Of a DNA stretch of 64,000 nucleotides, positions 1 through 64,000 are shown in pieces. The notes under the pieces were generated by a model. That model was not told the origin of the DNA. It did no database searches and was given only the letters and a program-made list of their open reading frames with translations. The stretch spans positions 5,759,501-5,823,500 of the forward strand of contig NZ_CP030850.1 in assembly GCF_003325355.1 (NCBI RefSeq). The letters run 5' to 3'. The stretch comes from Runella rosea. GTDB lineage: Bacteria; Bacteroidota; Bacteroidia; Cytophagales; Spirosomataceae. Both the position numbers and the translations under genes were made by a program. Each line of letters starts with the position of its first letter. Within the stretch, counting starts at the first letter, position 1.

Positions 1-92
1 AGATGTTGTTTATCAATGCTTTAAGTTTGATAAATGAACGCGCCATTTTCAAATAATCAACCTTCCAAATCCATCCTCAACCCTTTTTGCAA

Positions 93-1196
93 ATGAAATT
101 TTATACATTTCTACTCTTTGGCTTTTTATTGACAATGGCAGAATCCCGAGCGCAAAACCCTTACTTAGCAACCAGAAACGGGCAGTTGGAGCTTACGCCA
201 GCAGGTGCGTCCTTTTTGGCAAAATTACCGCTTCACTGCATCAACACGGAATATCCCAACAAAACTGGACATACACTGGAGGCCGAAAAAGATGCTCGGC
301 TGAGTCCCAAAGAATTGCATCCGTCATTTTATGGGTGTCTGGATTGGCACTCGTCGGTGCATGGGCATTGGATGCTGGTACGCTTGTTGAAAACGTTTAA
401 AAACCTGCCCGAAGAAGCGCAGATTCGAAACATATTGAATGATAGTTTTGCTCCCGATAAGCTGAAAACCGAAGCGGATTATTTTACAAAATACCCTTTG
501 GCCAAAACCTTTGAGCGTACCTACGGTTGGGCTTGGTTGTTGAAGTTGGACGAAGAACTTTCGACTTGGGATGACCCGCAGGCGCGGCAATGGCACCAAC
601 ATCTGCGGCCTTTGACGCAACAAGTGGTGGGGCTTTGGACCGCTTTTTTGCCCAAACAAACCTACCCAAACCGAACGGGCGTGCATCCCAACACAGCCTT
701 TGGGTTGGTGTTTGCGCTTGATTATGCCCGAACCGTAAAAAACACCGTTTTTGAAGCCCAAATCATTCAGAAAGCCAAGGATTTTTACTTGAAAAACACC
801 AACGCTCCTGCTTTTCAAGAACCCGATGGTTCTGACTTCCTGTCGCCGAGTTTAGAGGTGGCGGATTTGATGCGGCGTATTTTGCCCCAAGCGGCATTTT
901 TGAAGTGGTTTAACGCCTTTTTGCCTGCCGCAGGGCTTCAAAATGTCATGAAAATGCCCGTCGTGAGCGATCGAAATGACATGCAGATTGTGCATTTAGA
1001 TGGTCTTTCTTTGAGCCGGGCGTGGTGTATGTTGGGTATTGCGCGGGCGTTGCCCAAAACTGACCCGCGGCGTGCGTCGTTGCTCAAAAGTGCCCATACT
1101 TTCATTAACACTACGTTGCCGCAGATAACGAATGGCGGTTACGGTGGCGAGCATTGGCTGGCGTCTTTTGCCGTGTATGCTTTGGGGCAAGAATGA
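93..1196 (+). CDS. DUF2891 family exported protein
   Basis: The 367-residue protein has an N-terminal signal peptide (hydrophobic residues about 3-16, cleavage likely after the Ala-Gln near residue 20), so it should act in the periplasm. The segment around residues 81-93 (GCLDWHSSVHGHW) and the later YGWAWLLKL and HPNTAFGL segments are hallmarks of the DUF2891 family, whose biochemical role is not established. The conserved His and Trp residues suggest an enzyme pocket, but this is inference. I chose the ATG at 93; a TTG two codons upstream is also open but less likely. The gene ends two bases before the convergent lipoprotein gene, so the two transcripts meet tail to tail. Family assignment is good; function unknown. 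Confidence 0.82.
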   Translation: MKFYTFLLFGFLLTMAESRAQNPYLATRNGQLELTPAGASFLAKLPLHCINTEYPNKTGHTLEAEKDARLSPKELHPSFYGCLDWHSSVHGHWMLVRLLKTFKNLPEEAQIRNILNDSFAPDKLKTEADYFTKYPLAKTFERTYGWAWLLKLDEELSTWDDPQARQWHQHLRPLTQQVVGLWTAFLPKQTYPNRTGVHPNTAFGLVFALDYARTVKNTVFEAQIIQKAKDFYLKNTNAPAFQEPDGSDFLSPSLEVADLMRRILPQAAFLKWFNAFLPAAGLQNVMKMPVVSDRNDMQIVHLDGLSLSRAWCMLGIARALPKTDPRRASLLKSAHTFINTTLPQITNGGYGGEHWLASFAVYALGQE

Positions 1197-1197
1197 C

Positions 1198-1683
1198 TCA
1201 ATACACCGCCGCGTAGTCGATGATGATGTCTACTTTTCCCCATTTCCCTTTTTGGACTTGCACAGGATTGATGTTCATTGCATCGTCGAATAAGTTGGCA
1301 TAGAGGCCTTTATCTTCTTTGGTGAAAAGTGAGTAATAGCCCGCGGGTAAGGCTACCTTAAACCGACCAGTTTTGTTGGTAGTTACCTTTTGGATGAATT
1401 TGGAATTGATTTTTTTGTAAAAACCCGCTTCGTCCGCTGGTTCGGTTTGATTGGAGGAGGTGAGTTCGTAAATCAGGATTTCACGCGCAATGGGCGAGCC
1501 TTTTGGGTTAGTTACCTTCACATCGGGCGAAGGCATCAGATTTCCCGAACGCCAAAGCACCGTTCCAGAGATTCCCTGACTCCCTTTTTTCTTTTGGGCC
1601 GTGCAACCCGATGAAGTGAAAAGTAAGCCAATAAAAGCGATGCTGAACAGATACAACACATGATAAATCGTTGATTTTGGCAT
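1198..1683 (-). CDS. putative lipoprotein with a carboxypeptidase-regulatory-like fold
   Basis: This 161-residue protein begins with a hydrophobic signal ending in TSSGC (Cys about residue 27), a lipobox, so it is predicted to be a lipid-anchored envelope protein. After the anchor comes a short Lys/Gly linker and a beta-rich domain with GISGTVLWRSGNLMPSPD and a TTNKTGRFKVALPAGYYSLF segment. That pattern is typical of carboxypeptidase regulatory-like (Ig-fold) domains, where an N-terminal 'extra value' strand is followed by a 'GxFxxxLPAGxY' strand pair. No catalytic residues are visible. It is convergent with the DUF2891 gene and not obviously in an operon. Function unknown; lipoprotein status is well supported. 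Confidence 0.75.
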   Translation of the reverse strand: MPKSTIYHVLYLFSIAFIGLLFTSSGCTAQKKKGSQGISGTVLWRSGNLMPSPDVKVTNPKGSPIAREILIYELTSSNQTEPADEAGFYKKINSKFIQKVTTNKTGRFKVALPAGYYSLFTKEDKGLYANLFDDAMNINPVQVQKGKWGKVDIIIDYAAVY

Positions 1684-1776
1684 ACAATTTAGGTTTTAAA
1701 GATGGAAGTGATTACCAAGCAATGACTTCCTGAGTGACCATTCTAGGGATCTTTTATCTTTTGTTTCTGCAAAGAA

Positions 1777-2766
1777 TTAGGCCAATTCTGGTACATACGT
1801 CTCTGTGACTTCTTCCAAAATGTCGTTGATTTCCTGGTAAGACATGGTTTCTACCAATCTCATCCGGAAAGGTTTGAAGTTGTCCAAGCCTTTGAAATAG
1901 GAGGCGTAGTGTCGACGCATTTCCACGATTCCCGTGCGATCGCCTTTCCAGCGGATAGAAAAATCCAAATGTTTGCGACAGGCCCGAACGCGCTCGGCGG
2001 TAGTGGGCGGCGCAAGGTGCTCGCCCGTACGCATGAAATGTTTGATTTCATTGAAAATCCACGGATATCCAATGCTCGCCCGGCCAATCATGATGCCGTC
2101 TACGCCAAAACGGTTACGGTAGTCAAGGGCTTTTTCGGGGCTGTCGATGTCGCCGTTTCCGAAAATGGGAATATTAATGCGTGAATTTTCTTTGATTCGG
2201 CCAATCAGCGTCCAATCGGCATCGCCTTTGTACATCTGTACCCGTGTCCGTCCGTGAACCGTAAGTGCTTTGATACCAATATCTTGCAGGCGTTCGGCTA
2301 CTTCTTGTATATTTTTGGTAGATTCATCCCAACCCAAACGCGTTTTAACCGTAACGGGCAGGTGAGTGGCTTTGACTACCGCTTCGGTCATTTTGACCAT
2401 TTTAGGAATATCCTGTAATAATGCCGCACCAGCTCCACGGCAAGCCACTTGTTTGACTGGGCAACCGTAGTTGATGTCAATCAAATCGGGATTTACTTTG
2501 GTGGCAATGCGGGCGCACTCGCCCATTGTTTCGATGTCGCTGCCAAACAACTGAATGCCAATGGGACGTTCGTACTCAAAAATGTCCAATTTTTGTACAC
2601 TTTTAGCTGCATCTCGAATCAACCCCTCCGACGACACAAATTCTGTGTACATCAAATCTGCTCCGCCTTCTTTGCATACGGCCCGAAAGGGAGGGTCAGA
2701 GACATCTTCCATCGGCGCCAATAACAGCGGGAACTCGCCTAATTCTATGTTTCCTATCTTTACCAT
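1777..2766 (-). CDS. dusB: tRNA-dihydrouridine synthase (DusB-type)
   Basis: A flavin enzyme that reduces specific uridines in the D-loop of tRNA to dihydrouridine using NADPH. The 329-residue protein shows the family signatures in order: LLLAPMEDVSDPPFRAVC at the start of the FMN-binding TIM barrel, DINYGCPVKQVACRGAGAALL carrying the catalytic Cys, TVKTRLGWD, LTVHGRTRVQMYKGDADW, IPIFGNGDI and DGIMIGRASIGYPWIF for FMN phosphate binding. The start was set at the ATG at 2766 (MVKIGNIEL); an ATG ten codons upstream is open but adds an unconserved tail. It is divergent from metK, with about 210 bp between the two starts. Assignment is secure; DusB rather than another Dus subtype is the usual choice for the single Bacteroidota copy. 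Confidence 0.93.
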   Translation of the reverse strand: MVKIGNIELGEFPLLLAPMEDVSDPPFRAVCKEGGADLMYTEFVSSEGLIRDAAKSVQKLDIFEYERPIGIQLFGSDIETMGECARIATKVNPDLIDINYGCPVKQVACRGAGAALLQDIPKMVKMTEAVVKATHLPVTVKTRLGWDESTKNIQEVAERLQDIGIKALTVHGRTRVQMYKGDADWTLIGRIKENSRINIPIFGNGDIDSPEKALDYRNRFGVDGIMIGRASIGYPWIFNEIKHFMRTGEHLAPPTTAERVRACRKHLDFSIRWKGDRTGIVEMRRHYASYFKGLDNFKPFRMRLVETMSYQEINDILEEVTETYVPELA

Positions 2767-2976
2767 CGTCTCAATTTTGACATCTTTAAAATGCAAATTT
2801 CGCGTTTTTTTCTTTATCTCTGAAAATAACCTATTTTTGCGCCTTATAATTCAAAACGATGCGCAGTCTATCCACCTGAGCTAACTCGTTAAAAACGACA
2901 AATAAAGCTTCAAGGCCGTCATCGCTAGACATAAATTCAGTTTGTTAACTCATACTTTGTAAATCGTAACCAATCA

Positions 2977-4266
2977 ATGTCTTATCTATTCACTTCAGAA
3001 TCTGTGTCGGAAGGTCACCCCGATAAAGTAGCTGACCAAATTTCAGATGCGCTCATCGACCATTTTATGGCCTTTGATCCAAAATCAAAAGTAGCCTGTG
3101 AGACCCTAGTGACCACAGGACAGGTAGTATTGGCGGGAGAGGTAAACACCAAAACGTACCTTGACGTGCAGCAGATTGCCCGTGATGTGATTGCGAAAAT
3201 TGGATATACCAAAGCTGAGTACATGTTTGAAGCGCATTCGTGCGGGGTACTTTCGGCCATTCACGAGCAATCAGCGGATATTAATCAGGGCGTTGATCGT
3301 CAAACGGCCGATGATTTTGAAAGCAAAGCCAACGCGCAAGGAGCTGGTGACCAGGGCATGATGTTTGGTTACGCCACCCGCGAAACCGACAACTACATGC
3401 CATTGGCGCTTGATTTGTCGCACAAGATTTTGGAAGAACTGGCCGCCGTACGCCGCGAAAACAAACGCATCAAGTACCTCCGTCCCGATGCCAAGTCGCA
3501 GGTGACGATTGAGTATTCTGATACCAATAAGCCTATTCGTATCGATACCATCGTGGTTTCTACGCAGCACGATGATTTTGGGGCCGACGAAGCCATGTTG
3601 GCAACGATTCGTAAAGACATCATTACGTACGTGATTCCCCGCGTGAAAGCAAAGTTGAAGCCATCGTTGCGTAAATTATTTAATGACCAAATCACGTACC
3701 ACATCAATCCCACGGGTAAGTTCGTGATTGGCGGCCCACACGGAGATACTGGTTTGACGGGACGTAAAATCATCGTCGATACCTACGGTGGTAAAGGTGC
3801 CCACGGTGGAGGAGCCTTCTCGGGTAAAGACCCCTCAAAAGTAGACCGTTCGGCGGCCTACGCCACGCGCCACATTGCCAAGAATTTGGTCGCTGCGGGT
3901 GTTTGCGACGAAGTGTTGGTTCAGGTTTCTTACGCCATCGGAGTAGCTAAACCTTGCGGTTTGTACGTAAATACGTACGGAACCGCCAAGGTAAAAGGCG
4001 AAAACGGTAAGAAATTGAGCGATGGTGAAATTGCGAAATTGGTAGAAAGTGTATTTGATTTGCGCCCTTATGCCATCGAGCAACGCCTCAAATTGCGTAA
4101 TCCTATCTACTCTGAAACGGCAGCGTATGGTCACATGGGTCGTGAGCCCAAAACCGTGACGAAGGTGTTTGAAAACGCTGGTCAACGTGCCGAAGTAGAG
4201 GTAGAATTGTTTACTTGGGAAAAACTTGACTACGTAGACGCGGTGAAAGCGGCGTTTGGCCTGTAG
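2977..4266 (+). CDS. metK: S-adenosylmethionine synthetase
   Basis: Makes S-adenosylmethionine from ATP and methionine in the cytoplasm, supplying methyl groups to the cell. The 429-residue protein has the N-terminal [19 protein letters not shown] motif (ATP and Mg binding), GQGAGDQG-like [12 protein letters not shown] (adenine and methionine site), the P-loop-like [19 protein letters not shown], and [14 protein letters not shown]. It is longer than the about 384 residues of the Escherichia coli enzyme, as is common in Bacteroidota. The ATG at 2977 places MSYLFTSES at the conserved N-terminus. A TACTTTG element about 25 bases upstream may be part of its promoter. It is followed by a strong intrinsic terminator, so it is probably transcribed alone. 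No SAM riboswitch was recognised upstream. Confidence 0.97.
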
Positions 4267-4287
4267 TAAATATATTTTTATGATCTC

Positions 4288-4321
4288 AACGTCGGCGAAG
4301 TTACTTCGCCGACGTTTTTTT
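4288..4321 (+). terminator. Rho-independent terminator after metK
   Basis: A perfect 13-bp stem (4288-4300 pairing with 4304-4316), GC-rich, closed by a three-base loop and followed directly by a run of T. It lies 21 bases after the metK stop and 3 bases before the end of the convergent hydroxylase gene, so it insulates the two. Confidence 0.93.
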
Positions 4322-4324
4322 ATG

Positions 4325-5149
4325 TCAAGGTGGGCCAAAAAGAATCGCGGCGGCCTCACGCAGAGATTTGGCCTGACGTACTTCCCGAACAATATCTCTC
4401 CACTCGTGAAAATTGAGGTAAATGACGTTCTGGGATTCAACAGGTTTTGTGATTCCGTACACGGGCGTTTCGGTCTCTTCCTGAAATGTACCGAATAGGC
4501 GGTCCCAAAGAATGAACGTAGTTCCAAAATTTTTATCCAGATAGAGCGTGTTCTTCCCGTGATGCACCCGGTGGTGTGAGGGAGTTACAAAGATATATTC
4601 AAACCAGCGAGGCAGTTTATGAATCACTTCGGTATGAATCCAGAATTGATACAGTAAATCAATCTGGTAGCAGGTGAACGTAATCACAGGGTGAATTCCC
4701 GAAAGCCATACGGGCAGAAAGAAAATGATTTTGATGTGTTGTGTCCAAGAATTTCGAAAGGAAGTGGCCAAATTAAAATGTTCTGATGAATGATGTGTGA
4801 CGTGAGTTGCCCACCAAATGCGCTGTTTATGCGCAATGAAATGCGCAAAGTAATTGCAAAGATCAATTCCCAAATAAGCCAGAATCCACGACCACCATGT
4901 ATTGGGCAAGCGCCACGGAACTATTTCGTAGCAAAATAAACTTATGCCCACAATCGCGGCCTTGAAAAGACCATTGATGAGGAGGCTTCCAAGGCCAATG
5001 CCCACCGATGCTTTTAAATCATCGTGGTCGTATCGGTGGTGCGGGTCGTGTCTCACTAGCCAATATTCAACGGCAATACAAATAAAAATCAAAGGGGTAG
5101 CATACAGCAAGAGCGGCTGCAAGTCTTGTTCAAACTGCTGAGGAGTCAT
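4325..5149 (-). CDS. membrane fatty acid hydroxylase / sterol desaturase superfamily protein
   Basis: A 274-residue integral membrane di-iron oxygenase. Three histidine clusters that bind the metal pair are visible: HFIAH, HVTHHSSEH and HHRVHHG, plus a later NFH. At least four hydrophobic stretches (residues about 12-30, 45-75, 85-105 and 150-170) fit the family topology. The spacing and the SSEHFNLATSFRNSW segment resemble alkylglycerol monooxygenase-like members more than ceramide or sterol hydroxylases, but the substrate (a lipid chain or ether lipid) cannot be read from sequence alone. The gene is convergent with metK. The DUF4833 gene lies 44 bp upstream on the same strand, so the two may be co-transcribed. 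Superfamily assignment is strong, substrate unknown. Confidence 0.88.
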   Translation of the reverse strand: MTPQQFEQDLQPLLLYATPLIFICIAVEYWLVRHDPHHRYDHDDLKASVGIGLGSLLINGLFKAAIVGISLFCYEIVPWRLPNTWWSWILAYLGIDLCNYFAHFIAHKQRIWWATHVTHHSSEHFNLATSFRNSWTQHIKIIFFLPVWLSGIHPVITFTCYQIDLLYQFWIHTEVIHKLPRWFEYIFVTPSHHRVHHGKNTLYLDKNFGTTFILWDRLFGTFQEETETPVYGITKPVESQNVIYLNFHEWRDIVREVRQAKSLREAAAILFGPP

Positions 5150-5193
5150 TCCGAAAAACGTTATAGTTTAATAATGGGAGTCGTGGCTGAAGA

Positions 5194-5745
5194 TTATCGA
5201 TTTACGTAGATACGTTCAGAAACAGCGTGTTTGTTGGGGGGGATTGTTACACCAAACAACTCTATGTAACGGACTTTAGGGATAAACCCACCAGAAGGTT
5301 CTAACTGAACAAATATTTTTCTTAATAATGAAGCATGTCCATCAATTTGGGTAATGGCTACGGGCTTTCCTTCGTGTGATAAAACCTGTAATGAGCGATT
5401 TTGGAAAGCATTAAGGTGAATTTCAACTGACTCGTTTGCCTGCCGATTTAGGTGCTGTTTATACCCGTACGCCAATTGCCACTGTACGGCAGAAAGTTTT
5501 TCTCGTTGTCCTTTTTCTGCGTAACGTATCCAATATACGTCAATAGGAGATTTGGGGTTCAAGCGCTTGTTAGGGAGTAGATTAGCATCGTACATTACCG
5601 TATTGGCGTCGTTGCTGCGCTGAATGTAAAACAGATGATTGGCCGAAGTCGGCGGCTCTGGAAAAGAGATTTTTTGGGCGTCGTCGTCAACGCCATAGAA
5701 TGAGCACAGCCCCATGGCTGCAAGAATTAACGTGTAGATTTTCAT
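5194..5745 (-). CDS. DUF4833 domain exported protein
   Basis: A 183-residue protein with a short N-terminal signal (MKIYTLILAAMGLCSFYG). The core carries LFYIQRSNDANTVMYDANL, SPIDVYWIRYAEKGQ and a C-terminal IPKVRYIELFG segment, which match the DUF4833 family as I know it; no activity is established for that family. The signal suggests periplasmic location. It is 44 bp upstream of the membrane hydroxylase on the same strand and could share its transcript, which would hint at an envelope lipid role; this is inference only. Confidence 0.75.
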   Translation of the reverse strand: MKIYTLILAAMGLCSFYGVDDDAQKISFPEPPTSANHLFYIQRSNDANTVMYDANLLPNKRLNPKSPIDVYWIRYAEKGQREKLSAVQWQLAYGYKQHLNRQANESVEIHLNAFQNRSLQVLSHEGKPVAITQIDGHASLLRKIFVQLEPSGGFIPKVRYIELFGVTIPPNKHAVSERIYVNR

Positions 5746-5951
5746 AGCTGTATGGAGGGATTGCTGATGCCCTCTGCCTTAATGACAACCTACTGCGTTT
5801 TTCCCCCTATTAGAATGAAAAATAAATGAATAAATATTGGATTTAGAGGCCATCATCTTGGCCTGCTACATTGGACGAGCCCTTGATACAATTTGTGTGT
5901 CACAATTGAAAATAGGGTTAAGGCTGAAGCAAAGTTTTGCTCTTATGAAAG

Positions 5952-6833
5952 TTAATATTTCAAAGTGGCGGCGATAAATACGTTACTTGGACAATGGCCA
6001 CTGGTTTGTGGGCTCCAGCTGCGCCATTCGGAAGCAAACACCCTCGAAAACGTTTTGGTGCTGCATATTTTCGAGGTGGTTTTTAAACAAGGCTTTAAAA
6101 AATTAATTTGCGCGTAAGCTGCCGATTGCGGTTGTTTTTTGAGTCTTTCGGGCATTTCTATCCAATCAAAACCTACAAAGCAGCCTTCAGCTGGAACGGC
6201 AATATTATAAGGTTCGATGTCGAATAAAAATGTTTCTGAGGTAATAGGAACAATAACAGACTTGGTTAACAAATCATGTAGAGGTTCTCCTGTAACGGGG
6301 CTAATTGAAAAAACCCTGATTCTTAATTTGGTTTGGGAAAGTGTTTTTTTGTCAAATTTGGCATGTATCTTACTTAAAAGAGCTTCTTTTTTCGCTGAAT
6401 TATCAATTTTTAGGGCAATGCTTTGACCAAGGGCTGCATTAAAAGCCGTTCTTGAAGGTTGGTCAAAAACTCCCTCCATAGACGAGCGTTGAAAAAGGTT
6501 TGTATTTTCAATTGGAATTAATTGAAGGGGCTCTTTAGAAGCAAGATAAATAAATAACGGAGATAGAACAACCACATTCTTGATGCTGATGAAAGATACT
6601 TCAAAACCTGGCGAAGAAACAACCAAAGTGTCGTTGGGGCCTACATTTAACTGATAGTAGCCTTTTTCATCGGTAATATAGCCTTGCAATTTATTTTTTA
6701 CGCTGATCGTGGCACAAGGAATGCCGATTTTGTTTTTATCTCTTACAATTCCCTTTATTTCAAGTGATTGGCCTAAAATAATCCCAGGTAAAGTCATGAA
6801 AAGAAAGACGAATATGTTAAATGTAGGGTTCAT
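5952..6833 (-). CDS. exported protein with carboxypeptidase-like regulatory domain
   Basis: A 293-residue protein starting at the ATG at 6833 (MNPTFNIFVFLFM), which gives a clean signal peptide; an ATG 13 codons upstream would put a polar tail before it. Residues about 25-100 form a carboxypeptidase D regulatory-like domain (IKGIVRDKNKIGIPCATISV ... GYYQLNVGPNDTLVVSSPGF), the Ig-like fold found at the start of many Bacteroidota outer-membrane proteins. The rest (RRSSMEGVFDQP, FDKKTLSQTKLRIRVFS, FLFDIEPYNIAVPAEGCFVGFDWIE) resembles the beta-sandwich half of Bacteroidota surface proteins of unknown function. No TonB plug or barrel follows. It is lower in GC than its neighbours. Role unknown. 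Confidence 0.72.
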   Translation of the reverse strand: MNPTFNIFVFLFMTLPGIILGQSLEIKGIVRDKNKIGIPCATISVKNKLQGYITDEKGYYQLNVGPNDTLVVSSPGFEVSFISIKNVVVLSPLFIYLASKEPLQLIPIENTNLFQRSSMEGVFDQPSRTAFNAALGQSIALKIDNSAKKEALLSKIHAKFDKKTLSQTKLRIRVFSISPVTGEPLHDLLTKSVIVPITSETFLFDIEPYNIAVPAEGCFVGFDWIEMPERLKKQPQSAAYAQINFLKPCLKTTSKICSTKTFSRVFASEWRSWSPQTSGHCPSNVFIAATLKY

Positions 6834-6846
6834 AAAATGTGGGTTT

Positions 6847-7095
6847 TCAATTTGGGGTATGAATGATTGCATACTTGCCCATGAATAATGGCTTGGTGGT
6901 AATGAGTGTAAAATTTTTGCCAGTATAGTAGGTTTCTCTTAGACGAGAGCAATCAATACCAGTCACAATCTCGGAATTTATTACCGATTTAATCAGCGAT
7001 AAACAGTCTTCAATGCCTGTTGAGGAGTAAATTATATTTAACAATAATATACAATTCTGCCAAAGAATCAATGAGTTAACTTGAAAAGTTATCAA
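6847..7095 (-). CDS. doubtful hypothetical protein
   Basis: An 82-codon open frame lies 13 bases upstream of the preceding exported protein on the same strand. It is AT-rich, matches no family I recognise, and ends in YYTGKNFTLITTKPLFMGKY. It might be a remnant of a longer gene or a chance frame in an AT-rich leader; its position directly ahead of the exported-protein gene is the only support. Confidence 0.2.
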   Translation of the reverse strand: MITFQVNSLILWQNCILLLNIIYSSTGIEDCLSLIKSVINSEIVTGIDCSRLRETYYTGKNFTLITTKPLFMGKYAIIHTPN

Positions 7096-7495
7096 ACGGT
7101 ACTTTTGCGTTTAGTGCTTTTTAAACTTCGGTAGTATTATGATAAAAGATATACGTTTAATTCCATTCTTGCGATTTGTTGAGGGTATATTTGGGGGCGA
7201 GGTAGGCGTAAAAAAGGAGGAATAAGGGAGGTGAAATAAATCGTGTCAAAAATTTGTGGATAGAATGTCCATCTACTCAAAACAGAAAATCTCAACAATG
7301 GTTATATACTCACAGAGTGTAACGCTTGAAAATCAGTACTCTATTCCGTTGCGTTAACCTATACTCTTGTTGAAACAGGGAATCGCGGGCCAGAGTTTTA
7401 GAAAATACGCCGAGAGAAACGGCTTGTTTTTTCGTTTTTTAGAGACACTTTTGGTTGAAAAAGTGTTCAGCATAAAGAAACACAATCATGAACTA
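7096..7495. other. intergenic region ahead of isochorismate synthase
   Basis: About 400 bases without a convincing gene. A TACTTTTG element at 7100-7107 fits the Bacteroidota -7 consensus TAnnTTTG, with a TTG 16 bases upstream of it (7081-7083). A 28-codon frame (7139-7225) starts about 30 bases downstream but has no recognisable sequence. An in-frame TTG at 7367 could extend the next gene upstream. Confidence 0.3.
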
Positions 7496-8725
7496 ATGCG
7501 TCGAATAGTGGATTCGGAGTCACATACTACATCGCGAACAGTTTTGCCGCTGCACGGTTGGCAGTCGGCGTATCAACTTGGATATGCCACCGCGCTGTGG
7601 CGTTTGCCCCTTCAAAAAGATAAACACCTGATTATCAATTTTGGCACTGATATTCCCAAAACAAAAATGATGCTGGAAGACCTTCCTTCGGGTTTTGCCA
7701 TCAGTCCATTTTTAAATTTAGAAGGAGAGGATGCGCTCTTTATCAAGGCAGATTTGCATATTCGTTTTGATGAAATAGGAGAGCCAGTTTCCGAAAGTTA
7801 CCCCTCAACGGAATCAAACTCTGCCCGAGAAGCGTGGGAAAATGGGTGTCGTAATGTGGATTTGGTTACAAAAAAGGATAGACATGTAAATGATTTTCCG
7901 GCTAATTCTTCCGAAGAATTTCATTTGCAATCCGTCAAAGAAGCCATTAAAGCCATTGAAGCGGGTGAAATCCAAAAAGTGGTTCTTTCCCGAACCAAGC
8001 ACGTGGCTTTGCCTGCGTCGTTTTCGGTGACGGGCATTTTTGAACGACTTTGTGATAAGTACCCCAACGCATTTGTTTCTCTGGTGTATCTACCTCACTT
8101 GAATCAAATTTGGTTGGGTGCCACCCCCGAAACCCTCGTGAGTGTGGACCGACAGGGGATTTTCAGAACGGTAGCGCTGGCAGGTACACAGTCAGCTTTT
8201 GATGCATCTGGGCAGATGATTCCACCAAAGCAAGCGCCGTGGACCCAAAAAGAAATTGAGGAGCAAGCGCTCGTGAGCCGTTATATCATTTCGTGTTTTA
8301 AGAAAATACGGGTGCGTGAATACCTCGAAGAGGGACCCAAAACCGCCGTTGCTGGCAATCTGATGCACTTGCGTAGCGATTATGCCGTCGATACCAAAGC
8401 CATTAATTTCCCCGAACTAGGAACCGTCATGCTGGGGCTGTTGCATCCCACTTCGGCGGTGTGTGGTATGCCCAAATTGCCTGCTTTGGAGTTTATTCAG
8501 GAGCATGAAGGCTACGACCGCGAATTTTATAGCGGTTATTTGGGACCAGTAAACATTGACTCAGAAACCCATTTGTTTGTCAATCTGCGCTGTATGAAGA
8601 TTAGCAATGGCATGGCTACCCTCTACGGCGGCGGTGGAATTACGGAAGATTCAGTTCCTGAAAAAGAATGGCAGGAAACCGAGTTGAAATGCCGGACCTT
8701 GCTAGCGGTACTGGAGGAATCATAA
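7496..8725 (+). CDS. menF: isochorismate synthase
   Basis: Converts chorismate to isochorismate, the entry step to menaquinone (or to siderophores). The protein has the chorismate-utilising enzyme core: KVVLSRTKHVALP near residue 160, LGATPETLVSV, ALAGTQ, HPTSAVCGMPK (His about residue 317), YDREFYSGYLGP and the Mg-binding YGGGGITEDSVPEKEW with its Glu residues. I set the start at the ATG at 7496 (409 residues), which leaves about 36 residues before the conserved WRLP segment. A frame open from a TTG at 7367 would add 43 residues of unlike character. No other men genes are in the window. Menaquinone is the standard quinone in this phylum, so menF is the more likely role than entC. Confidence 0.87.
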   Translation: MRRIVDSESHTTSRTVLPLHGWQSAYQLGYATALWRLPLQKDKHLIINFGTDIPKTKMMLEDLPSGFAISPFLNLEGEDALFIKADLHIRFDEIGEPVSESYPSTESNSAREAWENGCRNVDLVTKKDRHVNDFPANSSEEFHLQSVKEAIKAIEAGEIQKVVLSRTKHVALPASFSVTGIFERLCDKYPNAFVSLVYLPHLNQIWLGATPETLVSVDRQGIFRTVALAGTQSAFDASGQMIPPKQAPWTQKEIEEQALVSRYIISCFKKIRVREYLEEGPKTAVAGNLMHLRSDYAVDTKAINFPELGTVMLGLLHPTSAVCGMPKLPALEFIQEHEGYDREFYSGYLGPVNIDSETHLFVNLRCMKISNGMATLYGGGGITEDSVPEKEWQETELKCRTLLAVLEES

Positions 8726-8824
8726 AACAATACGCTTTTGTTTAGGGTTTTATCTCTAAATTTACGGCATGAAAAGGGCCGAAAGGCTGGTTTCTGTTCA
8801 TCATTTTAAACTGCAATTAGATTC

Positions 8825-10831
8825 ATGCTGACGCTCAACGACACGGTCTCGCTCCAAGACGCCATTACGTCGTATCATTATAGCCAATCGCTGACGGAAT
8901 ACATACGTCGTAAAACCATCACCGTCAAAATTGGTGACATCCCGCTGGGCTCTGAGCATCCGATTCGGGTGCAATCCATGACCACCGTGGACACCATGAA
9001 TACCGAAGGCTCTATCGAACAGGTGATTCGGATGGTAGAGTCGGGTTGTGAATACGTGCGTATCACCGCTCCTAGCGTAAAAGAAGCCCAGAATTTAGAA
9101 AATATTCGCAAAGGATTACGGGCGCGTGGTTATACCGTTCCGCTCATTGCCGATATTCACTTTACACCCAATGCCGCCGAATTGGCCGCCCGCATTGTGG
9201 AAAAAGTACGTATCAATCCAGGCAATTATGCCGATAAGAAACGCTTTGAACTGATTGATTATACCGAGGATGAATACCAACGCGAGTTGGAGCGAATTCG
9301 CGAAAAGTTTATTCCTCTCCTAAAAATTTGTAAAGAATACGGCACCGCGATGCGGATTGGAACCAACCATGGTTCACTTTCTGACCGCATCATGAGCCGC
9401 TATGGTGACTCGCCACTGGGAATGGTGGAGTCGGCGCTAGAATTTCTGCGCATCTGTGAAGAATTCAATTATTACGATGTGGTACTGTCAATGAAATCCA
9501 GCAACCCGCTCGTGATGGTAGAAGCATATCGGTTGTTGGTCAATCGTTTGGATGCTGAAGGTTTGAAGCCTTATCCGCTGCATTTAGGCGTAACCGAAGC
9601 GGGAGAAGGTGAGGACGGTCGCATCAAATCGGCGGTCGGAATCGGGACTTTGTTGGAAGATGGATTGGGAGATACGGTGCGGGTTTCGTTGACCGAAGAC
9701 CCCGAATTTGAAGCACCAGTAGCGGCGGCATTGATTGGCCGTTATACCAATCGCGCTGCCGAAACAACGCCCATTCGTCCGATAACAGCATCGCCCATTC
9801 ATCCATTTCAGTACAGCCGTCGGAAAACGAAAGAGGTTTTTAACTTTGGCGGCGGGAATGTGCCGCGCGTCATTGCCGACCTTTCGGCCATAGAAGTGAC
9901 CCAATATGAAGATTTGCGCAGCGTAGGGCATTTTTACCTGCCCGTGCCCGACAAGTGGAAAATGAATGACATCGGCGTGGATTTTATCTACACTGGGTCT
10001 AGGCCTTCAACGTTTATGTTGCCCATGGGCCTGAAAGAAATCGTTGATTATGAGGTCTGGAAAACGGCCAGTAATCAAGAACACCAATTCCCGCTTTTTA
10101 CCTTGGCAGAATTTGAAAAGGCAACGAAAAGAAGTACAACGCTGAATTTTATCAAAATTGACGCGGCGATTCAGCTGACCCATGAACAAATCGCGGGTGA
10201 GCCTGTGGTGTTGCTTCTTCAAACTGATAATGCCCACGCCATGCCTGCCCTGCGTCGGTTTATGATTGATTTGATAGACAAAGGGATTGATTGCCCAGTG
10301 GTGATTCAGCGAACCTATTCAACGGAGAATTCGGACGAATTGTCGCTTTTTGCGGCTACCGATTGCGGTGGACTGCTGGTAGATGGCCTTGGGGATGGTA
10401 TCATGCTCTCGGCCCAGTATGCGACCGAAGTCGACAATGAAGAACGTTTGAAATACGCCAAACAACAAAACAGCATTGCGTTTGGTATCTTGCAGGCGGG
10501 CCGTACTCGAATGTCAAAAACGGAGTATATATCCTGCCCATCGTGCGGCCGAACCTTGTTTGATTTGCAAGAAACCACCGCGCTCATTCGCAAGCGAACT
10601 GACCATTTGAAAGGCGTAAAAATCGGAATTATGGGCTGTATTGTCAACGGCCCAGGCGAAATGGCGGATGCCGATTATGGCTACGTGGGCATCGGCAAAG
10701 ACAAAATTGCGCTATACCGTGGTCAACAGGTAGTGAAAAAATCGGTGGTTGCCAACAACGCTGTGGATGAGCTCATCAACATTATCAAAGAAGATGGCAA
10801 ATGGTTTGAGCCAGAGGCGATTGAGTTATAA
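8825..10831 (+). CDS. ispG: 4-hydroxy-3-methylbut-2-enyl diphosphate synthase, long form
   Basis: Catalyses the reductive conversion of methylerythritol cyclodiphosphate to HMBDP in the non-mevalonate isoprenoid pathway, using a [4Fe-4S] cluster. At 668 residues it is the long form with an inserted domain between the TIM barrel and the cluster domain, as in Bacteroidota, Chlamydiae and plants (the E. coli enzyme has about 370). The barrel shows PIRVQSMTTVDTMNTEG, VPLIADIHFTPNAA and VRINPGNY. The cluster ligands are visible as C571 and C574 (CPSCGR), C605 (GCIVNGPGE) and E612. The inserted region spans roughly residues 300-555. It is followed by two small genes, probably on separate functions. 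Assignment is secure. Confidence 0.96.
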   Translation: MLTLNDTVSLQDAITSYHYSQSLTEYIRRKTITVKIGDIPLGSEHPIRVQSMTTVDTMNTEGSIEQVIRMVESGCEYVRITAPSVKEAQNLENIRKGLRARGYTVPLIADIHFTPNAAELAARIVEKVRINPGNYADKKRFELIDYTEDEYQRELERIREKFIPLLKICKEYGTAMRIGTNHGSLSDRIMSRYGDSPLGMVESALEFLRICEEFNYYDVVLSMKSSNPLVMVEAYRLLVNRLDAEGLKPYPLHLGVTEAGEGEDGRIKSAVGIGTLLEDGLGDTVRVSLTEDPEFEAPVAAALIGRYTNRAAETTPIRPITASPIHPFQYSRRKTKEVFNFGGGNVPRVIADLSAIEVTQYEDLRSVGHFYLPVPDKWKMNDIGVDFIYTGSRPSTFMLPMGLKEIVDYEVWKTASNQEHQFPLFTLAEFEKATKRSTTLNFIKIDAAIQLTHEQIAGEPVVLLLQTDNAHAMPALRRFMIDLIDKGIDCPVVIQRTYSTENSDELSLFAATDCGGLLVDGLGDGIMLSAQYATEVDNEERLKYAKQQNSIAFGILQAGRTRMSKTEYISCPSCGRTLFDLQETTALIRKRTDHLKGVKIGIMGCIVNGPGEMADADYGYVGIGKDKIALYRGQQVVKKSVVANNAVDELINIIKEDGKWFEPEAIEL

Positions 10832-10905
10832 ATACAAAGCCCCAACCCCAAAGGGGCTAATTTTCACCTAAACTCCGTTTTGGGGGCGGGAGCTACTGAT
10901 TAATT

Positions 10906-11094
10906 ATGAAACGTTTCATCGAATTTTTTCAAATGAGTGAAGTGTTTGGGTACTTCATTCGGGTGTTTAAGAAGCCAGACCCGTCGCGGCCCAATACCTC
11001 ATCGCTCCGCATGATGCACGGAATTAACCGTATTTCCATCATCATGTTTTTGTTTTGTATAGGTGTAATGCTTTATCGTTTTTTGAGCCGATGA
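10906..11094 (+). CDS. small single-pass membrane protein, DUF6728-like
   Basis: A 62-residue protein with a charged amphipathic N-terminal half (MKRFIEFFQMSEVFGYFIRVF), a polar centre (KKPDPSRPNTSSLRMMHGIN) and one C-terminal membrane helix (about residues 42-59). The pattern matches small conserved Bacteroidota proteins that I believe are grouped as DUF6728; no function is known. Its stop overlaps the next start in an ATGA arrangement, so translation of the two is probably coupled. Confidence 0.65.
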   Translation: MKRFIEFFQMSEVFGYFIRVFKKPDPSRPNTSSLRMMHGINRISIIMFLFCIGVMLYRFLSR

Positions 11095-11441
11095 ATATAG
11101 AATCATTTCAGGCTTATTGCCTTACTAAAAAAGGAGTAACGGAAGAACTTCCCTTTGGACCAGAAACAATCGCTTACAAGGTTGCGGGGAAAGTGTTTGC
11201 GCTGACCACGCTCGACCGTACGCCGTTCAGTATCAATCTGAAATGTGACCCTGAAAAAGCAACTCAATTGCGAGAAGAGCACGATTGTGTACTGCCGGGG
11301 TATCACATGAACAAAAAGCACTGGAATACGGTCATCATTGACGGCTCAGTCAAAGATGCGGTGCTTCGCGAATGGATCGACCATTCGTACGATTTGGTGG
11401 TACAATCATTGCCCGGTAAGGTAAGGGAGCAGCTGGTTTAA
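11091..11441 (+). CDS. MmcQ/YjbR family protein
   Basis: A 116-residue cytoplasmic protein. The TKKGVTEELPFGPETIAYKVAGK start, FSINLKCDPEKATQLREEH centre and CVLPGYHMNKKHWNTVIIDG segment are the hallmarks of the MmcQ/YjbR family (CyaY-like fold, sometimes called a double-wing DNA-binding protein). No catalytic role is established. The ATG at 11091 overlaps the stop of the small membrane protein; a longer in-frame start at 11055 would lie inside that gene and is unlikely. The DinB-like gene follows after 37 bp on the same strand, so these three may form one operon. Confidence 0.87.
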   Translation: MNIESFQAYCLTKKGVTEELPFGPETIAYKVAGKVFALTTLDRTPFSINLKCDPEKATQLREEHDCVLPGYHMNKKHWNTVIIDGSVKDAVLREWIDHSYDLVVQSLPGKVREQLV

Positions 11442-11478
11442 CACAAGTGCCCCCTTCACCCTCAACCATTATTTTCTC

Positions 11479-12042
11479 ATGGATGTTATTGCCACTCGTC
11501 AGGATTTATTACAACAGCTTCAACAGATTAAACAAACGGTTACTCAAGAATTTGAACCTCTCTCCGAGACAAAAATTCAATGGAAACCAGCACCCGATCA
11601 ATGGGGAATATTGGAATGCCTTGTTCATTTAAACATGGTGAGTCAGTACTACGTCAATCAACTCAATTATAAAGTGGAGCACACGCCCCGGAATGCTCAA
11701 CCGCCTTTGATGTTTGAAATGAGTTTCAACGGTCGAATGATGCTGGGGTTTGTTGATCCCAAATCGACCCGTAAGATTCCTGCTCCGGGAATGTTTAAAC
11801 CCAAGCCTTATCACCTCGATACCCAAAAAGTATTAACCCGTTATAAAGTAATTGTCGAAGATTTGGAGAAAGTTTTACAAAAGGCGGATACCATCGACTG
11901 GAATACAAAAGTGGTTTCACCTTTTACTTCATTGCTTAAATTTCGGTTGGGAGATGTACTGCTTTTCACGATTGCTCATCACCAGCGTCATCTCAATCAG
12001 GCGCTACGAGTTATGCAGCGGGAGGGCTTTCCTAAATCGTAG
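11479..12042 (+). CDS. DinB-like superfamily protein
   Basis: A 187-residue helical protein of the DinB/YfiT-like fold: four-helix bundles that often hold a metal ion through three histidines. Visible landmarks are PAPDQWGILECLVHLNMV near residue 38 (the W-H pair before helix 2), KFRLGDVLLFTIAHHQRHLNQ near the C-terminus, and a Pro-rich bridge between them (KIPAPGMFKPKPYHLDT). Members include thiol transferases and many proteins of unknown role. The ATG at 11479 gives the usual family start. It probably belongs to the operon with the two preceding small genes. Specific reaction unknown. Confidence 0.85.
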   Translation: MDVIATRQDLLQQLQQIKQTVTQEFEPLSETKIQWKPAPDQWGILECLVHLNMVSQYYVNQLNYKVEHTPRNAQPPLMFEMSFNGRMMLGFVDPKSTRKIPAPGMFKPKPYHLDTQKVLTRYKVIVEDLEKVLQKADTIDWNTKVVSPFTSLLKFRLGDVLLFTIAHHQRHLNQALRVMQREGFPKS

Positions 12043-12309
12043 TGTAACTTCAAAAATGCCCTTTCTGGGCTTGTATGGCCATTTTTTTTAAAAATTGACA
12101 AAAAAAAGAATGAAAGCATCAAAGAGATAATGTATTGATTGTCAGTGTATTATCTTTTTCGTTGTACTTGTTTTATTAAAAATTGCATTTTTTTTATTGT
12201 TTTTTCTTTGCTACCACTTGTGTTTAATGGTTTAATCATTAAATTTCGGCCAAATCACGCGAATTTGAGCGTTTTTAAACTTTTTATAACCATAAAACTT
12301 GTTATCACT

Positions 12310-12489
12310 ATGGCCAAATTTGATGAAATCAAAAATCTAGTAATGAGCCTTGAAGGAGACTTTGATAAGTTTTACAACAAAGGTAATCAAGCTGCCGGTA
12401 CACGTGTGCGCAAAGGAATGCAAGACCTTAAAAATATAGCTCAGGCTATTCGCGCTGAAGTGCAGAATTCCAAAAACACGAAGGAATAA
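12310..12489 (+). CDS. histone H1-like DNA-binding protein (Hc1 type)
   Basis: A 59-residue protein (MAKFDEIKNLVMSLEGDFDKFYNKG...) matching the short histone H1/Hc1-like proteins common in Bacteroidota. The NQAAGTRVRKGMQDLKNIAQ centre is the conserved core and the overall charge is basic-helical. These proteins are thought to act as nucleoid-associated proteins. I place the start at the ATG at 12310; the frame is open for 57 further codons upstream, but that part is AT-rich and unlike the family. A strong terminator follows, so it is probably a highly expressed single-gene unit. Confidence 0.9.
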   Translation: MAKFDEIKNLVMSLEGDFDKFYNKGNQAAGTRVRKGMQDLKNIAQAIRAEVQNSKNTKE

Positions 12490-12513
12490 GTAATTCTGAA
12501 AAAAGACATTAAT

Positions 12514-12550
12514 AAGCGGACTCGACAATTTGTCGGGTCCGCTTGTTTTT
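12514..12550 (+). terminator. Rho-independent terminator after the histone-like gene
   Basis: A 13-bp stem (12514-12526 with 12532-12544, one G-T pair), five-base loop, then GTTTTT. It lies 24 bases after the histone-like stop and just before the end of the convergent SCP2 gene. Confidence 0.9.
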
Positions 12551-12555
12551 GAGGG

Positions 12556-12855
12556 TTATCCCCCAAAAGTTTGGGCTATTTTCATGGCTACTCCCATATC
12601 ACCGTCGATTTTGAGTTTGCCATTCATGTAGGCCATCATTGGGTTGAGCGAGCCGCTGAGCATGTCGAGGGCATCGCTTGTGGAGATTTCCAGCGTACAG
12701 TCGGCGGGGGCCTCTTCGTTGCTTACCACGTTGGGCACTTGCTTGGCGTCGATGACAATGACGCCCTCGTCGGTGACAAATTTGACGGATGCATTCAGGC
12801 CGCTGTCGGTTCCTACGATGGTTTTAATTTGTTCAGTGAGTGATTGAAGGCTCAT
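12556..12855 (-). CDS. SCP2 sterol-binding domain protein
   Basis: A 99-residue single-domain protein of the SCP2 (sterol carrier protein 2) fold, which binds hydrophobic ligands in a tunnel. The MSLQSLTEQIKTIVGTDSGL start, the DAKQVPNVVSNEEAPADCTL strand, and the LDMLSGSLNPMMAYMNGKLKI plus DGDMGVAMKIAQTF segments are the family's canonical C-terminal signature. The start is the ATG at 12855; 20 further codons are open upstream but would run toward the divergent RidA gene. Such stand-alone SCP2 proteins in bacteria have no fixed role; ligand unknown. It is convergent with the histone-like gene. Confidence 0.9.
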   Translation of the reverse strand: MSLQSLTEQIKTIVGTDSGLNASVKFVTDEGVIVIDAKQVPNVVSNEEAPADCTLEISTSDALDMLSGSLNPMMAYMNGKLKIDGDMGVAMKIAQTFGG

Positions 12856-12946
12856 GCTGAAAGTTGTTTTTAAGAGTGAAAAATACGAATTTGGGGGGCA
12901 AGTTAGGTTACTCATTTGTCAACAAACAATATCACTTCCAATTTTT

Positions 12947-13396
12947 ATGAAAAAAAAATGTTTTACATTTCTGTTCATCTTTATGGCTACGCTGACCTTT
13001 GCCCAAAAAACCGTTATTAAAACCGACGCCGCTCCCGCGCCAATCGGGCCATATAGTCAAGCCATTGAAGCCAACGGAATGGTTTTTGTAGCGGGCCAAA
13101 TCGGCCTCAATCCCCAAACACGACAATTGGTAGCAGGAGGGTTTGAAGCGGAAGCCACGCAAATCATGGAGAACATAAAAGCAGTATTGGGAGCCGCCAA
13201 ACTTTCAATGGACGACGTTGTGAACACTACTATTTACGTAAAAGACCTCGCCAACTTTGCCAAAATAAATGAAATTTACGGTAAATATTTCAGCGGTAAC
13301 TTCCCCGCCCGCGCAACGGTTGGCGTTGATAATCTTCCTGGTGGAGCAGCGCTTGAAATCGCGGTAATCGCCGTGCGCGGCCCACGCAAAAAATAA
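12947..13396 (+). CDS. RidA family protein with signal peptide
   Basis: A 149-residue protein of the RidA/YjgF/UK114 family, whose canonical members hydrolyse reactive enamines and imines from amino-acid metabolism. The signature is present: PIGPYSQAIEANGMVFVAGQIG, the catalytic Arg as R122 in FPARATVGV, and E137 in the LEIAVIAV strand; the 15-residue spacing equals that of R105 and E120 in RidA. Unusually, it starts with a clear signal peptide (MKKKCFTFLFIFMATLTFAQ), so it should be exported to the periplasm, unlike the cytosolic form. The ATG at 12947 was chosen because it opens that signal. Substrate in that compartment is unknown. Confidence 0.9.
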   Translation: MKKKCFTFLFIFMATLTFAQKTVIKTDAAPAPIGPYSQAIEANGMVFVAGQIGLNPQTRQLVAGGFEAEATQIMENIKAVLGAAKLSMDDVVNTTIYVKDLANFAKINEIYGKYFSGNFPARATVGVDNLPGGAALEIAVIAVRGPRKK

Positions 13397-13412
13397 CTTT
13401 TTTGAGGCTGTC

Positions 13413-13453
13413 GTTCACCCTTCTGACGCTTTCGAACCGTCAGACGGGTGAAC
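13413..13453. other. large hairpin after the RidA gene
   Basis: Two 16-base arms (13413-13428 and 13438-13453, one mismatch) around a nine-base loop, with no T run on either side. It could end the RidA transcript with help from Rho, protect a 3' end, or separate it from the blaI operator region 35 bases downstream. Confidence 0.55.
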
Positions 13454-13487
13454 AACTAGAATATAAAACAATCTGGGCAAAATTATT

Positions 13488-13540
13488 ACTAAAGAATTAG
13501 TTGATTGGCTTGTTAAACTAAAAATTTAGTTGTTACTTTG
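13488..13540 (+). promoter_or_regulatory. tandem BlaI-type operators within the blaI promoter
   Basis: Two palindromes with the same half-site lie 29 bp apart centre to centre: ACTAA-4-TTAGT at 13488-13501 and AACTAAA-2-TTTAGTT at 13516-13531. The second sits inside the 20-bp spacer of a promoter-like pair, TTG at 13510-13512 and TTACTTTG at 13533-13540. Repressors of the BlaI/MecI family bind such ACTA/TAGT-like dyads and repress their own operon, so autoregulation of the downstream genes is a sound inference. Confidence 0.6.
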
Positions 13541-13641
13541 TTTCACTTTACTCAATCAACCTAATTCGCGGTATTGAACTGTTGTCGGTTGGGGAGTTAG
13601 TTACCTACTTTAAGAATTATTTTAACCAACGATTTAACCCA

Positions 13642-13998
13642 ATGAGAGAACTCACCAAAGCCGAACAGGAAATCATGCAAATCCTGTGGGATTTAGAAAA
13701 AGGGGTAGTCTGGGACGTGATTGAACACTTGCCCGAGCCCAAACCTGCCTACAATACTGTGTCTACGTTTATTCGTATTTTGGAGCAAAAGGGTTTCATC
13801 GACCACCGTGCCATCAGCGGAAAAACCTACGAATATTTCCCGATTGTCAGCAAGGAAGATTATCGCGCATACGAAGCTAATAAGCTGGTAGACAACTACT
13901 TTGAAGGTTCATTAAAAGAATTGGTGTCGTTTTTTGTGCAGGACAAAAACATCAGCCTTCAAGATGCCGACGAAATCATTAAGATGTTAAAACGCTAG
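13642..13998 (+). CDS. blaI: BlaI/MecI/CopY family transcriptional repressor
   Basis: A 118-residue winged-helix repressor. MRELTKAEQEIMQILWDLEKG, KPAYNTVSTFIRILEQKGFI (recognition helix and wing) and HRAISGKTYEYFPIVSKEDY are diagnostic for the BlaI/MecI/CopY family; the C-terminal helices (SLKELVSFFV, SLQDADEIIKML) form the dimer interface and the usual cleavage region. It is followed at 43 bp by its membrane partner, a BlaR1-type M56 metallopeptidase. The pair forms a signal-relieved repressor system; in this phylum the target need not be a beta-lactamase and none is encoded here. The ATG at 13642 gives the family N-terminus. Two operator palindromes lie upstream. Confidence 0.93.
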   Translation: MRELTKAEQEIMQILWDLEKGVVWDVIEHLPEPKPAYNTVSTFIRILEQKGFIDHRAISGKTYEYFPIVSKEDYRAYEANKLVDNYFEGSLKELVSFFVQDKNISLQDADEIIKMLKR

Positions 13999-14041
13999 GG
14001 AGATGTTTCGATAATTGCCAACTTCAAACGTTTCAAAAATC

Positions 14042-16357
14042 ATGGAATCGTTCATTTATCTTTTCAAAGCAAGTGCAGGGATGGTAGCCTTGTATGGCCT
14101 GTATTGGCTTTTGCTGCGCAAACACACCTATTTCACCTTCAATCGTTTTTACCTATTAGCAGCCCTTTTGATTGCTTTGGCGGCTCCCTTTGTGGTATTG
14201 ACCGAGAAAGCGCCCGAGTCGTTGCCGATAACCCAAATCAGCCTTGAACCTACTACGGTGGTGTACCAACCCGTAGAAGATCCCTTTATGACTGCCGAGC
14301 AGGTGCTGTGGCTCGTATATGGGTTAGGGGTGTTGGCGATGCTCGGGCGTTTGGGCTTCCGCTTGTGGCAAGTGCTCAAGATTATCCGCGCAGGGGAGCG
14401 TCAACGCGCTGGAAAATACATTCTGGTGCGGGCCGCTGATGGGTCTATTTCGTCGTTTTCGTTTTTGAATTACTTGGTCGTGAGCCAAAAAGACGCTGAA
14501 GCCTACGGCGATGTGGTACTGCGCCACGAATTGGTGCATATTCAGGAGCGGCATAGTTTGGATTTGTTGTGGTTGGAATTGGTTCACGTGTTTTGGTGGT
14601 TCAATCCCATTCTGATTTTTTTCAAACGCTCGCTCAAAGAAATCCACGAGTTTATTGCCGATGAGCGGGCTACCAACGGTGACCGAATGCAGTATGCGCA
14701 CACCTTGGTAGGATATGCGTTTGGGGTTTCACCTAATGTTTTAACCAATAATTTTTTTGACGCCACTCAACTTAAAAACAGAATCTCCATGTTGACAAAA
14801 AATCGTAGTTCGCGCTGGGTATTGGGTCGCTATTTGCTCGCCGTTCCTCTTATTATCGGTTTAGTAGTGCTTGTAGCCGCCCGGCGGGCAGAATCGGAAG
14901 TGCCCGATAATGAGCAGGTAATGGCCGAAGAACTCACCGTAAAAGGCCGCATAACGACCCAAGATGGCAAAGGCTTGCCAGGGGTAGTGGTTATTGTGGC
15001 AAATACCCAACGAGGCACAACTACTGATTTGGAAGGTAATTATCTGATTAATGTAATGCGTGGAAAGCAATTGGTGTTTTCGTTTGTTGGTTACAAAACG
15101 CAGGTGCTGGACGTTACGAAAAGCGAGCAAAACGTAATAATGCAACTTGAACCTAAAGAATTAAATGAAGTAGTAGTGGTGGCGTATGGGGCTGAACCCT
15201 CAAAGGGTGAAGTAGTATCAGCAGAGGAGAAGTCAAAACTGACAAAGAATGGTGAGGTTTTTACGGTAGTAGAGCAAAATCCAGAGTTTCCGGGCGGAAT
15301 GAGTGAATTGGGCAGGTATTTAGGACGCGCTATCAAGTATCCTGCCTCAGCTCAACGCGCCAATGTGCAGGGGAAAGTGTTTGTGCAGTTTGTGGTGGGC
15401 AAAGACGGAGATATTCGTGACCCCAGAATCGTGAAAGGTATCGGTTTTGGTTGCGACGAGGAAGCCCTGCGGGTAACGCTAAATATGCCTAAATGGAACC
15501 CTGGTAAACAAAACGGCAAAGCCGTAGCGGTTCAGTATAACTTGCCAATTGCGTTTGTATTGGAGAAAAAAGCGGCCACGTTATCCAATGGTGACAAAAA
15601 TCCTGAATTTCCGGGGGGGACTCCAGCGTTGAGCCAATATTTCTCCACCAATCTGAAATACCCCACAGCTGCCGCTAGAGCGAACGTGGAAGGAATTGTG
15701 TTGGTGAGTTTTACGGTTACTAAAGAAGGAGCTATCAAAGACATTGTGATAGACAAAGGGATTGGTTTTGGGGCCGATGCCGAGGCCATAAGATTAATTT
15801 CAAAAATGCCCCGTTGGAATCCTGCTTTAAAAGATGGGCAGCCCGTCGATGCAAAGTGTAGTGTGCCTGTTTCATTTGTGTTGGAGAAAAAAGAGCCTTC
15901 CGTCAAGATAAACACTACAAATCCTGCTACTGGAGGAGGGAGCCTTTATCGCTATAACCCTTCGATAAAAGTGAATGGGAATAAACCACTTATTTTGGTA
16001 GATGGGATTCGGGTAGAAGGTGATTTAGATGGAAGGTGGAGTCCAGAAGATATTGAAAGTATTGAGGTTTTGAAAGATGAGTCAGCTACGAAAATTTATG
16101 GCTCTATGGCAATGCATGGCGTGGTGCGAATCACTACGAAAAAGGCTACTGCTGTTAGAAAAGAGGTAGTAGAAAAAAATATGCCTGAAAATGCGCTATG
16201 GCTCTTGGATGGGAAGGAGATGGAAAAAGATCAAATTCAAAAATTGAGCCCTGACAGCATTCAAAATATGAATGTATTGAAGGGAGAAGAGGCTATTAAA
16301 AAATACGGTGACAAAGGAAAAAGAGGCGTTATTGAGATAACAACAAAGAAAAACTAG
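14042..16357 (+). CDS. BlaR1-type M56 metallopeptidase fused to TonB and receptor-plug modules
   Basis: A 771-residue membrane sensor/peptidase. The N-terminal part (to about residue 285) has several membrane helices and the M56 zinc site HELVH (H162-H166) plus E203 in HEFIADERA. It is followed by a carboxypeptidase-like domain (about 298-363), a receptor-like LNEVVVVAYG segment, two TonB C-terminal domains (about 415-506 and 520-616) and two short copies of a plug-like module (about 640-705 and 720-771; ILVDGIRVEG and IEVLKDESATKIYGSMAMHG). In BlaR1, ligand binding activates the peptidase, which leads to loss of BlaI; here the outside part is built from TonB-receptor-like pieces, so the ligand is probably an envelope signal. 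It lies directly after blaI; a terminator follows. Confidence 0.85.
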   Translation: MESFIYLFKASAGMVALYGLYWLLLRKHTYFTFNRFYLLAALLIALAAPFVVLTEKAPESLPITQISLEPTTVVYQPVEDPFMTAEQVLWLVYGLGVLAMLGRLGFRLWQVLKIIRAGERQRAGKYILVRAADGSISSFSFLNYLVVSQKDAEAYGDVVLRHELVHIQERHSLDLLWLELVHVFWWFNPILIFFKRSLKEIHEFIADERATNGDRMQYAHTLVGYAFGVSPNVLTNNFFDATQLKNRISMLTKNRSSRWVLGRYLLAVPLIIGLVVLVAARRAESEVPDNEQVMAEELTVKGRITTQDGKGLPGVVVIVANTQRGTTTDLEGNYLINVMRGKQLVFSFVGYKTQVLDVTKSEQNVIMQLEPKELNEVVVVAYGAEPSKGEVVSAEEKSKLTKNGEVFTVVEQNPEFPGGMSELGRYLGRAIKYPASAQRANVQGKVFVQFVVGKDGDIRDPRIVKGIGFGCDEEALRVTLNMPKWNPGKQNGKAVAVQYNLPIAFVLEKKAATLSNGDKNPEFPGGTPALSQYFSTNLKYPTAAARANVEGIVLVSFTVTKEGAIKDIVIDKGIGFGADAEAIRLISKMPRWNPALKDGQPVDAKCSVPVSFVLEKKEPSVKINTTNPATGGGSLYRYNPSIKVNGNKPLILVDGIRVEGDLDGRWSPEDIESIEVLKDESATKIYGSMAMHGVVRITTKKATAVRKEVVEKNMPENALWLLDGKEMEKDQIQKLSPDSIQNMNVLKGEEAIKKYGDKGKRGVIEITTKKN

Positions 16358-16379
16358 CCCACACAGCAAATTAGTACAG

Positions 16380-16406
16380 AAGCGGAGGCACTGCCTTCGC
16401 TTTTTT
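16380..16406 (+). terminator. Rho-independent terminator after the M56 gene
   Basis: A 10-bp stem (16380-16389 with 16393-16402, one G-T pair), three-base loop and a run of six T. It ends the blaI-M56 operon. Confidence 0.88.
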
Positions 16407-16468
16407 GTTGTTATTTTGCGGTGATAATAGGCGCTTACAGCGCGACAATACGCGACAAATACACAATA

Positions 16469-17461
16469 ATGATTGAAACCCGTGCTTATGCCCGTGCAGG
16501 GCTTTTAGGAAACCCCTCTGATGGGTATTATGGCAAAACCATTTCTATTTCGGTTCGCAATTTTGGCGCTTCCATTACGCTGCACGAATCGCCCGAGTTG
16601 GAGATTGAGCCGCAAACGCAGGATTCCAATGTGTTTAAAAATATATACCATTTACGCGATACAATCAGCACTTTGGGCTATCACGGGGGGATTCCGTTGG
16701 TAAAGGCGGCCATCAAGAAATTTGTGGAGTATTGCGAAAGCGAAGCGATTCGACTGCCCAACCAAAATTTTACCATTCGTTACCGAACCACCATTCCGCG
16801 TCAGGTGGGTTTGGCTGGGTCGAGTGCCATTGTGGTAGCTACCTTACGGGCGTTGATGCAGTTTTATAAAGTAGAAATTCCACTTCCCGTATTGCCCACA
16901 TTGGCGTTGAAAGCCGAAGTGGAAGAATTGGGCATTACGGCGGGTTTGCAAGACCGCGTCATTCAATGCTACGAAGGCTGCGTTTACATGGATTTTTCGC
17001 GCGAACTGATTGAAAAACAGGGCTACGGCTACTACGAGCCCATTGATCCGCGCTTGCTGCCAAAACTATACATTGCCTACAAAACAGACCTGAGCAAAGT
17101 TTCGGGAAAAGTGTTAAATAATATTCGCCAACGGTGGGAGCAAGGGGAGCCTCACGTGGTGGGGACGCTGCAAAATATCGCAGGCGTAGCCGAAGAAGGC
17201 CGTGGGGTAATTAAAGCGCAAAACTACGACCGTTTGAACGAACTCGTCAATCAAAACCTGGACTACCGCGCCGAGATTATGACCATCACCGACCGCAACC
17301 GGGCCATGATTGAAACCGCCCGTAATTGCGGAGCTTCGGCTTCTTTTACGGGTTCGGGAGGCTCGATTATTGGGATTTATCGCGACGAAGAAATGCTCAA
17401 TCGGTTGTTTGTAGAACTCAAAAAACAAAACGCCCGCGTCATCAAACCTTTTATTGTTTGA
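16469..17461 (+). CDS. GHMP kinase, glucuronokinase-like
   Basis: A 330-residue small-molecule kinase. The ATG at 16469 gives MIETRAYARAGLLGNPSDGYYGKTISI, close to the N-terminus of plant glucuronokinase, followed by the GHMP ATP loop IPRQVGLAGSSAIVVATLRAL (about residues 110-130) and the C-terminal motif GASASFTGSGGSIIGIY. It should phosphorylate a sugar or sugar acid, most likely glucuronate at C1, on a route to UDP-glucuronate; this substrate is inferred from the N-terminal likeness. No UDP-sugar pyrophosphorylase sits next to it. A short repeat (CGCGACAATA, CGCGACAAAT) lies in its leader. Alternative identities are other GHMP kinases of the heptose or galacturonate groups. Confidence 0.8.
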   Translation: MIETRAYARAGLLGNPSDGYYGKTISISVRNFGASITLHESPELEIEPQTQDSNVFKNIYHLRDTISTLGYHGGIPLVKAAIKKFVEYCESEAIRLPNQNFTIRYRTTIPRQVGLAGSSAIVVATLRALMQFYKVEIPLPVLPTLALKAEVEELGITAGLQDRVIQCYEGCVYMDFSRELIEKQGYGYYEPIDPRLLPKLYIAYKTDLSKVSGKVLNNIRQRWEQGEPHVVGTLQNIAGVAEEGRGVIKAQNYDRLNELVNQNLDYRAEIMTITDRNRAMIETARNCGASASFTGSGGSIIGIYRDEEMLNRLFVELKKQNARVIKPFIV

Positions 17462-17560
17462 GTCGTTAAATAGGTAGGAGTTGTTAGATGCTTTGCGTTT
17501 GGAGGTGATACCACAATGTAATAGTTCTATAACTATTTCCTGACTATATTTTGACTCGCG

Positions 17561-18592
17561 ATGCCGATACTTTCCACCCGAATTTTTGATAATAACTTAC
17601 TGACTCCGTATCGTCAACTGGGAGATGCTGACGCTGATGCCGTCGTGGAACAACTCGCCGCTGACGGTGGTAGAGCGCGGTTGGCTGAATTTATGCGTTT
17701 TTTGGGAACTCCCGACCTTCTCTCTATTGCGGAACAACCCACTTTTGTTCAGTCTTTTTTTGCCTTACACAACCGCCTTCCTGCCTTTGCCGATTTGGCC
17801 AAAATGGACAAGGGAATGGCGTTTTTTTGGAAATATAACGAGCAAATAGCGTTGATATTGGGGTGCTATTCACTGCCTTACTGCTACGCCGCCGCCGACG
17901 GAGCGCAGGTGCTTTGGCTGTCGCAGCGCATCAAAAATGATACCTTCAAGCGTTTGGAAGAAACGGGTGAATTTGTATACGGCATCATGCAAGAACGCGA
18001 TTGGCGCAACGGCCGCAACGGCGTTCGAATTCTTAAAATTCGCCTGATGCACGCCGTCATTCGGTATTTTACCAAACACGCCGAACAATGGAACCCCGAC
18101 TGGGGAGTGCCTATCAATCAGGAAGATATGGCAGGAACGAACCTTGCATTTTCATACATTGTCATCCGGGGGCTTCGCAAGTTGGGAATCACCACCGACG
18201 AAGTCGATGAAGCTCATTTTCTTCACTTTTGGAGCGTGGTAGGGGCATTGTTGGGCGTGCAAGAACCCCTTTTGCCCCTTAATCTACGCGAAGCATTTCA
18301 TTTAGACCGCGCTATTTTTCTCCGACAGTTTAAGGCTTCGGAGGCAGGCATCGGCCTCACCAAAGCGCTGACCAAGGTACTCCAACAACAGGCGCCTCAG
18401 CCCGCCATGCAAAATTTTCCATTGGCGCAGATGCGGTTTTTGTTGGGAAAAGAGGTGGCAGATTTGTTGGCTATCCCACAAGTACCTTTGGAAGAAGGGA
18501 TTATCAAGTTTACGGCACAGGTTCCCATTTTTCAGAAGTTGTTTCGTCAGCCGCGTGCGTCTTCTCCTGTTTTTGAAAAATATGGCCGATAA
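17561..18592 (+). CDS. DUF2236 / MpaB-like oxygenase family protein
   Basis: A 343-residue protein with the DUF2236 (MpaB / latex-clearing oxygenase) pattern: YGIMQERDW about residue 145, RLMHAVIRYFTKHAEQWNP with the conserved Arg and His, and WGVPINQEDMAGTNLAFSY followed by RGLRKLGI. These proteins bind haem b in the cases studied, and one member cleaves polyisoprene, but most bacterial members have no known substrate. No signal peptide was found, so it is probably cytoplasmic or peripheral. It follows the GHMP kinase by 99 bp on the same strand without obvious functional link. Family assignment good, reaction uncertain. Confidence 0.8.
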   Translation: MPILSTRIFDNNLLTPYRQLGDADADAVVEQLAADGGRARLAEFMRFLGTPDLLSIAEQPTFVQSFFALHNRLPAFADLAKMDKGMAFFWKYNEQIALILGCYSLPYCYAAADGAQVLWLSQRIKNDTFKRLEETGEFVYGIMQERDWRNGRNGVRILKIRLMHAVIRYFTKHAEQWNPDWGVPINQEDMAGTNLAFSYIVIRGLRKLGITTDEVDEAHFLHFWSVVGALLGVQEPLLPLNLREAFHLDRAIFLRQFKASEAGIGLTKALTKVLQQQAPQPAMQNFPLAQMRFLLGKEVADLLAIPQVPLEEGIIKFTAQVPIFQKLFRQPRASSPVFEKYGR

Positions 18593-18683
18593 ACAAGCCC
18601 TGATTTTTATGAAATTTGTATTACTTTAGTGGGGAATTTGTTGTTTATACTGCTTTTTTTAGCGTAAGTAAACGTTTAAGGCT

Positions 18684-19508
18684 ATGAAAATCTTCATCAT
18701 TTGTTTAGGGTTCTGTTGGCTCCTGGCAGGAGAGGCCAACGCCTTTTTAGCGGATACCGTGGCCACCACCGTACAGCGTAAAAGCTTTTCTACCCACGAC
18801 GAAGAGGTGACTTTTTACGATAAAAAAAAGCGCTTTGCTACGCTTCGGATTTACGATAAATCAGGTCTGCTGCTTACCGAAACCAATTTCAAGGATTACA
18901 AGGAGGGGATTCGTCAGGGGTTTTCCAAAGGTTTTTATCCCAACGGGGATTTATACTGGATTGCTGATTATAAAAACAACGAGAAGTTTGGGGAGTTCAA
19001 GGTGTATTATCCCGACGGCAGCATCAAGCGCCGCGAATGGTACCGCAACGGGATGCGTAAAGACAAGCATTGCTATGATTTGGACGGAAATGAGGTTGAG
19101 TTTTATGAGTTTTCGGGAGAGCCGATGTTTCGGGGAGGAGAGTATGCCTTGCAGGGGTATCTTCGAAAAAAACTGAAGGATATTTCGCCAACGGCCACGG
19201 AATTTTATTCGTTTGTGTTGCTTGTGCAAGCCGACAGCGTGGCTACGCTCCATACTTTCAAAAATAGTTCTTTTGTAACGCTTCAACAATTGGCGGACAT
19301 CATCAAGGACATGCCCCGTTGGATTCCCGCCCATTTTGACGGAGTACCTTCAGATAGGCTGTATGCCGTCAACTTGATGTTTCGCTCAGGAAATGTGTAC
19401 CTCACCAACTTAGCGACCAACATGGGAAATATGGCACAAACCAAAAAACAAATCCCCACGCCCCCCACTACGCCGCCGCCCTTCCCAACGACGCGGCGGA
19501 GGCAATAA
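18684..19508 (+). CDS. exported MORN-repeat protein with TonB-like C-terminus
   Basis: A 274-residue protein with a signal peptide (MKIFIICLGFCWLLAGEANAF). Residues about 50-140 carry three to four MORN-variant (toxin YwqK-type) repeats of the form 'GxxxxYYPDGSIKxxxxYxNG'. Then comes a region with DMPRWIPAHFDGVPSDRLYAVNLMF, which has the strand order of the end of TonB C-terminal domains (MPxWxPAxxxGxP). The tail is Pro/Thr/Arg-rich. This MORN plus TonB-like architecture is common in exported Bacteroidota proteins of unknown function. The DUF4494 gene is convergent downstream. Confidence 0.78.
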   Translation: MKIFIICLGFCWLLAGEANAFLADTVATTVQRKSFSTHDEEVTFYDKKKRFATLRIYDKSGLLLTETNFKDYKEGIRQGFSKGFYPNGDLYWIADYKNNEKFGEFKVYYPDGSIKRREWYRNGMRKDKHCYDLDGNEVEFYEFSGEPMFRGGEYALQGYLRKKLKDISPTATEFYSFVLLVQADSVATLHTFKNSSFVTLQQLADIIKDMPRWIPAHFDGVPSDRLYAVNLMFRSGNVYLTNLATNMGNMAQTKKQIPTPPTTPPPFPTTRRRQ

Positions 19509-19511
19509 AGA

Positions 19512-19545
19512 AGGGGCACTTCTCAGCGCCCCTTTTCTGTTTTTC
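19512..19545. terminator. probable terminator between convergent genes
   Basis: A 7-bp GC-rich stem (19512-19518 with 19529-19535), ten-base loop and a T-rich tail (TTCTGTTTTT). It lies between the MORN-repeat gene and the convergent DUF4494 gene. Confidence 0.6.
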
Positions 19546-19551
19546 TGATGG

Positions 19552-20064
19552 CTAACCTTGCTGTTCTGCCAGTACTTCTGCTAAGGGGCGGAAGCCAGCG
19601 GGAACTTTCTGCGCGTCGTCTTCGGGAGAGTAGGGATATACTTCCAGAATCGGCGTCAGGTTTACGTCGGTGATTTCGTAAGGAATGAGCATGGTTGCGA
19701 GGCTTTTTTCAATGCGCTCGATGGCTTGCTTAGGGCTGTCGGCATTGACGAGCATAAAACTCACAATTTTCTTCTCTTTAACGTTAGCAGCGCCTTTGCT
19801 GTCGTCGATAGAAACGTAAAACGTTTTGCATTTAAACCATTTTTCGCCGCCTTCATCTTCAAAGTGAAACACATCCGACAGCTTCATGCGGGTGAGGCTG
19901 CTGATTTGAAAGTCGGGGGTATTGTCGGCCACGATGCCGTACAGGCGCGCCTCGGCGTCGGTGTACGAAACTGCATCAACCAAATACGCTTCTGAGATGG
20001 ATTTGAGCGCTCCGTTTTCCTGTTCCTGTTGATATTTAATTTTTCCTAAGTACCAGCTTGGCAT
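19552..20064 (-). CDS. DUF4494 domain protein
   Basis: A 170-residue cytoplasmic protein matching the DUF4494 family of Bacteroidota: MPSWYLGKIKYQQEQENG at the start, then EAYLVDAVSYTDAEARLYG, SSLTRMKLSDVFHFEDEGG, EKWFKCKTFYVSIDDSKG, KEKKIVSFMLVNADSPKQA and the MLIPYEITDVNLTPILEVYPY end. The family is highly conserved but has no known function; phage-like and chromosomal members exist. It is followed by the S41 protease gene on the same strand, 120 bp away in the reading direction reversed, and is probably an independent unit. Confidence 0.85.
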   Translation of the reverse strand: MPSWYLGKIKYQQEQENGALKSISEAYLVDAVSYTDAEARLYGIVADNTPDFQISSLTRMKLSDVFHFEDEGGEKWFKCKTFYVSIDDSKGAANVKEKKIVSFMLVNADSPKQAIERIEKSLATMLIPYEITDVNLTPILEVYPYSPEDDAQKVPAGFRPLAEVLAEQQG

Positions 20065-20184
20065 ATTGTATTAGTTATGATTTGATATGTTGAACCATCC
20101 AACTGTATGGGCAGGCCTAGAGCCTTTTCATACAATCCCCAAATTTTCGTTTTTCAAAACAGGGTTCCAAAGATAATGGAATTT

Positions 20185-23100
20185 CTATTTGAGGTCTTTC
20201 AAAATCTCTTCGATGGCTTTGTCGAGTTGGGGGTCTTTGTCGGTAAGGCGGTCGGTGAAGGTTTGCTTCACGTAAATATCGGGTGCAGTGCCTTCTTTTT
20301 CAATGTTTTTGCCATCTAACGTGTAGCAGCCCCACGCGGGTAGGCGATAAAAAGAGCCATCGACCAGGCCTTTGCCCGAAGTAAAAATAATCCAGCGGTA
20401 GGTTTCTGTGCCAATGATTTTGCCGAGTTTGAGCGCCTTAAAGCCCGTCGCGGTCATTTCGGCGTCAGATAGCGATTGTTCGTTGATTAACAGTACAATC
20501 GGCTTGGCCGCCACGCCAAAATTGGGCTGTGGCGTAAGTGCCCCTTCGCGGTATTTCCACTGCAAATAAGGCTTTTGGGCTAAGAAGTTTAGGACCAAAT
20601 CATGAACATTGCCACCTGTATTGTAGCGTAAATCCAAAATCAAAGCGTCTTTTTTGTACCAATCGCGGGTCATATCTTGCACAAACCTGTCGTATTGTCC
20701 CAAGCCCATGTCTTTCATGTGGACGTACGCAATGCGGTTTTTTGACTTATCGTCCACGTATTTTTGATTCCAATCCATCCATTCGTCATACAGATTTCCC
20801 GAAAGTGAACCTTGCGGATGTACTCGCACAGTGTAAGCTGTATCGACACCCTTGCGGCGAAAACTCAGTTCCAGCTCGGTATCGTTGGAGGGTTTGGTAA
20901 AATAAAAATCGCGGTTTTGAAGCGTATCAACGGCCAGCCCGTTCACGTGCGTCAGCACATCACCGGGCAGGATTTTTTTACCATGTTTGTCGGCGGCGCT
21001 GCGTTTTACCACGCGTTCCACCACGTAAGGACGTTGCGTGTCAAACAGTACGCCCGACTCCATCGTTTGCGATTTGTAAAAAACGTCCTCTTCTTTTCCG
21101 TTTGAATAAAAGCCCAAATGCGACGCGTTCAGTTCGCCGAGCATGTCGTTAAATAGCGTTCTGAAATCTTCGCGTCGGTTGAGAAACGGCAAGAATTTAG
21201 CGTAGCGGTCCCGCAAAACTTTCCAGTCGGCTCCGTGGAAAGTTTCGTTATAAAAATTCTCTTCAACCCCCGCCCACGCCTCGTAGTACATCTGACGAAA
21301 CTCCTCTTCCAAGCTACGACGGAAGGTATGATTGATTTCGATTTCGTCGGCTTTATTGGTTTCGTAGTTGAATTTCTTGATTTTTCCAGAGGTTAAAATG
21401 TAGTATTTGTCGCCTGTCTGAACCAACTCATACTCATCGGCATCGTCGGCTTTTTCGGTTTTGGTTTTCTGAAAAGGCTCATAAACGCTGCGCCAAAGTT
21501 TGTTGTTTCCTTCCTGATGGTCAGATACATAGTACACGTAGGTTTTGGCGTCTTTCTGAATCACGGCAGGCGTACCTTGTTGGCCGTACGACGGTCCCAC
21601 CTGTTCCATGCGCTCCCATATATCCGTCAAATCAATCTCGATGGGTTTCTCCTCTTTTTTGGGTTTTTCCGCTTTGGGCTTGTCGTCTTTTTGGCCTTTT
21701 TTCTTTTTCTTATCGTCAACTTTCTTTTCTGGTTCGGTGTCTTTCTTTTTTTCTTCGGGCTTAAACAACTCCTCAAATTTCTCCAAACGGTACGGGTCAT
21801 CCAGTTTGGTCAGGGCCAGTCTATACACCTTTTGTTTACGCGGCCCAAAAGGATAGTTCGGATTGAGCCTGTCAGACGAAAAATAGATGTATTTGCTATC
21901 GGGCGACCACACCGGTTCGCTTTCAGAAATGCCTGTATTGGTCAAGTTGACGGTTTCATTTTTCTTCAAATGATGCAGAAAAATATCTTTTTCAAAATTG
22001 CGAAAAGCCGTAAACATCACATACTCGCTGTTGGGCGAAAAGCGGGGCGAATCATTGTAAAAACCCCATAATTCATCTTTGACAACGGTTTTACTTTCCT
22101 TCGTTTTGAGGTCAATCGTGCGGACTTCATTGCGGCCGCTGAGGTAGACGCCCAGCGTGCGGTCTTTATTGAGCGAAATTTGGCGATTGGTTTGAGTCTC
22201 GTTGGTGAGTTGGGTAAGCACACCTTTGCCGTCGGCACGCATCGTAAACCAATTTTGATAACCACCGACCGTTTGGCCAATCAACAGGGTCATGGTGTCG
22301 GCGAGCCATTTTACTTCCAGCACCCGCTCGTTGGGGGTGGTTTTGAGTTGCTTCACAAATTTACCTTCTAGGTCGGAAACAAACAGTTCGCCACGGGCGA
22401 CAAAGGCCAGTTTCTTGTTGTCAGGGGCAATGTCAAATGCTGAAATATTGCCATTCACTTTAAAGTCTTGGCCTTTGGAAAGCGTAAAATTGCGGACAAT
22501 GTTGAGCTTGACGGGTGCACTGGTTTTGGTGGCTACGTCGTAAATCCAGGGCTGGTAATCTTTTTCAAACACTACTTTACGGCCGTCGGCGCTTACTTGT
22601 GGGCGTTTGATGGATTCTTTAAAGGACGTCAGAGCCGTTTTTTGACCGTTGAGAAAGGTGTAAAGATTGTACTCACCGTTGGCTTCATCTGAGACAAAAA
22701 AGATATTTGCATTGCGGTCAATGGTGGCCCACATATCCTTGCCCCGATAATCCGTGTATTTTTTGTAAGTGTTGGTTTTGGGGTTGTACGATTGAATGTC
22801 AGGGTTGAAGTCGCCCTTGTAGCCTTTGCGCATAGCTTGGTCGTCGCTTTCCCACGTGTCATTGAAAAACAACTCTCCCGTTGGGCTTTCGGCGATGTTG
22901 TGGGTGCGGTTGAAATAATGTTTGAACAGACGGCGGGGCGTGCCTCCCTTGATTGAAACCGCAAACGTAGTTCCTCCGTTTTGCGGGCCTGACTCAAAAT
23001 AAATGGTTTGTGAATCCCACGACCACGCTTCCACCAAGTCGTAGGTACTGTGATGGGTGAGTTGTTGGATAGTGCCTCCTTGGATGGGCATAAGATAGAC

Positions 23101-23382
23101 GTCGCTGTTGCCGTTTTCGGTACCGCTAAACGCTAGCCATTTGCCGTCGGGTGAAATACGCGGGCGCGATTCGCTGCCCTGCATGGCCGTAATACGGGTG
23201 GTGAGTCCTGTTCCTAAGTCGGTTTTCCAGAGGTCAGATTCATACGCGAAGACCACCGTACTAGCATCAGGGCTGAGGGTGGGATGGGTGGCAAAATGAA
23301 CTTCTGATTGGGCTACAGAAAGCAGAGGGATGAAAGCGTAAATGGCTGCAAAAATGGGTACGCTAAAAAGAGGTTTTAACAT
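20185..23382 (-). CDS. Tricorn-like S41 family protease
   Basis: A 1065-residue exported protease. After a signal peptide (to about residue 24) there is a WD40/PD40-like beta-propeller region (repeats such as SPDASTVVFAYESDLW, SPDGKWLAFSGTENGNSDVY, SPDSKYIYFSSDRLNP) up to about residue 535. A Lys/Glu-rich insert (about 540-580) comes next, then the PDZ-like domain (GKKILPGDVLTHVNGLAVD, about 800) and the S41 catalytic domain with IAYVHMKDMG, ALILDLRYNTGGNVHD and LLINEQSLSDAEM carrying the nucleophilic Ser near residue 970. The order propeller, PDZ, S41 is that of the Tricorn protease, which degrades peptides to short products. It is divergent from the first M14 gene. Confidence 0.9.
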   Translation of the reverse strand: MLKPLFSVPIFAAIYAFIPLLSVAQSEVHFATHPTLSPDASTVVFAYESDLWKTDLGTGLTTRITAMQGSESRPRISPDGKWLAFSGTENGNSDVYLMPIQGGTIQQLTHHSTYDLVEAWSWDSQTIYFESGPQNGGTTFAVSIKGGTPRRLFKHYFNRTHNIAESPTGELFFNDTWESDDQAMRKGYKGDFNPDIQSYNPKTNTYKKYTDYRGKDMWATIDRNANIFFVSDEANGEYNLYTFLNGQKTALTSFKESIKRPQVSADGRKVVFEKDYQPWIYDVATKTSAPVKLNIVRNFTLSKGQDFKVNGNISAFDIAPDNKKLAFVARGELFVSDLEGKFVKQLKTTPNERVLEVKWLADTMTLLIGQTVGGYQNWFTMRADGKGVLTQLTNETQTNRQISLNKDRTLGVYLSGRNEVRTIDLKTKESKTVVKDELWGFYNDSPRFSPNSEYVMFTAFRNFEKDIFLHHLKKNETVNLTNTGISESEPVWSPDSKYIYFSSDRLNPNYPFGPRKQKVYRLALTKLDDPYRLEKFEELFKPEEKKKDTEPEKKVDDKKKKKGQKDDKPKAEKPKKEEKPIEIDLTDIWERMEQVGPSYGQQGTPAVIQKDAKTYVYYVSDHQEGNNKLWRSVYEPFQKTKTEKADDADEYELVQTGDKYYILTSGKIKKFNYETNKADEIEINHTFRRSLEEEFRQMYYEAWAGVEENFYNETFHGADWKVLRDRYAKFLPFLNRREDFRTLFNDMLGELNASHLGFYSNGKEEDVFYKSQTMESGVLFDTQRPYVVERVVKRSAADKHGKKILPGDVLTHVNGLAVDTLQNRDFYFTKPSNDTELELSFRRKGVDTAYTVRVHPQGSLSGNLYDEWMDWNQKYVDDKSKNRIAYVHMKDMGLGQYDRFVQDMTRDWYKKDALILDLRYNTGGNVHDLVLNFLAQKPYLQWKYREGALTPQPNFGVAAKPIVLLINEQSLSDAEMTATGFKALKLGKIIGTETYRWIIFTSGKGLVDGSFYRLPAWGCYTLDGKNIEKEGTAPDIYVKQTFTDRLTDKDPQLDKAIEEILKDLK

Positions 23383-23805
23383 GGCTTAGTAAGTGATTAT
23401 TACGTGAAAGGGTTGTTTTGCCAAAAATAGGGAATTAATGCGTAATCGCTTTCCAGTTTTGGAATGCAATTTATGCCAGTTCGTCGCATCTTGGTGGTTC
23501 GGAGCCCTTATAGTTGGACAATGATTTTACTTTTGATGAACGACAAACCAAATAGTACAAAACAAAGCTGTAGTTGAGCAGTCTTTTTGGGGCAAATAAA
23601 ATGAAAAATAGGTCAAATGTGCAGAAAATAGAGGTTTTATTAGAATTTAATAATTGTATTATTTAAACAATTTGTTCTGTTATATTGTGCGTAAATCAAC
23701 ATATATAAAATTAAATTTTGTCGAAACTTGATATAAAAACTATATAGTGCCATCTTTAAAATTCTTTCCTTCCTCGTTTCTAAAATCGTCTTAACCTAAC
23801 CTGAT
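23383..23805. other. AT-rich divergent intergenic region between S41 and M14 genes
   Basis: About 420 bases with no gene seen. It must hold the promoters for both divergent protease genes. A 10-bp palindrome (ACTATATAGT) lies at about 23740, about 65 bases upstream of the M14 start, but a clear TAnnTTTG element was not found. Confidence 0.5.
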
Positions 23806-26616
23806 ATGCACTTCAAACACTTACTAAAACCATTTATTGCTTCCTGTCTTACCTTTTCAATGGCTGTCGTGCAAGCGCAGCAGATTGACGAAACCTACAA
23901 CCAAAAAATCAGGGAGTATACCACCGATACGCGTTTTTTGCCTTCTTCGGTCCTAAATTTGATCGATGACCCCAAGGTGCCTTCGCCGCGTAAACATTTT
24001 GGACAAATCATCGGCTCACCGGGGGTATTGCACCATACGGCCGAGATCTACGGCTATTTTCAAAAACTGGCCCAAACGTCGCCTTTTATTACGGTTCAGC
24101 AACAGGGAATCAGCGAAGAAGGACGCCCCATTCAGTTGATTGCCATCGGTAATCAGGATGCCATGAAGCGGGTGGCCCATTACCAAAAGCAACTGGCGTT
24201 GTTGGCGGACCCCCGCAAGGTAACCCCGCAGGAAATGGAAAAAATGCTGGGTGATACCAAGCCCGTTTACTACCTCAACGGGGGGCTTCACTCGCCCGAA
24301 ATGGGTTCTCCCGAAATGCTCATGGAGCTGGCTTATCGCCTGATTACGGGACAAACAGAAGACATTAAAACGATTCGCGATAATATCATTGTCATCATCA
24401 ATCCCGTGTCGGAACCCGACGGCTGGGATAAGCAGGTAGACTGGTATAATCGCTACACCAAAAACCGCAAAGACTACGATGATGGCTTTCCGCGGGTGCC
24501 GTATTGGGGAAAATACACCTACCACGACAACAACCGCGATGGCTTGCAAATGTCGCAGGCTTTGACCAAGGCCATGTACAAAATTTACTACGATTGGCAC
24601 CCCACGGTTATGCTCGACTTGCATGAATCGGTGCCGTTGTTGTATATATCTACCGGAACAGGCCCTTATAATGAAGCCGTTGACCCAATTACAATTGGAG
24701 AATGGCAAACCATGGCCAACCACGAAATGACGGCCTTGGCATCGCAGGGATTGCCAGGGGTGTTTACGTGGGCGTTTTATGACGGTTGGAATCCTGGCTA
24801 TGCGTTCTTTATCGCCAACAATCATAATTCGGTCGGTCGTTTTTATGAGACCTTCGGCAACGCGGGCGCAACTACTTATGTGCGTGATTTGGGCAATCAA
24901 AAATATTCGGGCGACCCCGTCACGAGCAAAGAGTGGTATCGCCCCAATCCAGCCACGGAAAAAGTAAACTGGTCATACCGCAACAACATCAACTACATGC
25001 AGGCGGGTGTGTTGGCTGGTTTGACGTATGCCGCCAATAACCGTCGTTTGTTGTTGACCAATTTTTACCAAAAAGGCGTCAATGCCATCAAAAAAGGCAA
25101 AGAAGAAACACCCCGCGCATTTGTCATTCCCAAGAAACAACAAGACCCAGTAATGGCGGCGTATTTGGTGAATCAACTACGGGGCCAGGGCATTGAAGTG
25201 CATAAATCAACTTCAGACGATTACGTGGTTTTATTGGAGCAGCCTTATCGCAACTTGGCCGTATCATTGTTGACCAAACAAAATTATCCGAAAGATACCA
25301 AACAACCATCTTATGATGATATTGCGTGGACGTTAGGGTACTTAAATGGCGTAGATGTAAAAGCACTTGACAACGTTAGCTACGCCGCGAGCGACCTTAA
25401 ATTACTGACTGAAGAGGTGAAATATACGGGCAAAGTAGACGGTGAGGGAACAAATTATGTCATCAATTACAAAGCCCAAAATACGGTATTGTCGGCATTG
25501 TACTGGTTGAAAAATCAGAATAAAACCAGCAAAGTAACGGTTTTGGAGGCTAAAACGACTTTGGGTGGCGTAAAAGATACGCTGTCGGCAGGTTCGGTGG
25601 TGTTACAGGGAATTACGTCTGACCAAGCTAAAAGTATTACATCGCAGTTTGGACTTGATTTGGCGGCTACTACTGCCACACCTACCGTCAAACAGCACGA
25701 AGTGACGTTGCCAAGAGCGGCCATTTACCACAGTTGGTTCAATACACAGGATGAAGGATGGGTGCGGTTTACGTTTGACCAACGCGGTATTCCGTACACA
25801 TCCATCGAAAAGGATGACCTGAAAGCGGGTGATTTACGCAAAAAATACGACGTCATTGTCATTCCTAAAATGCGGGGTACAGGTAGTGATTTTATTCACG
25901 AAATCGACAAAAAATTTGGCCCACTTCCCTATACCAAAACGCCCGAATTTCCATCGCACGGCTTTCCTGATGCTACAGCCGACATGACCGGCGGGCCCGG
26001 GTTTGATGGTATCAACCAATTGAAAATGTTTGTAGAAGCTGGTGGTATATTAGTGACCTTGGACAACTCTTCAACGATGATTGCGGAAACGGGCATTACC
26101 CGTGATCTGGACAAAGTAGAGACCCCCGGGCTTTATCATCCGGGCTCGATTGTGAATGTCAAAATACGTAAATCAGATAGCCCGATCGTGTACGGCTTTC
26201 CAGAAGTGTTCCCGATCTTTAAAGGTATTTCGCCGTTGTTGCAAACCAAAAAGTACAACCGCGACATGATGGTGCTGCAATACGGTACCAAGCCATTGAA
26301 GGAAGAAGAAGAATACACTGGTCCGATCATGGGCTTGCCAGATAAAAAAGCGACGAAAGAAACTGCCGCCGCTAAACCTAAAAGGGAAGAGCCGTATGTG
26401 CTTTCGGGAATGGTACGGAATGAGCAGACCATCGTCGGACACGGCGGTATCTTTAACGTTCCCGTTGGCGCTGGAAGATTGGTGGCGTTTACGTTCAATC
26501 CATTGCACCGTTACATCAATCACCACGATGCCCCGATGGTTTGGAACGTGCTCATCAATTGGAATCAGTTAGGGATAGGAACTCCTATGTCTGCTGGAAC
26601 CGAAGGTAACAAATAA
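23806..26616 (+). CDS. M14 family zinc metallopeptidase, copy 1
   Basis: A 936-residue exported carboxypeptidase-like enzyme. After a signal peptide (about 25 residues, ending VQAQ) comes the M14 domain with zinc ligands H162 and E165 (HSPEMGSPE), R244 in DNNRDGLQ, the third ligand H273 (LDLHES) and the catalytic Glu E348 (GRFYETFGNAG). The C-terminal half (from about residue 450) is a family extension including a glutamine-amidotransferase-like fold (VIVIPKMRGTG, GGILVTLDNSS) and a closing GHGGIFNVPVGAGRLVAFTF segment. It is the first of a tandem pair; the second starts 92 bp on, after a terminator. The substrate is likely peptide or cell-wall peptide; not readable from sequence. Confidence 0.9.
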   Translation: MHFKHLLKPFIASCLTFSMAVVQAQQIDETYNQKIREYTTDTRFLPSSVLNLIDDPKVPSPRKHFGQIIGSPGVLHHTAEIYGYFQKLAQTSPFITVQQQGISEEGRPIQLIAIGNQDAMKRVAHYQKQLALLADPRKVTPQEMEKMLGDTKPVYYLNGGLHSPEMGSPEMLMELAYRLITGQTEDIKTIRDNIIVIINPVSEPDGWDKQVDWYNRYTKNRKDYDDGFPRVPYWGKYTYHDNNRDGLQMSQALTKAMYKIYYDWHPTVMLDLHESVPLLYISTGTGPYNEAVDPITIGEWQTMANHEMTALASQGLPGVFTWAFYDGWNPGYAFFIANNHNSVGRFYETFGNAGATTYVRDLGNQKYSGDPVTSKEWYRPNPATEKVNWSYRNNINYMQAGVLAGLTYAANNRRLLLTNFYQKGVNAIKKGKEETPRAFVIPKKQQDPVMAAYLVNQLRGQGIEVHKSTSDDYVVLLEQPYRNLAVSLLTKQNYPKDTKQPSYDDIAWTLGYLNGVDVKALDNVSYAASDLKLLTEEVKYTGKVDGEGTNYVINYKAQNTVLSALYWLKNQNKTSKVTVLEAKTTLGGVKDTLSAGSVVLQGITSDQAKSITSQFGLDLAATTATPTVKQHEVTLPRAAIYHSWFNTQDEGWVRFTFDQRGIPYTSIEKDDLKAGDLRKKYDVIVIPKMRGTGSDFIHEIDKKFGPLPYTKTPEFPSHGFPDATADMTGGPGFDGINQLKMFVEAGGILVTLDNSSTMIAETGITRDLDKVETPGLYHPGSIVNVKIRKSDSPIVYGFPEVFPIFKGISPLLQTKKYNRDMMVLQYGTKPLKEEEEYTGPIMGLPDKKATKETAAAKPKREEPYVLSGMVRNEQTIVGHGGIFNVPVGAGRLVAFTFNPLHRYINHHDAPMVWNVLINWNQLGIGTPMSAGTEGNK

Positions 26617-26630
26617 AATATAATGGATTG

Positions 26631-26673
26631 AACAATCACGCAAAGGTATACTGAGCCTTTGCGTGATTGTTTT
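26631..26673 (+). terminator. terminator between the tandem M14 genes
   Basis: A perfect 16-bp stem (26631-26646 with 26656-26671) around a nine-base loop, followed by TT and an AT-rich stretch. It lies between the two peptidase genes, so these have separate transcripts or the second is reduced by attenuation. Confidence 0.82.
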
Positions 26674-26707
26674 AATTCCCTAATTAGCTTTTCTTAATCC
26701 TTACTCT

Positions 26708-29491
26708 ATGAAGCCTTTTTATATTTACGCATGTCTTCTTCTGGGGACTTGCCTTTTCATCTCGACTGTCTCGGCACAGCAGATTGATGAAACCTACAAC
26801 CAAAAAATCAAGGAATTTACCACCGACCCGCGCTTTTTGCCTTCGTCGGTGTTGGATTTGGTCACCGATCCTAAGATTCCGTCCCCACTAAAACAGTTTG
26901 GACAAATCATCGGCGCGCCAGGGATATTGCACCGTACGTCTGAGATTTACGGGTATTTTCAAAAATTAGCCCAAACGTCGCCCAACATTGTAACGGAGCA
27001 AATCGGGACGACCGAAGAAAATCGCCCCATCCAAATGGCCGTTATCGCCAATGCCGCCACCATCAAGCGGCTCGACCACTACAAAAAACAGTTGGCACTG
27101 CTTGCCGACCCGCGCAAAGTAAACCCCGCCGACGTGCAAAAAATTGTGGGCGATAGCAAAGTGGTGTATTTTCTCAACGGCGGAATGCACGCTTCCGAAA
27201 CAGGCTCCCCCGAAATGCTCATGGAATTGGCCTATCGACTCGTAACAAGCCAAGCCGAAGAAATCAAGGCCATTCGAGACAACATCATCGTGATCATCAA
27301 CCCCGTCTCTGAGCCCGACGGTTGGGATAAAATGGTGGATTGGTACAACCGTTACACCAAAAAACGCACCAATTTTGAAGACGGAATGCCCGCTTCACCA
27401 CCGTATTGGGGCAAATATGTTTTTCACGACAACAACCGCGACGGGCTGCAAGTGTCGCAAGCCATCACAAAGAGTATTTTCAAGGCGTATTTTGACTGGC
27501 ACCCTACCGTGATGCTCGACCTGCACGAGTCGGTGCCGTTGTTGTACATTTCTACGGGAACGGGGCCGTACAGCGAAGCTGTGGACCCTGTGGCCATCGG
27601 CGAATGGCAGATCATGGCCGACCACGACATGACGACGTTGGCAGGGCAGGGTTTGCCGGGCGTGTTCAATTGGGCGTTTTATGACGGTTGGTATCCCGGC
27701 TACGGGATTTGGGTTGCCAACAATCATAACTCTGTCGGGCGCTTTTACGAAACCTACGGCAACGCAGGCGCCAATACCTTCATGCGTGACTTGGCTAATG
27801 CCAAATTTGCGGGCGATAACGTCACGAGTCGTGAATGGTACCGTCCGTATCCCGCCACTGAAAAAGTGTATTGGTCGTTCCGAAACAATATTAACTACAT
27901 GCAGGCGGGGGTGTTGGCATCGCTGGGCTATGCGGCAACCAACGGAAAGTTGTTGTTGAAGAATTTTTATACAAAGAGTCTCAATAATCTCAACAAAGCC
28001 GCCAAAGAAACGCCCAAAGCATTTGTGATTGGCAAAGACCAACGTGACCCAGCGGCAGCCGCTTACTTAGTCAATCAGCTACGGGCGCAAGGAATTGAAG
28101 TACATCGTGCTGAGTCGGGCAAAAATCAGGGAGATTATGTGGTGGTGTTAAACCAGCCATATCGCAATTTGGCGGTGTCGTTGTTGACCAAACAAAACTA
28201 TCCAAAAGAAGCCAAATTTCCTCCGTACGACGCCATTGCGTGGACCTTGCAGTACCTCAATGGTGTGACCGTAACGCAGCAGGATACGCTCAAATACGAC
28301 CTTGCCGACCTCAAAATGCTCACTACCGATGCCAAATTTGAGGGTAAAATCGAGGGCGAGGGTAGTCATTATGTACTCAACTACAAAGCACAAAATACGG
28401 TATTATCGGCGGCATATTGGGTGAAATCCCAAAATGCAAGTGCCAAAACCATCGTCTTGGATGCCAAAACCACCCTTGAAGGTCGCAAAGATACGTTGGC
28501 GCAGGGGGCAGTGGTGTTTACGGGAATCTCGACCGACCAAGCCAAACAGGCAGCGGCCAAATTTGGCTTTGATTTGATACCGACCAAAACCCTCCCTACC
28601 GTAAAACAGCACGAAGTGAGTCTGCCGCGCGTGGCGATTTACCACACATGGTACCAAACGCAGGACGAGGGTTGGTCGCGCTATACCTTTGAGCAACGGG
28701 GCATTCCTTATACATCCATTCACAAAGACCACCTCAAAAAAGGCAACCTACGGGCGCAATATGACGTGATTTTGGTGCCGCGCGTGGGCGGTACGGGCGC
28801 TAACTTCCTCCACGAAGTCGATACCAAGTTTGGCCCGATGCCTTATACGCAAACCACCGAATTCCCTTCGCACGGTACGCCAAGCAGCACCGACGACATG
28901 ACGGGAGGCCCAGGGTTTGAGGGCGTGGCGGAGTTGAAAAAATTTGTAGACGCGGGTGGGGTATTGATTACGCTGGATAACTCATCAAGTATCATGTCCG
29001 ACCTCGGCATTGTGCGTGAGTTGAAACGCTACGAATCGCCCACGTTGTTCCATCCGGGTTCCATCGTGCAGGTGAAAGCCCGCAACCGCAACCACCCGAT
29101 TATGTACGGTTATCCCGAAGTTTTCCACGTGTTCAAAGGCCAAGGGGCACTGCTCCAAACCGAAAAACGCGACCGCGATATGATGCTGATGCAGTATGGC
29201 ACCAAACCGCTCAAAGAAGAAGAGGAATACAAGGGACTTGTGATGGGGATGCCTGATAAAAAAGAGATAAAAGACCCCAAACCCGCAACGCCCAAACCCG
29301 AGCCACCGTACGTACTATCGGGCATGGTGCGCAACGAGCAGACCATCATTGGTCATGGCGGTATTTTCAACGTGCCCGTGGGCAAAGGACAAGTAGTAGC
29401 CTTCACGTTTGACCCGCTTCACCGCTACCTCAATCACCACGACGCGCCCATGCTTTGGAATGCGATTTTGAATTGGAACGCATTGCGGTAG
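26708..29491 (+). CDS. M14 family zinc metallopeptidase, copy 2
   Basis: A 927-residue exported paralogue of the preceding gene, colinear over its whole length (QQIDETYNQKI start after the signal, FLPSSVLDLVTDPK, and the same C-terminal segments). The active site is complete: H161 and E164 (HASETGSPE, where copy 1 has HSPE), the Arg in DNNRDGLQ, H273 in LDLHES and E348 in GRFYETYGNAG. The zinc-loop change from SP to AS and the faster-changing middle region suggest the copies have different substrates. The pair is a tandem duplication that probably arose here, as the genes abut and a third, more distant homologue lies 2.8 kb away. Confidence 0.9.
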   Translation: MKPFYIYACLLLGTCLFISTVSAQQIDETYNQKIKEFTTDPRFLPSSVLDLVTDPKIPSPLKQFGQIIGAPGILHRTSEIYGYFQKLAQTSPNIVTEQIGTTEENRPIQMAVIANAATIKRLDHYKKQLALLADPRKVNPADVQKIVGDSKVVYFLNGGMHASETGSPEMLMELAYRLVTSQAEEIKAIRDNIIVIINPVSEPDGWDKMVDWYNRYTKKRTNFEDGMPASPPYWGKYVFHDNNRDGLQVSQAITKSIFKAYFDWHPTVMLDLHESVPLLYISTGTGPYSEAVDPVAIGEWQIMADHDMTTLAGQGLPGVFNWAFYDGWYPGYGIWVANNHNSVGRFYETYGNAGANTFMRDLANAKFAGDNVTSREWYRPYPATEKVYWSFRNNINYMQAGVLASLGYAATNGKLLLKNFYTKSLNNLNKAAKETPKAFVIGKDQRDPAAAAYLVNQLRAQGIEVHRAESGKNQGDYVVVLNQPYRNLAVSLLTKQNYPKEAKFPPYDAIAWTLQYLNGVTVTQQDTLKYDLADLKMLTTDAKFEGKIEGEGSHYVLNYKAQNTVLSAAYWVKSQNASAKTIVLDAKTTLEGRKDTLAQGAVVFTGISTDQAKQAAAKFGFDLIPTKTLPTVKQHEVSLPRVAIYHTWYQTQDEGWSRYTFEQRGIPYTSIHKDHLKKGNLRAQYDVILVPRVGGTGANFLHEVDTKFGPMPYTQTTEFPSHGTPSSTDDMTGGPGFEGVAELKKFVDAGGVLITLDNSSSIMSDLGIVRELKRYESPTLFHPGSIVQVKARNRNHPIMYGYPEVFHVFKGQGALLQTEKRDRDMMLMQYGTKPLKEEEEYKGLVMGMPDKKEIKDPKPATPKPEPPYVLSGMVRNEQTIIGHGGIFNVPVGKGQVVAFTFDPLHRYLNHHDAPMLWNAILNWNALR

Positions 29492-29501
29492 AATTTGTCC
29501 C

Positions 29502-29535
29502 CCTTCCGAAAGATGTTTAACTTTCGGGAGGATTT
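29502..29535 (+). terminator. probable terminator after M14 copy 2
   Basis: An 11-bp stem (29502-29512 with 29521-29531, one G-T pair), eight-base loop and a short ATTTT tail, 11 bases after the stop. Confidence 0.68.
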
Positions 29536-29546
29536 TCAAATAAGAG

Positions 29547-29774
29547 ATGATGAAGAGTTTAGATAGAATTACCTTTAATCCTGAGCAATGTGGCGGTAAG
29601 CCTTGTGTGCGAGGTATGCGTATACGTGTGACAGACGTATTGGCTTTGTTGGCAAACCACCTTACGTTTGAGCAGATTTTAGAAGAAATGCCTGACTTAG
29701 AAGAGGAAGATATACAGGCTTGCGTTGAGTATGCCATCAAGAAAATAGATTACCCCGTACTCCGAGCGGCATGA
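29547..29774 (+). CDS. DUF433 domain protein (antitoxin-like)
   Basis: A 75-residue protein. RITFNPEQCGGKPCVRGMRIRVTDVL, then LTFEQILEEMPDLEEEDIQACVEYA, are the full DUF433 signature, a small winged-helix-like fold usually found as the antitoxin of a DUF5615 toxin. Its stop overlaps an ATG in the ATGA manner typical of such pairs, but the downstream frame closes after 20 codons, so the usual partner is missing. It may therefore be an orphan that persists or a decaying pair. It sits at the left edge of an AT-rich accessory island. Confidence 0.88.
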   Translation: MMKSLDRITFNPEQCGGKPCVRGMRIRVTDVLALLANHLTFEQILEEMPDLEEEDIQACVEYAIKKIDYPVLRAA

Positions 29775-29833
29775 AAATTATTCTAACTATCAACTTTCTG
29801 CGAATAAACGATTTAGCGGAGACTGGTAATTGA
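29771..29833 (+). pseudogene. possible remnant of a DUF5615-like toxin partner
   Basis: A 20-codon frame begins in ATGA overlap with the DUF433 gene: MKIILTINF at the start and ETGN at its end. DUF5615 toxins commonly start MKxLLDAN and carry a TGN motif near their C-terminus, so an internal deletion of the toxin would give this product. The likeness is short and could be chance. After the stop, the same frame stays open for about 38 further codons without family features. Confidence 0.3.
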
Positions 29834-30033
29834 AGCGCAGGAAAGGTAGTGCTTTTATATTTGCCCCGTTTTATAGCTATTTATGCAATACGGGATAAAG
29901 AAGAGATATATTTACCTCACTTATATTTTACACAATTTCTACTTTTTTAAATTTGACAAAGTAGAAATGCTGGGGATTCATTGTGGGTAAATAAAAGTTA
30001 TGTTCAAATAAAAGAAAGTTAAAGAAGATAAAA

Positions 30034-30924
30034 ATGAGTGAAAAACATGTTAAACAACATATAGTTCCAGAAACATATTTAAAACATTTTTCTCTTAATG
30101 AAGATGGAAAAAGAATCTTTGTGATAGATGTTTACGATAAATACAGGAAAGAGATTCAAGTTAAAAATTCAGGAGATAAAATATTTTGGGAAAAGAAGTT
30201 TTATAATTCTATGCAATTTAAAACACCAACTGCTTTGGAAGAGTTTTTTGGGCACTCAATAGAATCCTTTTATAATGAATTAATTTCAATAATTAAGAAA
30301 GATCAAGAGATTGTTGACTGGGAAGTTAAAGAAAAATTGATTTTATGGATTTTTACTTCAATACAAAGATCTCCACAAAAAAGATTTATCCTTCGAAAAA
30401 AATTAGACTTTGAGTTATTAGTGAAAAAAGCATATCAAGATATAGATTACCTAAATGTCGAGAATATTAATCTTGATAAAGTTGCTAAAGAACAACACAT
30501 TAGGCAATTTTCTAATGAAAAAACTTTGAATTTAAATTTTGAAGAATTTGAAAATTTTGTAATGTTACGAAGATGGGAAATAATGAAATGCCCAAAAGAC
30601 TACTACTGGATTACAAAGGATAATCCAGGGTTCCTAATAATATATAATGGTAAAAATGTAATGCTGGAGCCTTCATGGAATTATTCGATATCAGATGCTT
30701 TATTTTACCCATTGTCTAAAGATTACGGACTCTATATTTTCCCATTCAGTAATGAAGATAGCCCCGAATTAAACTTAACGAACACACCAATCACTAGAAA
30801 TGACAGTACAATTGAAGAGAATAGATTATTCAATAGATTTTCTTATACTTCCATGCACAGATTATTAATTTCGCCAAATAAAGACACTTTTATAGGATTG
30901 GCTGAAAACGTATTAGGAAATTGA
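30034..30924 (+). CDS. DUF4238 domain protein
   Basis: A 296-residue protein with the DUF4238 pattern: KHVKQHIVPETYLKHFSLN at the N-terminus, then GDKIFWEKKFYNS, KEKLILWIFTSIQRSPQKR, EIMKCPKDYYWITKDNPGFL, FYPLSKDYGLYIFP and a C-terminal segment. Members occur as scattered cargo genes, sometimes in defence islands, but no activity is established. The gene is strongly AT-rich (Lys, Asn, Ile codons) compared with the neighbouring peptidases, which suggests recent transfer. It has no close partner gene; the downstream 300 bp holds a degenerate copy of the local repeat. Function unknown. Confidence 0.8.
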   Translation: MSEKHVKQHIVPETYLKHFSLNEDGKRIFVIDVYDKYRKEIQVKNSGDKIFWEKKFYNSMQFKTPTALEEFFGHSIESFYNELISIIKKDQEIVDWEVKEKLILWIFTSIQRSPQKRFILRKKLDFELLVKKAYQDIDYLNVENINLDKVAKEQHIRQFSNEKTLNLNFEEFENFVMLRRWEIMKCPKDYYWITKDNPGFLIIYNGKNVMLEPSWNYSISDALFYPLSKDYGLYIFPFSNEDSPELNLTNTPITRNDSTIEENRLFNRFSYTSMHRLLISPNKDTFIGLAENVLGN

Positions 30925-30985
30925 AAAGGTTTGTTAGTTGTTCTTATTTGTATTGCTAAATTCCAGAGATATAACAATTTGTGCA

Positions 30986-31032
30986 TTGTGCCTTAATCTT
31001 TTAACGGGAGAATAAGTACGCAAGATAAATAA
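30986..31032. repeat. degenerate copy of a hairpin repeat (copy 1)
   Basis: Shares with the two copies near 32 kb the order: hairpin (arms 30993-30999 and 31009-31015, closed outside by GTGC and GTAC), then ACGCAAGATAAA. The stem bases differ from the other copies but still pair. It lies 60 bp after the DUF4238 gene. Confidence 0.6.
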
Positions 31033-31224
31033 TCAGATTTTAATATTATAAATGTTTATTTCTATATGTGTATGATAAAGTAAAAACACATAAAATAGGT
31101 TGAGTTGAATAAAAGTTTTTGACTATTAATTATATATATGAAATAAATAAAATTTTTGGAAAGAATAGGTGTATCTATTTGTTATTTTTCGATTTTAATA
31201 TAAATTTGAAATACTTATTATAAT

Positions 31225-31902
31225 ATGAATTGTATGAAATACTTAGTTAATAATATGTTATTTAAAACGGATAAAGAATTACAGGGATTTGCTAAGAATA
31301 TTCTTTATAATAGTGGTGTGAACAGCGTTCTCGAAGGAGAGGATTTAAAATTTATGATAGAATATTTTGAAAAACTTCACCATGAATGGATTGATAAAAA
31401 AGGAGTTGGTTTGTTGAGAATTAGGCGAGTAATGGACAAAGTTTATGGGAAGTATCGAGCATTTCAAATTGAACGAGTTGATAATTCTATTACAGATATT
31501 TCTTACATAATTGCAAACATCAAAACCCCCCGTGTTGGGAAAGACTTTAAACAAGCATTGCGCTGGATAATTGAACCGCAAATTTTGGATTTTAAGAAAA
31601 GCGTTTTTGCACACTCAAATATTGTAAAATGTCCTATTTCTGATGAGATTTTAAGATTTGAAGAGTGCCATGCAGACCATTCTAATCCAACCTTTGATGA
31701 AATTATTATGGATTTTATAAAAATCAACAAATTAACCGATTTGTCACAAATTGTATCCATTAGCAGAGATAATCAAACGAAAGCAGAGTTAAGTGATGCA
31801 AAAATAGCAAACCAGTTTTACGAATACCATAAGTCTGTTGCTGTTCTTCGTTGCGTATCTCCAAATGCAAATTTGACACGCAAAAAGCGGTCTAACTTAT
31901 AA
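31225..31902 (+). CDS. DUF3223 (DCL-like) domain protein
   Basis: A 225-residue AT-rich protein. The N-terminal half (FKTDKELQGFAKNILYNSG ... FMIEYFEKLHHEWIDKKGVG) has the DUF3223 pattern, a small domain related to plant DCL proteins. The C-terminal half carries CPISDEILRFEECHADHSNPTF, a Cys/His-containing motif resembling an HNH-like zinc finger (CxxS..., HADH), which is often attached to DUF3223 in bacteria. DNA or RNA binding or cleavage is possible but inferred. The ATG at 31225 is used; one three codons on is also possible. Two repeat copies lie right after the stop, so the gene may be cargo of the island. Confidence 0.75.
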   Translation: MNCMKYLVNNMLFKTDKELQGFAKNILYNSGVNSVLEGEDLKFMIEYFEKLHHEWIDKKGVGLLRIRRVMDKVYGKYRAFQIERVDNSITDISYIIANIKTPRVGKDFKQALRWIIEPQILDFKKSVFAHSNIVKCPISDEILRFEECHADHSNPTFDEIIMDFIKINKLTDLSQIVSISRDNQTKAELSDAKIANQFYEYHKSVAVLRCVSPNANLTRKKRSNL

Positions 31903-31911
31903 AAAGTCACC

Positions 31912-31987
31912 CCGTTGTACCGCAGTCTTCCAACAGGAGAATGCGTACTCAAGATAAACAAAGTGTTTGTAACACGGCAAGTGCTAA
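31912..31987. repeat. hairpin repeat, copy 2
   Basis: First of two tandem 76-bp units (period 84 bp). The hairpin has arms GCAGTCT (31922-31928) and AGAATGC (31938-31944), extended outside by GTAC pairing with GTAC (31917-31920, 31945-31948) across a one-base bulge. It is followed by GATAAACAAAGTGTTTGTAAC. Confidence 0.85.
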
Positions 31988-31995
31988 ACGACACT

Positions 31996-32071
31996 CCGTT
32001 GTGCGGCAGTCTTCCAACGGGAGACTGCGCACGCAGGATAAACAAAGTGTTTGTAACATAGTAAGTGCCAA
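31996..32071. repeat. hairpin repeat, copy 3
   Basis: Second tandem unit. Its arms are GCAGTCT (32006-32012) and AGACTGC (32022-32028), extended by GTGC with GCAC (32001-32004, 32029-32032) across the same bulge. The downstream GATAAACAAAGTGTTTGTAAC is identical to copy 2. Confidence 0.85.
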
Positions 32072-32327
32072 GTAACCTTGATTATACTGAAATAGATGAG
32101 AAATCAACCCTTCCTGTTTTAGATCATAATTTTGCATTTGCAAACTAGGCAAGCAAAAAATGGCCACCCTTACCAAAACTCCCCAATTTTATCGCAAAAT
32201 AACCGCTTTTTATCATCAAAACCCCTCCAAACGCCCCCAGAAGTATTCAATTTCCCCCATTTTCTTTTTACTTTGTGCAGTAAATTAGATAATACGTCAA
32301 CCACTGTAACAACAAACTGAAACCTGA

Positions 32328-35093
32328 ATGAGAAAACTACTCCCACTTTTTATCATCTTACTTTTGTGCAACATTGCATGGGCACAAATCCCTTCCCCCA
32401 AGGAGCATTTTGGGTTTAACGTCGGCGATGATTATATGCTCGCCAATTTTACCCAAACTGAGGATTATTTCAAGAAATTGGCGACCTCTGACCGCGTAAA
32501 ACTGCTTTCCATCGGCAAGACCGAGGAAGGCCGCGACCAGCCGATGATGATTATTACCTCACCCGAAAACCACAAAAAACTGGCTCGTTTTCAGGAGATT
32601 TCGACCAAACTCGCTCGGGCTGAAGGACTCACCGACGCGCAGGCCAAAGCCATGGCCGAAGAAGGCAAAGCCGTGGTTTGGATTGACGGCGGTATTCACT
32701 CCAACGAAACCGTAGCGTGGATGCAACTCATCGAAACAGCGTATCAGCTCGTGAGCCGCAAAGACGCCGAAGTAACGCGAATCTTGGACAATGTTGTTAT
32801 CCTTCTGACGCACATCAACCCCGATGGGCAGGAATTGGTGGCCAACTGGTACATGCGTAATCCAACCGCTGAAAAACGTACATTAGACCATTTGCCTAAG
32901 CTGTACCAGAAATACGCTGGGCACGACAACAACCGCGACTTCTTCATGCTGCAACTGAAAGAAACCCAGAACGTGGGTCGTCAGTTGTTTATAGATTGGA
33001 TTCCGCAGATTATGTACAACCACCACCAACGCGGTCCAGCTGGGTCGGTTTTGGCGGGACCTCCGTACCGTGACCCGTTCAACTACGTATTCCATCCGTT
33101 GATGATTACGGGTATTGACGCCCTCGGAGCGGCCATGATCAACCGCCTCATTGCCGAAGAAAAACCTGGTTTTACGCGTTTGGGTGGTTCAGTGTTCTCG
33201 ACTTGGTACAACGGCGGTTTGCGTACCACTACGCATTTCCACAACCAAATCGGATTGTTGACCGAAATTATCGGCGGACCTACGCCAGAAACCGTCCCCT
33301 TGGTGCCTAATCGTTTGATTCCCAACGGTAATACTCCTTTTCCGGTTACACCTCAGAAATGGTATTTTAAGCAATCTATCGATTATTCGGTATCGTGTAA
33401 CTATGCCGTGTTGGACTACGCCGCTCGTCACCATGATGAGTTGTTGTACAACATTTACGTCATGGGCAAAAACTCCATTGAGCGCGGAAGCAAAGATTAT
33501 TGGACGCTTTCTCCCAAACGCTCTGACGCGATTGTTGCCGCCCAAAAAAATGACAAAAGTGCTCAGCCCGAATCGGGTACTCCAGCCCCAGACCCATTTG
33601 GTATGAGAGGCGGAATTCCGACAAAATACTACGATATGGTGTTGAAAGATACCAACGGACGTGACGCACGCGGTTATATTATTTCGGCCAATCAGCCAGA
33701 TTTTGCCACCGCTACGAAGTTTGTGAACGCGCTGATTCGTACGGGAATTTTGGTACACAAAGCCACGGCTGAATTTACGGTTGCTGGCAAAAAATATCCC
33801 GCAGGTTCGTTTATCGTCAAAACGGCGCAGTCGTTCCGCCCGCACGTATTGGATATGTTTGAGCCACAAGATCACCCTAACGACTTTCCTTATCCAGGCG
33901 GCCCTCCAACGCGGCCTTATGATGCAGCTGGCTGGACATTGGCCTACCAAATGGGCGTGCAGTTTGACCGTTTGCTGAATGCATTTGACGGTCCGTTTGA
34001 GCGCATCCCTTACGGCGAATTACAAACTCCTTCGGGTAAAATCGACGCCGCGGCTCCCGCAGGATATACGCTGAGCAGCCGCGCCAATAACTCTTTTATC
34101 GCGGTCAATGATTTGTTGGGCGCGGGCATTCCGGTGTTTAGAATGCCGCAGGGAATCGGTGCCGCAGAAGCGGGTGCCTTTTATGTGCCCGCCTCGGCAA
34201 AAGCCAAATCGCTCTTGGAAAAAGCCGCCAAAGACTTGGGGATTATAGCCACGGGCGTGGCCAAAAAACCCACAGGGGCCATGGTGAAGGTAGCACCGAT
34301 GCGCATTGCGCTCTGGGATACCTACGGTGGCTCAATGCCTTCGGGTTGGGTGCGGTTGTTGATGGAGCAGTACCATTTTCCAATTGATGTCATTTATTCT
34401 CAAGCCATTGACGCGGGCGACTTGAAGAAAAAATACGATGTGATTATCTTCGTAACCCGGGCCATCCCTGCCGCAACGACGGGTCGTCCAGAAGGTGAAT
34501 ATGGTGGATTTGGAGGCAGAGAGCCGAAAGTAGAAGAAATCCCTGATTCATTCCGCCCGTGGTTGGGTCGAATTACGGCTGACAAATCTATTCCGCAGAT
34601 TAAGAAGTTTTTGGAAGAAGGTGGCAAGGTAGTGACCATCGGAAGCAGCGCCAACTTAGCGTATCACTTGGGCCTCCCCGTTCGGAATGCCCTCGTTGAA
34701 ATGACCAATGCTGGAACTGAGCGCCCGCTGCCTGCCGAAAAATATTATATTCCAGGCAGCATTTTGCGCGTAACGCTTGACTCAACTCAGACGGCTACTT
34801 GGGGAATGGCCTCACAAAGCGACGTGTATTTTGATTCGAGTCCAGTATTCAAATTAGCGCCCGATGCCATCGCCAAAGGACAAGTTAAACCGTTGCTTTG
34901 GTTCTCAACCAACAAGCCGCTTCGCAGCGGATGGGCGTGGGGGCAGCCGTACTTACAAGACGGTATTACGGCTTTTGAAGCGCCAGTTGGAGCGGGAAAA
35001 TTGACCGTGTTTGGCCCCGAAATTACCTTCCGGGCGCAGGCACAGGGCACTTTTAAGTTGCTCTTTAATCAACTGTATTCAACGAATCCATAG
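32328..35093 (+). CDS. M14 family zinc metallopeptidase, copy 3
   Basis: A 921-residue exported member of the same broad family as the two upstream genes but clearly more distant. A signal peptide (about 20 residues, ending AWAQ) precedes the M14 domain. Zinc ligands are H124 and E127 in DGGIHSNETVAW and H232 or H233 in MYNHHQRGP; the Arg is in HDNNRDFFML and the catalytic Glu is E313 in LLTEIIGG. The C-terminal half again has an amidotransferase-like fold (YDVIIFVTRAIP, GGKVVTIGSSA). The spacing of the motifs differs from the tandem pair, so it belongs to another subgroup. A strong terminator follows the gene. Substrate unknown. Confidence 0.9.
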   Translation: MRKLLPLFIILLLCNIAWAQIPSPKEHFGFNVGDDYMLANFTQTEDYFKKLATSDRVKLLSIGKTEEGRDQPMMIITSPENHKKLARFQEISTKLARAEGLTDAQAKAMAEEGKAVVWIDGGIHSNETVAWMQLIETAYQLVSRKDAEVTRILDNVVILLTHINPDGQELVANWYMRNPTAEKRTLDHLPKLYQKYAGHDNNRDFFMLQLKETQNVGRQLFIDWIPQIMYNHHQRGPAGSVLAGPPYRDPFNYVFHPLMITGIDALGAAMINRLIAEEKPGFTRLGGSVFSTWYNGGLRTTTHFHNQIGLLTEIIGGPTPETVPLVPNRLIPNGNTPFPVTPQKWYFKQSIDYSVSCNYAVLDYAARHHDELLYNIYVMGKNSIERGSKDYWTLSPKRSDAIVAAQKNDKSAQPESGTPAPDPFGMRGGIPTKYYDMVLKDTNGRDARGYIISANQPDFATATKFVNALIRTGILVHKATAEFTVAGKKYPAGSFIVKTAQSFRPHVLDMFEPQDHPNDFPYPGGPPTRPYDAAGWTLAYQMGVQFDRLLNAFDGPFERIPYGELQTPSGKIDAAAPAGYTLSSRANNSFIAVNDLLGAGIPVFRMPQGIGAAEAGAFYVPASAKAKSLLEKAAKDLGIIATGVAKKPTGAMVKVAPMRIALWDTYGGSMPSGWVRLLMEQYHFPIDVIYSQAIDAGDLKKKYDVIIFVTRAIPAATTGRPEGEYGGFGGREPKVEEIPDSFRPWLGRITADKSIPQIKKFLEEGGKVVTIGSSANLAYHLGLPVRNALVEMTNAGTERPLPAEKYYIPGSILRVTLDSTQTATWGMASQSDVYFDSSPVFKLAPDAIAKGQVKPLLWFSTNKPLRSGWAWGQPYLQDGITAFEAPVGAGKLTVFGPEITFRAQAQGTFKLLFNQLYSTNP

Positions 35094-35125
35094 CCGCTAC
35101 TAGGCACCGTTTAAGCTTTTTTTGG

Positions 35126-35165
35126 GCGCTAAGCAGGTATAAACTGCTTAGCGCTTATTTTTTGA
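35126..35165 (+). terminator. Rho-independent terminator after M14 copy 3
   Basis: An 11-bp stem (35126-35136 with 35144-35154), seven-base loop, then TTATTTTTTG, 33 bases after the stop. Confidence 0.9.
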
Positions 35166-35367
35166 AATTTGGGCCAATGTTTCTCCCATAAACACGAGCT
35201 ACGCTTATCATTCTTCAAAACAGAAGAGATTGTCAATGGGTTTATGTGAATAGGAGACCAATAGACCGTAAAAGCGTCGTACATTGCCCGTGTTTTTTTG
35301 TGTTCCATAAAATCGTTTTAGGCGATGTTTGACGTACATTCGTCAGATTTCTTAACTTAAAAAATGG

Positions 35368-38193
35368 ATGAGTGCTAAGTTTTACCTTTTTCTTTTTCCC
35401 TTCTATTTCTGTATTTCAGCACGCGCTCAACGGCCAATAGTAATTACCGATAGTTTGGCAGCGGTGAATGTGTGTGAATCTTCCGCTGTCTTTCAGGATA
35501 AACTAGGCACGCTGTCTTTTGAGCAAATACAAAAGCAACAATTTCAGCTTAATCAAGGTAATACATTCCGTTTTTCTTTTTCATCCAACGTGTTTTGGTT
35601 TCGATTTAGAGTGGACAACCAAAGTAAATTCAACCAAAACAACTGGTATTTTTTGTGGAGCGACGGCCTTAGCGACAATGTTGATATTTACATTCCCCAA
35701 CAAGACGGAACCTTTCGATGTTTGAAAGGCGGGCTGTTGGCGTCGGCCAAAGAAAAAGTGTACACGGGCCTTTTTCCGATCTACAAAGCGGGGGTGTTGC
35801 CCCAACAAAAAATTCAGACGTACTATGTTCGGCTGAAATCCAGCGAATCCATCAACGCTCAGTTAACGCTCATGACGCATCAGTCCTATATTGATACCAT
35901 GCCCGGGATTTTGGCCATGGTCTGGCTGGTGATTGGGATTCAGTTGTTGCGGGTACTTTACAACATTATTTTGGCGCGTTATATCCGCAATACGTCGTTT
36001 CGATGGTACACGTTCCATACCGTTATTGTGACCATTTCGGTCATGGGTTCGTTTGGGGTGGTGGGCAATCTTTTTGACGAAAATCCCCAAGTTGCGGGCT
36101 TTCTCAATGCCACTTTTTATGAGCTGATGCCCGCCACTTACACCCTTTTTATTTATTCTTTATTAAACGTAAAAAAGAACTTTCCCCGACTCCGTTGGGT
36201 ATTTTTTCTTATCATTGCGGGGAGCGCTTTGCAAATTGGAGCCTATGCTTTTGTCCCCAAAATGTACCTGCTTATTTTCAATAATTACCTCTTTCTGTTT
36301 ACCGAGGCATTTTTGATAGGCATGTGTTCTTACGCCTTCGTTAAGGGTATTTCAATAAATGGCTACTTACTGATTCCTTGCTTTTTGACCTTGGTGCCGT
36401 TTATCTTCTTGAATTTAAGGGCGTTGGGGTACATTAATTACGATTGGATTTACCCCATGATTTACCTAACCAACTTTTTGGAAATTTTGGCGCTCTCGCT
36501 GGTGTTGGGGAAAATCATCCAAGCCACGGAGCAGGAGCGTTTATCAACCCAGAAGGCGTTGTATGAAGAAAAGATGGAGGCCGAAAAACTCCATGAATTG
36601 GATGCCGTAAAAACTCGGTTTTTTACCAATATTTCGCATGAGTTTCGCACGCCGCTCACGTTGTTGGTGGGGCCCGTGGCCGATCTACGTAAAAAATATC
36701 CCACCGAAAAAATCATTCCCGCTATGGAGCGGAATATAAATCGGTTGCAAACGCTGATTAATCAACTCCTCGACTTGTCGAAGTTGGAAGCTAAACAGCT
36801 CAAAGTAGAAACGGTCGAAAGCGATATGGCCGTTTTTATGCAGCAATTGTTAGCTTCGTATGAGTCATTGGCGCAAAACCGAGAAATCTTTTTTCATTAC
36901 TCACAAAACTACGCAAGTTTTCGAGCCTCTTTCGACGCCGACAAAGTAGAGAAAATCCTGACCAATCTGCTGTCCAATGCCTTTAAATTTACCCCCGTCA
37001 ATGGACGCATCGTAGTCTCCATTGATTATACCATCAACTCTGTTTCTCTGCAAGTTCGCGATTATGGGATTGGGATGGAAGCCGAGCGACTTCCGCGTAT
37101 TTTTGACCGATTTTACCAAGTCCAAACCGATAATCAGCGTAATTACGAAGGCACTGGCATCGGATTGGCGTTGGTCAAAGAGCTTGTCGAGGTACTGAAT
37201 GGGCAGATTTCGGTGGAAAGCGAACCAGGAAAAGGAACCACTTTTGTGGTCATTTTGCCTTTAGAGGCTGCTTCTGTGGACTTACGTCAACCCAAAGAAA
37301 ATGTTATCGTTCCCCATTCTGGGGCTGGAATGTTTCTTTCCGCCACCGACAGGCATGAGGCGATACTGGCGAACGGAGATGGAGACTCTTCTGCTTTTAT
37401 GGACGGATTGGTCAATCACTCAGGAAGGCCCATTTTGCTCATTGTGGAAGACAACCCCGACCTGCGAGCCTACGTGCGGAGCATTTTTGAGCAGCGCTAT
37501 CAAATCGTGGAAGCCGTAGACGGAGAAGATGGACTGACCAAAGCTTTTGAGCACATTCCCGACGCGGTGGTGTGTGATTTGATGATGCCTCGCCTCGACG
37601 GTCTGGCTTTCTGCCAACTTCTGAAGACCGATATTCGTACTAACCATATTCCGGTGGTGATGCTCACCGCCAAAGCCACCCTCGACGACCGCCTTGAAGG
37701 CCTAAAATTGGGGGCGGATGACTATCTTTCAAAACCCTTTAACCGAGATGAACTGGAAATACGACTACAGAACCTGTTGACGCAAAGGCAAACCCTGCGC
37801 CTGAAATACCTCCAACAGATGCTGGAAATTAACCCCATCCCCGCGGAGGAGGCAGTGCTTTCTATTGATGAACAGTTTTTGGAGAAAGCCCGGGCCGTTG
37901 TTGAGGAACACTTGGGTGACAGCCGTTTTGATGTTGAACAATTCTGTAAGGAGATGAGCATGAGCCGCACCCATTTACACCGCAAACTGAAGGCCCTCAC
38001 GGAATCTTCAACGACCGAATTTATCCGAAAAATACGGTTGCAGCGGGCGGGCCAATTGCTACGGCAGCGGGTGGGTACGGTGTCGGATATTGCATATCGG
38101 GTTGGTTTTGAGAGCTTGCCTTACTTTTCAAAATCATTTCAGGAACAATTTGGGGTGTCCCCGTCCGACTATATCCGAAGCTCGGAAGTCTGA
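35368..38193 (+). CDS. hybrid histidine kinase with 7TM-DISM sensor and AraC output (HK1)
   Basis: A 941-residue one-protein two-component system. Order: signal peptide (to about 21), 7TMR-DISM extracellular domain (about 30-170), seven membrane helices (about 185-395), HisKA with the phospho-acceptor H424 (TRFFTNISHEFRTPLT), HATPase with the N and G boxes (NLLSNAFKF, GTGIGLALVKEL), REC with D737 (CDLMMPRLDG) and the K in LSKPF, and an AraC-type DNA-binding domain (about 840-941; FCKEMSMSRTHLHRKLKALT). It senses an unknown ligand and activates target genes directly. Its DNA-binding domain is closest to that of HK2. A phased repeat array lies just downstream, which may be its own target. Confidence 0.94.
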   Translation: MSAKFYLFLFPFYFCISARAQRPIVITDSLAAVNVCESSAVFQDKLGTLSFEQIQKQQFQLNQGNTFRFSFSSNVFWFRFRVDNQSKFNQNNWYFLWSDGLSDNVDIYIPQQDGTFRCLKGGLLASAKEKVYTGLFPIYKAGVLPQQKIQTYYVRLKSSESINAQLTLMTHQSYIDTMPGILAMVWLVIGIQLLRVLYNIILARYIRNTSFRWYTFHTVIVTISVMGSFGVVGNLFDENPQVAGFLNATFYELMPATYTLFIYSLLNVKKNFPRLRWVFFLIIAGSALQIGAYAFVPKMYLLIFNNYLFLFTEAFLIGMCSYAFVKGISINGYLLIPCFLTLVPFIFLNLRALGYINYDWIYPMIYLTNFLEILALSLVLGKIIQATEQERLSTQKALYEEKMEAEKLHELDAVKTRFFTNISHEFRTPLTLLVGPVADLRKKYPTEKIIPAMERNINRLQTLINQLLDLSKLEAKQLKVETVESDMAVFMQQLLASYESLAQNREIFFHYSQNYASFRASFDADKVEKILTNLLSNAFKFTPVNGRIVVSIDYTINSVSLQVRDYGIGMEAERLPRIFDRFYQVQTDNQRNYEGTGIGLALVKELVEVLNGQISVESEPGKGTTFVVILPLEAASVDLRQPKENVIVPHSGAGMFLSATDRHEAILANGDGDSSAFMDGLVNHSGRPILLIVEDNPDLRAYVRSIFEQRYQIVEAVDGEDGLTKAFEHIPDAVVCDLMMPRLDGLAFCQLLKTDIRTNHIPVVMLTAKATLDDRLEGLKLGADDYLSKPFNRDELEIRLQNLLTQRQTLRLKYLQQMLEINPIPAEEAVLSIDEQFLEKARAVVEEHLGDSRFDVEQFCKEMSMSRTHLHRKLKALTESSTTEFIRKIRLQRAGQLLRQRVGTVSDIAYRVGFESLPYFSKSFQEQFGVSPSDYIRSSEV

Positions 38194-38221
38194 CTCGGCC
38201 CAAATACGGAGTTAGTATGGA

Positions 38222-38261
38222 AAGCCGCTCGGTCTTCATCGGAAGATTGAGCGGCTTTTTT
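38222..38261 (+). terminator. Rho-independent terminator after HK1
   Basis: A 16-bp stem (38222-38237 with 38242-38257, two G-T pairs), four-base loop and a T run. Confidence 0.92.
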
Positions 38262-38286
38262 GTTAATATATTGATAGTCAGTGAAT

Positions 38287-38367
38287 GGAACATAAGAGTA
38301 AAGGCTTGGAACATGAGAGTAAATGATTTTTTGAGCGGTGAAACATAAGAGTAAAAGAGTAGAACAT
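38287..38367. repeat. 21-bp-phased direct repeat array (array 1)
   Basis: Three near-identical 16-bp units GGAACATAAGAGTAAA start at 38287, 38308 and 38340 (the second has G for A at one place, the third begins GAAACAT), and a partial fourth (AGAACAT) starts at 38361. The steps are 21, 32 and 21 bp, close to 2, 3 and 2 helical turns. Such phasing is expected of a cooperative binding site. It lies between the HK1 terminator and the TonB-domain gene at 38435. Confidence 0.75.
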
Positions 38368-38434
38368 CCGTGCTAACGCTCGTCTGATGCGCTTACCGAC
38401 CTTTGAGTAATCTTAAACTCATCGGTTCTCGCTT

Positions 38435-38899
38435 ATGAAAAAGTCCATTTTGGGCATTGTTGCAGGAGTTAGCTTCTGCCTGTCCGCCTATTCTCAAGAA
38501 GTAAAATCGCTTAAATATTCCGCTCTCCCTTCCGACGGCATCATCGCTTTTACAGCCCATGATGCTTTGCCCGCATCCCGCATCAATCCCGACGCTGATG
38601 CCGCCGATATTTCTCCCAATAAGACTTGGTTACGACAATTTTCGCAAGCGCTGATGGCGCGTATTGCGTATCCTGCCCGGGGAAAAGCCTACAACATTGC
38701 GGGAAAAATGTTCGTGAATCTTGGCATTGATTCAAATGGAAGGATAAACGTTCTTTCGTTTGACCAATCTTTGGGGCGCGATTTTGAGCAGTCCATCATC
38801 GACGCGGTAGGTCGCGTTTCGCGTTCAAAACTTAAACCCCTTGCGCTGCCTTTGACGGGGCAGCTTCATTTTACACTTCCCGTACACTTTACTCCTTAA
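38435..38899 (+). CDS. exported TonB C-terminal-like domain protein
   Basis: A 154-residue protein with a signal peptide (MKKSILGIVAGVSFCLSAYSQ). Residues about 70-150 have the TonB C-terminal fold pattern: RIAYPARGKAYNIAGKMFVN, GIDSNGRINVLSFDQSLGRD, then the ending HFTLPVHF; the 'YPxxA' and 'G(k/r)v' positions are conserved. There is no membrane anchor or Pro-rich linker, so it is not a complete TonB energy transducer; small exported proteins of this kind are common in Cytophagales with unknown role. It follows HK1 and directly follows the repeat array, so it is a candidate target of that kinase. Confidence 0.75.
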   Translation: MKKSILGIVAGVSFCLSAYSQEVKSLKYSALPSDGIIAFTAHDALPASRINPDADAADISPNKTWLRQFSQALMARIAYPARGKAYNIAGKMFVNLGIDSNGRINVLSFDQSLGRDFEQSIIDAVGRVSRSKLKPLALPLTGQLHFTLPVHFTP

Positions 38900-39120
38900 G
38901 TATTTGGTCCTCCTTGATTTTGCTGGTAAAGACAAGATGGAAAGTTGTGTAATATTTTGATAATCAGTTGTTTAATTAATTTAGGAAGGGTTGATACAAA
39001 AGAAAGAGTACGGCGTTTTGGGGAATTTTAACACTCCAGTAAACCATTGGCCCGTCGATGCTAACGAGCTGGGAGAGCAGGCCGTAATTTTGAAGAACAA
39101 CGCTTAAATACTTTTGGTAA

Positions 39121-39258
39121 ATGATAATAGGGACCGTTTTTCTCGGAGTTGTGATGGGTTTATTTTTTGGTCTAAAGAAACTAAAACGGCCAAGAAAAGA
39201 CCTGTACGCCCCCTCTGAATATTTGAAACACTTACGAAACTCTTCAAAAAAAATATGA
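39121..39258 (+). CDS. 45-residue membrane peptide upstream of GT2
   Basis: A small frame (MIIGTVFLGVVMGLFFGLKK...) with one predicted membrane helix (residues 2-18) and a basic tail (KKLKRPRK). A stop codon lies directly before its ATG, which fixes the start. It ends in ATGA overlap with the glycosyltransferase gene, so translational coupling is likely and supports its being real. It may help place or stabilise the glycosyltransferase; this is inference. Confidence 0.55.
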   Translation: MIIGTVFLGVVMGLFFGLKKLKRPRKDLYAPSEYLKHLRNSSKKI

Positions 39259-40673
39259 AGAAAAATTACTCAACGATGGATTCATTTGCCCGAACGCAAC
39301 TTGGGCATCTTGGTACCAAATCAGCCCTTTATCGGATTCAGTGGCCCACGCGGATTTTCGCCTTTTTGGGTTGGATTGGGCTTTTAGTTGTGGGAATTTA
39401 TTACCCGATTACCATAGGATTAGCCCTTTTCGGTGTAGGTTTTCTAAACTATGTGCTTTTGTTGAGCTTTCGCATCAGCAATAATTTTTTTACGAAGCCA
39501 ACAACGGATAGCGCCATCACGGGCCAATTGCCCTCGTGGCCGAGTTTTTCCATTTTGGTACCGCTCAAAAACGAGGACGAAGTCATTCATGCCACGTTGC
39601 GGTCTATCGAAGCGCTCGACTATCCCCAATATTTGATGCAAGTCATCATTGTGGTGGAAGAAACCGACCAGCTGACCCGTCGTAGCCTTCGCACCCTTAC
39701 GTTACCCGATTTTTTTAAAGTGTTGTTGATTCCAGCGCTTCCCCCTTACACCAAAGGTCGGGCGCTTTTGCACGCCTTACCCATTGCGACTGGAGAATAT
39801 ATTACGGTGTACGATGCTGAAAGCCGCCCTGAACCCAGTCAGCTCAGAAAAGCGGCATTGGCCTTGGTTGGGGCGAAAGAAACGACTTGTTTTCAGGCCA
39901 AAATCAGCATTTCCAACCGTTCGTCAAGCTGGATAAGTCGTCATTTTGCGGGCGAATATTACGAATGGTACGAGCGCCACATGCGAGCGTTGTCGGCGCA
40001 GGGTTTGCCTTTTGGGTTGGGCGGTAATTCCTTCTTTTTGTCCAAAATTGCTTTAGAAAAAGCGGGTGCCTGGGATCCCTTCAACGTGACGGAAGATGCG
40101 GATTTGAGCGTGCGGCTCATTGAGCAGAGCGTAAAACTCCAGCTTTTGGAAAGTCTAACGACTGAAACTTGCCCTGATTCGGCTACTAACTGGATTAATC
40201 AGCGGACGCGTTGGAACAAGGGACTGTTCATCACTCAACTGGTACATTTACGACGCACGCTCCTCAGTCGTGGTTTTGGTCTCGAAGGTTGGTCAAGCTT
40301 TTGGTTGCCAATGATTAGTTCGGCCCTTACTCCATTTTTCAATATTTACATACCCATCTTCATGATAATGAGTGATTTGTCGTATGCCACAACAACGGTA
40401 ATGAGCATCAGTTTATGGCTATTGTTGGCCTTTAATTTGGGGTGTTCGTGGGTGATTAACTTCAAAACCTACCGCCAACTTGGCATAAAACAATCCGTTT
40501 TGGGCATCTTTTGGGATACTTTTCGCTATTTGTTTCTGCACCTCAGTGCGGGTTTTAAAGCCTACGGCGAATATTTTTTGGCCCCGATGCATTGGCACAA
40601 AACCGACCATACCGAGCCAGAACAATCCAATCGCCCTGCTCCTGCACCCGAAGCTCAATTTTCTTTATCCTAG
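39255..40673 (+). CDS. membrane glycosyltransferase family 2
   Basis: A 472-residue processive-type GT2. After two N-terminal membrane helices (about 30-75) the GT-A domain shows ILVPLKNEDEVI, the acidic motif YDAESRPE (D187), TEDADLSVRL (D281) and QRTRW (Q316-W320), which is the QxxRW signature of cellulose, hyaluronan and related synthases. Three or more C-terminal helices follow (about 350-440). It should build a polysaccharide or transfer sugar across the membrane; the donor is not readable. The gene ends 30 bp before the first giant surface protein and begins in overlap with a small membrane peptide, so glycosylation or anchoring of that protein is a possible role. Confidence 0.88.
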   Translation: MKKNYSTMDSFARTQLGHLGTKSALYRIQWPTRIFAFLGWIGLLVVGIYYPITIGLALFGVGFLNYVLLLSFRISNNFFTKPTTDSAITGQLPSWPSFSILVPLKNEDEVIHATLRSIEALDYPQYLMQVIIVVEETDQLTRRSLRTLTLPDFFKVLLIPALPPYTKGRALLHALPIATGEYITVYDAESRPEPSQLRKAALALVGAKETTCFQAKISISNRSSSWISRHFAGEYYEWYERHMRALSAQGLPFGLGGNSFFLSKIALEKAGAWDPFNVTEDADLSVRLIEQSVKLQLLESLTTETCPDSATNWINQRTRWNKGLFITQLVHLRRTLLSRGFGLEGWSSFWLPMISSALTPFFNIYIPIFMIMSDLSYATTTVMSISLWLLLAFNLGCSWVINFKTYRQLGIKQSVLGIFWDTFRYLFLHLSAGFKAYGEYFLAPMHWHKTDHTEPEQSNRPAPAPEAQFSLS

Positions 40674-40703
40674 TTTTATTTCCTTTTCTTAAACCTTGCA
40701 ATT

Positions 40704-43700
40704 ATGGTATTTTATAGACATTTACTAAACGTTATGGGGCTGATGTACTTAGGGATTTTATCCGTCATCGCCACACCCACATTAACCCCAAACAAACATC
40801 TTCCAGTAGCCGTAGCTACCGTTACGTGGGTGGGCGGAACTGCGGGTTTTGCCCATGATTGGAACACACCTTCCAACTGGTCTACCAATGTGGTACCTAC
40901 CAATACCGATAACGTAACGATTCCAGGAAGTTTGGCGCATTATCCGGTGCTGAACACCAACGTCTCCATTCAAACCTTGAACGTAGAAGCAGGTGCAACG
41001 CTTACCGTCAATGCCAGTAAGGAGTTGACCATTGCGGGCATTGGGGATGATGTTAGGCTGATTGTTTTAGGGACGGTCGAAAACAACGGAACCATTACCG
41101 TTAACCAGATCACTTCCAATACCGCAAATGCGATGCAGTTGTCTGGGGACGGGCAGTTTAACAATAACTCAGGGGCTACCCTGTCAGCCGCCACTATAGG
41201 TTTTTATGGTATTCGAGTAGAAGGCAATTCAGTATTGCTAAACCAGGTCGGTGGTACAATTGGCGCTGCAGGGTTCTCGGGTTCCATCTTTTTGTCAGGT
41301 AGTGCCTCTCCTGAAAGTGTACAAAATCATGGAAAGATGACCTTGGGCGGCCAGATAGAAAAATACGCGGGAACGTTCCACAATTACCCTTGTGGGGTGG
41401 TAAGCCTTCTCGCAGGAGAAGTGTATAACAACGGCGGACAAATCATTAACGAAGGTTTTTTCAGTGCTGCTGCTAATCTCAATGGCCCTGCGGCAGATTT
41501 TATCAACAATGGCATTATTTACATTGGCGGAGGCTCGGCTTCTTATACCAACAACAAAATCAGAATCTTCAACAATGCTCTGTCAACCGGCATTTTTGAA
41601 TTTGGAGCCTCCAACGACCTGACCGTATCGGGGATTTATAAAGATGATGCCGCTACGGCTTTGGCAGGAGATTACAATCAGGCGAGCAATACCTTTACGC
41701 ACTTTGGCTTGCTGGTTGGTTCGCAAACGCTCTATGCCAAAATTACCCGTATGGGCGGTAGTTGTCCGCAAATTGTACCCTTTACGTTTGAGGTGACTAC
41801 TGCTTCTACTTTCACTACGCAGCCAATTGACCAAACGGTGTGCCTGGGGAGCTTGGCTACATTTACGGTCGTAATAGCCAACGCGGCAAGTTACCAATGG
41901 CAGCTCAATACGGGAAGTGGCTGGAACAACGTCCCCGCCGCTGAACCTTATTCCAACACAACCACCGCTACCCTCAATATTAGCAATGTGACGGGCTTAG
42001 ACGGTTACCAATACCGCTGCGTAGCGAGCAGCACAGGCGGGGCGACGTCAACCTCTACGACGGCCACCCTGACCATCGGTACAGGAGGAGGCTCAAACCC
42101 AACGGGCACGCTTACATGGACAGGCTTAGTGGATACCGATTGGAACACGGCCTGCAACTGGTCACCTTCGAGCGTACCCACGGCCACCAACGATGTAGTG
42201 ATTCCGAATACGACCAACAAACCCACCATCAACACCGCTGCGGTAGCTAAATCGGTGGAGGTGCAAGCGGGGGCAGTGTTAACCATTGCTGCTACTAAGG
42301 GTTTGACTATCAATGGGTCAAGGTTGGTAGGTTTTGTTAGTAGTGGTTTGTACAATGCAGGGACAATTCACAACAACGGACAACTTATTCTGGGGAATAC
42401 GGGTAGCGTAGGTGATTTCGGCATTCTAAGTATAGGTACTTTCAATAACAATAGTGGCGCAGAAATAGCCATTGACCGTGCAACCAGCCAGGGGGTAGTT
42501 AATGCCACAGGAGGTATTTTTGCCAACGCAGGCAAAATGACCATTGGGGCAAGCGCAAGCGTAGGATCCGTGGGGCTTGGCAACCAAGCCACTTTTAACA
42601 ATAATACAGGGGGAGAGATAACGATTAATAGAAGTAGTAGTAGTGGCTTATACAATGCGGTAGGGGGTACTTTTACCAATGCCGCCAAAATTTCTATTGG
42701 AACTACTACTCCTCCTCTCACCCTTGGCCTTGAGAATAGGGCTATTTTTATTAACAATGCGGGTGGAGAAATTACCATTAACAATACAACGGCGTTTGGT
42801 TTAATAAATGCTAATGGTAATTTATCGATGTATCCACCAGGTACTTTTACGAATGCGGGTAAAATTAGTATTGGCACTACGGCATTAAGTAGTGCAGGGT
42901 TATCAAATTCAGGTGGTTCTACTTTCAACAACAATACGGGAGGAGAAATCAAGATTGATAGGTCAACATTTGTAGGTTTGCAGAATGACGCAGATTGTAT
43001 TTTTAACAATGCCGCTAAAATCACCATCGGAGCTACGGCAAGTGTGGGAACGTATGGAATTATAAACGACGGAACAATCAATAACAATGCTTGTGGCAAA
43101 CTCATTGTAGCGTCGGGTATTTTTCAAAGCAATGCCTCCCGAACCATCACCAATGGGGGCTTAATACAAGTGGCTAACAGCCTCGAAAACAGTGGTACTT
43201 TCACCAACAACGGCGTACTAAAATACGGCTCGCTAACAGGTACTGTAACCAACGCAACCAACTCATCACTCATCGTTAACAACACCCCTACGCCAATTTT
43301 TACCTACGGCGGCAGTTACGATGGTGTTATCGATGGCATTTTTACCGATGCGGCCGCGACTACCTCGGCGGGGACTTTTACGACTCCCAATACGTTTGTG
43401 CCTTCGGGTTTGCCCGCAGGTACACAAACGTTGTACGCCAAAATCACGTCTCAAGGTGGGTGTAGCTATGTGGTGCCGTTTACGTTTGTGATTGCCCAAG
43501 GAGATTATACTTGGACGGGTGCTTTGTCTAAAGATTGGAATACCCCTGGCAACTGGCTGGTAGGGGGTGGTATCCCTGCCGTTGCTCCAACTTTTGGTTC
43601 ACAAACGGGACATCGTACGCTTATTCCCGTTGTTGCCAATGGTAATTACCCTGAGGTGACCGCTGCTTCAGGCGCTCGCTCGGTCACTATTGAGGCCAAT

Positions 43701-46700
43701 GCAAGTTTGACCATTAAAAGCACGGGCAATTTGAAAATTGTGGGGAGCGATACCGACGGCGTGACCAACGCAGGAACGTTTACCAACAACGGAACGGTAC
43801 TGATTGACTCGTCTTATAACGACGGATTTGTGAACCAAACGGGCGCTTCACTCATCAACACCAGTGCCTTCACGGTTCAGAGGGGAACGGGCAACCGCCT
43901 CGAAAACTACGGCAGCCTCAACAACAGTGGTACATTTACCGTAGGTGGCGGCCTTGGTACTGCCATCCTCAACCACCCTGCGGCCACGATAACCAATAGT
44001 TCTACTTTTGGGGTGAGTGGAGGATTGACGGGTGGCATACTGAACCAAGGTACAGTCGATAACTCGGGGCAGTTTACGATGACGGGGGGGGTATCGGGGA
44101 CGTTATTTATCAACCAAGAAACGGTAAAGAATCGCTCAGGAGCTACAATGAGCATACGTAACCATAATTCACTACTTTTTGATAATCAAAAATTGGTGGA
44201 AAATGAGGGGAGTTTGAATATAACTGATGGACAAGACAGAGGGGCTATCAACCGACAAGGAGCGACGCTACGGAACAAGGCGGGAGGAACATTGAGAGGG
44301 GGTGGGGTTTTGAGAGCCATATTTAGAAACGGCGGCCTCCTTGAGAACTACCATGTAGTGACCTTCTCTGGTTCTAATGATACCTGTTTCTATAACTTAC
44401 CCACAGGAGAGGTTAAAAATGAGGCTACTTTTACAATTGGAAATATTGGTGGGGTAAATGGGACGATGATCAACTTGGGGAAATTTATCCACGGGTCGGT
44501 AGGAGCTTTAAATTTTAGTGGTGTGGAGAGTGTAGGATTTAAAAACGGAGGTACATTTAAGAGTACGGCAGGTTGTAGTATTTCTGCAATAGGCGGTGTG
44601 GTAGGCTTGCTGCAAAACATGCCTAATGCTCTGTTTGAAAATAAGTGTGCTACAACATTCAGCTCAGGAGGAAACCCCATTGTCAACCAAGGGCGATACA
44701 CTCATACGGCGGGTAGCTTTACGGTGGGGAATTTGAATATTGTACTGCAAAATTCAGCTTACGCGGAGGTTAACGTACCTTTTATCTCAATAGGGGAGTT
44801 GGGCCAATATTTTGTCAATAGCGATACGTTGATTTTGGGACCTCAGACAACCGTTACAACCAACCCTTCTTCAAAACACGGTACGCCACTGACCAATACA
44901 AGCACAGGTTATGTCCATTCGCAGGCTGATTTTACGATTAGTTCTACCACGTCCATTATCGAGAATGCGGGCAAAATGGTGTTAGGGAGCCAATCAACGC
45001 TTATCGGCACCGACATGGGTACGCCCATCATCAATACAGGAAACCTGACCAACGAAGGCAGTGTCAATTTTAACCGCTTTGGAGGTTATGGGATTGATAA
45101 CTCGGGGACGTTTGTCAACAAAGGACGTTTTGAAACGGGCAACAGTGACAAAAGCATCCACAACAACGGCGGTACCATCGAAAACTCGGGCGTGATGGAA
45201 ATCGACTCCGTATTTCGGGATGCGGTCTTGCAGAAAGGTAGCGGCAGTAGCTTCACCAATACCGCTACTGGCCAAATCAACATTGATTTTGTGTTTGGCA
45301 ACGGCATCAACAACACCGCTGGTGGTTTTGTCAACAATGGTGAAATTATGATTGCCCAAACTGACACCGTTGCGCTGTCGGGTATCAACAATGCAGGTAC
45401 GTTCCTAAACAACAAACTCATGCGCATCGGTGGCGCAGGCAAAATCAAACAGCACGGAATCTATAATACGGGTACGCTGACCAATACCACCGACAGCCGG
45501 ATAGTTCTCCAAAGCGCCGAAGGGGCGGGTATCACCAATCAGGGAGGGACGGTGACCAACCAATCCTGCGCCTACATCGAGTCAACCCCCTTGATTCTCA
45601 ATGCCGCAGGGACGTTCAGTAACGCAGGTATCATTACCAAGCGTCCTGACAACCTCATGGCAACCAGCAATATAAGTACTAATTCAGGCACCATCGTCAA
45701 TGAAGATACCGACGATTTTACCGTGACGGGCACCAACAGCGGCGCGGTCGTGAGTTCGGCCACCATTGCTTATGTCGGCTCACCTTTTGCCAACACTGGC
45801 ACGGCTACCGTCGCGCTTACTGGAGCCACGGGCGGAGCCTTCAGTGCAACCCCTTCTGGGCTATCGCTCAATCCTACTACGGGAGAAATAAATCTGGCAG
45901 CTTCTACGCCTCAAAGTTACGTTATTACCTATACGATAGCGGCGGCGGGTGGCAGTTGTCCGGCCGTGACCGACACGGCATGGGTGTCTATCGTGGCACT
46001 CAATATGGGCCAAATCATTTACGTGAATAGTTCAAACACGTCCCCAGGTCAGGATGGCAGCAGTTGGAGCAAAGCTTTTGCAAGTTTACAGGCAGGTTTG
46101 AGCGCCGCGTCGGCATTGACAGGGGAAGATATTCAAGTGTGGGTGGCCGCAGGAACCTATAAGCCGGGTACGTTGCGCCGAGATGTGTTTGAGATTCCTT
46201 CGGGGGTGCAGGTGTATGGCGGGTTTGCGGGTAGTGAAAGTGAGTTGAATCAAAGGAATTGGCGCACGCAAAAGACGATTTTGAGCGGAGAAATCGGCAC
46301 ATCGGCCTTGAGCGACAATGTCAACCACGTAGTGGTATTGAGCAATACCAATGAGCAGACCCGTTTGGATGGTTTTGTGGTTGAGAAAGGCTACGCTGAT
46401 TATTTTGTGCCTACGCAAGGAGTGGACTTATCAAACCCGACCTTACTTTCTTCAGGGGGCGGAATTTTGGTGCTTAATCGGAGCCGAGGTTTGATTACTA
46501 ATTGTGTGATTACCAATAATCGCGCGATTGGCGGTGGCGGTATTTTGCTCAGAGATAGCAGTGAGGTAAGTATTACAAACAGCATTATCGTAGGCAACGA
46601 AGCGACCTTTGGAGGCGGCATATACATGGAGCGGGCGGGTAGCCCCAAGCTAGAGAATGTGCTGATTGTGTCCAACCGAGGAGGTTTGTACCTCAACTAT

Positions 46701-47345
46701 AGCGCCCCCGTGCTGACGCATTGTACGATAGCGTCGAATTACAGCAGCAGCGGTACGGGCGGTATTTTCAACACAAATTCATCGGCGACTTTGCAAAACA
46801 GTATCTTATGGGGGAATAGTGCTCCTCAAACGACGGCGGGCATCAGTATTCGCTACAGCATTGTGCAAGGCGGATTTGCGGGCGTGGGCAATGTGAATCG
46901 GGATCCGTTGTTTGTGAAGGCTACCCCGCTGGGATTGTCACCGACGGTCAATTTGGGGGATTATCGTTTGCAGGCGTGTTCGCCAGCTGTCAACGCGGGC
47001 GACAATGCTTTGAGTACGTTGAATCTGGATTTGGACGGCAACGTGCGCCCTTATACAAATGGCTTGGCCATTGTTGATTTGGGGTGTTATGAAAGCCCGA
47101 GTACGGGCGGTGGTGGCCCTGCCACGTTGAGCGTGACTGAGCCGATAACGGGCGGCACGGTGTTGAAAACAGGGGGGCGAATCACGGCAACGAATCAGGT
47201 ATCGGGCGCTACGGTAGAGTACCGAGGTAGTCAGTCAGTAGCGCTGTTGCCTGGTTTCGGCGTTACCGGAAGCGTGTTTGAGGCCGTCATTGGCGGGTGT
47301 GATACGGTTGTTCCTACAACTAGTGAGAATAATTCGCAGAAATAA
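40704..47345 (+). CDS. giant modular secreted/surface protein 1
   Basis: A 2213-residue exported protein (signal about 1-24). Order: TWVGG...DWNTPSNW module (about 35-100), beta-repeat region, Ig-like domain (about 370-455; QLNTGSGWNNVP, YRCVAS), a second LTWTG...DWNTACNW module (465-540), short 'FNNNTGGEI' repeats of about 40 residues (545-860), an FTYGG...QTLYAKIT module (about 865-930), a long NNSG-type beta region (1000-1690), a parallel beta-helix of the pectin-lyase kind (IYVNSSNTSPGQDG, 1771-2120) and a C-terminal domain (about 2150-2202) with SVALLPGFGVTGSVFEAVIGGC. That end resembles a small Bacteroidota C-terminal domain with a terminal Gly-Cys. Adhesion is likely. A LytTR gene starts 11 bp after it. 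Confidence 0.88.
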   Translation: MVFYRHLLNVMGLMYLGILSVIATPTLTPNKHLPVAVATVTWVGGTAGFAHDWNTPSNWSTNVVPTNTDNVTIPGSLAHYPVLNTNVSIQTLNVEAGATLTVNASKELTIAGIGDDVRLIVLGTVENNGTITVNQITSNTANAMQLSGDGQFNNNSGATLSAATIGFYGIRVEGNSVLLNQVGGTIGAAGFSGSIFLSGSASPESVQNHGKMTLGGQIEKYAGTFHNYPCGVVSLLAGEVYNNGGQIINEGFFSAAANLNGPAADFINNGIIYIGGGSASYTNNKIRIFNNALSTGIFEFGASNDLTVSGIYKDDAATALAGDYNQASNTFTHFGLLVGSQTLYAKITRMGGSCPQIVPFTFEVTTASTFTTQPIDQTVCLGSLATFTVVIANAASYQWQLNTGSGWNNVPAAEPYSNTTTATLNISNVTGLDGYQYRCVASSTGGATSTSTTATLTIGTGGGSNPTGTLTWTGLVDTDWNTACNWSPSSVPTATNDVVIPNTTNKPTINTAAVAKSVEVQAGAVLTIAATKGLTINGSRLVGFVSSGLYNAGTIHNNGQLILGNTGSVGDFGILSIGTFNNNSGAEIAIDRATSQGVVNATGGIFANAGKMTIGASASVGSVGLGNQATFNNNTGGEITINRSSSSGLYNAVGGTFTNAAKISIGTTTPPLTLGLENRAIFINNAGGEITINNTTAFGLINANGNLSMYPPGTFTNAGKISIGTTALSSAGLSNSGGSTFNNNTGGEIKIDRSTFVGLQNDADCIFNNAAKITIGATASVGTYGIINDGTINNNACGKLIVASGIFQSNASRTITNGGLIQVANSLENSGTFTNNGVLKYGSLTGTVTNATNSSLIVNNTPTPIFTYGGSYDGVIDGIFTDAAATTSAGTFTTPNTFVPSGLPAGTQTLYAKITSQGGCSYVVPFTFVIAQGDYTWTGALSKDWNTPGNWLVGGGIPAVAPTFGSQTGHRTLIPVVANGNYPEVTAASGARSVTIEANASLTIKSTGNLKIVGSDTDGVTNAGTFTNNGTVLIDSSYNDGFVNQTGASLINTSAFTVQRGTGNRLENYGSLNNSGTFTVGGGLGTAILNHPAATITNSSTFGVSGGLTGGILNQGTVDNSGQFTMTGGVSGTLFINQETVKNRSGATMSIRNHNSLLFDNQKLVENEGSLNITDGQDRGAINRQGATLRNKAGGTLRGGGVLRAIFRNGGLLENYHVVTFSGSNDTCFYNLPTGEVKNEATFTIGNIGGVNGTMINLGKFIHGSVGALNFSGVESVGFKNGGTFKSTAGCSISAIGGVVGLLQNMPNALFENKCATTFSSGGNPIVNQGRYTHTAGSFTVGNLNIVLQNSAYAEVNVPFISIGELGQYFVNSDTLILGPQTTVTTNPSSKHGTPLTNTSTGYVHSQADFTISSTTSIIENAGKMVLGSQSTLIGTDMGTPIINTGNLTNEGSVNFNRFGGYGIDNSGTFVNKGRFETGNSDKSIHNNGGTIENSGVMEIDSVFRDAVLQKGSGSSFTNTATGQINIDFVFGNGINNTAGGFVNNGEIMIAQTDTVALSGINNAGTFLNNKLMRIGGAGKIKQHGIYNTGTLTNTTDSRIVLQSAEGAGITNQGGTVTNQSCAYIESTPLILNAAGTFSNAGIITKRPDNLMATSNISTNSGTIVNEDTDDFTVTGTNSGAVVSSATIAYVGSPFANTGTATVALTGATGGAFSATPSGLSLNPTTGEINLAASTPQSYVITYTIAAAGGSCPAVTDTAWVSIVALNMGQIIYVNSSNTSPGQDGSSWSKAFASLQAGLSAASALTGEDIQVWVAAGTYKPGTLRRDVFEIPSGVQVYGGFAGSESELNQRNWRTQKTILSGEIGTSALSDNVNHVVVLSNTNEQTRLDGFVVEKGYADYFVPTQGVDLSNPTLLSSGGGILVLNRSRGLITNCVITNNRAIGGGGILLRDSSEVSITNSIIVGNEATFGGGIYMERAGSPKLENVLIVSNRGGLYLNYSAPVLTHCTIASNYSSSGTGGIFNTNSSATLQNSILWGNSAPQTTAGISIRYSIVQGGFAGVGNVNRDPLFVKATPLGLSPTVNLGDYRLQACSPAVNAGDNALSTLNLDLDGNVRPYTNGLAIVDLGCYESPSTGGGGPATLSVTEPITGGTVLKTGGRITATNQVSGATVEYRGSQSVALLPGFGVTGSVFEAVIGGCDTVVPTTSENNSQK

Positions 47346-47356
47346 TTCGTAGAAGA

Positions 47357-47731
47357 ATGACAGCAACGGCAGGATTAGTGGTGGGAGAAAGCGTGGTGTA
47401 TTTGCCACGCTTTCAGACCAAGAGGGGCGAGCGAGCAATCGACCTGAAACAAATTGTGTACTTAAGTGCGCTGAGCAATTATACTATTTTTCATTTAAAC
47501 ACGGGAGAAGAGGTAATGACCACGCTATCGTTGAGTAGCTATGCTTTGCTGTTAGAAACTCGGGGTTTTATTCGGGTTCATAAATCGAACCTTTTGAACG
47601 GACATTATTTGGGTAAGTGCCGATTGGTGCGGAGTGGGGAGTTGATGTTGCCCAATGGAAAAGTCATTGAGGTGGCCCGTCGGAGGCGAAGCTCATTAAA
47701 GAAAATAGCAAAAGAGAAAGGTAAGGAATGA
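47357..47731 (+). CDS. stand-alone LytTR transcriptional regulator (1)
   Basis: A 124-residue protein consisting of little more than a LytTR DNA-binding domain: VVYLPRFQTKRGERAIDLKQIVYL, NYTIFHLNTGEEVMTTLSL, FIRVHKSNLLNGHYLGKCRL, MLPNGKVIEVARRRR. There is no receiver domain. It starts 11 bp after the giant protein gene and should be translated from the same mRNA. LytTR proteins bind direct repeats spaced about two helical turns apart. A close homologue (63240-63644) sits in the same position behind the second giant protein, with the same core residues. The target is likely the adhesin genes; not shown. Confidence 0.9.
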   Translation: MTATAGLVVGESVVYLPRFQTKRGERAIDLKQIVYLSALSNYTIFHLNTGEEVMTTLSLSSYALLLETRGFIRVHKSNLLNGHYLGKCRLVRSGELMLPNGKVIEVARRRRSSLKKIAKEKGKE

Positions 47732-47853
47732 TTTAGTTTTATTTTGGTTTACAGGGCTGCTAAAAACCTCTAATTAAAAGGTATATAAGAAGCACATTTG
47801 AAGTTATCTGTGAACACAAATAATAACAATAAACCTACGATACAGTAGACCTA

Positions 47854-47886
47854 TTTGCTGTTTTAGTGGTAATAATCATATATTTG
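47854..47886 (+). promoter_or_regulatory. promoter of HK2
   Basis: TTTG at 47854-47857, a 21-bp spacer and TATATTTG at 47879-47886 match the Bacteroidota sigma-A consensus TTTG-N19-21-TAnnTTTG. The start would be about 47893, leaving a leader of about 55 bases to the ATG at 47947. Confidence 0.75.
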
Positions 47887-47946
47887 ACGTTAAACTCAAC
47901 TTGCGGAATAACAAAATACGTGCAAGTTTGGGGCAAGTACAAGTAT

Positions 47947-50736
47947 ATGAAAAACCTCGCCTTTCTTGTTTTTTTGCTACCGTTATGGGGAAGTGGTCAG
48001 ACGCTTGATCTTGTTTCCAATACCGAAACCTACCCGATTACTCCTGCGGCGGGTTTGTACAAGGATATTTCTGGACAGCTTCCATTTGGGCAAATCCAAA
48101 AGCAAAAGTTTGAAATAACGCGTAAATACGGACTTCTGTTTCCTTTCAGCGAGGCGGCTTCGTGGCTTAAAATAGTATTGACCAATCGCAACCCAGCGCG
48201 TAAGCAATGGGTGTTGGAGTGGAACAACCCCATGGGAGAGTCCGTTGACTTTTATATTTCCACTCCCAACGGCACCTTCCAAATCAAAAAAATGGGAATG
48301 GTCAATACTGAGAATCGGATTTTAATGGCCGAAAACAGACCTTTTGTCGAGTTTGATTTGGGTTTTCAGGAAACCAAAACCATCTACATCCGCGTAAAAG
48401 GGCAGCGGGCGCATTTTGCCTCGGTCAATCTCTATTCTACGCAGGCCTACAATCGCCACGATTTGATTCAGACCAATGTCTACGGCTTCATGTCGGGGGC
48501 CATCGCCGTTCGTTTATTTTACGTGTTTTTATTGGCCTTGTTTGCTGTCAAAGACAAGGATTTTAGGCAGTATTCGGTGCTTTTGGTGGTTCGTTCGATT
48601 GCATTTTGGGGGTTGCATGGTATTTTGAGCAATTTTTTTTCGAATCCGTCGACCGCTCTTACGGTCAGTTTTCTTTCGTCGCATATCCTGCCGCTAGGGT
48701 TGATTGTCGCGTTTAGGGTCATATTTCCAGGTAGGCGATTTCCTAAATGGGTCGAAAGCGTCCTAAAACTCATTATGGTATTAAACATTCTTTTGGCGAT
48801 CATTATCTTATTTGGGTATCGCTGGCAGTGGATTTTGGCAAGTACCTACTTGGTGATTGCCACGCAGGTGTTTATTTTGGCCATGTACGTTTTTGCTATT
48901 ATCAAAAAATACCCCATTAATTGGAATTATTCAGTGGCGTATCTGCTTGGCATCGGCAGTTATATTTTTGTTCAAATGCGGTTGGTGGGATGGGTGAGTT
49001 TCCCGTGGATATCGCCGGTAGCACTGCTATTTTTTATCCTTGAATTTCTGGTCTTTGGGTATTTTTTGGGAAGAATTATCATTGATTATGAGCGTAATCG
49101 GGCGTTGTCGGTGCAAGAATTGGCCTTTACCAAAGAACAAACTCAAAGGGTGCAGGAATTGGATCGTTTGAAAACCCGTTTTTTTACCAATATCTCCCAC
49201 GAGTTTCGTACGCCGCTCAGCCTTTTGACGGGGCCACTGGAAGAAATCCAACAAAAGTACCCCAAAGAAGGAATGATACCGATGATGCAGCGCAACGTAA
49301 AGAGATTGCAATCGCTTATCAATCAGTTGCTTGACTTGTCTAAGTTAGAGGCGGGAGAGTTTAAGGTTGAAGCGCGTTACGGCGATATTACGGCGTTTTT
49401 TGGGTATATTTTCTCGTCTTTTGAGTCGTTGGCCCAACACCAAAATATTCACTTCAATGTAAGCCAAAGTCGTCGTTCTTTTGAGACGTATTTTGATGCT
49501 GACAAACTCGAAAAAATTACCACTAATCTCCTTTCAAACGCCTTTAAATTTACCCCTGCCAACGGCAGAATAGACATGCGGGTTTTTTATCAAACCATTG
49601 ATGGAGAAGATAGGCTTTTGTTGGAAGTGGAGGACAATGGCATCGGGATTGATGCCGAGCGATTGCCCCGAATATTTGACCGTTTCTACCAAGTTGACGA
49701 TACCGCCCAACGCAAATTTGAGGGGACGGGTATCGGATTAGCTTTGGTCAAAGAGTTAGTGGATTTGTTCAAAGGAAAAATCACGGTCAAAAGTGAAGTG
49801 AATCAAAGTACGGTTTTTCGGGTAGAGTTGCCGTTGCCAAAACCAAAAAATGGCCTAAATACGGAGTTTATGCCCAAAATTGCCCGTGCGTATCCCCCTA
49901 ATTCAGCGGAGCCGTTGCAACCTGAGCGCCTTGCGGTAGCGGATTTGCCTCAGGACGCTACCAAGCCCATGTTACTAATTGTCGAGGATAATCCCGATTT
50001 GAGACAGTATCTGTACGGTTTATTTGAGCCGCATTACCAAATTGTAGAAGCCATAAACGGCCAAAATGGCTTAGATTTAGCTTTTGAGCTGGTGCCCGAT
50101 GTCGTAGTCACCGACCTGATGATGCCCCTGCTCGATGGCTTTGGATTATGCCAACGACTAAAATCCGACCAACGCACCAGCCATATACCAGTGGTGTTGC
50201 TGACGGCCAAAGCCACCTTGTCTGACCGCTTAGAAGGCTTTGAACTAGGAGCAGATGACTATTTGCAAAAACCGTTTAATAAAGAAGAATTGTTGGTGCG
50301 GGTCAGGAATTTAATTCAACAGCGGGCTATTCTTCGGCAGAAGTTCAGCCTCATGGAACCTCCCATGCCGAAGCTAACCGCTGGAGCACCCGAAAATTTA
50401 GATAATCAATTCCTTAAGAAAGCCCAAGAGATTGTAGAGGTTCATTTGGGCGATAGTAGCTTTGATGTGGAAGAATTCTGTAAGGAAATGGGCATGAGCA
50501 GGACCAATCTGCACCGTAAATTGAAGGCTTTGACGGATGCTTCTACGACCGAATTTATCCGTACAATACGTTTGCAACGGGCAGCGCAATTGCTGTTGCA
50601 ACGTACCCATACCGTGTCGGAGATTGCCTACCGGGTTGGTTTTGAGAGTTTACCTTATTTCTCCAAATCGTTTCAGGAGCAGTTTGGAATGCCGCCGTCG
50701 GACTATTCCCATAAAAAAAATGAAGCACTCAATTGA
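47947..50736 (+). CDS. hybrid histidine kinase with 7TM-DISM sensor and AraC output (HK2)
   Basis: A 929-residue homologue of HK1: signal peptide (MKNLAFLVFLLPLWGSGQ), 7TMR-DISM extracellular domain (about 25-160), seven membrane helices (about 175-395), HisKA with H418 (TRFFTNISHEFRTPLS), HATPase (NLLSNAFKF, GTGIGLALVKEL), REC with D723 (VTDLMMPLLDG) and LQKPF, then an AraC domain (FCKEMGMSRTNLHRKLKALT) of the same subclass as HK1. The ATG at 47947 was chosen because the promoter at 47854-47886 lies downstream of the earlier open codon. It follows the first adhesin-LytTR unit and may regulate it. A strong terminator is not seen after it. Confidence 0.94.
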   Translation: MKNLAFLVFLLPLWGSGQTLDLVSNTETYPITPAAGLYKDISGQLPFGQIQKQKFEITRKYGLLFPFSEAASWLKIVLTNRNPARKQWVLEWNNPMGESVDFYISTPNGTFQIKKMGMVNTENRILMAENRPFVEFDLGFQETKTIYIRVKGQRAHFASVNLYSTQAYNRHDLIQTNVYGFMSGAIAVRLFYVFLLALFAVKDKDFRQYSVLLVVRSIAFWGLHGILSNFFSNPSTALTVSFLSSHILPLGLIVAFRVIFPGRRFPKWVESVLKLIMVLNILLAIIILFGYRWQWILASTYLVIATQVFILAMYVFAIIKKYPINWNYSVAYLLGIGSYIFVQMRLVGWVSFPWISPVALLFFILEFLVFGYFLGRIIIDYERNRALSVQELAFTKEQTQRVQELDRLKTRFFTNISHEFRTPLSLLTGPLEEIQQKYPKEGMIPMMQRNVKRLQSLINQLLDLSKLEAGEFKVEARYGDITAFFGYIFSSFESLAQHQNIHFNVSQSRRSFETYFDADKLEKITTNLLSNAFKFTPANGRIDMRVFYQTIDGEDRLLLEVEDNGIGIDAERLPRIFDRFYQVDDTAQRKFEGTGIGLALVKELVDLFKGKITVKSEVNQSTVFRVELPLPKPKNGLNTEFMPKIARAYPPNSAEPLQPERLAVADLPQDATKPMLLIVEDNPDLRQYLYGLFEPHYQIVEAINGQNGLDLAFELVPDVVVTDLMMPLLDGFGLCQRLKSDQRTSHIPVVLLTAKATLSDRLEGFELGADDYLQKPFNKEELLVRVRNLIQQRAILRQKFSLMEPPMPKLTAGAPENLDNQFLKKAQEIVEVHLGDSSFDVEEFCKEMGMSRTNLHRKLKALTDASTTEFIRTIRLQRAAQLLLQRTHTVSEIAYRVGFESLPYFSKSFQEQFGMPPSDYSHKKNEALN

Positions 50737-51160
50737 GGCGGAAGGATAGAGTTAAGGGTTCTGAGGAAAAACCGCATCCTTTCAGGATAAAAATGGCAAA
50801 TAGCTGACGGTTTGGGAGCGTTAGAAGTTTTTTGATAAACTCCTTTATCGCGTGTTTCACGGGGTAAATTTAGGAGAAATAGGCAGATTTTAAGTAGTGT
50901 CCTATTTAGGATATGATTATTGTATGTTATGGCTTTATGGGCTATTTTTGGGCAATTCGTTGGTGGTACCGCAATGATATGCCGTTTTTTTATAAAAAAG
51001 GTCATTTGGTTGCACTGACGAAGATTTGAAATGACTTTTCAGGTGGATTTTAAAAGTCTTTTTTGTATTCCTAAAAGTGTTTTTGGATAAATGTCGGATG
51101 TCGCCGTGTGGGTATATTTTACGGAGCAATGACCACCAAAATATAAAGAATTGGATAACT
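50737..51160. other. intergenic region between HK2 and HK3
   Basis: About 420 bases, AT-rich, without a gene that I recognise. It holds several TTTTAAAAGT- and TTTTTGG-type stretches but no clear palindrome, no copies of the 21-bp array units and no full TAnnTTTG promoter. It should carry the promoter of the HK3-HK4 operon. Confidence 0.5.
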
Positions 51161-54160
51161 ATGCGTTTATTTTCTACCATACAAACGAAAGAATCTACCA
51201 CTGACAATCATTGGCTTACTGCTTTTTTTATAGCAAATTTCTCTCGCCCTTTGTTGTTGTTTGGTTTTTTGATACTCACTCTCGGTTTGTTGCCAAAGGC
51301 GGCCTTTGGACAAAAAAAAGTTGACAGTTTCTTAGCCCTTAAAGGGCAGGCCCGTTTGGATAGCCTAGAACTCTACTACGTATCGGTGTGGGAAGATTTG
51401 GACAGTACTACGGCTTTTAAAGAAATAAATTCTGTCAGAACCTATGCTGATAAAACCAGAGATGAATTTCTCGTGGTCTATTCAGAATATTTAAAAGCGC
51501 GGTATCATCTCAGGGGGGTAGAACGAAATTTGAAAATCGTTTACGCCTACCTCAAGGAGATTCAGGCAACGCTAAATAAACAAAAACCAAGTGCGCTCAC
51601 GGAGCGCTTGAATGCAGATATTGAGCATTATTTGGGGGGTATTCTATACATCGAACGTACAAACTCGGTTAAAGGAATTACGCACCTTCTTTCGGCGGAT
51701 TTGACCTATCGAAAAATAGGATACGAAAATATCCAGTTTGCCGACCGCCGACTTGCTCATCTGGGGCTCTATTATCAGGTAGAAGTGGGTGATTATAAAA
51801 CGGCCATGGGGTATTTTAAAGAGGCTGAAGCTTATATTTATAAAGACCCTATCGACAAGTACCGAATTGCTTTTTACAAAGATTACGCAAATTGTTTTGC
51901 CAAACTGAAGCAGTACGATAAGGCTATTATGTACAATAAATTGGCAATGGCGCAGATTCGTCTCAAAAGAGACAGCCTTAAAGTCGGGACCATCAGCGGC
52001 AATATCGGTGAAATTATCCTCAATGAGTTTGCTAACCCCATTGAATCGGAGCCTTATTTTCACAAAGAATTGCTGTATCGACAGCGCTATAAACCCCATG
52101 GAATAGATGACATTGCCAAAGTGTACGGAAACTTATGCCAGGTAGCTGGGATAAAGAAAAACCGAGATGAGGTGTTAAGTTATTTTAATAAAGCCCTCAA
52201 AACCATTGAAATGTACGAAGACACGGTTGACCGGCATAGCGTCTTGATGTCTATCTACCGAAATCGCATGGCGGCCGATACGCTGCTGGGAGATTATAAA
52301 AGTGCCTTTCGGTACGAAAAATTATACTATGAAGAGTTAATGGCGAGCCTGCGTCATAACTTGAGAGTGGCTACTTCGGAAGCTTCTATTAAGTTTGACG
52401 TTGAGAAAAGCAGGTTGCGGGCCGAGCTTGCCAACCAGCAAGCCAAAAATTCCCGCTTCTGGGTGTTTGTCATTTCCTTGCTACTATTGGTGGCGCTGAT
52501 TGGTGGGTATTTCTTGTATTATCGACAGCGGGCCAAGAAAGAGGAACTCGCCCAACGATTGTCTTTTGAACAAAAAGAAGCTGAACGCTTGGCGGAGTTG
52601 GACTTGCTTAAGACCCGTTTTTTTGCTAATATCTCCCACGAATTTCGAACCCCACTGACGCTTTTGGTGGGGCCTTTGGCTGATTTTCAGAAAAAATACC
52701 CCACTGAAGCGATGATTCCGGTCATGCAGCGAAATTTGGTTCGGTTGCAGGTGTTGATTAATCAACTGCTCGATTTGTCGAAATTGGAAGCGGGCAAGAT
52801 GGAGCCGCAGATTCAATACGGCGATTTGTCGCATTTTTTTCAGTATCTGTTTGCCTCCTTTGAGTCACTGGCTCAGAGCAAAAAGATTGTGTTTCAACGC
52901 TCACAGAGCCATGAACATCAAATGGCTTATTTTGACGAGGATAAACTGGAAAAAATTGTCACGAATTTACTTTCCAACGCGTTTAAGTTTACGCCTGAAA
53001 ACGGCCGCATAACCGTTGAAATCTCCTATGTTTCATCTGCCGAAGCTCTGGGTGGGGCATTGACCACCATTACCGTGGCAGACACTGGTATCGGCATTGA
53101 TCCCCAACGACTGCCACGTATCTTTGACCGTTTTTATCAGGTTGACGATAGCCAACGACGGGATTACGAAGGTACGGGTATTGGGTTGGCGTTGGTGAAA
53201 GAACTAGTGAACGCCCTTCATGGGACGATTGAGGTAGAAAGTGCTTTAGGAAAAGGCACGGCCTTTGTGGTTAATTTACCCTGTGACCAAGCCCATTGGG
53301 GAGACCGAGTCCTCAATGTGGAAGCCAATCGAATGCTTGAAAAAAGAGCCATTCTACCTTTGATTGAAGAACCCAAGGTGGCTATTCCCACCACCGCTAC
53401 GGCTGATTTGCCTATTTTGTTGATTGTGGAAGATAACCCTGATTTACGCCAATACGTACAGGGTATTTTTGGTGAGCATTATCAGGTCGTAGAAGCGCAG
53501 GATGGAGAAGACGGATTGAAAAAGGCCATTGAATTGGTGCCAGATATTGTGATTTGTGATTTGATGATGCCACGCCTCGACGGTTTCGGTTTTTGCAAAG
53601 CACTGAAAACCGATCTTCGCACCAACCACATCCCGGTGGTGATGCTCACCGCCAAAGCGACGCTCGAAGACCGTTTGGAAGGATTAACGCTCGGAGCAGA
53701 TGATTATTTGGCGAAGCCGTTTAGCACGGATGAACTCCGAATACGGGTGCAGAACTTACTACAACAGCGGTTGGTTTTACAACAAAAATACCGCCAAACT
53801 GTCGTGCTGGAAGAGCCACTCCCAATGGCTGAAACGGTACTTTCAATGGATGACATGTTTTTGGAAAAAGCACTAGGAGTAGTAGAACATAATAGCGCTG
53901 ACAGTAGTTTTGATGTGGAGACTTTTGCCGAGGCCATGAGCATGACGTCGGTGCAGCTAAGGCGTAAGCTGAAAGCCCTGACCGGCCAAACGGTAACGGT
54001 GTTTGTGCGAAATTATCGCCTGGAAAAAGCCGCGGAATTGCTGCGCATCCGGGCGGGAACCGTATCAGACATTGCCTATCAAGTAGGTTTTGAAAGCCTG
54101 CCGTATTTCTCCAAAGTATTTCAGGAAAGGTTTGGAAAAGCGCCATCGGAGTGGCATTAG
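51161..54160 (+). CDS. hybrid histidine kinase with TPR sensor and AraC output (HK3)
   Basis: A 999-residue protein with a different sensor from its neighbours: a hydrophobic segment (about 20-45), a periplasmic TPR-like helical repeat region (about 60-420; YYQVEVGDYKTAMGYFKEA, YANCFAKLKQYDKAIMYNKLA) and a membrane helix (433-455). Then HisKA with H493 (TRFFANISHEFRTPLT), HATPase (NLLSNAFKF), REC with D800 (CDLMMPRLDG) and an AraC domain (FAEAMSMTSVQLRRKLKALT). The REC-AraC end is nearly identical in DNA sequence to that of HK4. The ATG at 51161 gives the best membrane start. HK4 begins 20 bp after its stop, so the two form an operon. Its ligand is unknown. Confidence 0.92.
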   Translation: MRLFSTIQTKESTTDNHWLTAFFIANFSRPLLLFGFLILTLGLLPKAAFGQKKVDSFLALKGQARLDSLELYYVSVWEDLDSTTAFKEINSVRTYADKTRDEFLVVYSEYLKARYHLRGVERNLKIVYAYLKEIQATLNKQKPSALTERLNADIEHYLGGILYIERTNSVKGITHLLSADLTYRKIGYENIQFADRRLAHLGLYYQVEVGDYKTAMGYFKEAEAYIYKDPIDKYRIAFYKDYANCFAKLKQYDKAIMYNKLAMAQIRLKRDSLKVGTISGNIGEIILNEFANPIESEPYFHKELLYRQRYKPHGIDDIAKVYGNLCQVAGIKKNRDEVLSYFNKALKTIEMYEDTVDRHSVLMSIYRNRMAADTLLGDYKSAFRYEKLYYEELMASLRHNLRVATSEASIKFDVEKSRLRAELANQQAKNSRFWVFVISLLLLVALIGGYFLYYRQRAKKEELAQRLSFEQKEAERLAELDLLKTRFFANISHEFRTPLTLLVGPLADFQKKYPTEAMIPVMQRNLVRLQVLINQLLDLSKLEAGKMEPQIQYGDLSHFFQYLFASFESLAQSKKIVFQRSQSHEHQMAYFDEDKLEKIVTNLLSNAFKFTPENGRITVEISYVSSAEALGGALTTITVADTGIGIDPQRLPRIFDRFYQVDDSQRRDYEGTGIGLALVKELVNALHGTIEVESALGKGTAFVVNLPCDQAHWGDRVLNVEANRMLEKRAILPLIEEPKVAIPTTATADLPILLIVEDNPDLRQYVQGIFGEHYQVVEAQDGEDGLKKAIELVPDIVICDLMMPRLDGFGFCKALKTDLRTNHIPVVMLTAKATLEDRLEGLTLGADDYLAKPFSTDELRIRVQNLLQQRLVLQQKYRQTVVLEEPLPMAETVLSMDDMFLEKALGVVEHNSADSSFDVETFAEAMSMTSVQLRRKLKALTGQTVTVFVRNYRLEKAAELLRIRAGTVSDIAYQVGFESLPYFSKVFQERFGKAPSEWH

Positions 54161-54180
54161 AAAAGGCGATTGAAAACAAA

Positions 54181-56979
54181 ATGATTATGAATAAGTACAA
54201 GTGGTCAAGGATAATTCTTTTTACGCTCTTTTGTTTTGTTAACTACGAAGGCTACCCGCAGGATATTATCTTATCATCTGACCAGAAACTGCCTATCAAT
54301 ATTACAACCTCGATAGAAATTTTCAGAGACTCCTCTGCACAGTTGATTTTAGGGCAGGCAATCACCAAAAACTATCAAAAGTCCACAAAAGACCATTTTA
54401 TTTTCCCTTACACCAACGATACCTTTTGGGTACGATTTAAGCTAAAAAACACCAATTCTCAAAACAGAAACTGGTTTTTGGTGTGGGGGAATCCATTGGT
54501 TGAGCAGCTTGATTTCTATATCTCAGATAGCACCAACCAGCGTTTCTTGCACAAGCAACAAAAAATTCTGACCCTTGAAAAGGAAAGAAAAATGATTGAC
54601 CAAGAACCCAAATTCGCTTTTGAGCTAGGCCCGCAACAAACCAAAACGGTCTATATCAAGCTCACAAGCAAGCGCGGGCATTATGGTAATTTGAGAATAC
54701 ACTCTGCCGAGTCTCATTATAAATCCAGATTGGATGATTATGCTGGTCAAAGTTTTTTTAATGGCTTGGTTATTTTTCGCCTTTTTTTGGTGGTTTCGCT
54801 GAGTCTATTTGTTATCAAAGATTTGCCTTTCCGACTCTACTCTCTGCATACGGTCATCAAGACTTTTGCATTTTGGGGTTATTTGAACATCGCGGGGCCC
54901 CTTTATACTGACAATCCAGATGTAGCAAAAAAAGTAGATTTTCTCTTCTACAACTCGATTACCATGGGGTCGGGGCTTTTTATTTTATTTACATTAGCCC
55001 TTAACAAACTTCCCAAATGGCATTCAATCCTGATTGGCTTTATATTGGTTTTTACCGTGTTTGATGGGATTATCGTCTTTTTCGATTATCAATGGTATTG
55101 GCTAAAAGCAGGGTTGTATACCATCGTTTTCTCCGCTATTTACTTCATCATTTTGTACATTTATTGTATCATCAAACAAATCTCCATTGGCAAATACTAC
55201 GCTCTTCCATTTATCTTGGGGTTGATAAGCTATTTTTTGCTGTATGTACGATTATTGGGTTGGATAGAGTATCAGCCAATCTATGGCATTGCGTATCTGC
55301 TTTTCATGGGAGAAATTTTCGTTTTTGTTATTTTCTTGGGACGGATTTTTAGAAATACCGAACAGAATAAACGCCTGGCCGAACAACAATTAACGTTTAA
55401 CATCGAACAGTCGGCCCGTCTCAAAGAGCTTGATACGCTCAAAACTACTTTTTTTGCCAATATTTCTCATGAGTTTCGTACCCCGCTCACGCTCATTTTG
55501 TCGCCGCTGAATGACTTGCAAAGGGAATTTCCCAAGCGTGAAATATTTCGCATCATGCAGCAAAATGCCGAGCGACTGTTGGCTTTGATTAACCAATTGC
55601 TTGATTTGAGTAAATTAGAAGCAGGCAAAATGACGGTGGAGATACAACAGGCTGATTTGTCGCAGTTTTTGCGGCAGCTGCTCGCTTCGTTTGAGTCGTT
55701 GGCGCAGAGTAAAAGCATTGTTTTTCAGTACGAACAGAGTCATCCTACCCGAATCGACTATTTTGATGCCGACAAACTCGAAAAAATCGTCACCAATCTG
55801 CTTTCCAATGCCTTTAAGTTTACCCCTGAGAAAGGCCGAATTGAAGTGCGGGTAGATTATACCGAACGCGACTGTATCATCAAAATCAAGGACAGCGGTA
55901 TCGGGATTGCGACCGAGCGCCTTCCAGTTATTTTTGACCGGTTTTATCAGGCGGACCAAGGCAATAATCGAAATTTTGAAGGAACAGGCATTGGCTTGGC
56001 GCTGGTAAAAGAATTGGTAGATGTGTTGCGGGGCCGTATTGAAGTGAAAAGTGAATTGGGAAAAGGGAGCACTTTTGTGGTAACATTGCCCTGCGATGCC
56101 GCCACTTGGAGCCAATATTTGAACAAAAATGAACCCGTGAGGATGGTTGAAAAAACAGCGACCTTTGAGCAAATCGTCAATTATTCCGTATTGGAGGGGG
56201 CGGCTGCGGCGGAGGGGGGGCTTGATTTGCCCATCTTGTTGATTGTGGAAGACAACCCTGATCTAAGACAATACGTACGCGGTATTTTTGGCGAGCGCTA
56301 TCAGGTAGAAGAAGCGCAGGATGGAGAAGAGGGATTAAGAAAGGCCTTTGAGTTGGTGCCTGATATTGTGATTTGTGATTTGATGATGCCCCACCTCAAC
56401 GGTTTCGGGTTTTGTCAAGCGCTGAAAACGGACCCGCGTACCAACCACATTCCAGTGGTAATGCTGACGGCGAAAGCAACGCTCGAAGACCGTCTGGAAG
56501 GATTGACGCTCGGCGCGGATGATTATCTGGCCAAACCGTTTAGCTCGAATGAACTCCAAATACGGGTGCAAAATCTGTTGCAACAGCGGCGGCTTTTGCA
56601 ACAGAAATACGGCCAAAACGGTGTGTTGACTAACCCATCGCCGGCTGCGTTAAAAGGGCCTTCGATGGATGATGTGTTTTTGGAAAAAGCACTTAAGGTG
56701 GTAGAGCGTTCAATTGCCGACAGCAATTTTGATGTAGAGACCTTTGCCGAGGCCATGAGCATGACGTCGGTGCAGCTAAGGCGTAAGCTAAAAGCCATAA
56801 CTGGCCAAACGGTAACGGTGTTTGTGCGAAATTATCGTTTAGAAAAAGCCGCGGAATTGCTGCGCAGCCGGGCAGGAACGGTATCAGACATTGCGTATCA
56901 AGTAGGTTTTGAAAGCCTGCCGTATTTCTCCAAAGTATTTCAGGAAAGATTTGGTAAAACGCCGTCGGAGTGGAACTGA
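54181..56979 (+). CDS. hybrid histidine kinase with 7TM-DISM sensor and AraC output (HK4)
   Basis: A 932-residue protein that joins the HK1-like sensor to the HK3-like output. Signal peptide (about 10-28), 7TMR-DISM domain, seven membrane helices (about 190-395), HisKA with H430 (TTFFANISHEFRTPLT), HATPase (NLLSNAFKF, GTGIGLALVKEL), REC with D733 (CDLMMPHLNG) and AraC domain (FAEAMSMTSVQLRRKLKAIT). It starts 20 bp after HK3 in the same operon. I used the ATG at 54181; one at 54187 (MNKYKW) is equally possible. Because its DNA-binding domain matches HK3, both should act on the same sites. A repeat array lies 165 bp after it. Confidence 0.93.
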   Translation: MIMNKYKWSRIILFTLFCFVNYEGYPQDIILSSDQKLPINITTSIEIFRDSSAQLILGQAITKNYQKSTKDHFIFPYTNDTFWVRFKLKNTNSQNRNWFLVWGNPLVEQLDFYISDSTNQRFLHKQQKILTLEKERKMIDQEPKFAFELGPQQTKTVYIKLTSKRGHYGNLRIHSAESHYKSRLDDYAGQSFFNGLVIFRLFLVVSLSLFVIKDLPFRLYSLHTVIKTFAFWGYLNIAGPLYTDNPDVAKKVDFLFYNSITMGSGLFILFTLALNKLPKWHSILIGFILVFTVFDGIIVFFDYQWYWLKAGLYTIVFSAIYFIILYIYCIIKQISIGKYYALPFILGLISYFLLYVRLLGWIEYQPIYGIAYLLFMGEIFVFVIFLGRIFRNTEQNKRLAEQQLTFNIEQSARLKELDTLKTTFFANISHEFRTPLTLILSPLNDLQREFPKREIFRIMQQNAERLLALINQLLDLSKLEAGKMTVEIQQADLSQFLRQLLASFESLAQSKSIVFQYEQSHPTRIDYFDADKLEKIVTNLLSNAFKFTPEKGRIEVRVDYTERDCIIKIKDSGIGIATERLPVIFDRFYQADQGNNRNFEGTGIGLALVKELVDVLRGRIEVKSELGKGSTFVVTLPCDAATWSQYLNKNEPVRMVEKTATFEQIVNYSVLEGAAAAEGGLDLPILLIVEDNPDLRQYVRGIFGERYQVEEAQDGEEGLRKAFELVPDIVICDLMMPHLNGFGFCQALKTDPRTNHIPVVMLTAKATLEDRLEGLTLGADDYLAKPFSSNELQIRVQNLLQQRRLLQQKYGQNGVLTNPSPAALKGPSMDDVFLEKALKVVERSIADSNFDVETFAEAMSMTSVQLRRKLKAITGQTVTVFVRNYRLEKAAELLRSRAGTVSDIAYQVGFESLPYFSKVFQERFGKTPSEWN

Positions 56980-57144
56980 AAATGCTCTTTTGAAGGGTTT
57001 CTTTCCTTTTATTACTTAATTTTTTAAAAATCAATACGCGTTCAAATCGGTTTTTTGTCAGTCCGACTCAACCGCTCAAGCCTGTGCTTGAATGTTACCC
57101 TTCCAGTACTAAAAAAGCCATATTTCTTCAAAAAAAGGCTTTTT

Positions 57145-57254
57145 GTTCAAAATGAGGAAAAGAAAGTTCAAAATGAGGAAGAGAAATCGACTTCTGTTCT
57201 GAGAGCCTTTGTGCCCTTTTTTTTTCGGTCCAGAATGAGGAAGAGAAAGTCCAG
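57145..57254. repeat. 21-bp-phased direct repeat array (array 2)
   Basis: Two units GTTCAAAATGAGGAARAGAAA start at 57145 and 57166, exactly 21 bp apart. A third (CAGAATGAGGAAGAGAAAG) lies 62 bp farther on, about six turns. GTCCAG at 57228 and again at 57249 repeats with the same 21-bp step. The ATGAG core is shared with a unit of array 1. The array lies after HK4 and 207 bp before the cytochrome c gene, in a 481-bp interval with no gene. Confidence 0.75.
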
Positions 57255-57460
57255 TTTGTGCTAACACTTGGCGAGCAAAATCGACCAATTTTGTCTCATT
57301 CACTCACCCAAACAGTGTTGTGTTTTCCTAGACCGTTTTTTAGAACCATACTCAATTTATGATGAAATACGTATTGAAGCGCTCTTCATTGCGGCGAGTC
57401 GAGATCGCCTGATGATGCAGAAGTCTATACGTATCGTTGCAAACTCTATCACAACGAAAC

Positions 57461-58423
57461 ATGAAAAAAATAGTAACTCTTCTGCTCAAAGTCGTGGCCG
57501 TTTTGTTGGCCGTGGTTGGTCTGGTCCTGTTGTTTGTCAACTTCCGAGGGGTACCTTCTTACGAAGTCAATATCCCCGAAAACATCAAAAACGTCAAAGT
57601 AGAAGTAACCCCCCAGCGGGTAGCACGTGGCGAAAAAATAGCCTTAGTGATGTGTAATGCCTGCCATGCCAACCAAGACAACCGATTGGTAGGTAAGCAT
57701 ATTGACGACTTGCCAGCGGAGTTTGGTAAGGCTTATTCGCTCAATATCACCCAAGATGCCGAAGATGGTATCGGGAGCTGGACCGATGGAGAAATCATGT
57801 ATTTTCTCAAAACGGGAATCAAACGTAACGGGCAGTACGCACCCATTATGCCCAAATTTCCGCGCATGGCCGACGAAGACTTGAAGTCAATCATTGCCTA
57901 TTTGCATTCAGACCGTTTTCCCGTTCAAGCTACCAAAGGGGAAGGGCATGAGCAGGAGCCTAGTCTTTTGCTCAAAGTACTGACGAATACCGTAATGAAA
58001 CCCATTGAGCCCATTACGAAACCGATTTTGGTGCCTGATTCAACCGACAAGGTGGCGTTTGGAAAGTATATTGCCAACGATCTCATTGCGTGTTACGCCT
58101 GTCACTCGGGCGATTTGGCCAAGGCAGACCCGCTTCATCCCGAAAAATCGTTTGGCTTCTACGGAGGCGGCATCAAAATGCCCGATTTGGAAGGCAAAAT
58201 TGTTCCTACGGCCAATTTAACCTTTGACGAGGAGACGGGTATCGCCAAAAAATACAATGAGGAGCAGTTTGTTCATGCGGTTAGATTTTGTAAAAAACCT
58301 GACGGGGGCATTTTGCGCTACCCCATGCAGCCTCATATCACCCTGACTGACTATGAAGTCAAGGCCATTTTCGCCTACCTTAAAACAGTGCCTAAAATCA
58401 AGAATAATGTCAATGCACTCTAG
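57461..58423 (+). CDS. dihaem cytochrome c family protein
   Basis: A 320-residue protein with one N-terminal membrane helix (MKKIVTLLLKVVAVLLAVVG..., residues 4-25), which acts as an anchor or uncleaved signal, and two haem c sites: CNACH at 65-69 and CYACH at 211-215. Each is followed by the usual helix and a likely axial Met (PIMPKFPRM after the first, YPMQPH after the second). It should carry electrons in the periplasm, with a donor or acceptor that is not encoded next to it. The ATG at 57461 gives the anchor; array 2 lies upstream, so HK3/HK4 may control it. It is 150 bp before the second giant protein gene. Confidence 0.9.
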   Translation: MKKIVTLLLKVVAVLLAVVGLVLLFVNFRGVPSYEVNIPENIKNVKVEVTPQRVARGEKIALVMCNACHANQDNRLVGKHIDDLPAEFGKAYSLNITQDAEDGIGSWTDGEIMYFLKTGIKRNGQYAPIMPKFPRMADEDLKSIIAYLHSDRFPVQATKGEGHEQEPSLLLKVLTNTVMKPIEPITKPILVPDSTDKVAFGKYIANDLIACYACHSGDLAKADPLHPEKSFGFYGGGIKMPDLEGKIVPTANLTFDEETGIAKKYNEEQFVHAVRFCKKPDGGILRYPMQPHITLTDYEVKAIFAYLKTVPKIKNNVNAL

Positions 58424-58573
58424 GTGCGCGGTTTTTGTACCTATTAACAACCTTTCGTGGTAGAAAGAGGAAAAGTCGGGGGGCGATATTATAACCTAAA
58501 ATCAATCCCCGCTTTTCAGTTCTCCCTCGAAGTTAATAAGCCTATCTCACCCTTAGCATTTTCTTTCTACCAA

Positions 58574-61500
58574 ATGAAAAAACTCTTTTACTTCGTCGTG
58601 ACTTTGCTCACGAGTCAACAACTTTGTGCCCAGATCAAAACATGGAATGGCTCCGTAAGTACTGATTGGTACAACGCCGCCAACTGGACTCCCTCCGCTG
58701 GTGCAACCGCCGGTGCTCCTACGGCAACCGACAATGTCTTTATCACTATCGCAAGTCCGGACCCCATCATTGCATCGGGAAATGCCGTGGCGAAATCCAT
58801 CAATATGGATGTGGTGGGCAGTGCATTGACCATCAACAGCGGCGCAACATTGACGGTTTCTACAAACGGTGGTGATGCGGTCAGTGTAATAAGGGGCACG
58901 CTGACCAACAACGGTACCCTTTCGGTGACCAACACTGCCACTTTTACCTCTGGTCTGGAAGGGATGTCTTTGACCACTGGAGGAACGGTAATCAATAGTG
59001 GGATATTGACCATCAATGCGGGGGAAAATGTGGCCCTCAACATTGCAGGAAGTACGTTTACCAATCAAACGGGCGGAAATGTTACCTCAAACGGGCGGGA
59101 TGTGATTCGTATGAGCGGTGCTGGTGTGAGTTTTACCAACGCGGCGGGGGCGACTTTCACGGGAACCTCCACTAATTCGGGAATTTTTGCCCAGCCAGGC
59201 TCAATCACGAACGGAGGTACAATGGATATTACTGGTTCAGTAGAACTCTATAATATGACGGTTTTTACTAATTCGGCGTGCGGGAAGTTTAAAGTAACTG
59301 GCGCTTTCTTTAACCAGTCGGGCAGTTCCCTCTCCAACGCAGGGTTTTTACACGTTACGGGGACATTATCCAACAATGGCTCAGCAACCAATACGGGAGT
59401 GGTGAAGTCTGCGTCGGGAACGATACCCAATTCTGGTAACGCTTCGGTCAGAGTAAATGACACGCCCACGCCTATTTTTACCTACGGCGGCACTTTCAAC
59501 GGAATCATCAATGGGATTTTTAAAGATGCCTTGGCCAACGAGTCGGCGGGGACTTTTACGGCGCCCAATACCTTTCTGGGGGATAATACCCTGCCTATAG
59601 GTTCTCAGACACTTTACGCCAAAATCACGCCCAACGGCGGTGCCTGTTTTTACATTGTCCCGTTTATGTTTGTGTACACGCTGCCGCCTGCTTTTACCAC
59701 TCATCCGGCCAACGTGGCGGTGTGCAGCGGATCTCCTACCTCGTTTACGGTGGCTGCTACCGATGCCGTTTCGTATCAATGGCAAATCAGTACCAACAAC
59801 GGCAGCAACTGGAGCAATCTTTCTAATAATGCAACGTACTCGAATGTAACGACCGTGACGCTGAATATCAGCAGCTCAGCTGGGCTGGGCAGCTCTATCT
59901 ATCGGTGCGTGGCCACGGGTGCTGGTGGAACCACCAACTCAAACTCGGCCTCTATCACCCTCAATCCAGCCACTACTCCGCCTTCGACGGGGACCATTAC
60001 CTGGACTGGAGCGGTCAGTACCGATTGGAATACGCCCTGCAACTGGTCGCCAGGTAGTGTGCCCACGGTTGACAATGAAGTGCTTATCAATAACGTTGCG
60101 AATGACCCCGTGATAGCCTCGGGAACCACGGCCAATACGGGCTATATCACCCTAAGTACGGGAGCTGTATTGACAGTGAACAGCGGAGGGGTTTTGAACG
60201 TGAGAGGCAACACTAACGATGGAATGAGGCTTGTTGCTGCCACCTTTACCAACAACGGTACGACGGATATTCAACGCCCAGGAGGTTTACCCTTTGCATC
60301 AGGAGGGATTTATTCACAAACGGGTTCTGCAGTAAACAACAGCGGAACGCTCACTGTTAATTCCGACGGAGCTCCTTTTTCAAATGGCGGAGGAACGTTT
60401 AATGTAACTAACAACAGTGGAGGGGTGTTGAATGTCATCAACGGTAATGGGTTTACTTCCACTGGAGTATCTACCAATAGAATTACGATAACAAATAATG
60501 GCACAATCAACAGCAACTGTAGTTCCATAAGTGGATTCTATTCTTTCACAAACAATGGCATTGTAAATATAAACACTGGAGGTATTACGGTTGCGAGTAG
60601 TAAATCATTGACCAACAATGCCTGCGGTAAAATAGTCGTAAGTGCGGGGAATTACACCAATGCTGGATCTACCACTAATGCGGGTTTTATCCATGTAATC
60701 AATGAAATATACACAACTTCAACGTTTAATAATACAGGAATACTGAAATACGGAACCGTTGCGGGGACAACCAATATTTCAAATACGGGTACGTCGGCAA
60801 TCATTGTTAAAGATAGTCCCACGCCTATTTTTACATATGGAGGTGCTTCCTACAACGGTACCATCAATGGCATTTATACTGATGCAGCAGCAACAAATTT
60901 AGCTGGCACATTTACCCCTTTGAATTCCTTCGTGCCAGATGCAGGCTTGCCCATCGGTTCTCAAACACTTTATGCCAAAATCACACCCAGCGGTGGTGCC
61001 TGTTTTTACATTGTCCCGTTTGTGTATGTGGTTTTGCCAACCTTTACGGCTCAACCTTCCAATGTTATAAGATGCTCGCCAGAGGCGGCATCCTTTACGG
61101 TATCGGCAAATCAAGCTACTTCTTACCAGTGGCAAGTAAGCACGGATGGCGGCACCAATTGGACCAACATCACGGCCAACGCTATCTATACCAATGTGAC
61201 CACTACCACGCTGAATGTCAGCAATACGGCAGGCTTAAACACTTATCAGTACCGGTGCGTAGCAACAAACACTGGCGGTTCTGTCAATTCTAATGCCGCC
61301 CTATTGACGGTCATAACGGGCGTAAATACCCCGACTGGCACGCTTACTTGGACGGGCACTTTCGGGACAGATTGGAGTCAGGCCTGTAATTGGTCGCCGG
61401 CCAGTGTGCCCGCAGTAGGCAATGACGTAGTCATCCCCAATACAACCAACGACCCCATCATTGGGGCATCAACCAATGCAGTGGCCAAGTCGGTAGAAGT

Positions 61501-63187
61501 TCAGGCCGGAGCTTTGTTGACCATTGCCGCCAACGGCAGCATTACCGTAAATGGCTCCAAAACGGTGTCAAGTATCGTGGCGGCGTTTCATAACATCGGT
61601 ACAACCGAAAACAACGGGATAATTAGTATCGGTACTACGACCAGCTCAGGAACCAACGGTTTGTTAAATAAGGGAACCTTTAACAACAATGCCGCCGCCG
61701 AATTGAGAATAGATAATGCCACTTCGGCGGGTTTAAATAATAACGCTGGAACGTTTAACAATGTGGCCAAAATCATTGTAGGCTTCAACACAAGTACGGG
61801 AAGTAACGGAGTGAGTAATTCAAGTACGTTTAATAATCAATCTACCGGTGAAATAAGAATAGATCGAACGACCAATAGTGGGTTTGCCAATAGTGCTGGA
61901 ACGACTAATAACTACGGAAAAATAATCATCGGGGCCAACGCTGCATTGACTAATAATGGCTTTTTAAATGATGCTACTTTTAACAACAATTTGGGCGGAG
62001 AAATTACGCTCGATAGATCAAGCGGCTCTGGGTTGTTTGTAAGATCGGGGACATTTACCAATGCGGGAAAAATAACCTTGGGCTCGATAGCCGCTATAGG
62101 AAGTTCTGGGATGCTGGTTGATGCAACATTTACCAATACTGCTACGGGAGAAACCACCATCACGAATACAAGCACAGGGATTTACAACAGGAGCGGCACC
62201 GTAAACAATGCTGGGCTCATCACCTTGACCTCTTCCCCTACTGGCCTGAGAAATTCCGTCACGTTTACCAATCAAAGTTGCGGTAGACTAAACGTATTGA
62301 ATGCGTTAAACAATGACGTAGGAGCAAATTTTACCAACCTGGGGTATGCCTTTGTGGGAGGTAACGTATCGGCGAGTGGTACCTTTACCAACAACGGTGT
62401 GTTGATAAAAGGGTCTGTTTCTGGCACCATTATCAACGCCACCAATCCTTCGTTGATTGTCAATAATAACCCCACCAACAGCACGATCTTTACCTATGGA
62501 GGTACGTACAACGGCATCATTGATGGTATTTTTACCGACCCCAATGCCACCGTTTCGGCTGGGATGTTTACCTCGCCCAATACCTTTACGCCCTCGGGAG
62601 CGTTGCCGGGTGGCTCACAAACCCTCTACGCCAAAGTTACCCCGAGTGGCGGTTCCTGTTTTTACGTAGTTCCATTTACGTACGTAGTAACAATCCCTGC
62701 CCCAGTTTTCAGTGTTCACCCGAGTAGCGCAAACAAATGTGCTGGAGTAGCAACTTCGTTTACCGTAGCCGCTGCCAATGCCTCATCGTATCAGTGGCAA
62801 ATAAGTACCAACGGAGGCAATAATTGGGCAAACGTTGCTGCATCGGGAGTTTACACCAACGTCACAACCACAACCCTCAACATCAGCAACGTAACTGGAC
62901 TTAACGGCAACCAATACCGCTGTGTGGCTACGGGAGCAGGAGGCAGTACCAACTCAAACGTGGCAACGCTGTCAGTAATTCCAGCCACCCTGACGCTGGT
63001 GAGCCCTACCGACGACATCAACACCAACGCAGGCACCAAACAAGCTGCTCAAACCATCACGGCCACCAACAAACTGACGGCACCCGCCCGCGTGAGCTAT
63101 CAGGCAGGCAATGCCATCACGCTTAGCCCAGGTTTTGCGGCAGACAACGGGGTAATCTTTCTCTCCCAAATAGGAGGGTGTAATTAG
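58574..63187 (+). CDS. giant modular secreted/surface protein 2
   Basis: A 1537-residue exported protein, starting at the ATG at 58574 (MKKLFYFVVTLLTSQQLCAQ). It is built from the same modules as giant protein 1: TWNG...DWYNAANW start, NNG-type beta repeats, FTYGG...QTLYAKITP blocks (near 59467, 60820 and 62490), Ig-like domains (FTVAATDAVSYQWQISTNNG, YRCVATGAGG), an LTWTG...DWSQACNW module and a series of 'FNNxxxGEIxID' repeats (about 61560-62300). The C-terminal domain (about 1475-1537; ITATNKLTAPARVSYQAG, SPGFAADNGVIFLSQIGGC) is homologous to that of protein 1 and ends in the same Gly-Cys. Exported, repetitive and Asn/Thr-rich, it is probably an adhesin or matrix protein. Its LytTR gene follows. 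Confidence 0.88.
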   Translation: MKKLFYFVVTLLTSQQLCAQIKTWNGSVSTDWYNAANWTPSAGATAGAPTATDNVFITIASPDPIIASGNAVAKSINMDVVGSALTINSGATLTVSTNGGDAVSVIRGTLTNNGTLSVTNTATFTSGLEGMSLTTGGTVINSGILTINAGENVALNIAGSTFTNQTGGNVTSNGRDVIRMSGAGVSFTNAAGATFTGTSTNSGIFAQPGSITNGGTMDITGSVELYNMTVFTNSACGKFKVTGAFFNQSGSSLSNAGFLHVTGTLSNNGSATNTGVVKSASGTIPNSGNASVRVNDTPTPIFTYGGTFNGIINGIFKDALANESAGTFTAPNTFLGDNTLPIGSQTLYAKITPNGGACFYIVPFMFVYTLPPAFTTHPANVAVCSGSPTSFTVAATDAVSYQWQISTNNGSNWSNLSNNATYSNVTTVTLNISSSAGLGSSIYRCVATGAGGTTNSNSASITLNPATTPPSTGTITWTGAVSTDWNTPCNWSPGSVPTVDNEVLINNVANDPVIASGTTANTGYITLSTGAVLTVNSGGVLNVRGNTNDGMRLVAATFTNNGTTDIQRPGGLPFASGGIYSQTGSAVNNSGTLTVNSDGAPFSNGGGTFNVTNNSGGVLNVINGNGFTSTGVSTNRITITNNGTINSNCSSISGFYSFTNNGIVNINTGGITVASSKSLTNNACGKIVVSAGNYTNAGSTTNAGFIHVINEIYTTSTFNNTGILKYGTVAGTTNISNTGTSAIIVKDSPTPIFTYGGASYNGTINGIYTDAAATNLAGTFTPLNSFVPDAGLPIGSQTLYAKITPSGGACFYIVPFVYVVLPTFTAQPSNVIRCSPEAASFTVSANQATSYQWQVSTDGGTNWTNITANAIYTNVTTTTLNVSNTAGLNTYQYRCVATNTGGSVNSNAALLTVITGVNTPTGTLTWTGTFGTDWSQACNWSPASVPAVGNDVVIPNTTNDPIIGASTNAVAKSVEVQAGALLTIAANGSITVNGSKTVSSIVAAFHNIGTTENNGIISIGTTTSSGTNGLLNKGTFNNNAAAELRIDNATSAGLNNNAGTFNNVAKIIVGFNTSTGSNGVSNSSTFNNQSTGEIRIDRTTNSGFANSAGTTNNYGKIIIGANAALTNNGFLNDATFNNNLGGEITLDRSSGSGLFVRSGTFTNAGKITLGSIAAIGSSGMLVDATFTNTATGETTITNTSTGIYNRSGTVNNAGLITLTSSPTGLRNSVTFTNQSCGRLNVLNALNNDVGANFTNLGYAFVGGNVSASGTFTNNGVLIKGSVSGTIINATNPSLIVNNNPTNSTIFTYGGTYNGIIDGIFTDPNATVSAGMFTSPNTFTPSGALPGGSQTLYAKVTPSGGSCFYVVPFTYVVTIPAPVFSVHPSSANKCAGVATSFTVAAANASSYQWQISTNGGNNWANVAASGVYTNVTTTTLNISNVTGLNGNQYRCVATGAGGSTNSNVATLSVIPATLTLVSPTDDINTNAGTKQAAQTITATNKLTAPARVSYQAGNAITLSPGFAADNGVIFLSQIGGCN

Positions 63188-63239
63188 TCTTGAATTGTTT
63201 TACCCTACTTTTTTCAGAACGACTGCAATAGTAAATAAT

Positions 63240-63644
63240 ATGAGTGTTCAATCATTTATTCCAACGATTGATAGTGCGGTGTATTTGCCGCGCTTTCAAA
63301 CCAAAGAAGGCGAGCGGGCCATCGACCCACGCCGGATTGTGTACCTGAGTGCGCAGTTGAATTATACGCTGTTTTACCTAGACGACGGCGAGCAGGTCCT
63401 GACGTCGTTGTCGCTGAGTAGCTATGCCTTGCTGCTGGAAGACTACGGTTTTATCAGGGTACATAAATCCCATTTAATCAACGGCTATCACTTGAGTAAG
63501 TGCCGCCTAAACCTCAACCGGGAGCTTCGCTTGCCCAATGGTAAGGTAATCGAAGTGGCGCGCAGGCGCCATGTGGGGCTCAAAAAAAGGATAAGTAGTC
63601 AAGTGGGGAGTTGCGCCCAAAAATCTTTTACTGCTACCATCTAA
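63240..63644 (+). CDS. stand-alone LytTR transcriptional regulator (2)
   Basis: A 134-residue LytTR-domain protein, close to the one at 47357-47731 (VYLPRFQTKEGERAIDPRRIVYL, TSLSLSSYALLLEDYGFIRVHKSHL, RLPNGKVIEVARRRH). The ATG at 63240 was chosen because it opens the homologous frame; a TTG at 63195 lies too near the giant protein's stop. No receiver domain is present. It is 53 bp after the second giant protein, in the same order as in the first unit, and 74 bp before the third. The repeated order giant protein then LytTR suggests autoregulation or a check on the following gene. Confidence 0.9.
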   Translation: MSVQSFIPTIDSAVYLPRFQTKEGERAIDPRRIVYLSAQLNYTLFYLDDGEQVLTSLSLSSYALLLEDYGFIRVHKSHLINGYHLSKCRLNLNRELRLPNGKVIEVARRRHVGLKKRISSQVGSCAQKSFTATI

Positions 63645-63717
63645 AAGGATTAAAAGGACCTTTTCCACGACCTATGATCCACAACCCATTCTAACAAGTT
63701 TTAAATTTTGCTACCAA

Positions 63718-64000
63718 TGAAAAAACTCTTTTATCTTTTTATGGCTTTGATGCTGAGCCATTCCCTCTTTGCTCAACCAGAAATAAACATAAAAGGTCGA
63801 AATGTGACTATTTTGAGCGGAGATACAAGCCCTTCGACGGACGATAATACGTCATTTAACCGACAGTATACTTCCGGAGCAACTGTAACGCAAACTTTTA
63901 CAATAGAAAACATCGGTACCACTACTTTAACCTTGACTGGAAATCCTTCTGTTACAGGTACAAATTCAAGTGATTTTACCGTTACTACAAGCCCCTCTTT
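63718..64000 (+). CDS. start of a third giant surface protein (partial)
   Basis: A frame beginning MKKLFYLFMALMLSHSLFAQ (signal peptide like that of giant protein 2) runs to the window end. Next come EINIKGRNVTILSGDTSPST and a VTQTFTIENIGTTTLTLTG segment typical of choice-of-anchor D/Ig-like domains in large bacterial surface proteins. Incomplete at its 3' end. Confidence 0.8.

Follow-up and report, generated by a model that had tools for sequence, protein, structure and literature searches.

The AraC site araI consists of 17-bp half-sites with two boxes each, set as a 21-bp direct repeat whose promoter-proximal site overlaps the -35 element. In B. thetaiotaomicron, 16-bp sites with a 5-bp spacer have been predicted for three mannan-type systems, and an average distance of 21 bp has been predicted for 16 hybrid two-component systems (HTCS) (Ravcheev et al. 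2013, PMC3878776). The binding of fragments of BT4124 and BT4663 to the bt4114 and bt4662 promoters has been examined by gel shift (PMC11253607). LytTR direct repeats are 9 bp long and separated by 12 bp, which gives a 21-bp step (PMC6193735), and the Bacteroidota promoter consensus is TAnnTTTG at -7 and TTTG at -33 (PMC7366714).

Here we analyze an array of direct repeats in Runella rosea, within a 64-kb stretch of DNA (the window; Table 1). Its sites of ~16 bp repeat directly at a 21-bp period, as in operators of AraC-output HTCS, and it starts 93 bp 3′ of the stop codon of HK1, a single polypeptide that carries sensor, kinase, receiver and AraC domain. The sequence-only reading had reported three 16-bp copies and a fourth with steps of 21, 32 and 21 bp, and we confirmed these at 38287, 38308, 38340 and 38361. 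It took the fourth copy to be partial, but this copy is no decayed fragment: the half-site is conserved and has a variant box at its 3′ end. The boxes of this half-site, GAACAT and GTGCTAA, are found at the same place in two relatives (G001 and G006), and the arrays of two others (G011 and G012), in the interval from the homologous gene to the surface-protein gene, end in GGGACAT...TTGCTAA.

Table 1. Features of the two arrays and of their gene neighbourhood, in window coordinates.
Feature	Position	Strand	Basis
HK1: 7TMR-DISM sensor, HisKA, HATPase, receiver, AraC-type (HTH_18) output	35368..38193	+	Pfam
Probable HK1 terminator: inverted repeat, 17-bp arms, 88% complementary, with T run	38221..38261	+	inverted-repeat search, sequence
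Half-site A1 GGAACATAAGAGTAAA, distal pair	38287..38302	+	sequence, repeat search
Half-site A2 GGAACATGAGAGTAAA, distal pair	38308..38323	+	sequence, repeat search
Half-site A3 GAAACATAAGAGTAAA, proximal pair	38340..38355	+	sequence, repeat search
Half-site A4 AGAACATCCGTGCTAA, proximal pair, at the expected place of the -33 element	38361..38376	+	comparison with relatives
-7 element GACCTTTG, 5/6 to TAnnTTTG, 21 nt after A4	38398..38405	+	consensus from PMC7366714
TonB_C-like gene (154 aa) that opens the presumed operon	38435..38899	+	profile searches
Degenerate second pair, 5′ of the glycosyltransferase	39028..39043 and 39049..39064	+	sequence
Conserved 45-aa small membrane-like protein	39121..39258	+	similar 43-aa ORF in L025
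GT2-family glycosyltransferase	39255..40673	+	Pfam
2213-aa repeat surface protein with GCX_COOH stack domain	40704..47345	+	profile search
LytTR-domain protein	47357..47731	+	Pfam
HK2: DISM hybrid kinase, AraC output, helix MSRTNLHRK	47866..50736	+	Pfam, tblastn alignment
HK4: hybrid kinase, AraC output, helix MTSVQLRRK	54151..56979	+	sequence comparison
Second array, B-type, steps 21/62/21	57145..57264	+	sequence
B half-sites GTTCAAAATGAGGAAA, GTTCAAAATGAGGAAG, GTCCAGAATGAGGAAG, GTCCAGTTTGTGCTAA	starts 57145, 57166, 57228, 57249	+	
-7 element CAATTTTG, 5/6, 21 nt after the last B half-site	57286..57293	+	

The array is the sole triple of its kind in the window (14-mers, one mismatch, within 110 bp), and no such triple was found in 60 sequences of 64 kb drawn at random under an order-3 Markov model. 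The exact 14-mer AACATRAGAGTAAA has 3 matches in the 7.16-Mb genome, all inside the array, compared with 0 for its reversed control. We rejected the 16-bp unit as a dispersed repeat; genome-wide, it is unique to this array.

With araI the array has in common two-box half-sites, a 21-bp direct repeat and a proximal site over the -33/-35 region; it differs in its four half-sites, predicted two-component control and Bacteroidota -7/-33 promoter. The B. thetaiotaomicron HTCS operators resemble it in their direct repeats, 21-bp distance, predicted dimer on one face and AraC-output kinases near the genes, and there too motif similarity tracks kinase similarity (PMC3878776). In those systems a motif has two sites and the genes are polysaccharide genes that include SusC/SusD; here the pairs stand in tandem, offset by near-integer turns, the sensors are of the DISM type, the presumed operons encode surface proteins, the distance to -7 is conserved within the genus, and helix and box are linked by class. 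No SusC/SusD polysaccharide-utilisation regulon lies 3′ of the array, where the genes are TonB_C-like, GT2, giant surface protein, LytTR and HK2; SusC/SusD genes are a trait of the regulon and not of the operator. BT4124 and BT4663 are comparable in that they are hybrid kinases whose receiver-AraC fragments were used in gel shifts with target promoters that contain predicted sites (PMC11253607). LytTR direct repeats have a 21-bp step and a position 5′ of the promoter in common with the array, but differ in their 9-bp units, their consensus and the lack of an AraC protein (PMC6193735). To call the operator undescribed, as had been done from the sequence, was too strong, since 21-bp direct repeats were predicted for Bacteroides HTCS in 2013 (PMC3878776). 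As far as the open-licence literature shows, the new elements are the tandem phased pairs, the -7 spacing in the genus, the dependence of box A on helix class and the setting of DISM kinases beside surface-protein genes; that literature yielded nothing on DISM with AraC, HTCS start sites, AraC half-sites or Runella LytTR.

Several genes around the array deserve comment. The 154-aa protein scores 25.3 bits against Pfam PF03544 (cut-off 24.6) and 26.7 against NCBIfam TIGR01352 (cut-off 27.1). The 45-aa protein is unannotated, overlaps the glycosyltransferase start and has a YAPxEYLxxLRN tail in common with the 43-aa ORF after the G011 array (L025 7728-7859). TAATTTTG stands 20 nt after the degenerate pair, a counterpart of which was not seen in the stretches of G001 and G006 compared. 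The inverted repeat after HK1 was not among the results of the consensus terminator scan. The first recognition helix of HK1 is MSRTHLHRK in the tblastn alignment, nearly identical to that of HK2, and HK2 is a candidate second reader of the array. Both giant proteins (40704-47345 and 58457-63187) have repeated WTG..xTDWNxxxNW segments and a C-terminal GCX_COOH, and each is followed by a LytTR gene. An 84-bp tandem repeat (31908-32068, 1.9 copies, 85% matches) lies between ORFs 31225 and 32328.

We compared 13 genomes of the genus, with R. rosea itself as G000, and 222 genomes of the family. The 154-aa gene occurs in 5 of the 13 genus genomes: R. rosea, G001 (77%), G006 (79%), G011 (38%) and G012 (37%). 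The array stands 5′ of this gene with steps 21/32/21 in G001 and 21/31/21 in G006; in G011 and G012 one pair precedes the gene and a 21/31/21 array lies between it and the giant surface-protein gene. The sites are thus conserved at orthologous genes in all four relatives, as those of an operator would be. Random spacing of the units in relatives had been set as a refutation of an operator, and where we looked for it we found conserved spacing. A pair-pattern search of the 222 family genomes gave 16 exact pairs in 8 genomes; six of the 13 genus genomes account for 14 of them, and G118 and G119 for one each. With at most 1 mismatch the pattern was found in 47 of the 222 genomes, and outside the genus the reversed control matched, by eye, at least as often. 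The pair matches in G119 and at G203 C1:4399720 look like chance, and the one at G000:C1:4882048 is AT-rich, and the ORFs listed for its 2.5 kb include no kinase; 14-mer matches in G003 C7 and G009 fall, by eye, in or at the start of coding sequence.

The relation of the array to HK1 varies among genomes. In G003, two copies of GGAACATTAGAGCAAA at a 21-bp step come directly after the HK1 orthologue (58%), and elsewhere in that genome a four-site array stands 5′ of a giant surface protein. G118, a genome of another genus, has a hybrid kinase with 44% identity to HK1; 3′ of this kinase come a four-site array, an ORF that looks LytTR-like by eye, and a giant surface protein, in this order. The HK1 orthologue of G011 and G012 lies ~3 kb from the arrays, and no array stands directly after the G005 HK1 orthologue or the G002 HK1-like fragment. 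HK1 is absent between the peptidase gene and the array in G001, G006 has the same junction, and both genomes carry an HK2 orthologue in the same gene row as the array. Because these two genomes keep the array without an adjacent HK1, HK1 is not required next to it.

The second array in the window follows HK4, which is 45% identical to HK1 across HK1 residues 15-935. Its box A is GTTCA or GTCCA, unlike that of the first array. The 21/62/21 steps are matched in G001 and G006, and G010 has a B array after a related kinase. This array stands 5′ of a cytochrome c-like gene (called from CxxCH by eye, with NCBIfam scores far under the cut-off), a giant surface protein and a LytTR gene, as a parallel copy of the first module. 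HK3 (51077-54160) is a hybrid kinase of the same AraC helix class as HK4; it aligns with HK1 solely over residues 385-935, which indicates another sensor, and has no array directly 3′.

The offset between pairs is 52 or 53 bp in six A arrays, 72 bp in G118, 74 bp in the B arrays of G002, G003 and G005, and 83 bp in the B arrays of R. rosea, G001, G006 and G010. At 10.5 bp per turn these offsets are 4.95-5.05, 6.86, 7.05 and 7.90 turns. Weak upstream copies are found at -54 and -73 in G173 and at -42 in G003 B2, weak single copies off phase at -78 in G060 and -108 in G139, and 8 of 26 arrays have no upstream copy at 12/16. Since the upstream copies of these other arrays are weak, partly off phase or absent, the same-face argument is limited to arrays with two full pairs, and for those the comparison supports the same-face phasing first proposed from the sequence. 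At L035, L045 and L046 (G002, G003 and G005), the distal pair, which begins 10 bp past the stop codon of the kinase, is separated from the proximal pair by a GC stem and T run that resemble a terminator.

To place these arrays among related kinases, we surveyed 56 distinct flanks, up to 900 bp 3′ of AraC-output kinases, at loci chosen as holding relatives of HK1 and not as a random sample. A direct repeat at lag 21 with at least 13/16 matches was present in 21 of the 56, compared with 0.8 in shuffled flanks and 0-4 at each other lag from 14 to 44; the remaining 35 had no lag-21 repeat at this threshold. Four of the 21 were judged unrelated, leaving 17; the lag-21 repeat 3′ of HK2 with its two orthologues, and that of L102, were dropped as low-complexity or unrelated. 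A prospective set of 40 further flanks gave some repeat in 17 and an accepted one in 13, leaving 27 flanks with none accepted; the repeats in L168, L169, L185 and L198 were likewise dropped as low-complexity or unrelated. We chose the 29 kinase-operator pairs analyzed below (16 earlier, 13 prospective), and set their register, by eye. The set excludes close orthologues of its members (the G001, G006 and G010 B arrays; L098; L105), the ambiguous L142 and the A arrays of G011 and G012, whose kinase is 3 kb off. Pattern matches just 3′ of kinases in G183 and G188 have no 12/16 repeat and stand outside the 29 pairs.

The array had been assigned to a promoter region from its position between HK1 and the TonB-domain gene, and the comparison backs this; the array lies after the probable terminator of HK1. 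A sigma-70-type promoter scan found nothing, as expected for the phylum. In a hand-anchored list that includes close orthologues, a G078 proximal site chosen by eye, and the glycosyltransferase pair and G003 B2, both entered through their -7 element, all 27 promoters have a -7 element 20-21 nt after the proximal half-site that matches TAnnTTTG at 5/6 or better, and 12 match at 6/6. The -7 element lies 36-37 bp from the start of the last half-site in A arrays, and the last box B of the first array covers the place of the -33 element. Among the 29 kinase-adjacent pairs, 17 have a -7 element 20-21 nt downstream where ~0.5 are expected (null rate 0.018): 12 of the 16 earlier pairs and 5 of the 13 prospective ones. 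The 12 pairs that fail include that of G078, which is the distal one, that of G003, with TATGTTTG ~21 bp further on, and four HRK pairs of other genera with TACTTTGC, TACTTGCC or TACTTGCG at the same place. A proximal site over -33/-35 with a fixed -7 distance is the arrangement of a class II activator-dependent promoter, which we predict here from sequence.

With all half-sites set in one 16-base register, box A differs between classes of the first recognition helix. Kinases with an SR..(L/M)HRK helix have mostly GnnACA or GnnACC, those with (T/S)(S/A)VQLRRK have GTYCA in the proximal pair, S(P/Q/S)SQLLRK goes with GCYG in 4 of 6, and arginine at the third helix position goes with GTCC in 3 of 3, with one copy reading GTCT. 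Over the 29 pairs, helix and box A distances correlate at 0.60, and at 0.54 in a partial Mantel test controlling for the rest of the DNA-binding domain (0 of 5000 permutations), compared with a partial value of 0.09 for box B; with one row per distinct helix the box A value is 0.55 (n=16). Within SR..HRK, the largest class, the co-variation vanishes (partial -0.13, 3797 of 5000 permutations), so that the helix/box rule is a rule of classes. The 13 prospective loci give 0.49 for box A (1 of 5000), and there box B co-varies too (0.44). We take the DNA-touching residues of the recognition helix to be those assigned from MarA; in the SoxS alignment the varying positions fall in the first recognition helix.

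Box A predictions were fixed before the 40 further flanks were fetched, and 10 of the 13 accepted arrays belonged to predicted classes. The prediction was right in at least one copy in 7 of the 10 (5 of 7 HRK, 2 of 3 SQLLRK) and in both copies in 2 of 10, with misses off by one or two bases. Six prospective VQLRRK kinases had no operator-like repeat in the flank. The comparison with relatives suggests which part of the repeat would be read by the protein. A tentative reading, to which we give somewhat less than even weight, is that hybrid kinases of the family carry a readable code, in which the class of the first helix, S-x-x-x-(L/M)-x-R-K, would set box A, box B would be nearly fixed, and tandem pairs at 5, 7 or 8 turns would form a two-dimer switch for surface-protein operons. 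As part of this code, HRK would specify nACA or close to it, VQLRRK GTYCA, SQLLRK mostly GCYG, and a third-position arginine GTCC. Our confidence in the code was lowered because both copies fit in just 2 of the 10 prospective arrays.

We consider it very likely that the array is an activator operator for the AraC output of the 7TMR-DISM kinase HK1, and probably of its paralogue HK2, driving a surface-protein/glycosyltransferase operon. An AraC-type output domain was the predicted reader from the outset, and the comparison supports this prediction. In each 16-bp half-site, the first helix-turn-helix would read the upstream box A (GGAACAT) and the second the downstream box B, which is GAGTAAA or GTGCTAA. 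One dimer would bind a pair of half-sites at the 21-bp step, and the two dimers, separated by about five helical turns, would lie on one face of the DNA. With the last box B in place of a -33 element and the -7 element GACCTTTG 21 nt further downstream, the proximal dimer, once bound, would recruit RNA polymerase (class II activation). This would switch on an operon of the TonB_C-like gene, the small membrane protein, the glycosyltransferase, the giant surface protein, the LytTR gene and HK2, and give feedback through HK2.

Another reader of the same sites can be considered. HK2 could be the sole reader, its neighbour HK1 standing next to the array incidentally; the gene rows of G001 and G006, which hold the array and an HK2 orthologue without HK1 there, and the HK2 helix MSRTNLHRK fit this. 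However, the G003 HK1 orthologue is directly followed by a site and the order of kinase then operator recurs, HK1 orthologues lie near the arrays of G011 and G012, and a 14-kb stretch of G011 has no HK2-like gene after the surface-protein and glycosyltransferase genes, which makes this reading unlikely. Alternatively, the repeats could be sites of the operon-encoded LytTR protein (47357). LytTR genes lie 3′ of both giant-protein genes (63195 is 70% identical to 47357), and an ORF that is LytTR-like by eye follows the G118 array. Three half-sites, when taken on the minus strand, have the sequence TACTCTTAT or TACTCTCAT and resemble the streptococcal LytTR sites ACCTCTTAT (PMC6193735). Against the LytTR consensus, three stretches of the second array match at 8/9, yet matches of at least 7/9 number 14 vs 11.1 and 15 vs 14.8 in base shuffles, no clear excess, and we did not find 9-bp units of that consensus 12 bp apart on the promoter strand. 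The fourth site A4 does not fit the LytTR pattern, in the first array it is the strand opposite the gene that carries the likeness, the conserved stretch is 16 bp including GGAACAT with a box A that tracks the AraC helix class, and none of the 15 listed ORFs of at least 110 aa in the G011 stretch with arrays is LytTR-like by eye. We regard a LytTR operator as very improbable.

The repeats could also differ from our reading in what they do. A recent tandem duplication without function would explain why the copies are near identical in this genome and the unit genome-unique; it is refuted by conservation, since G001 and G006 keep both the spacing and the sequence of the array 5′ of the 154-aa gene, and G011 and G012, in which this gene is just 37-38% identical, have related arrays before or just after it. 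We give it almost no credence. The distal pair could instead be a repressor or looping site, as in araBAD, and not the place of a second activating dimer. Offsets between pairs that vary by near-integer turns (5, 7, 8) would suit protein-protein contact or looping, but the proximal pair is at the position of a class II activator and one-pair arrays exist, such as the upstream array of G011, and we consider this improbable. An activator operator with two dimers, read by HK1 and probably HK2, is the reading that we prefer.

On this activator reading, the array would link 7TMR-DISM kinases with operons for giant surface proteins; such a regulon differs from the polysaccharide loci of Bacteroides. 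Many Bacteroidota hybrid kinases have no known targets, and this genome alone yields 71 matches to HK1 (E 0.001 or better), some of which are not AraC-output hybrids. Should the helix/box rule hold, the targets of such kinases would be predictable by sequence and could be tested with short reporter fragments; if the code is true, the sequence of an uncharacterised sensor would allow its operator and regulated promoter to be predicted.
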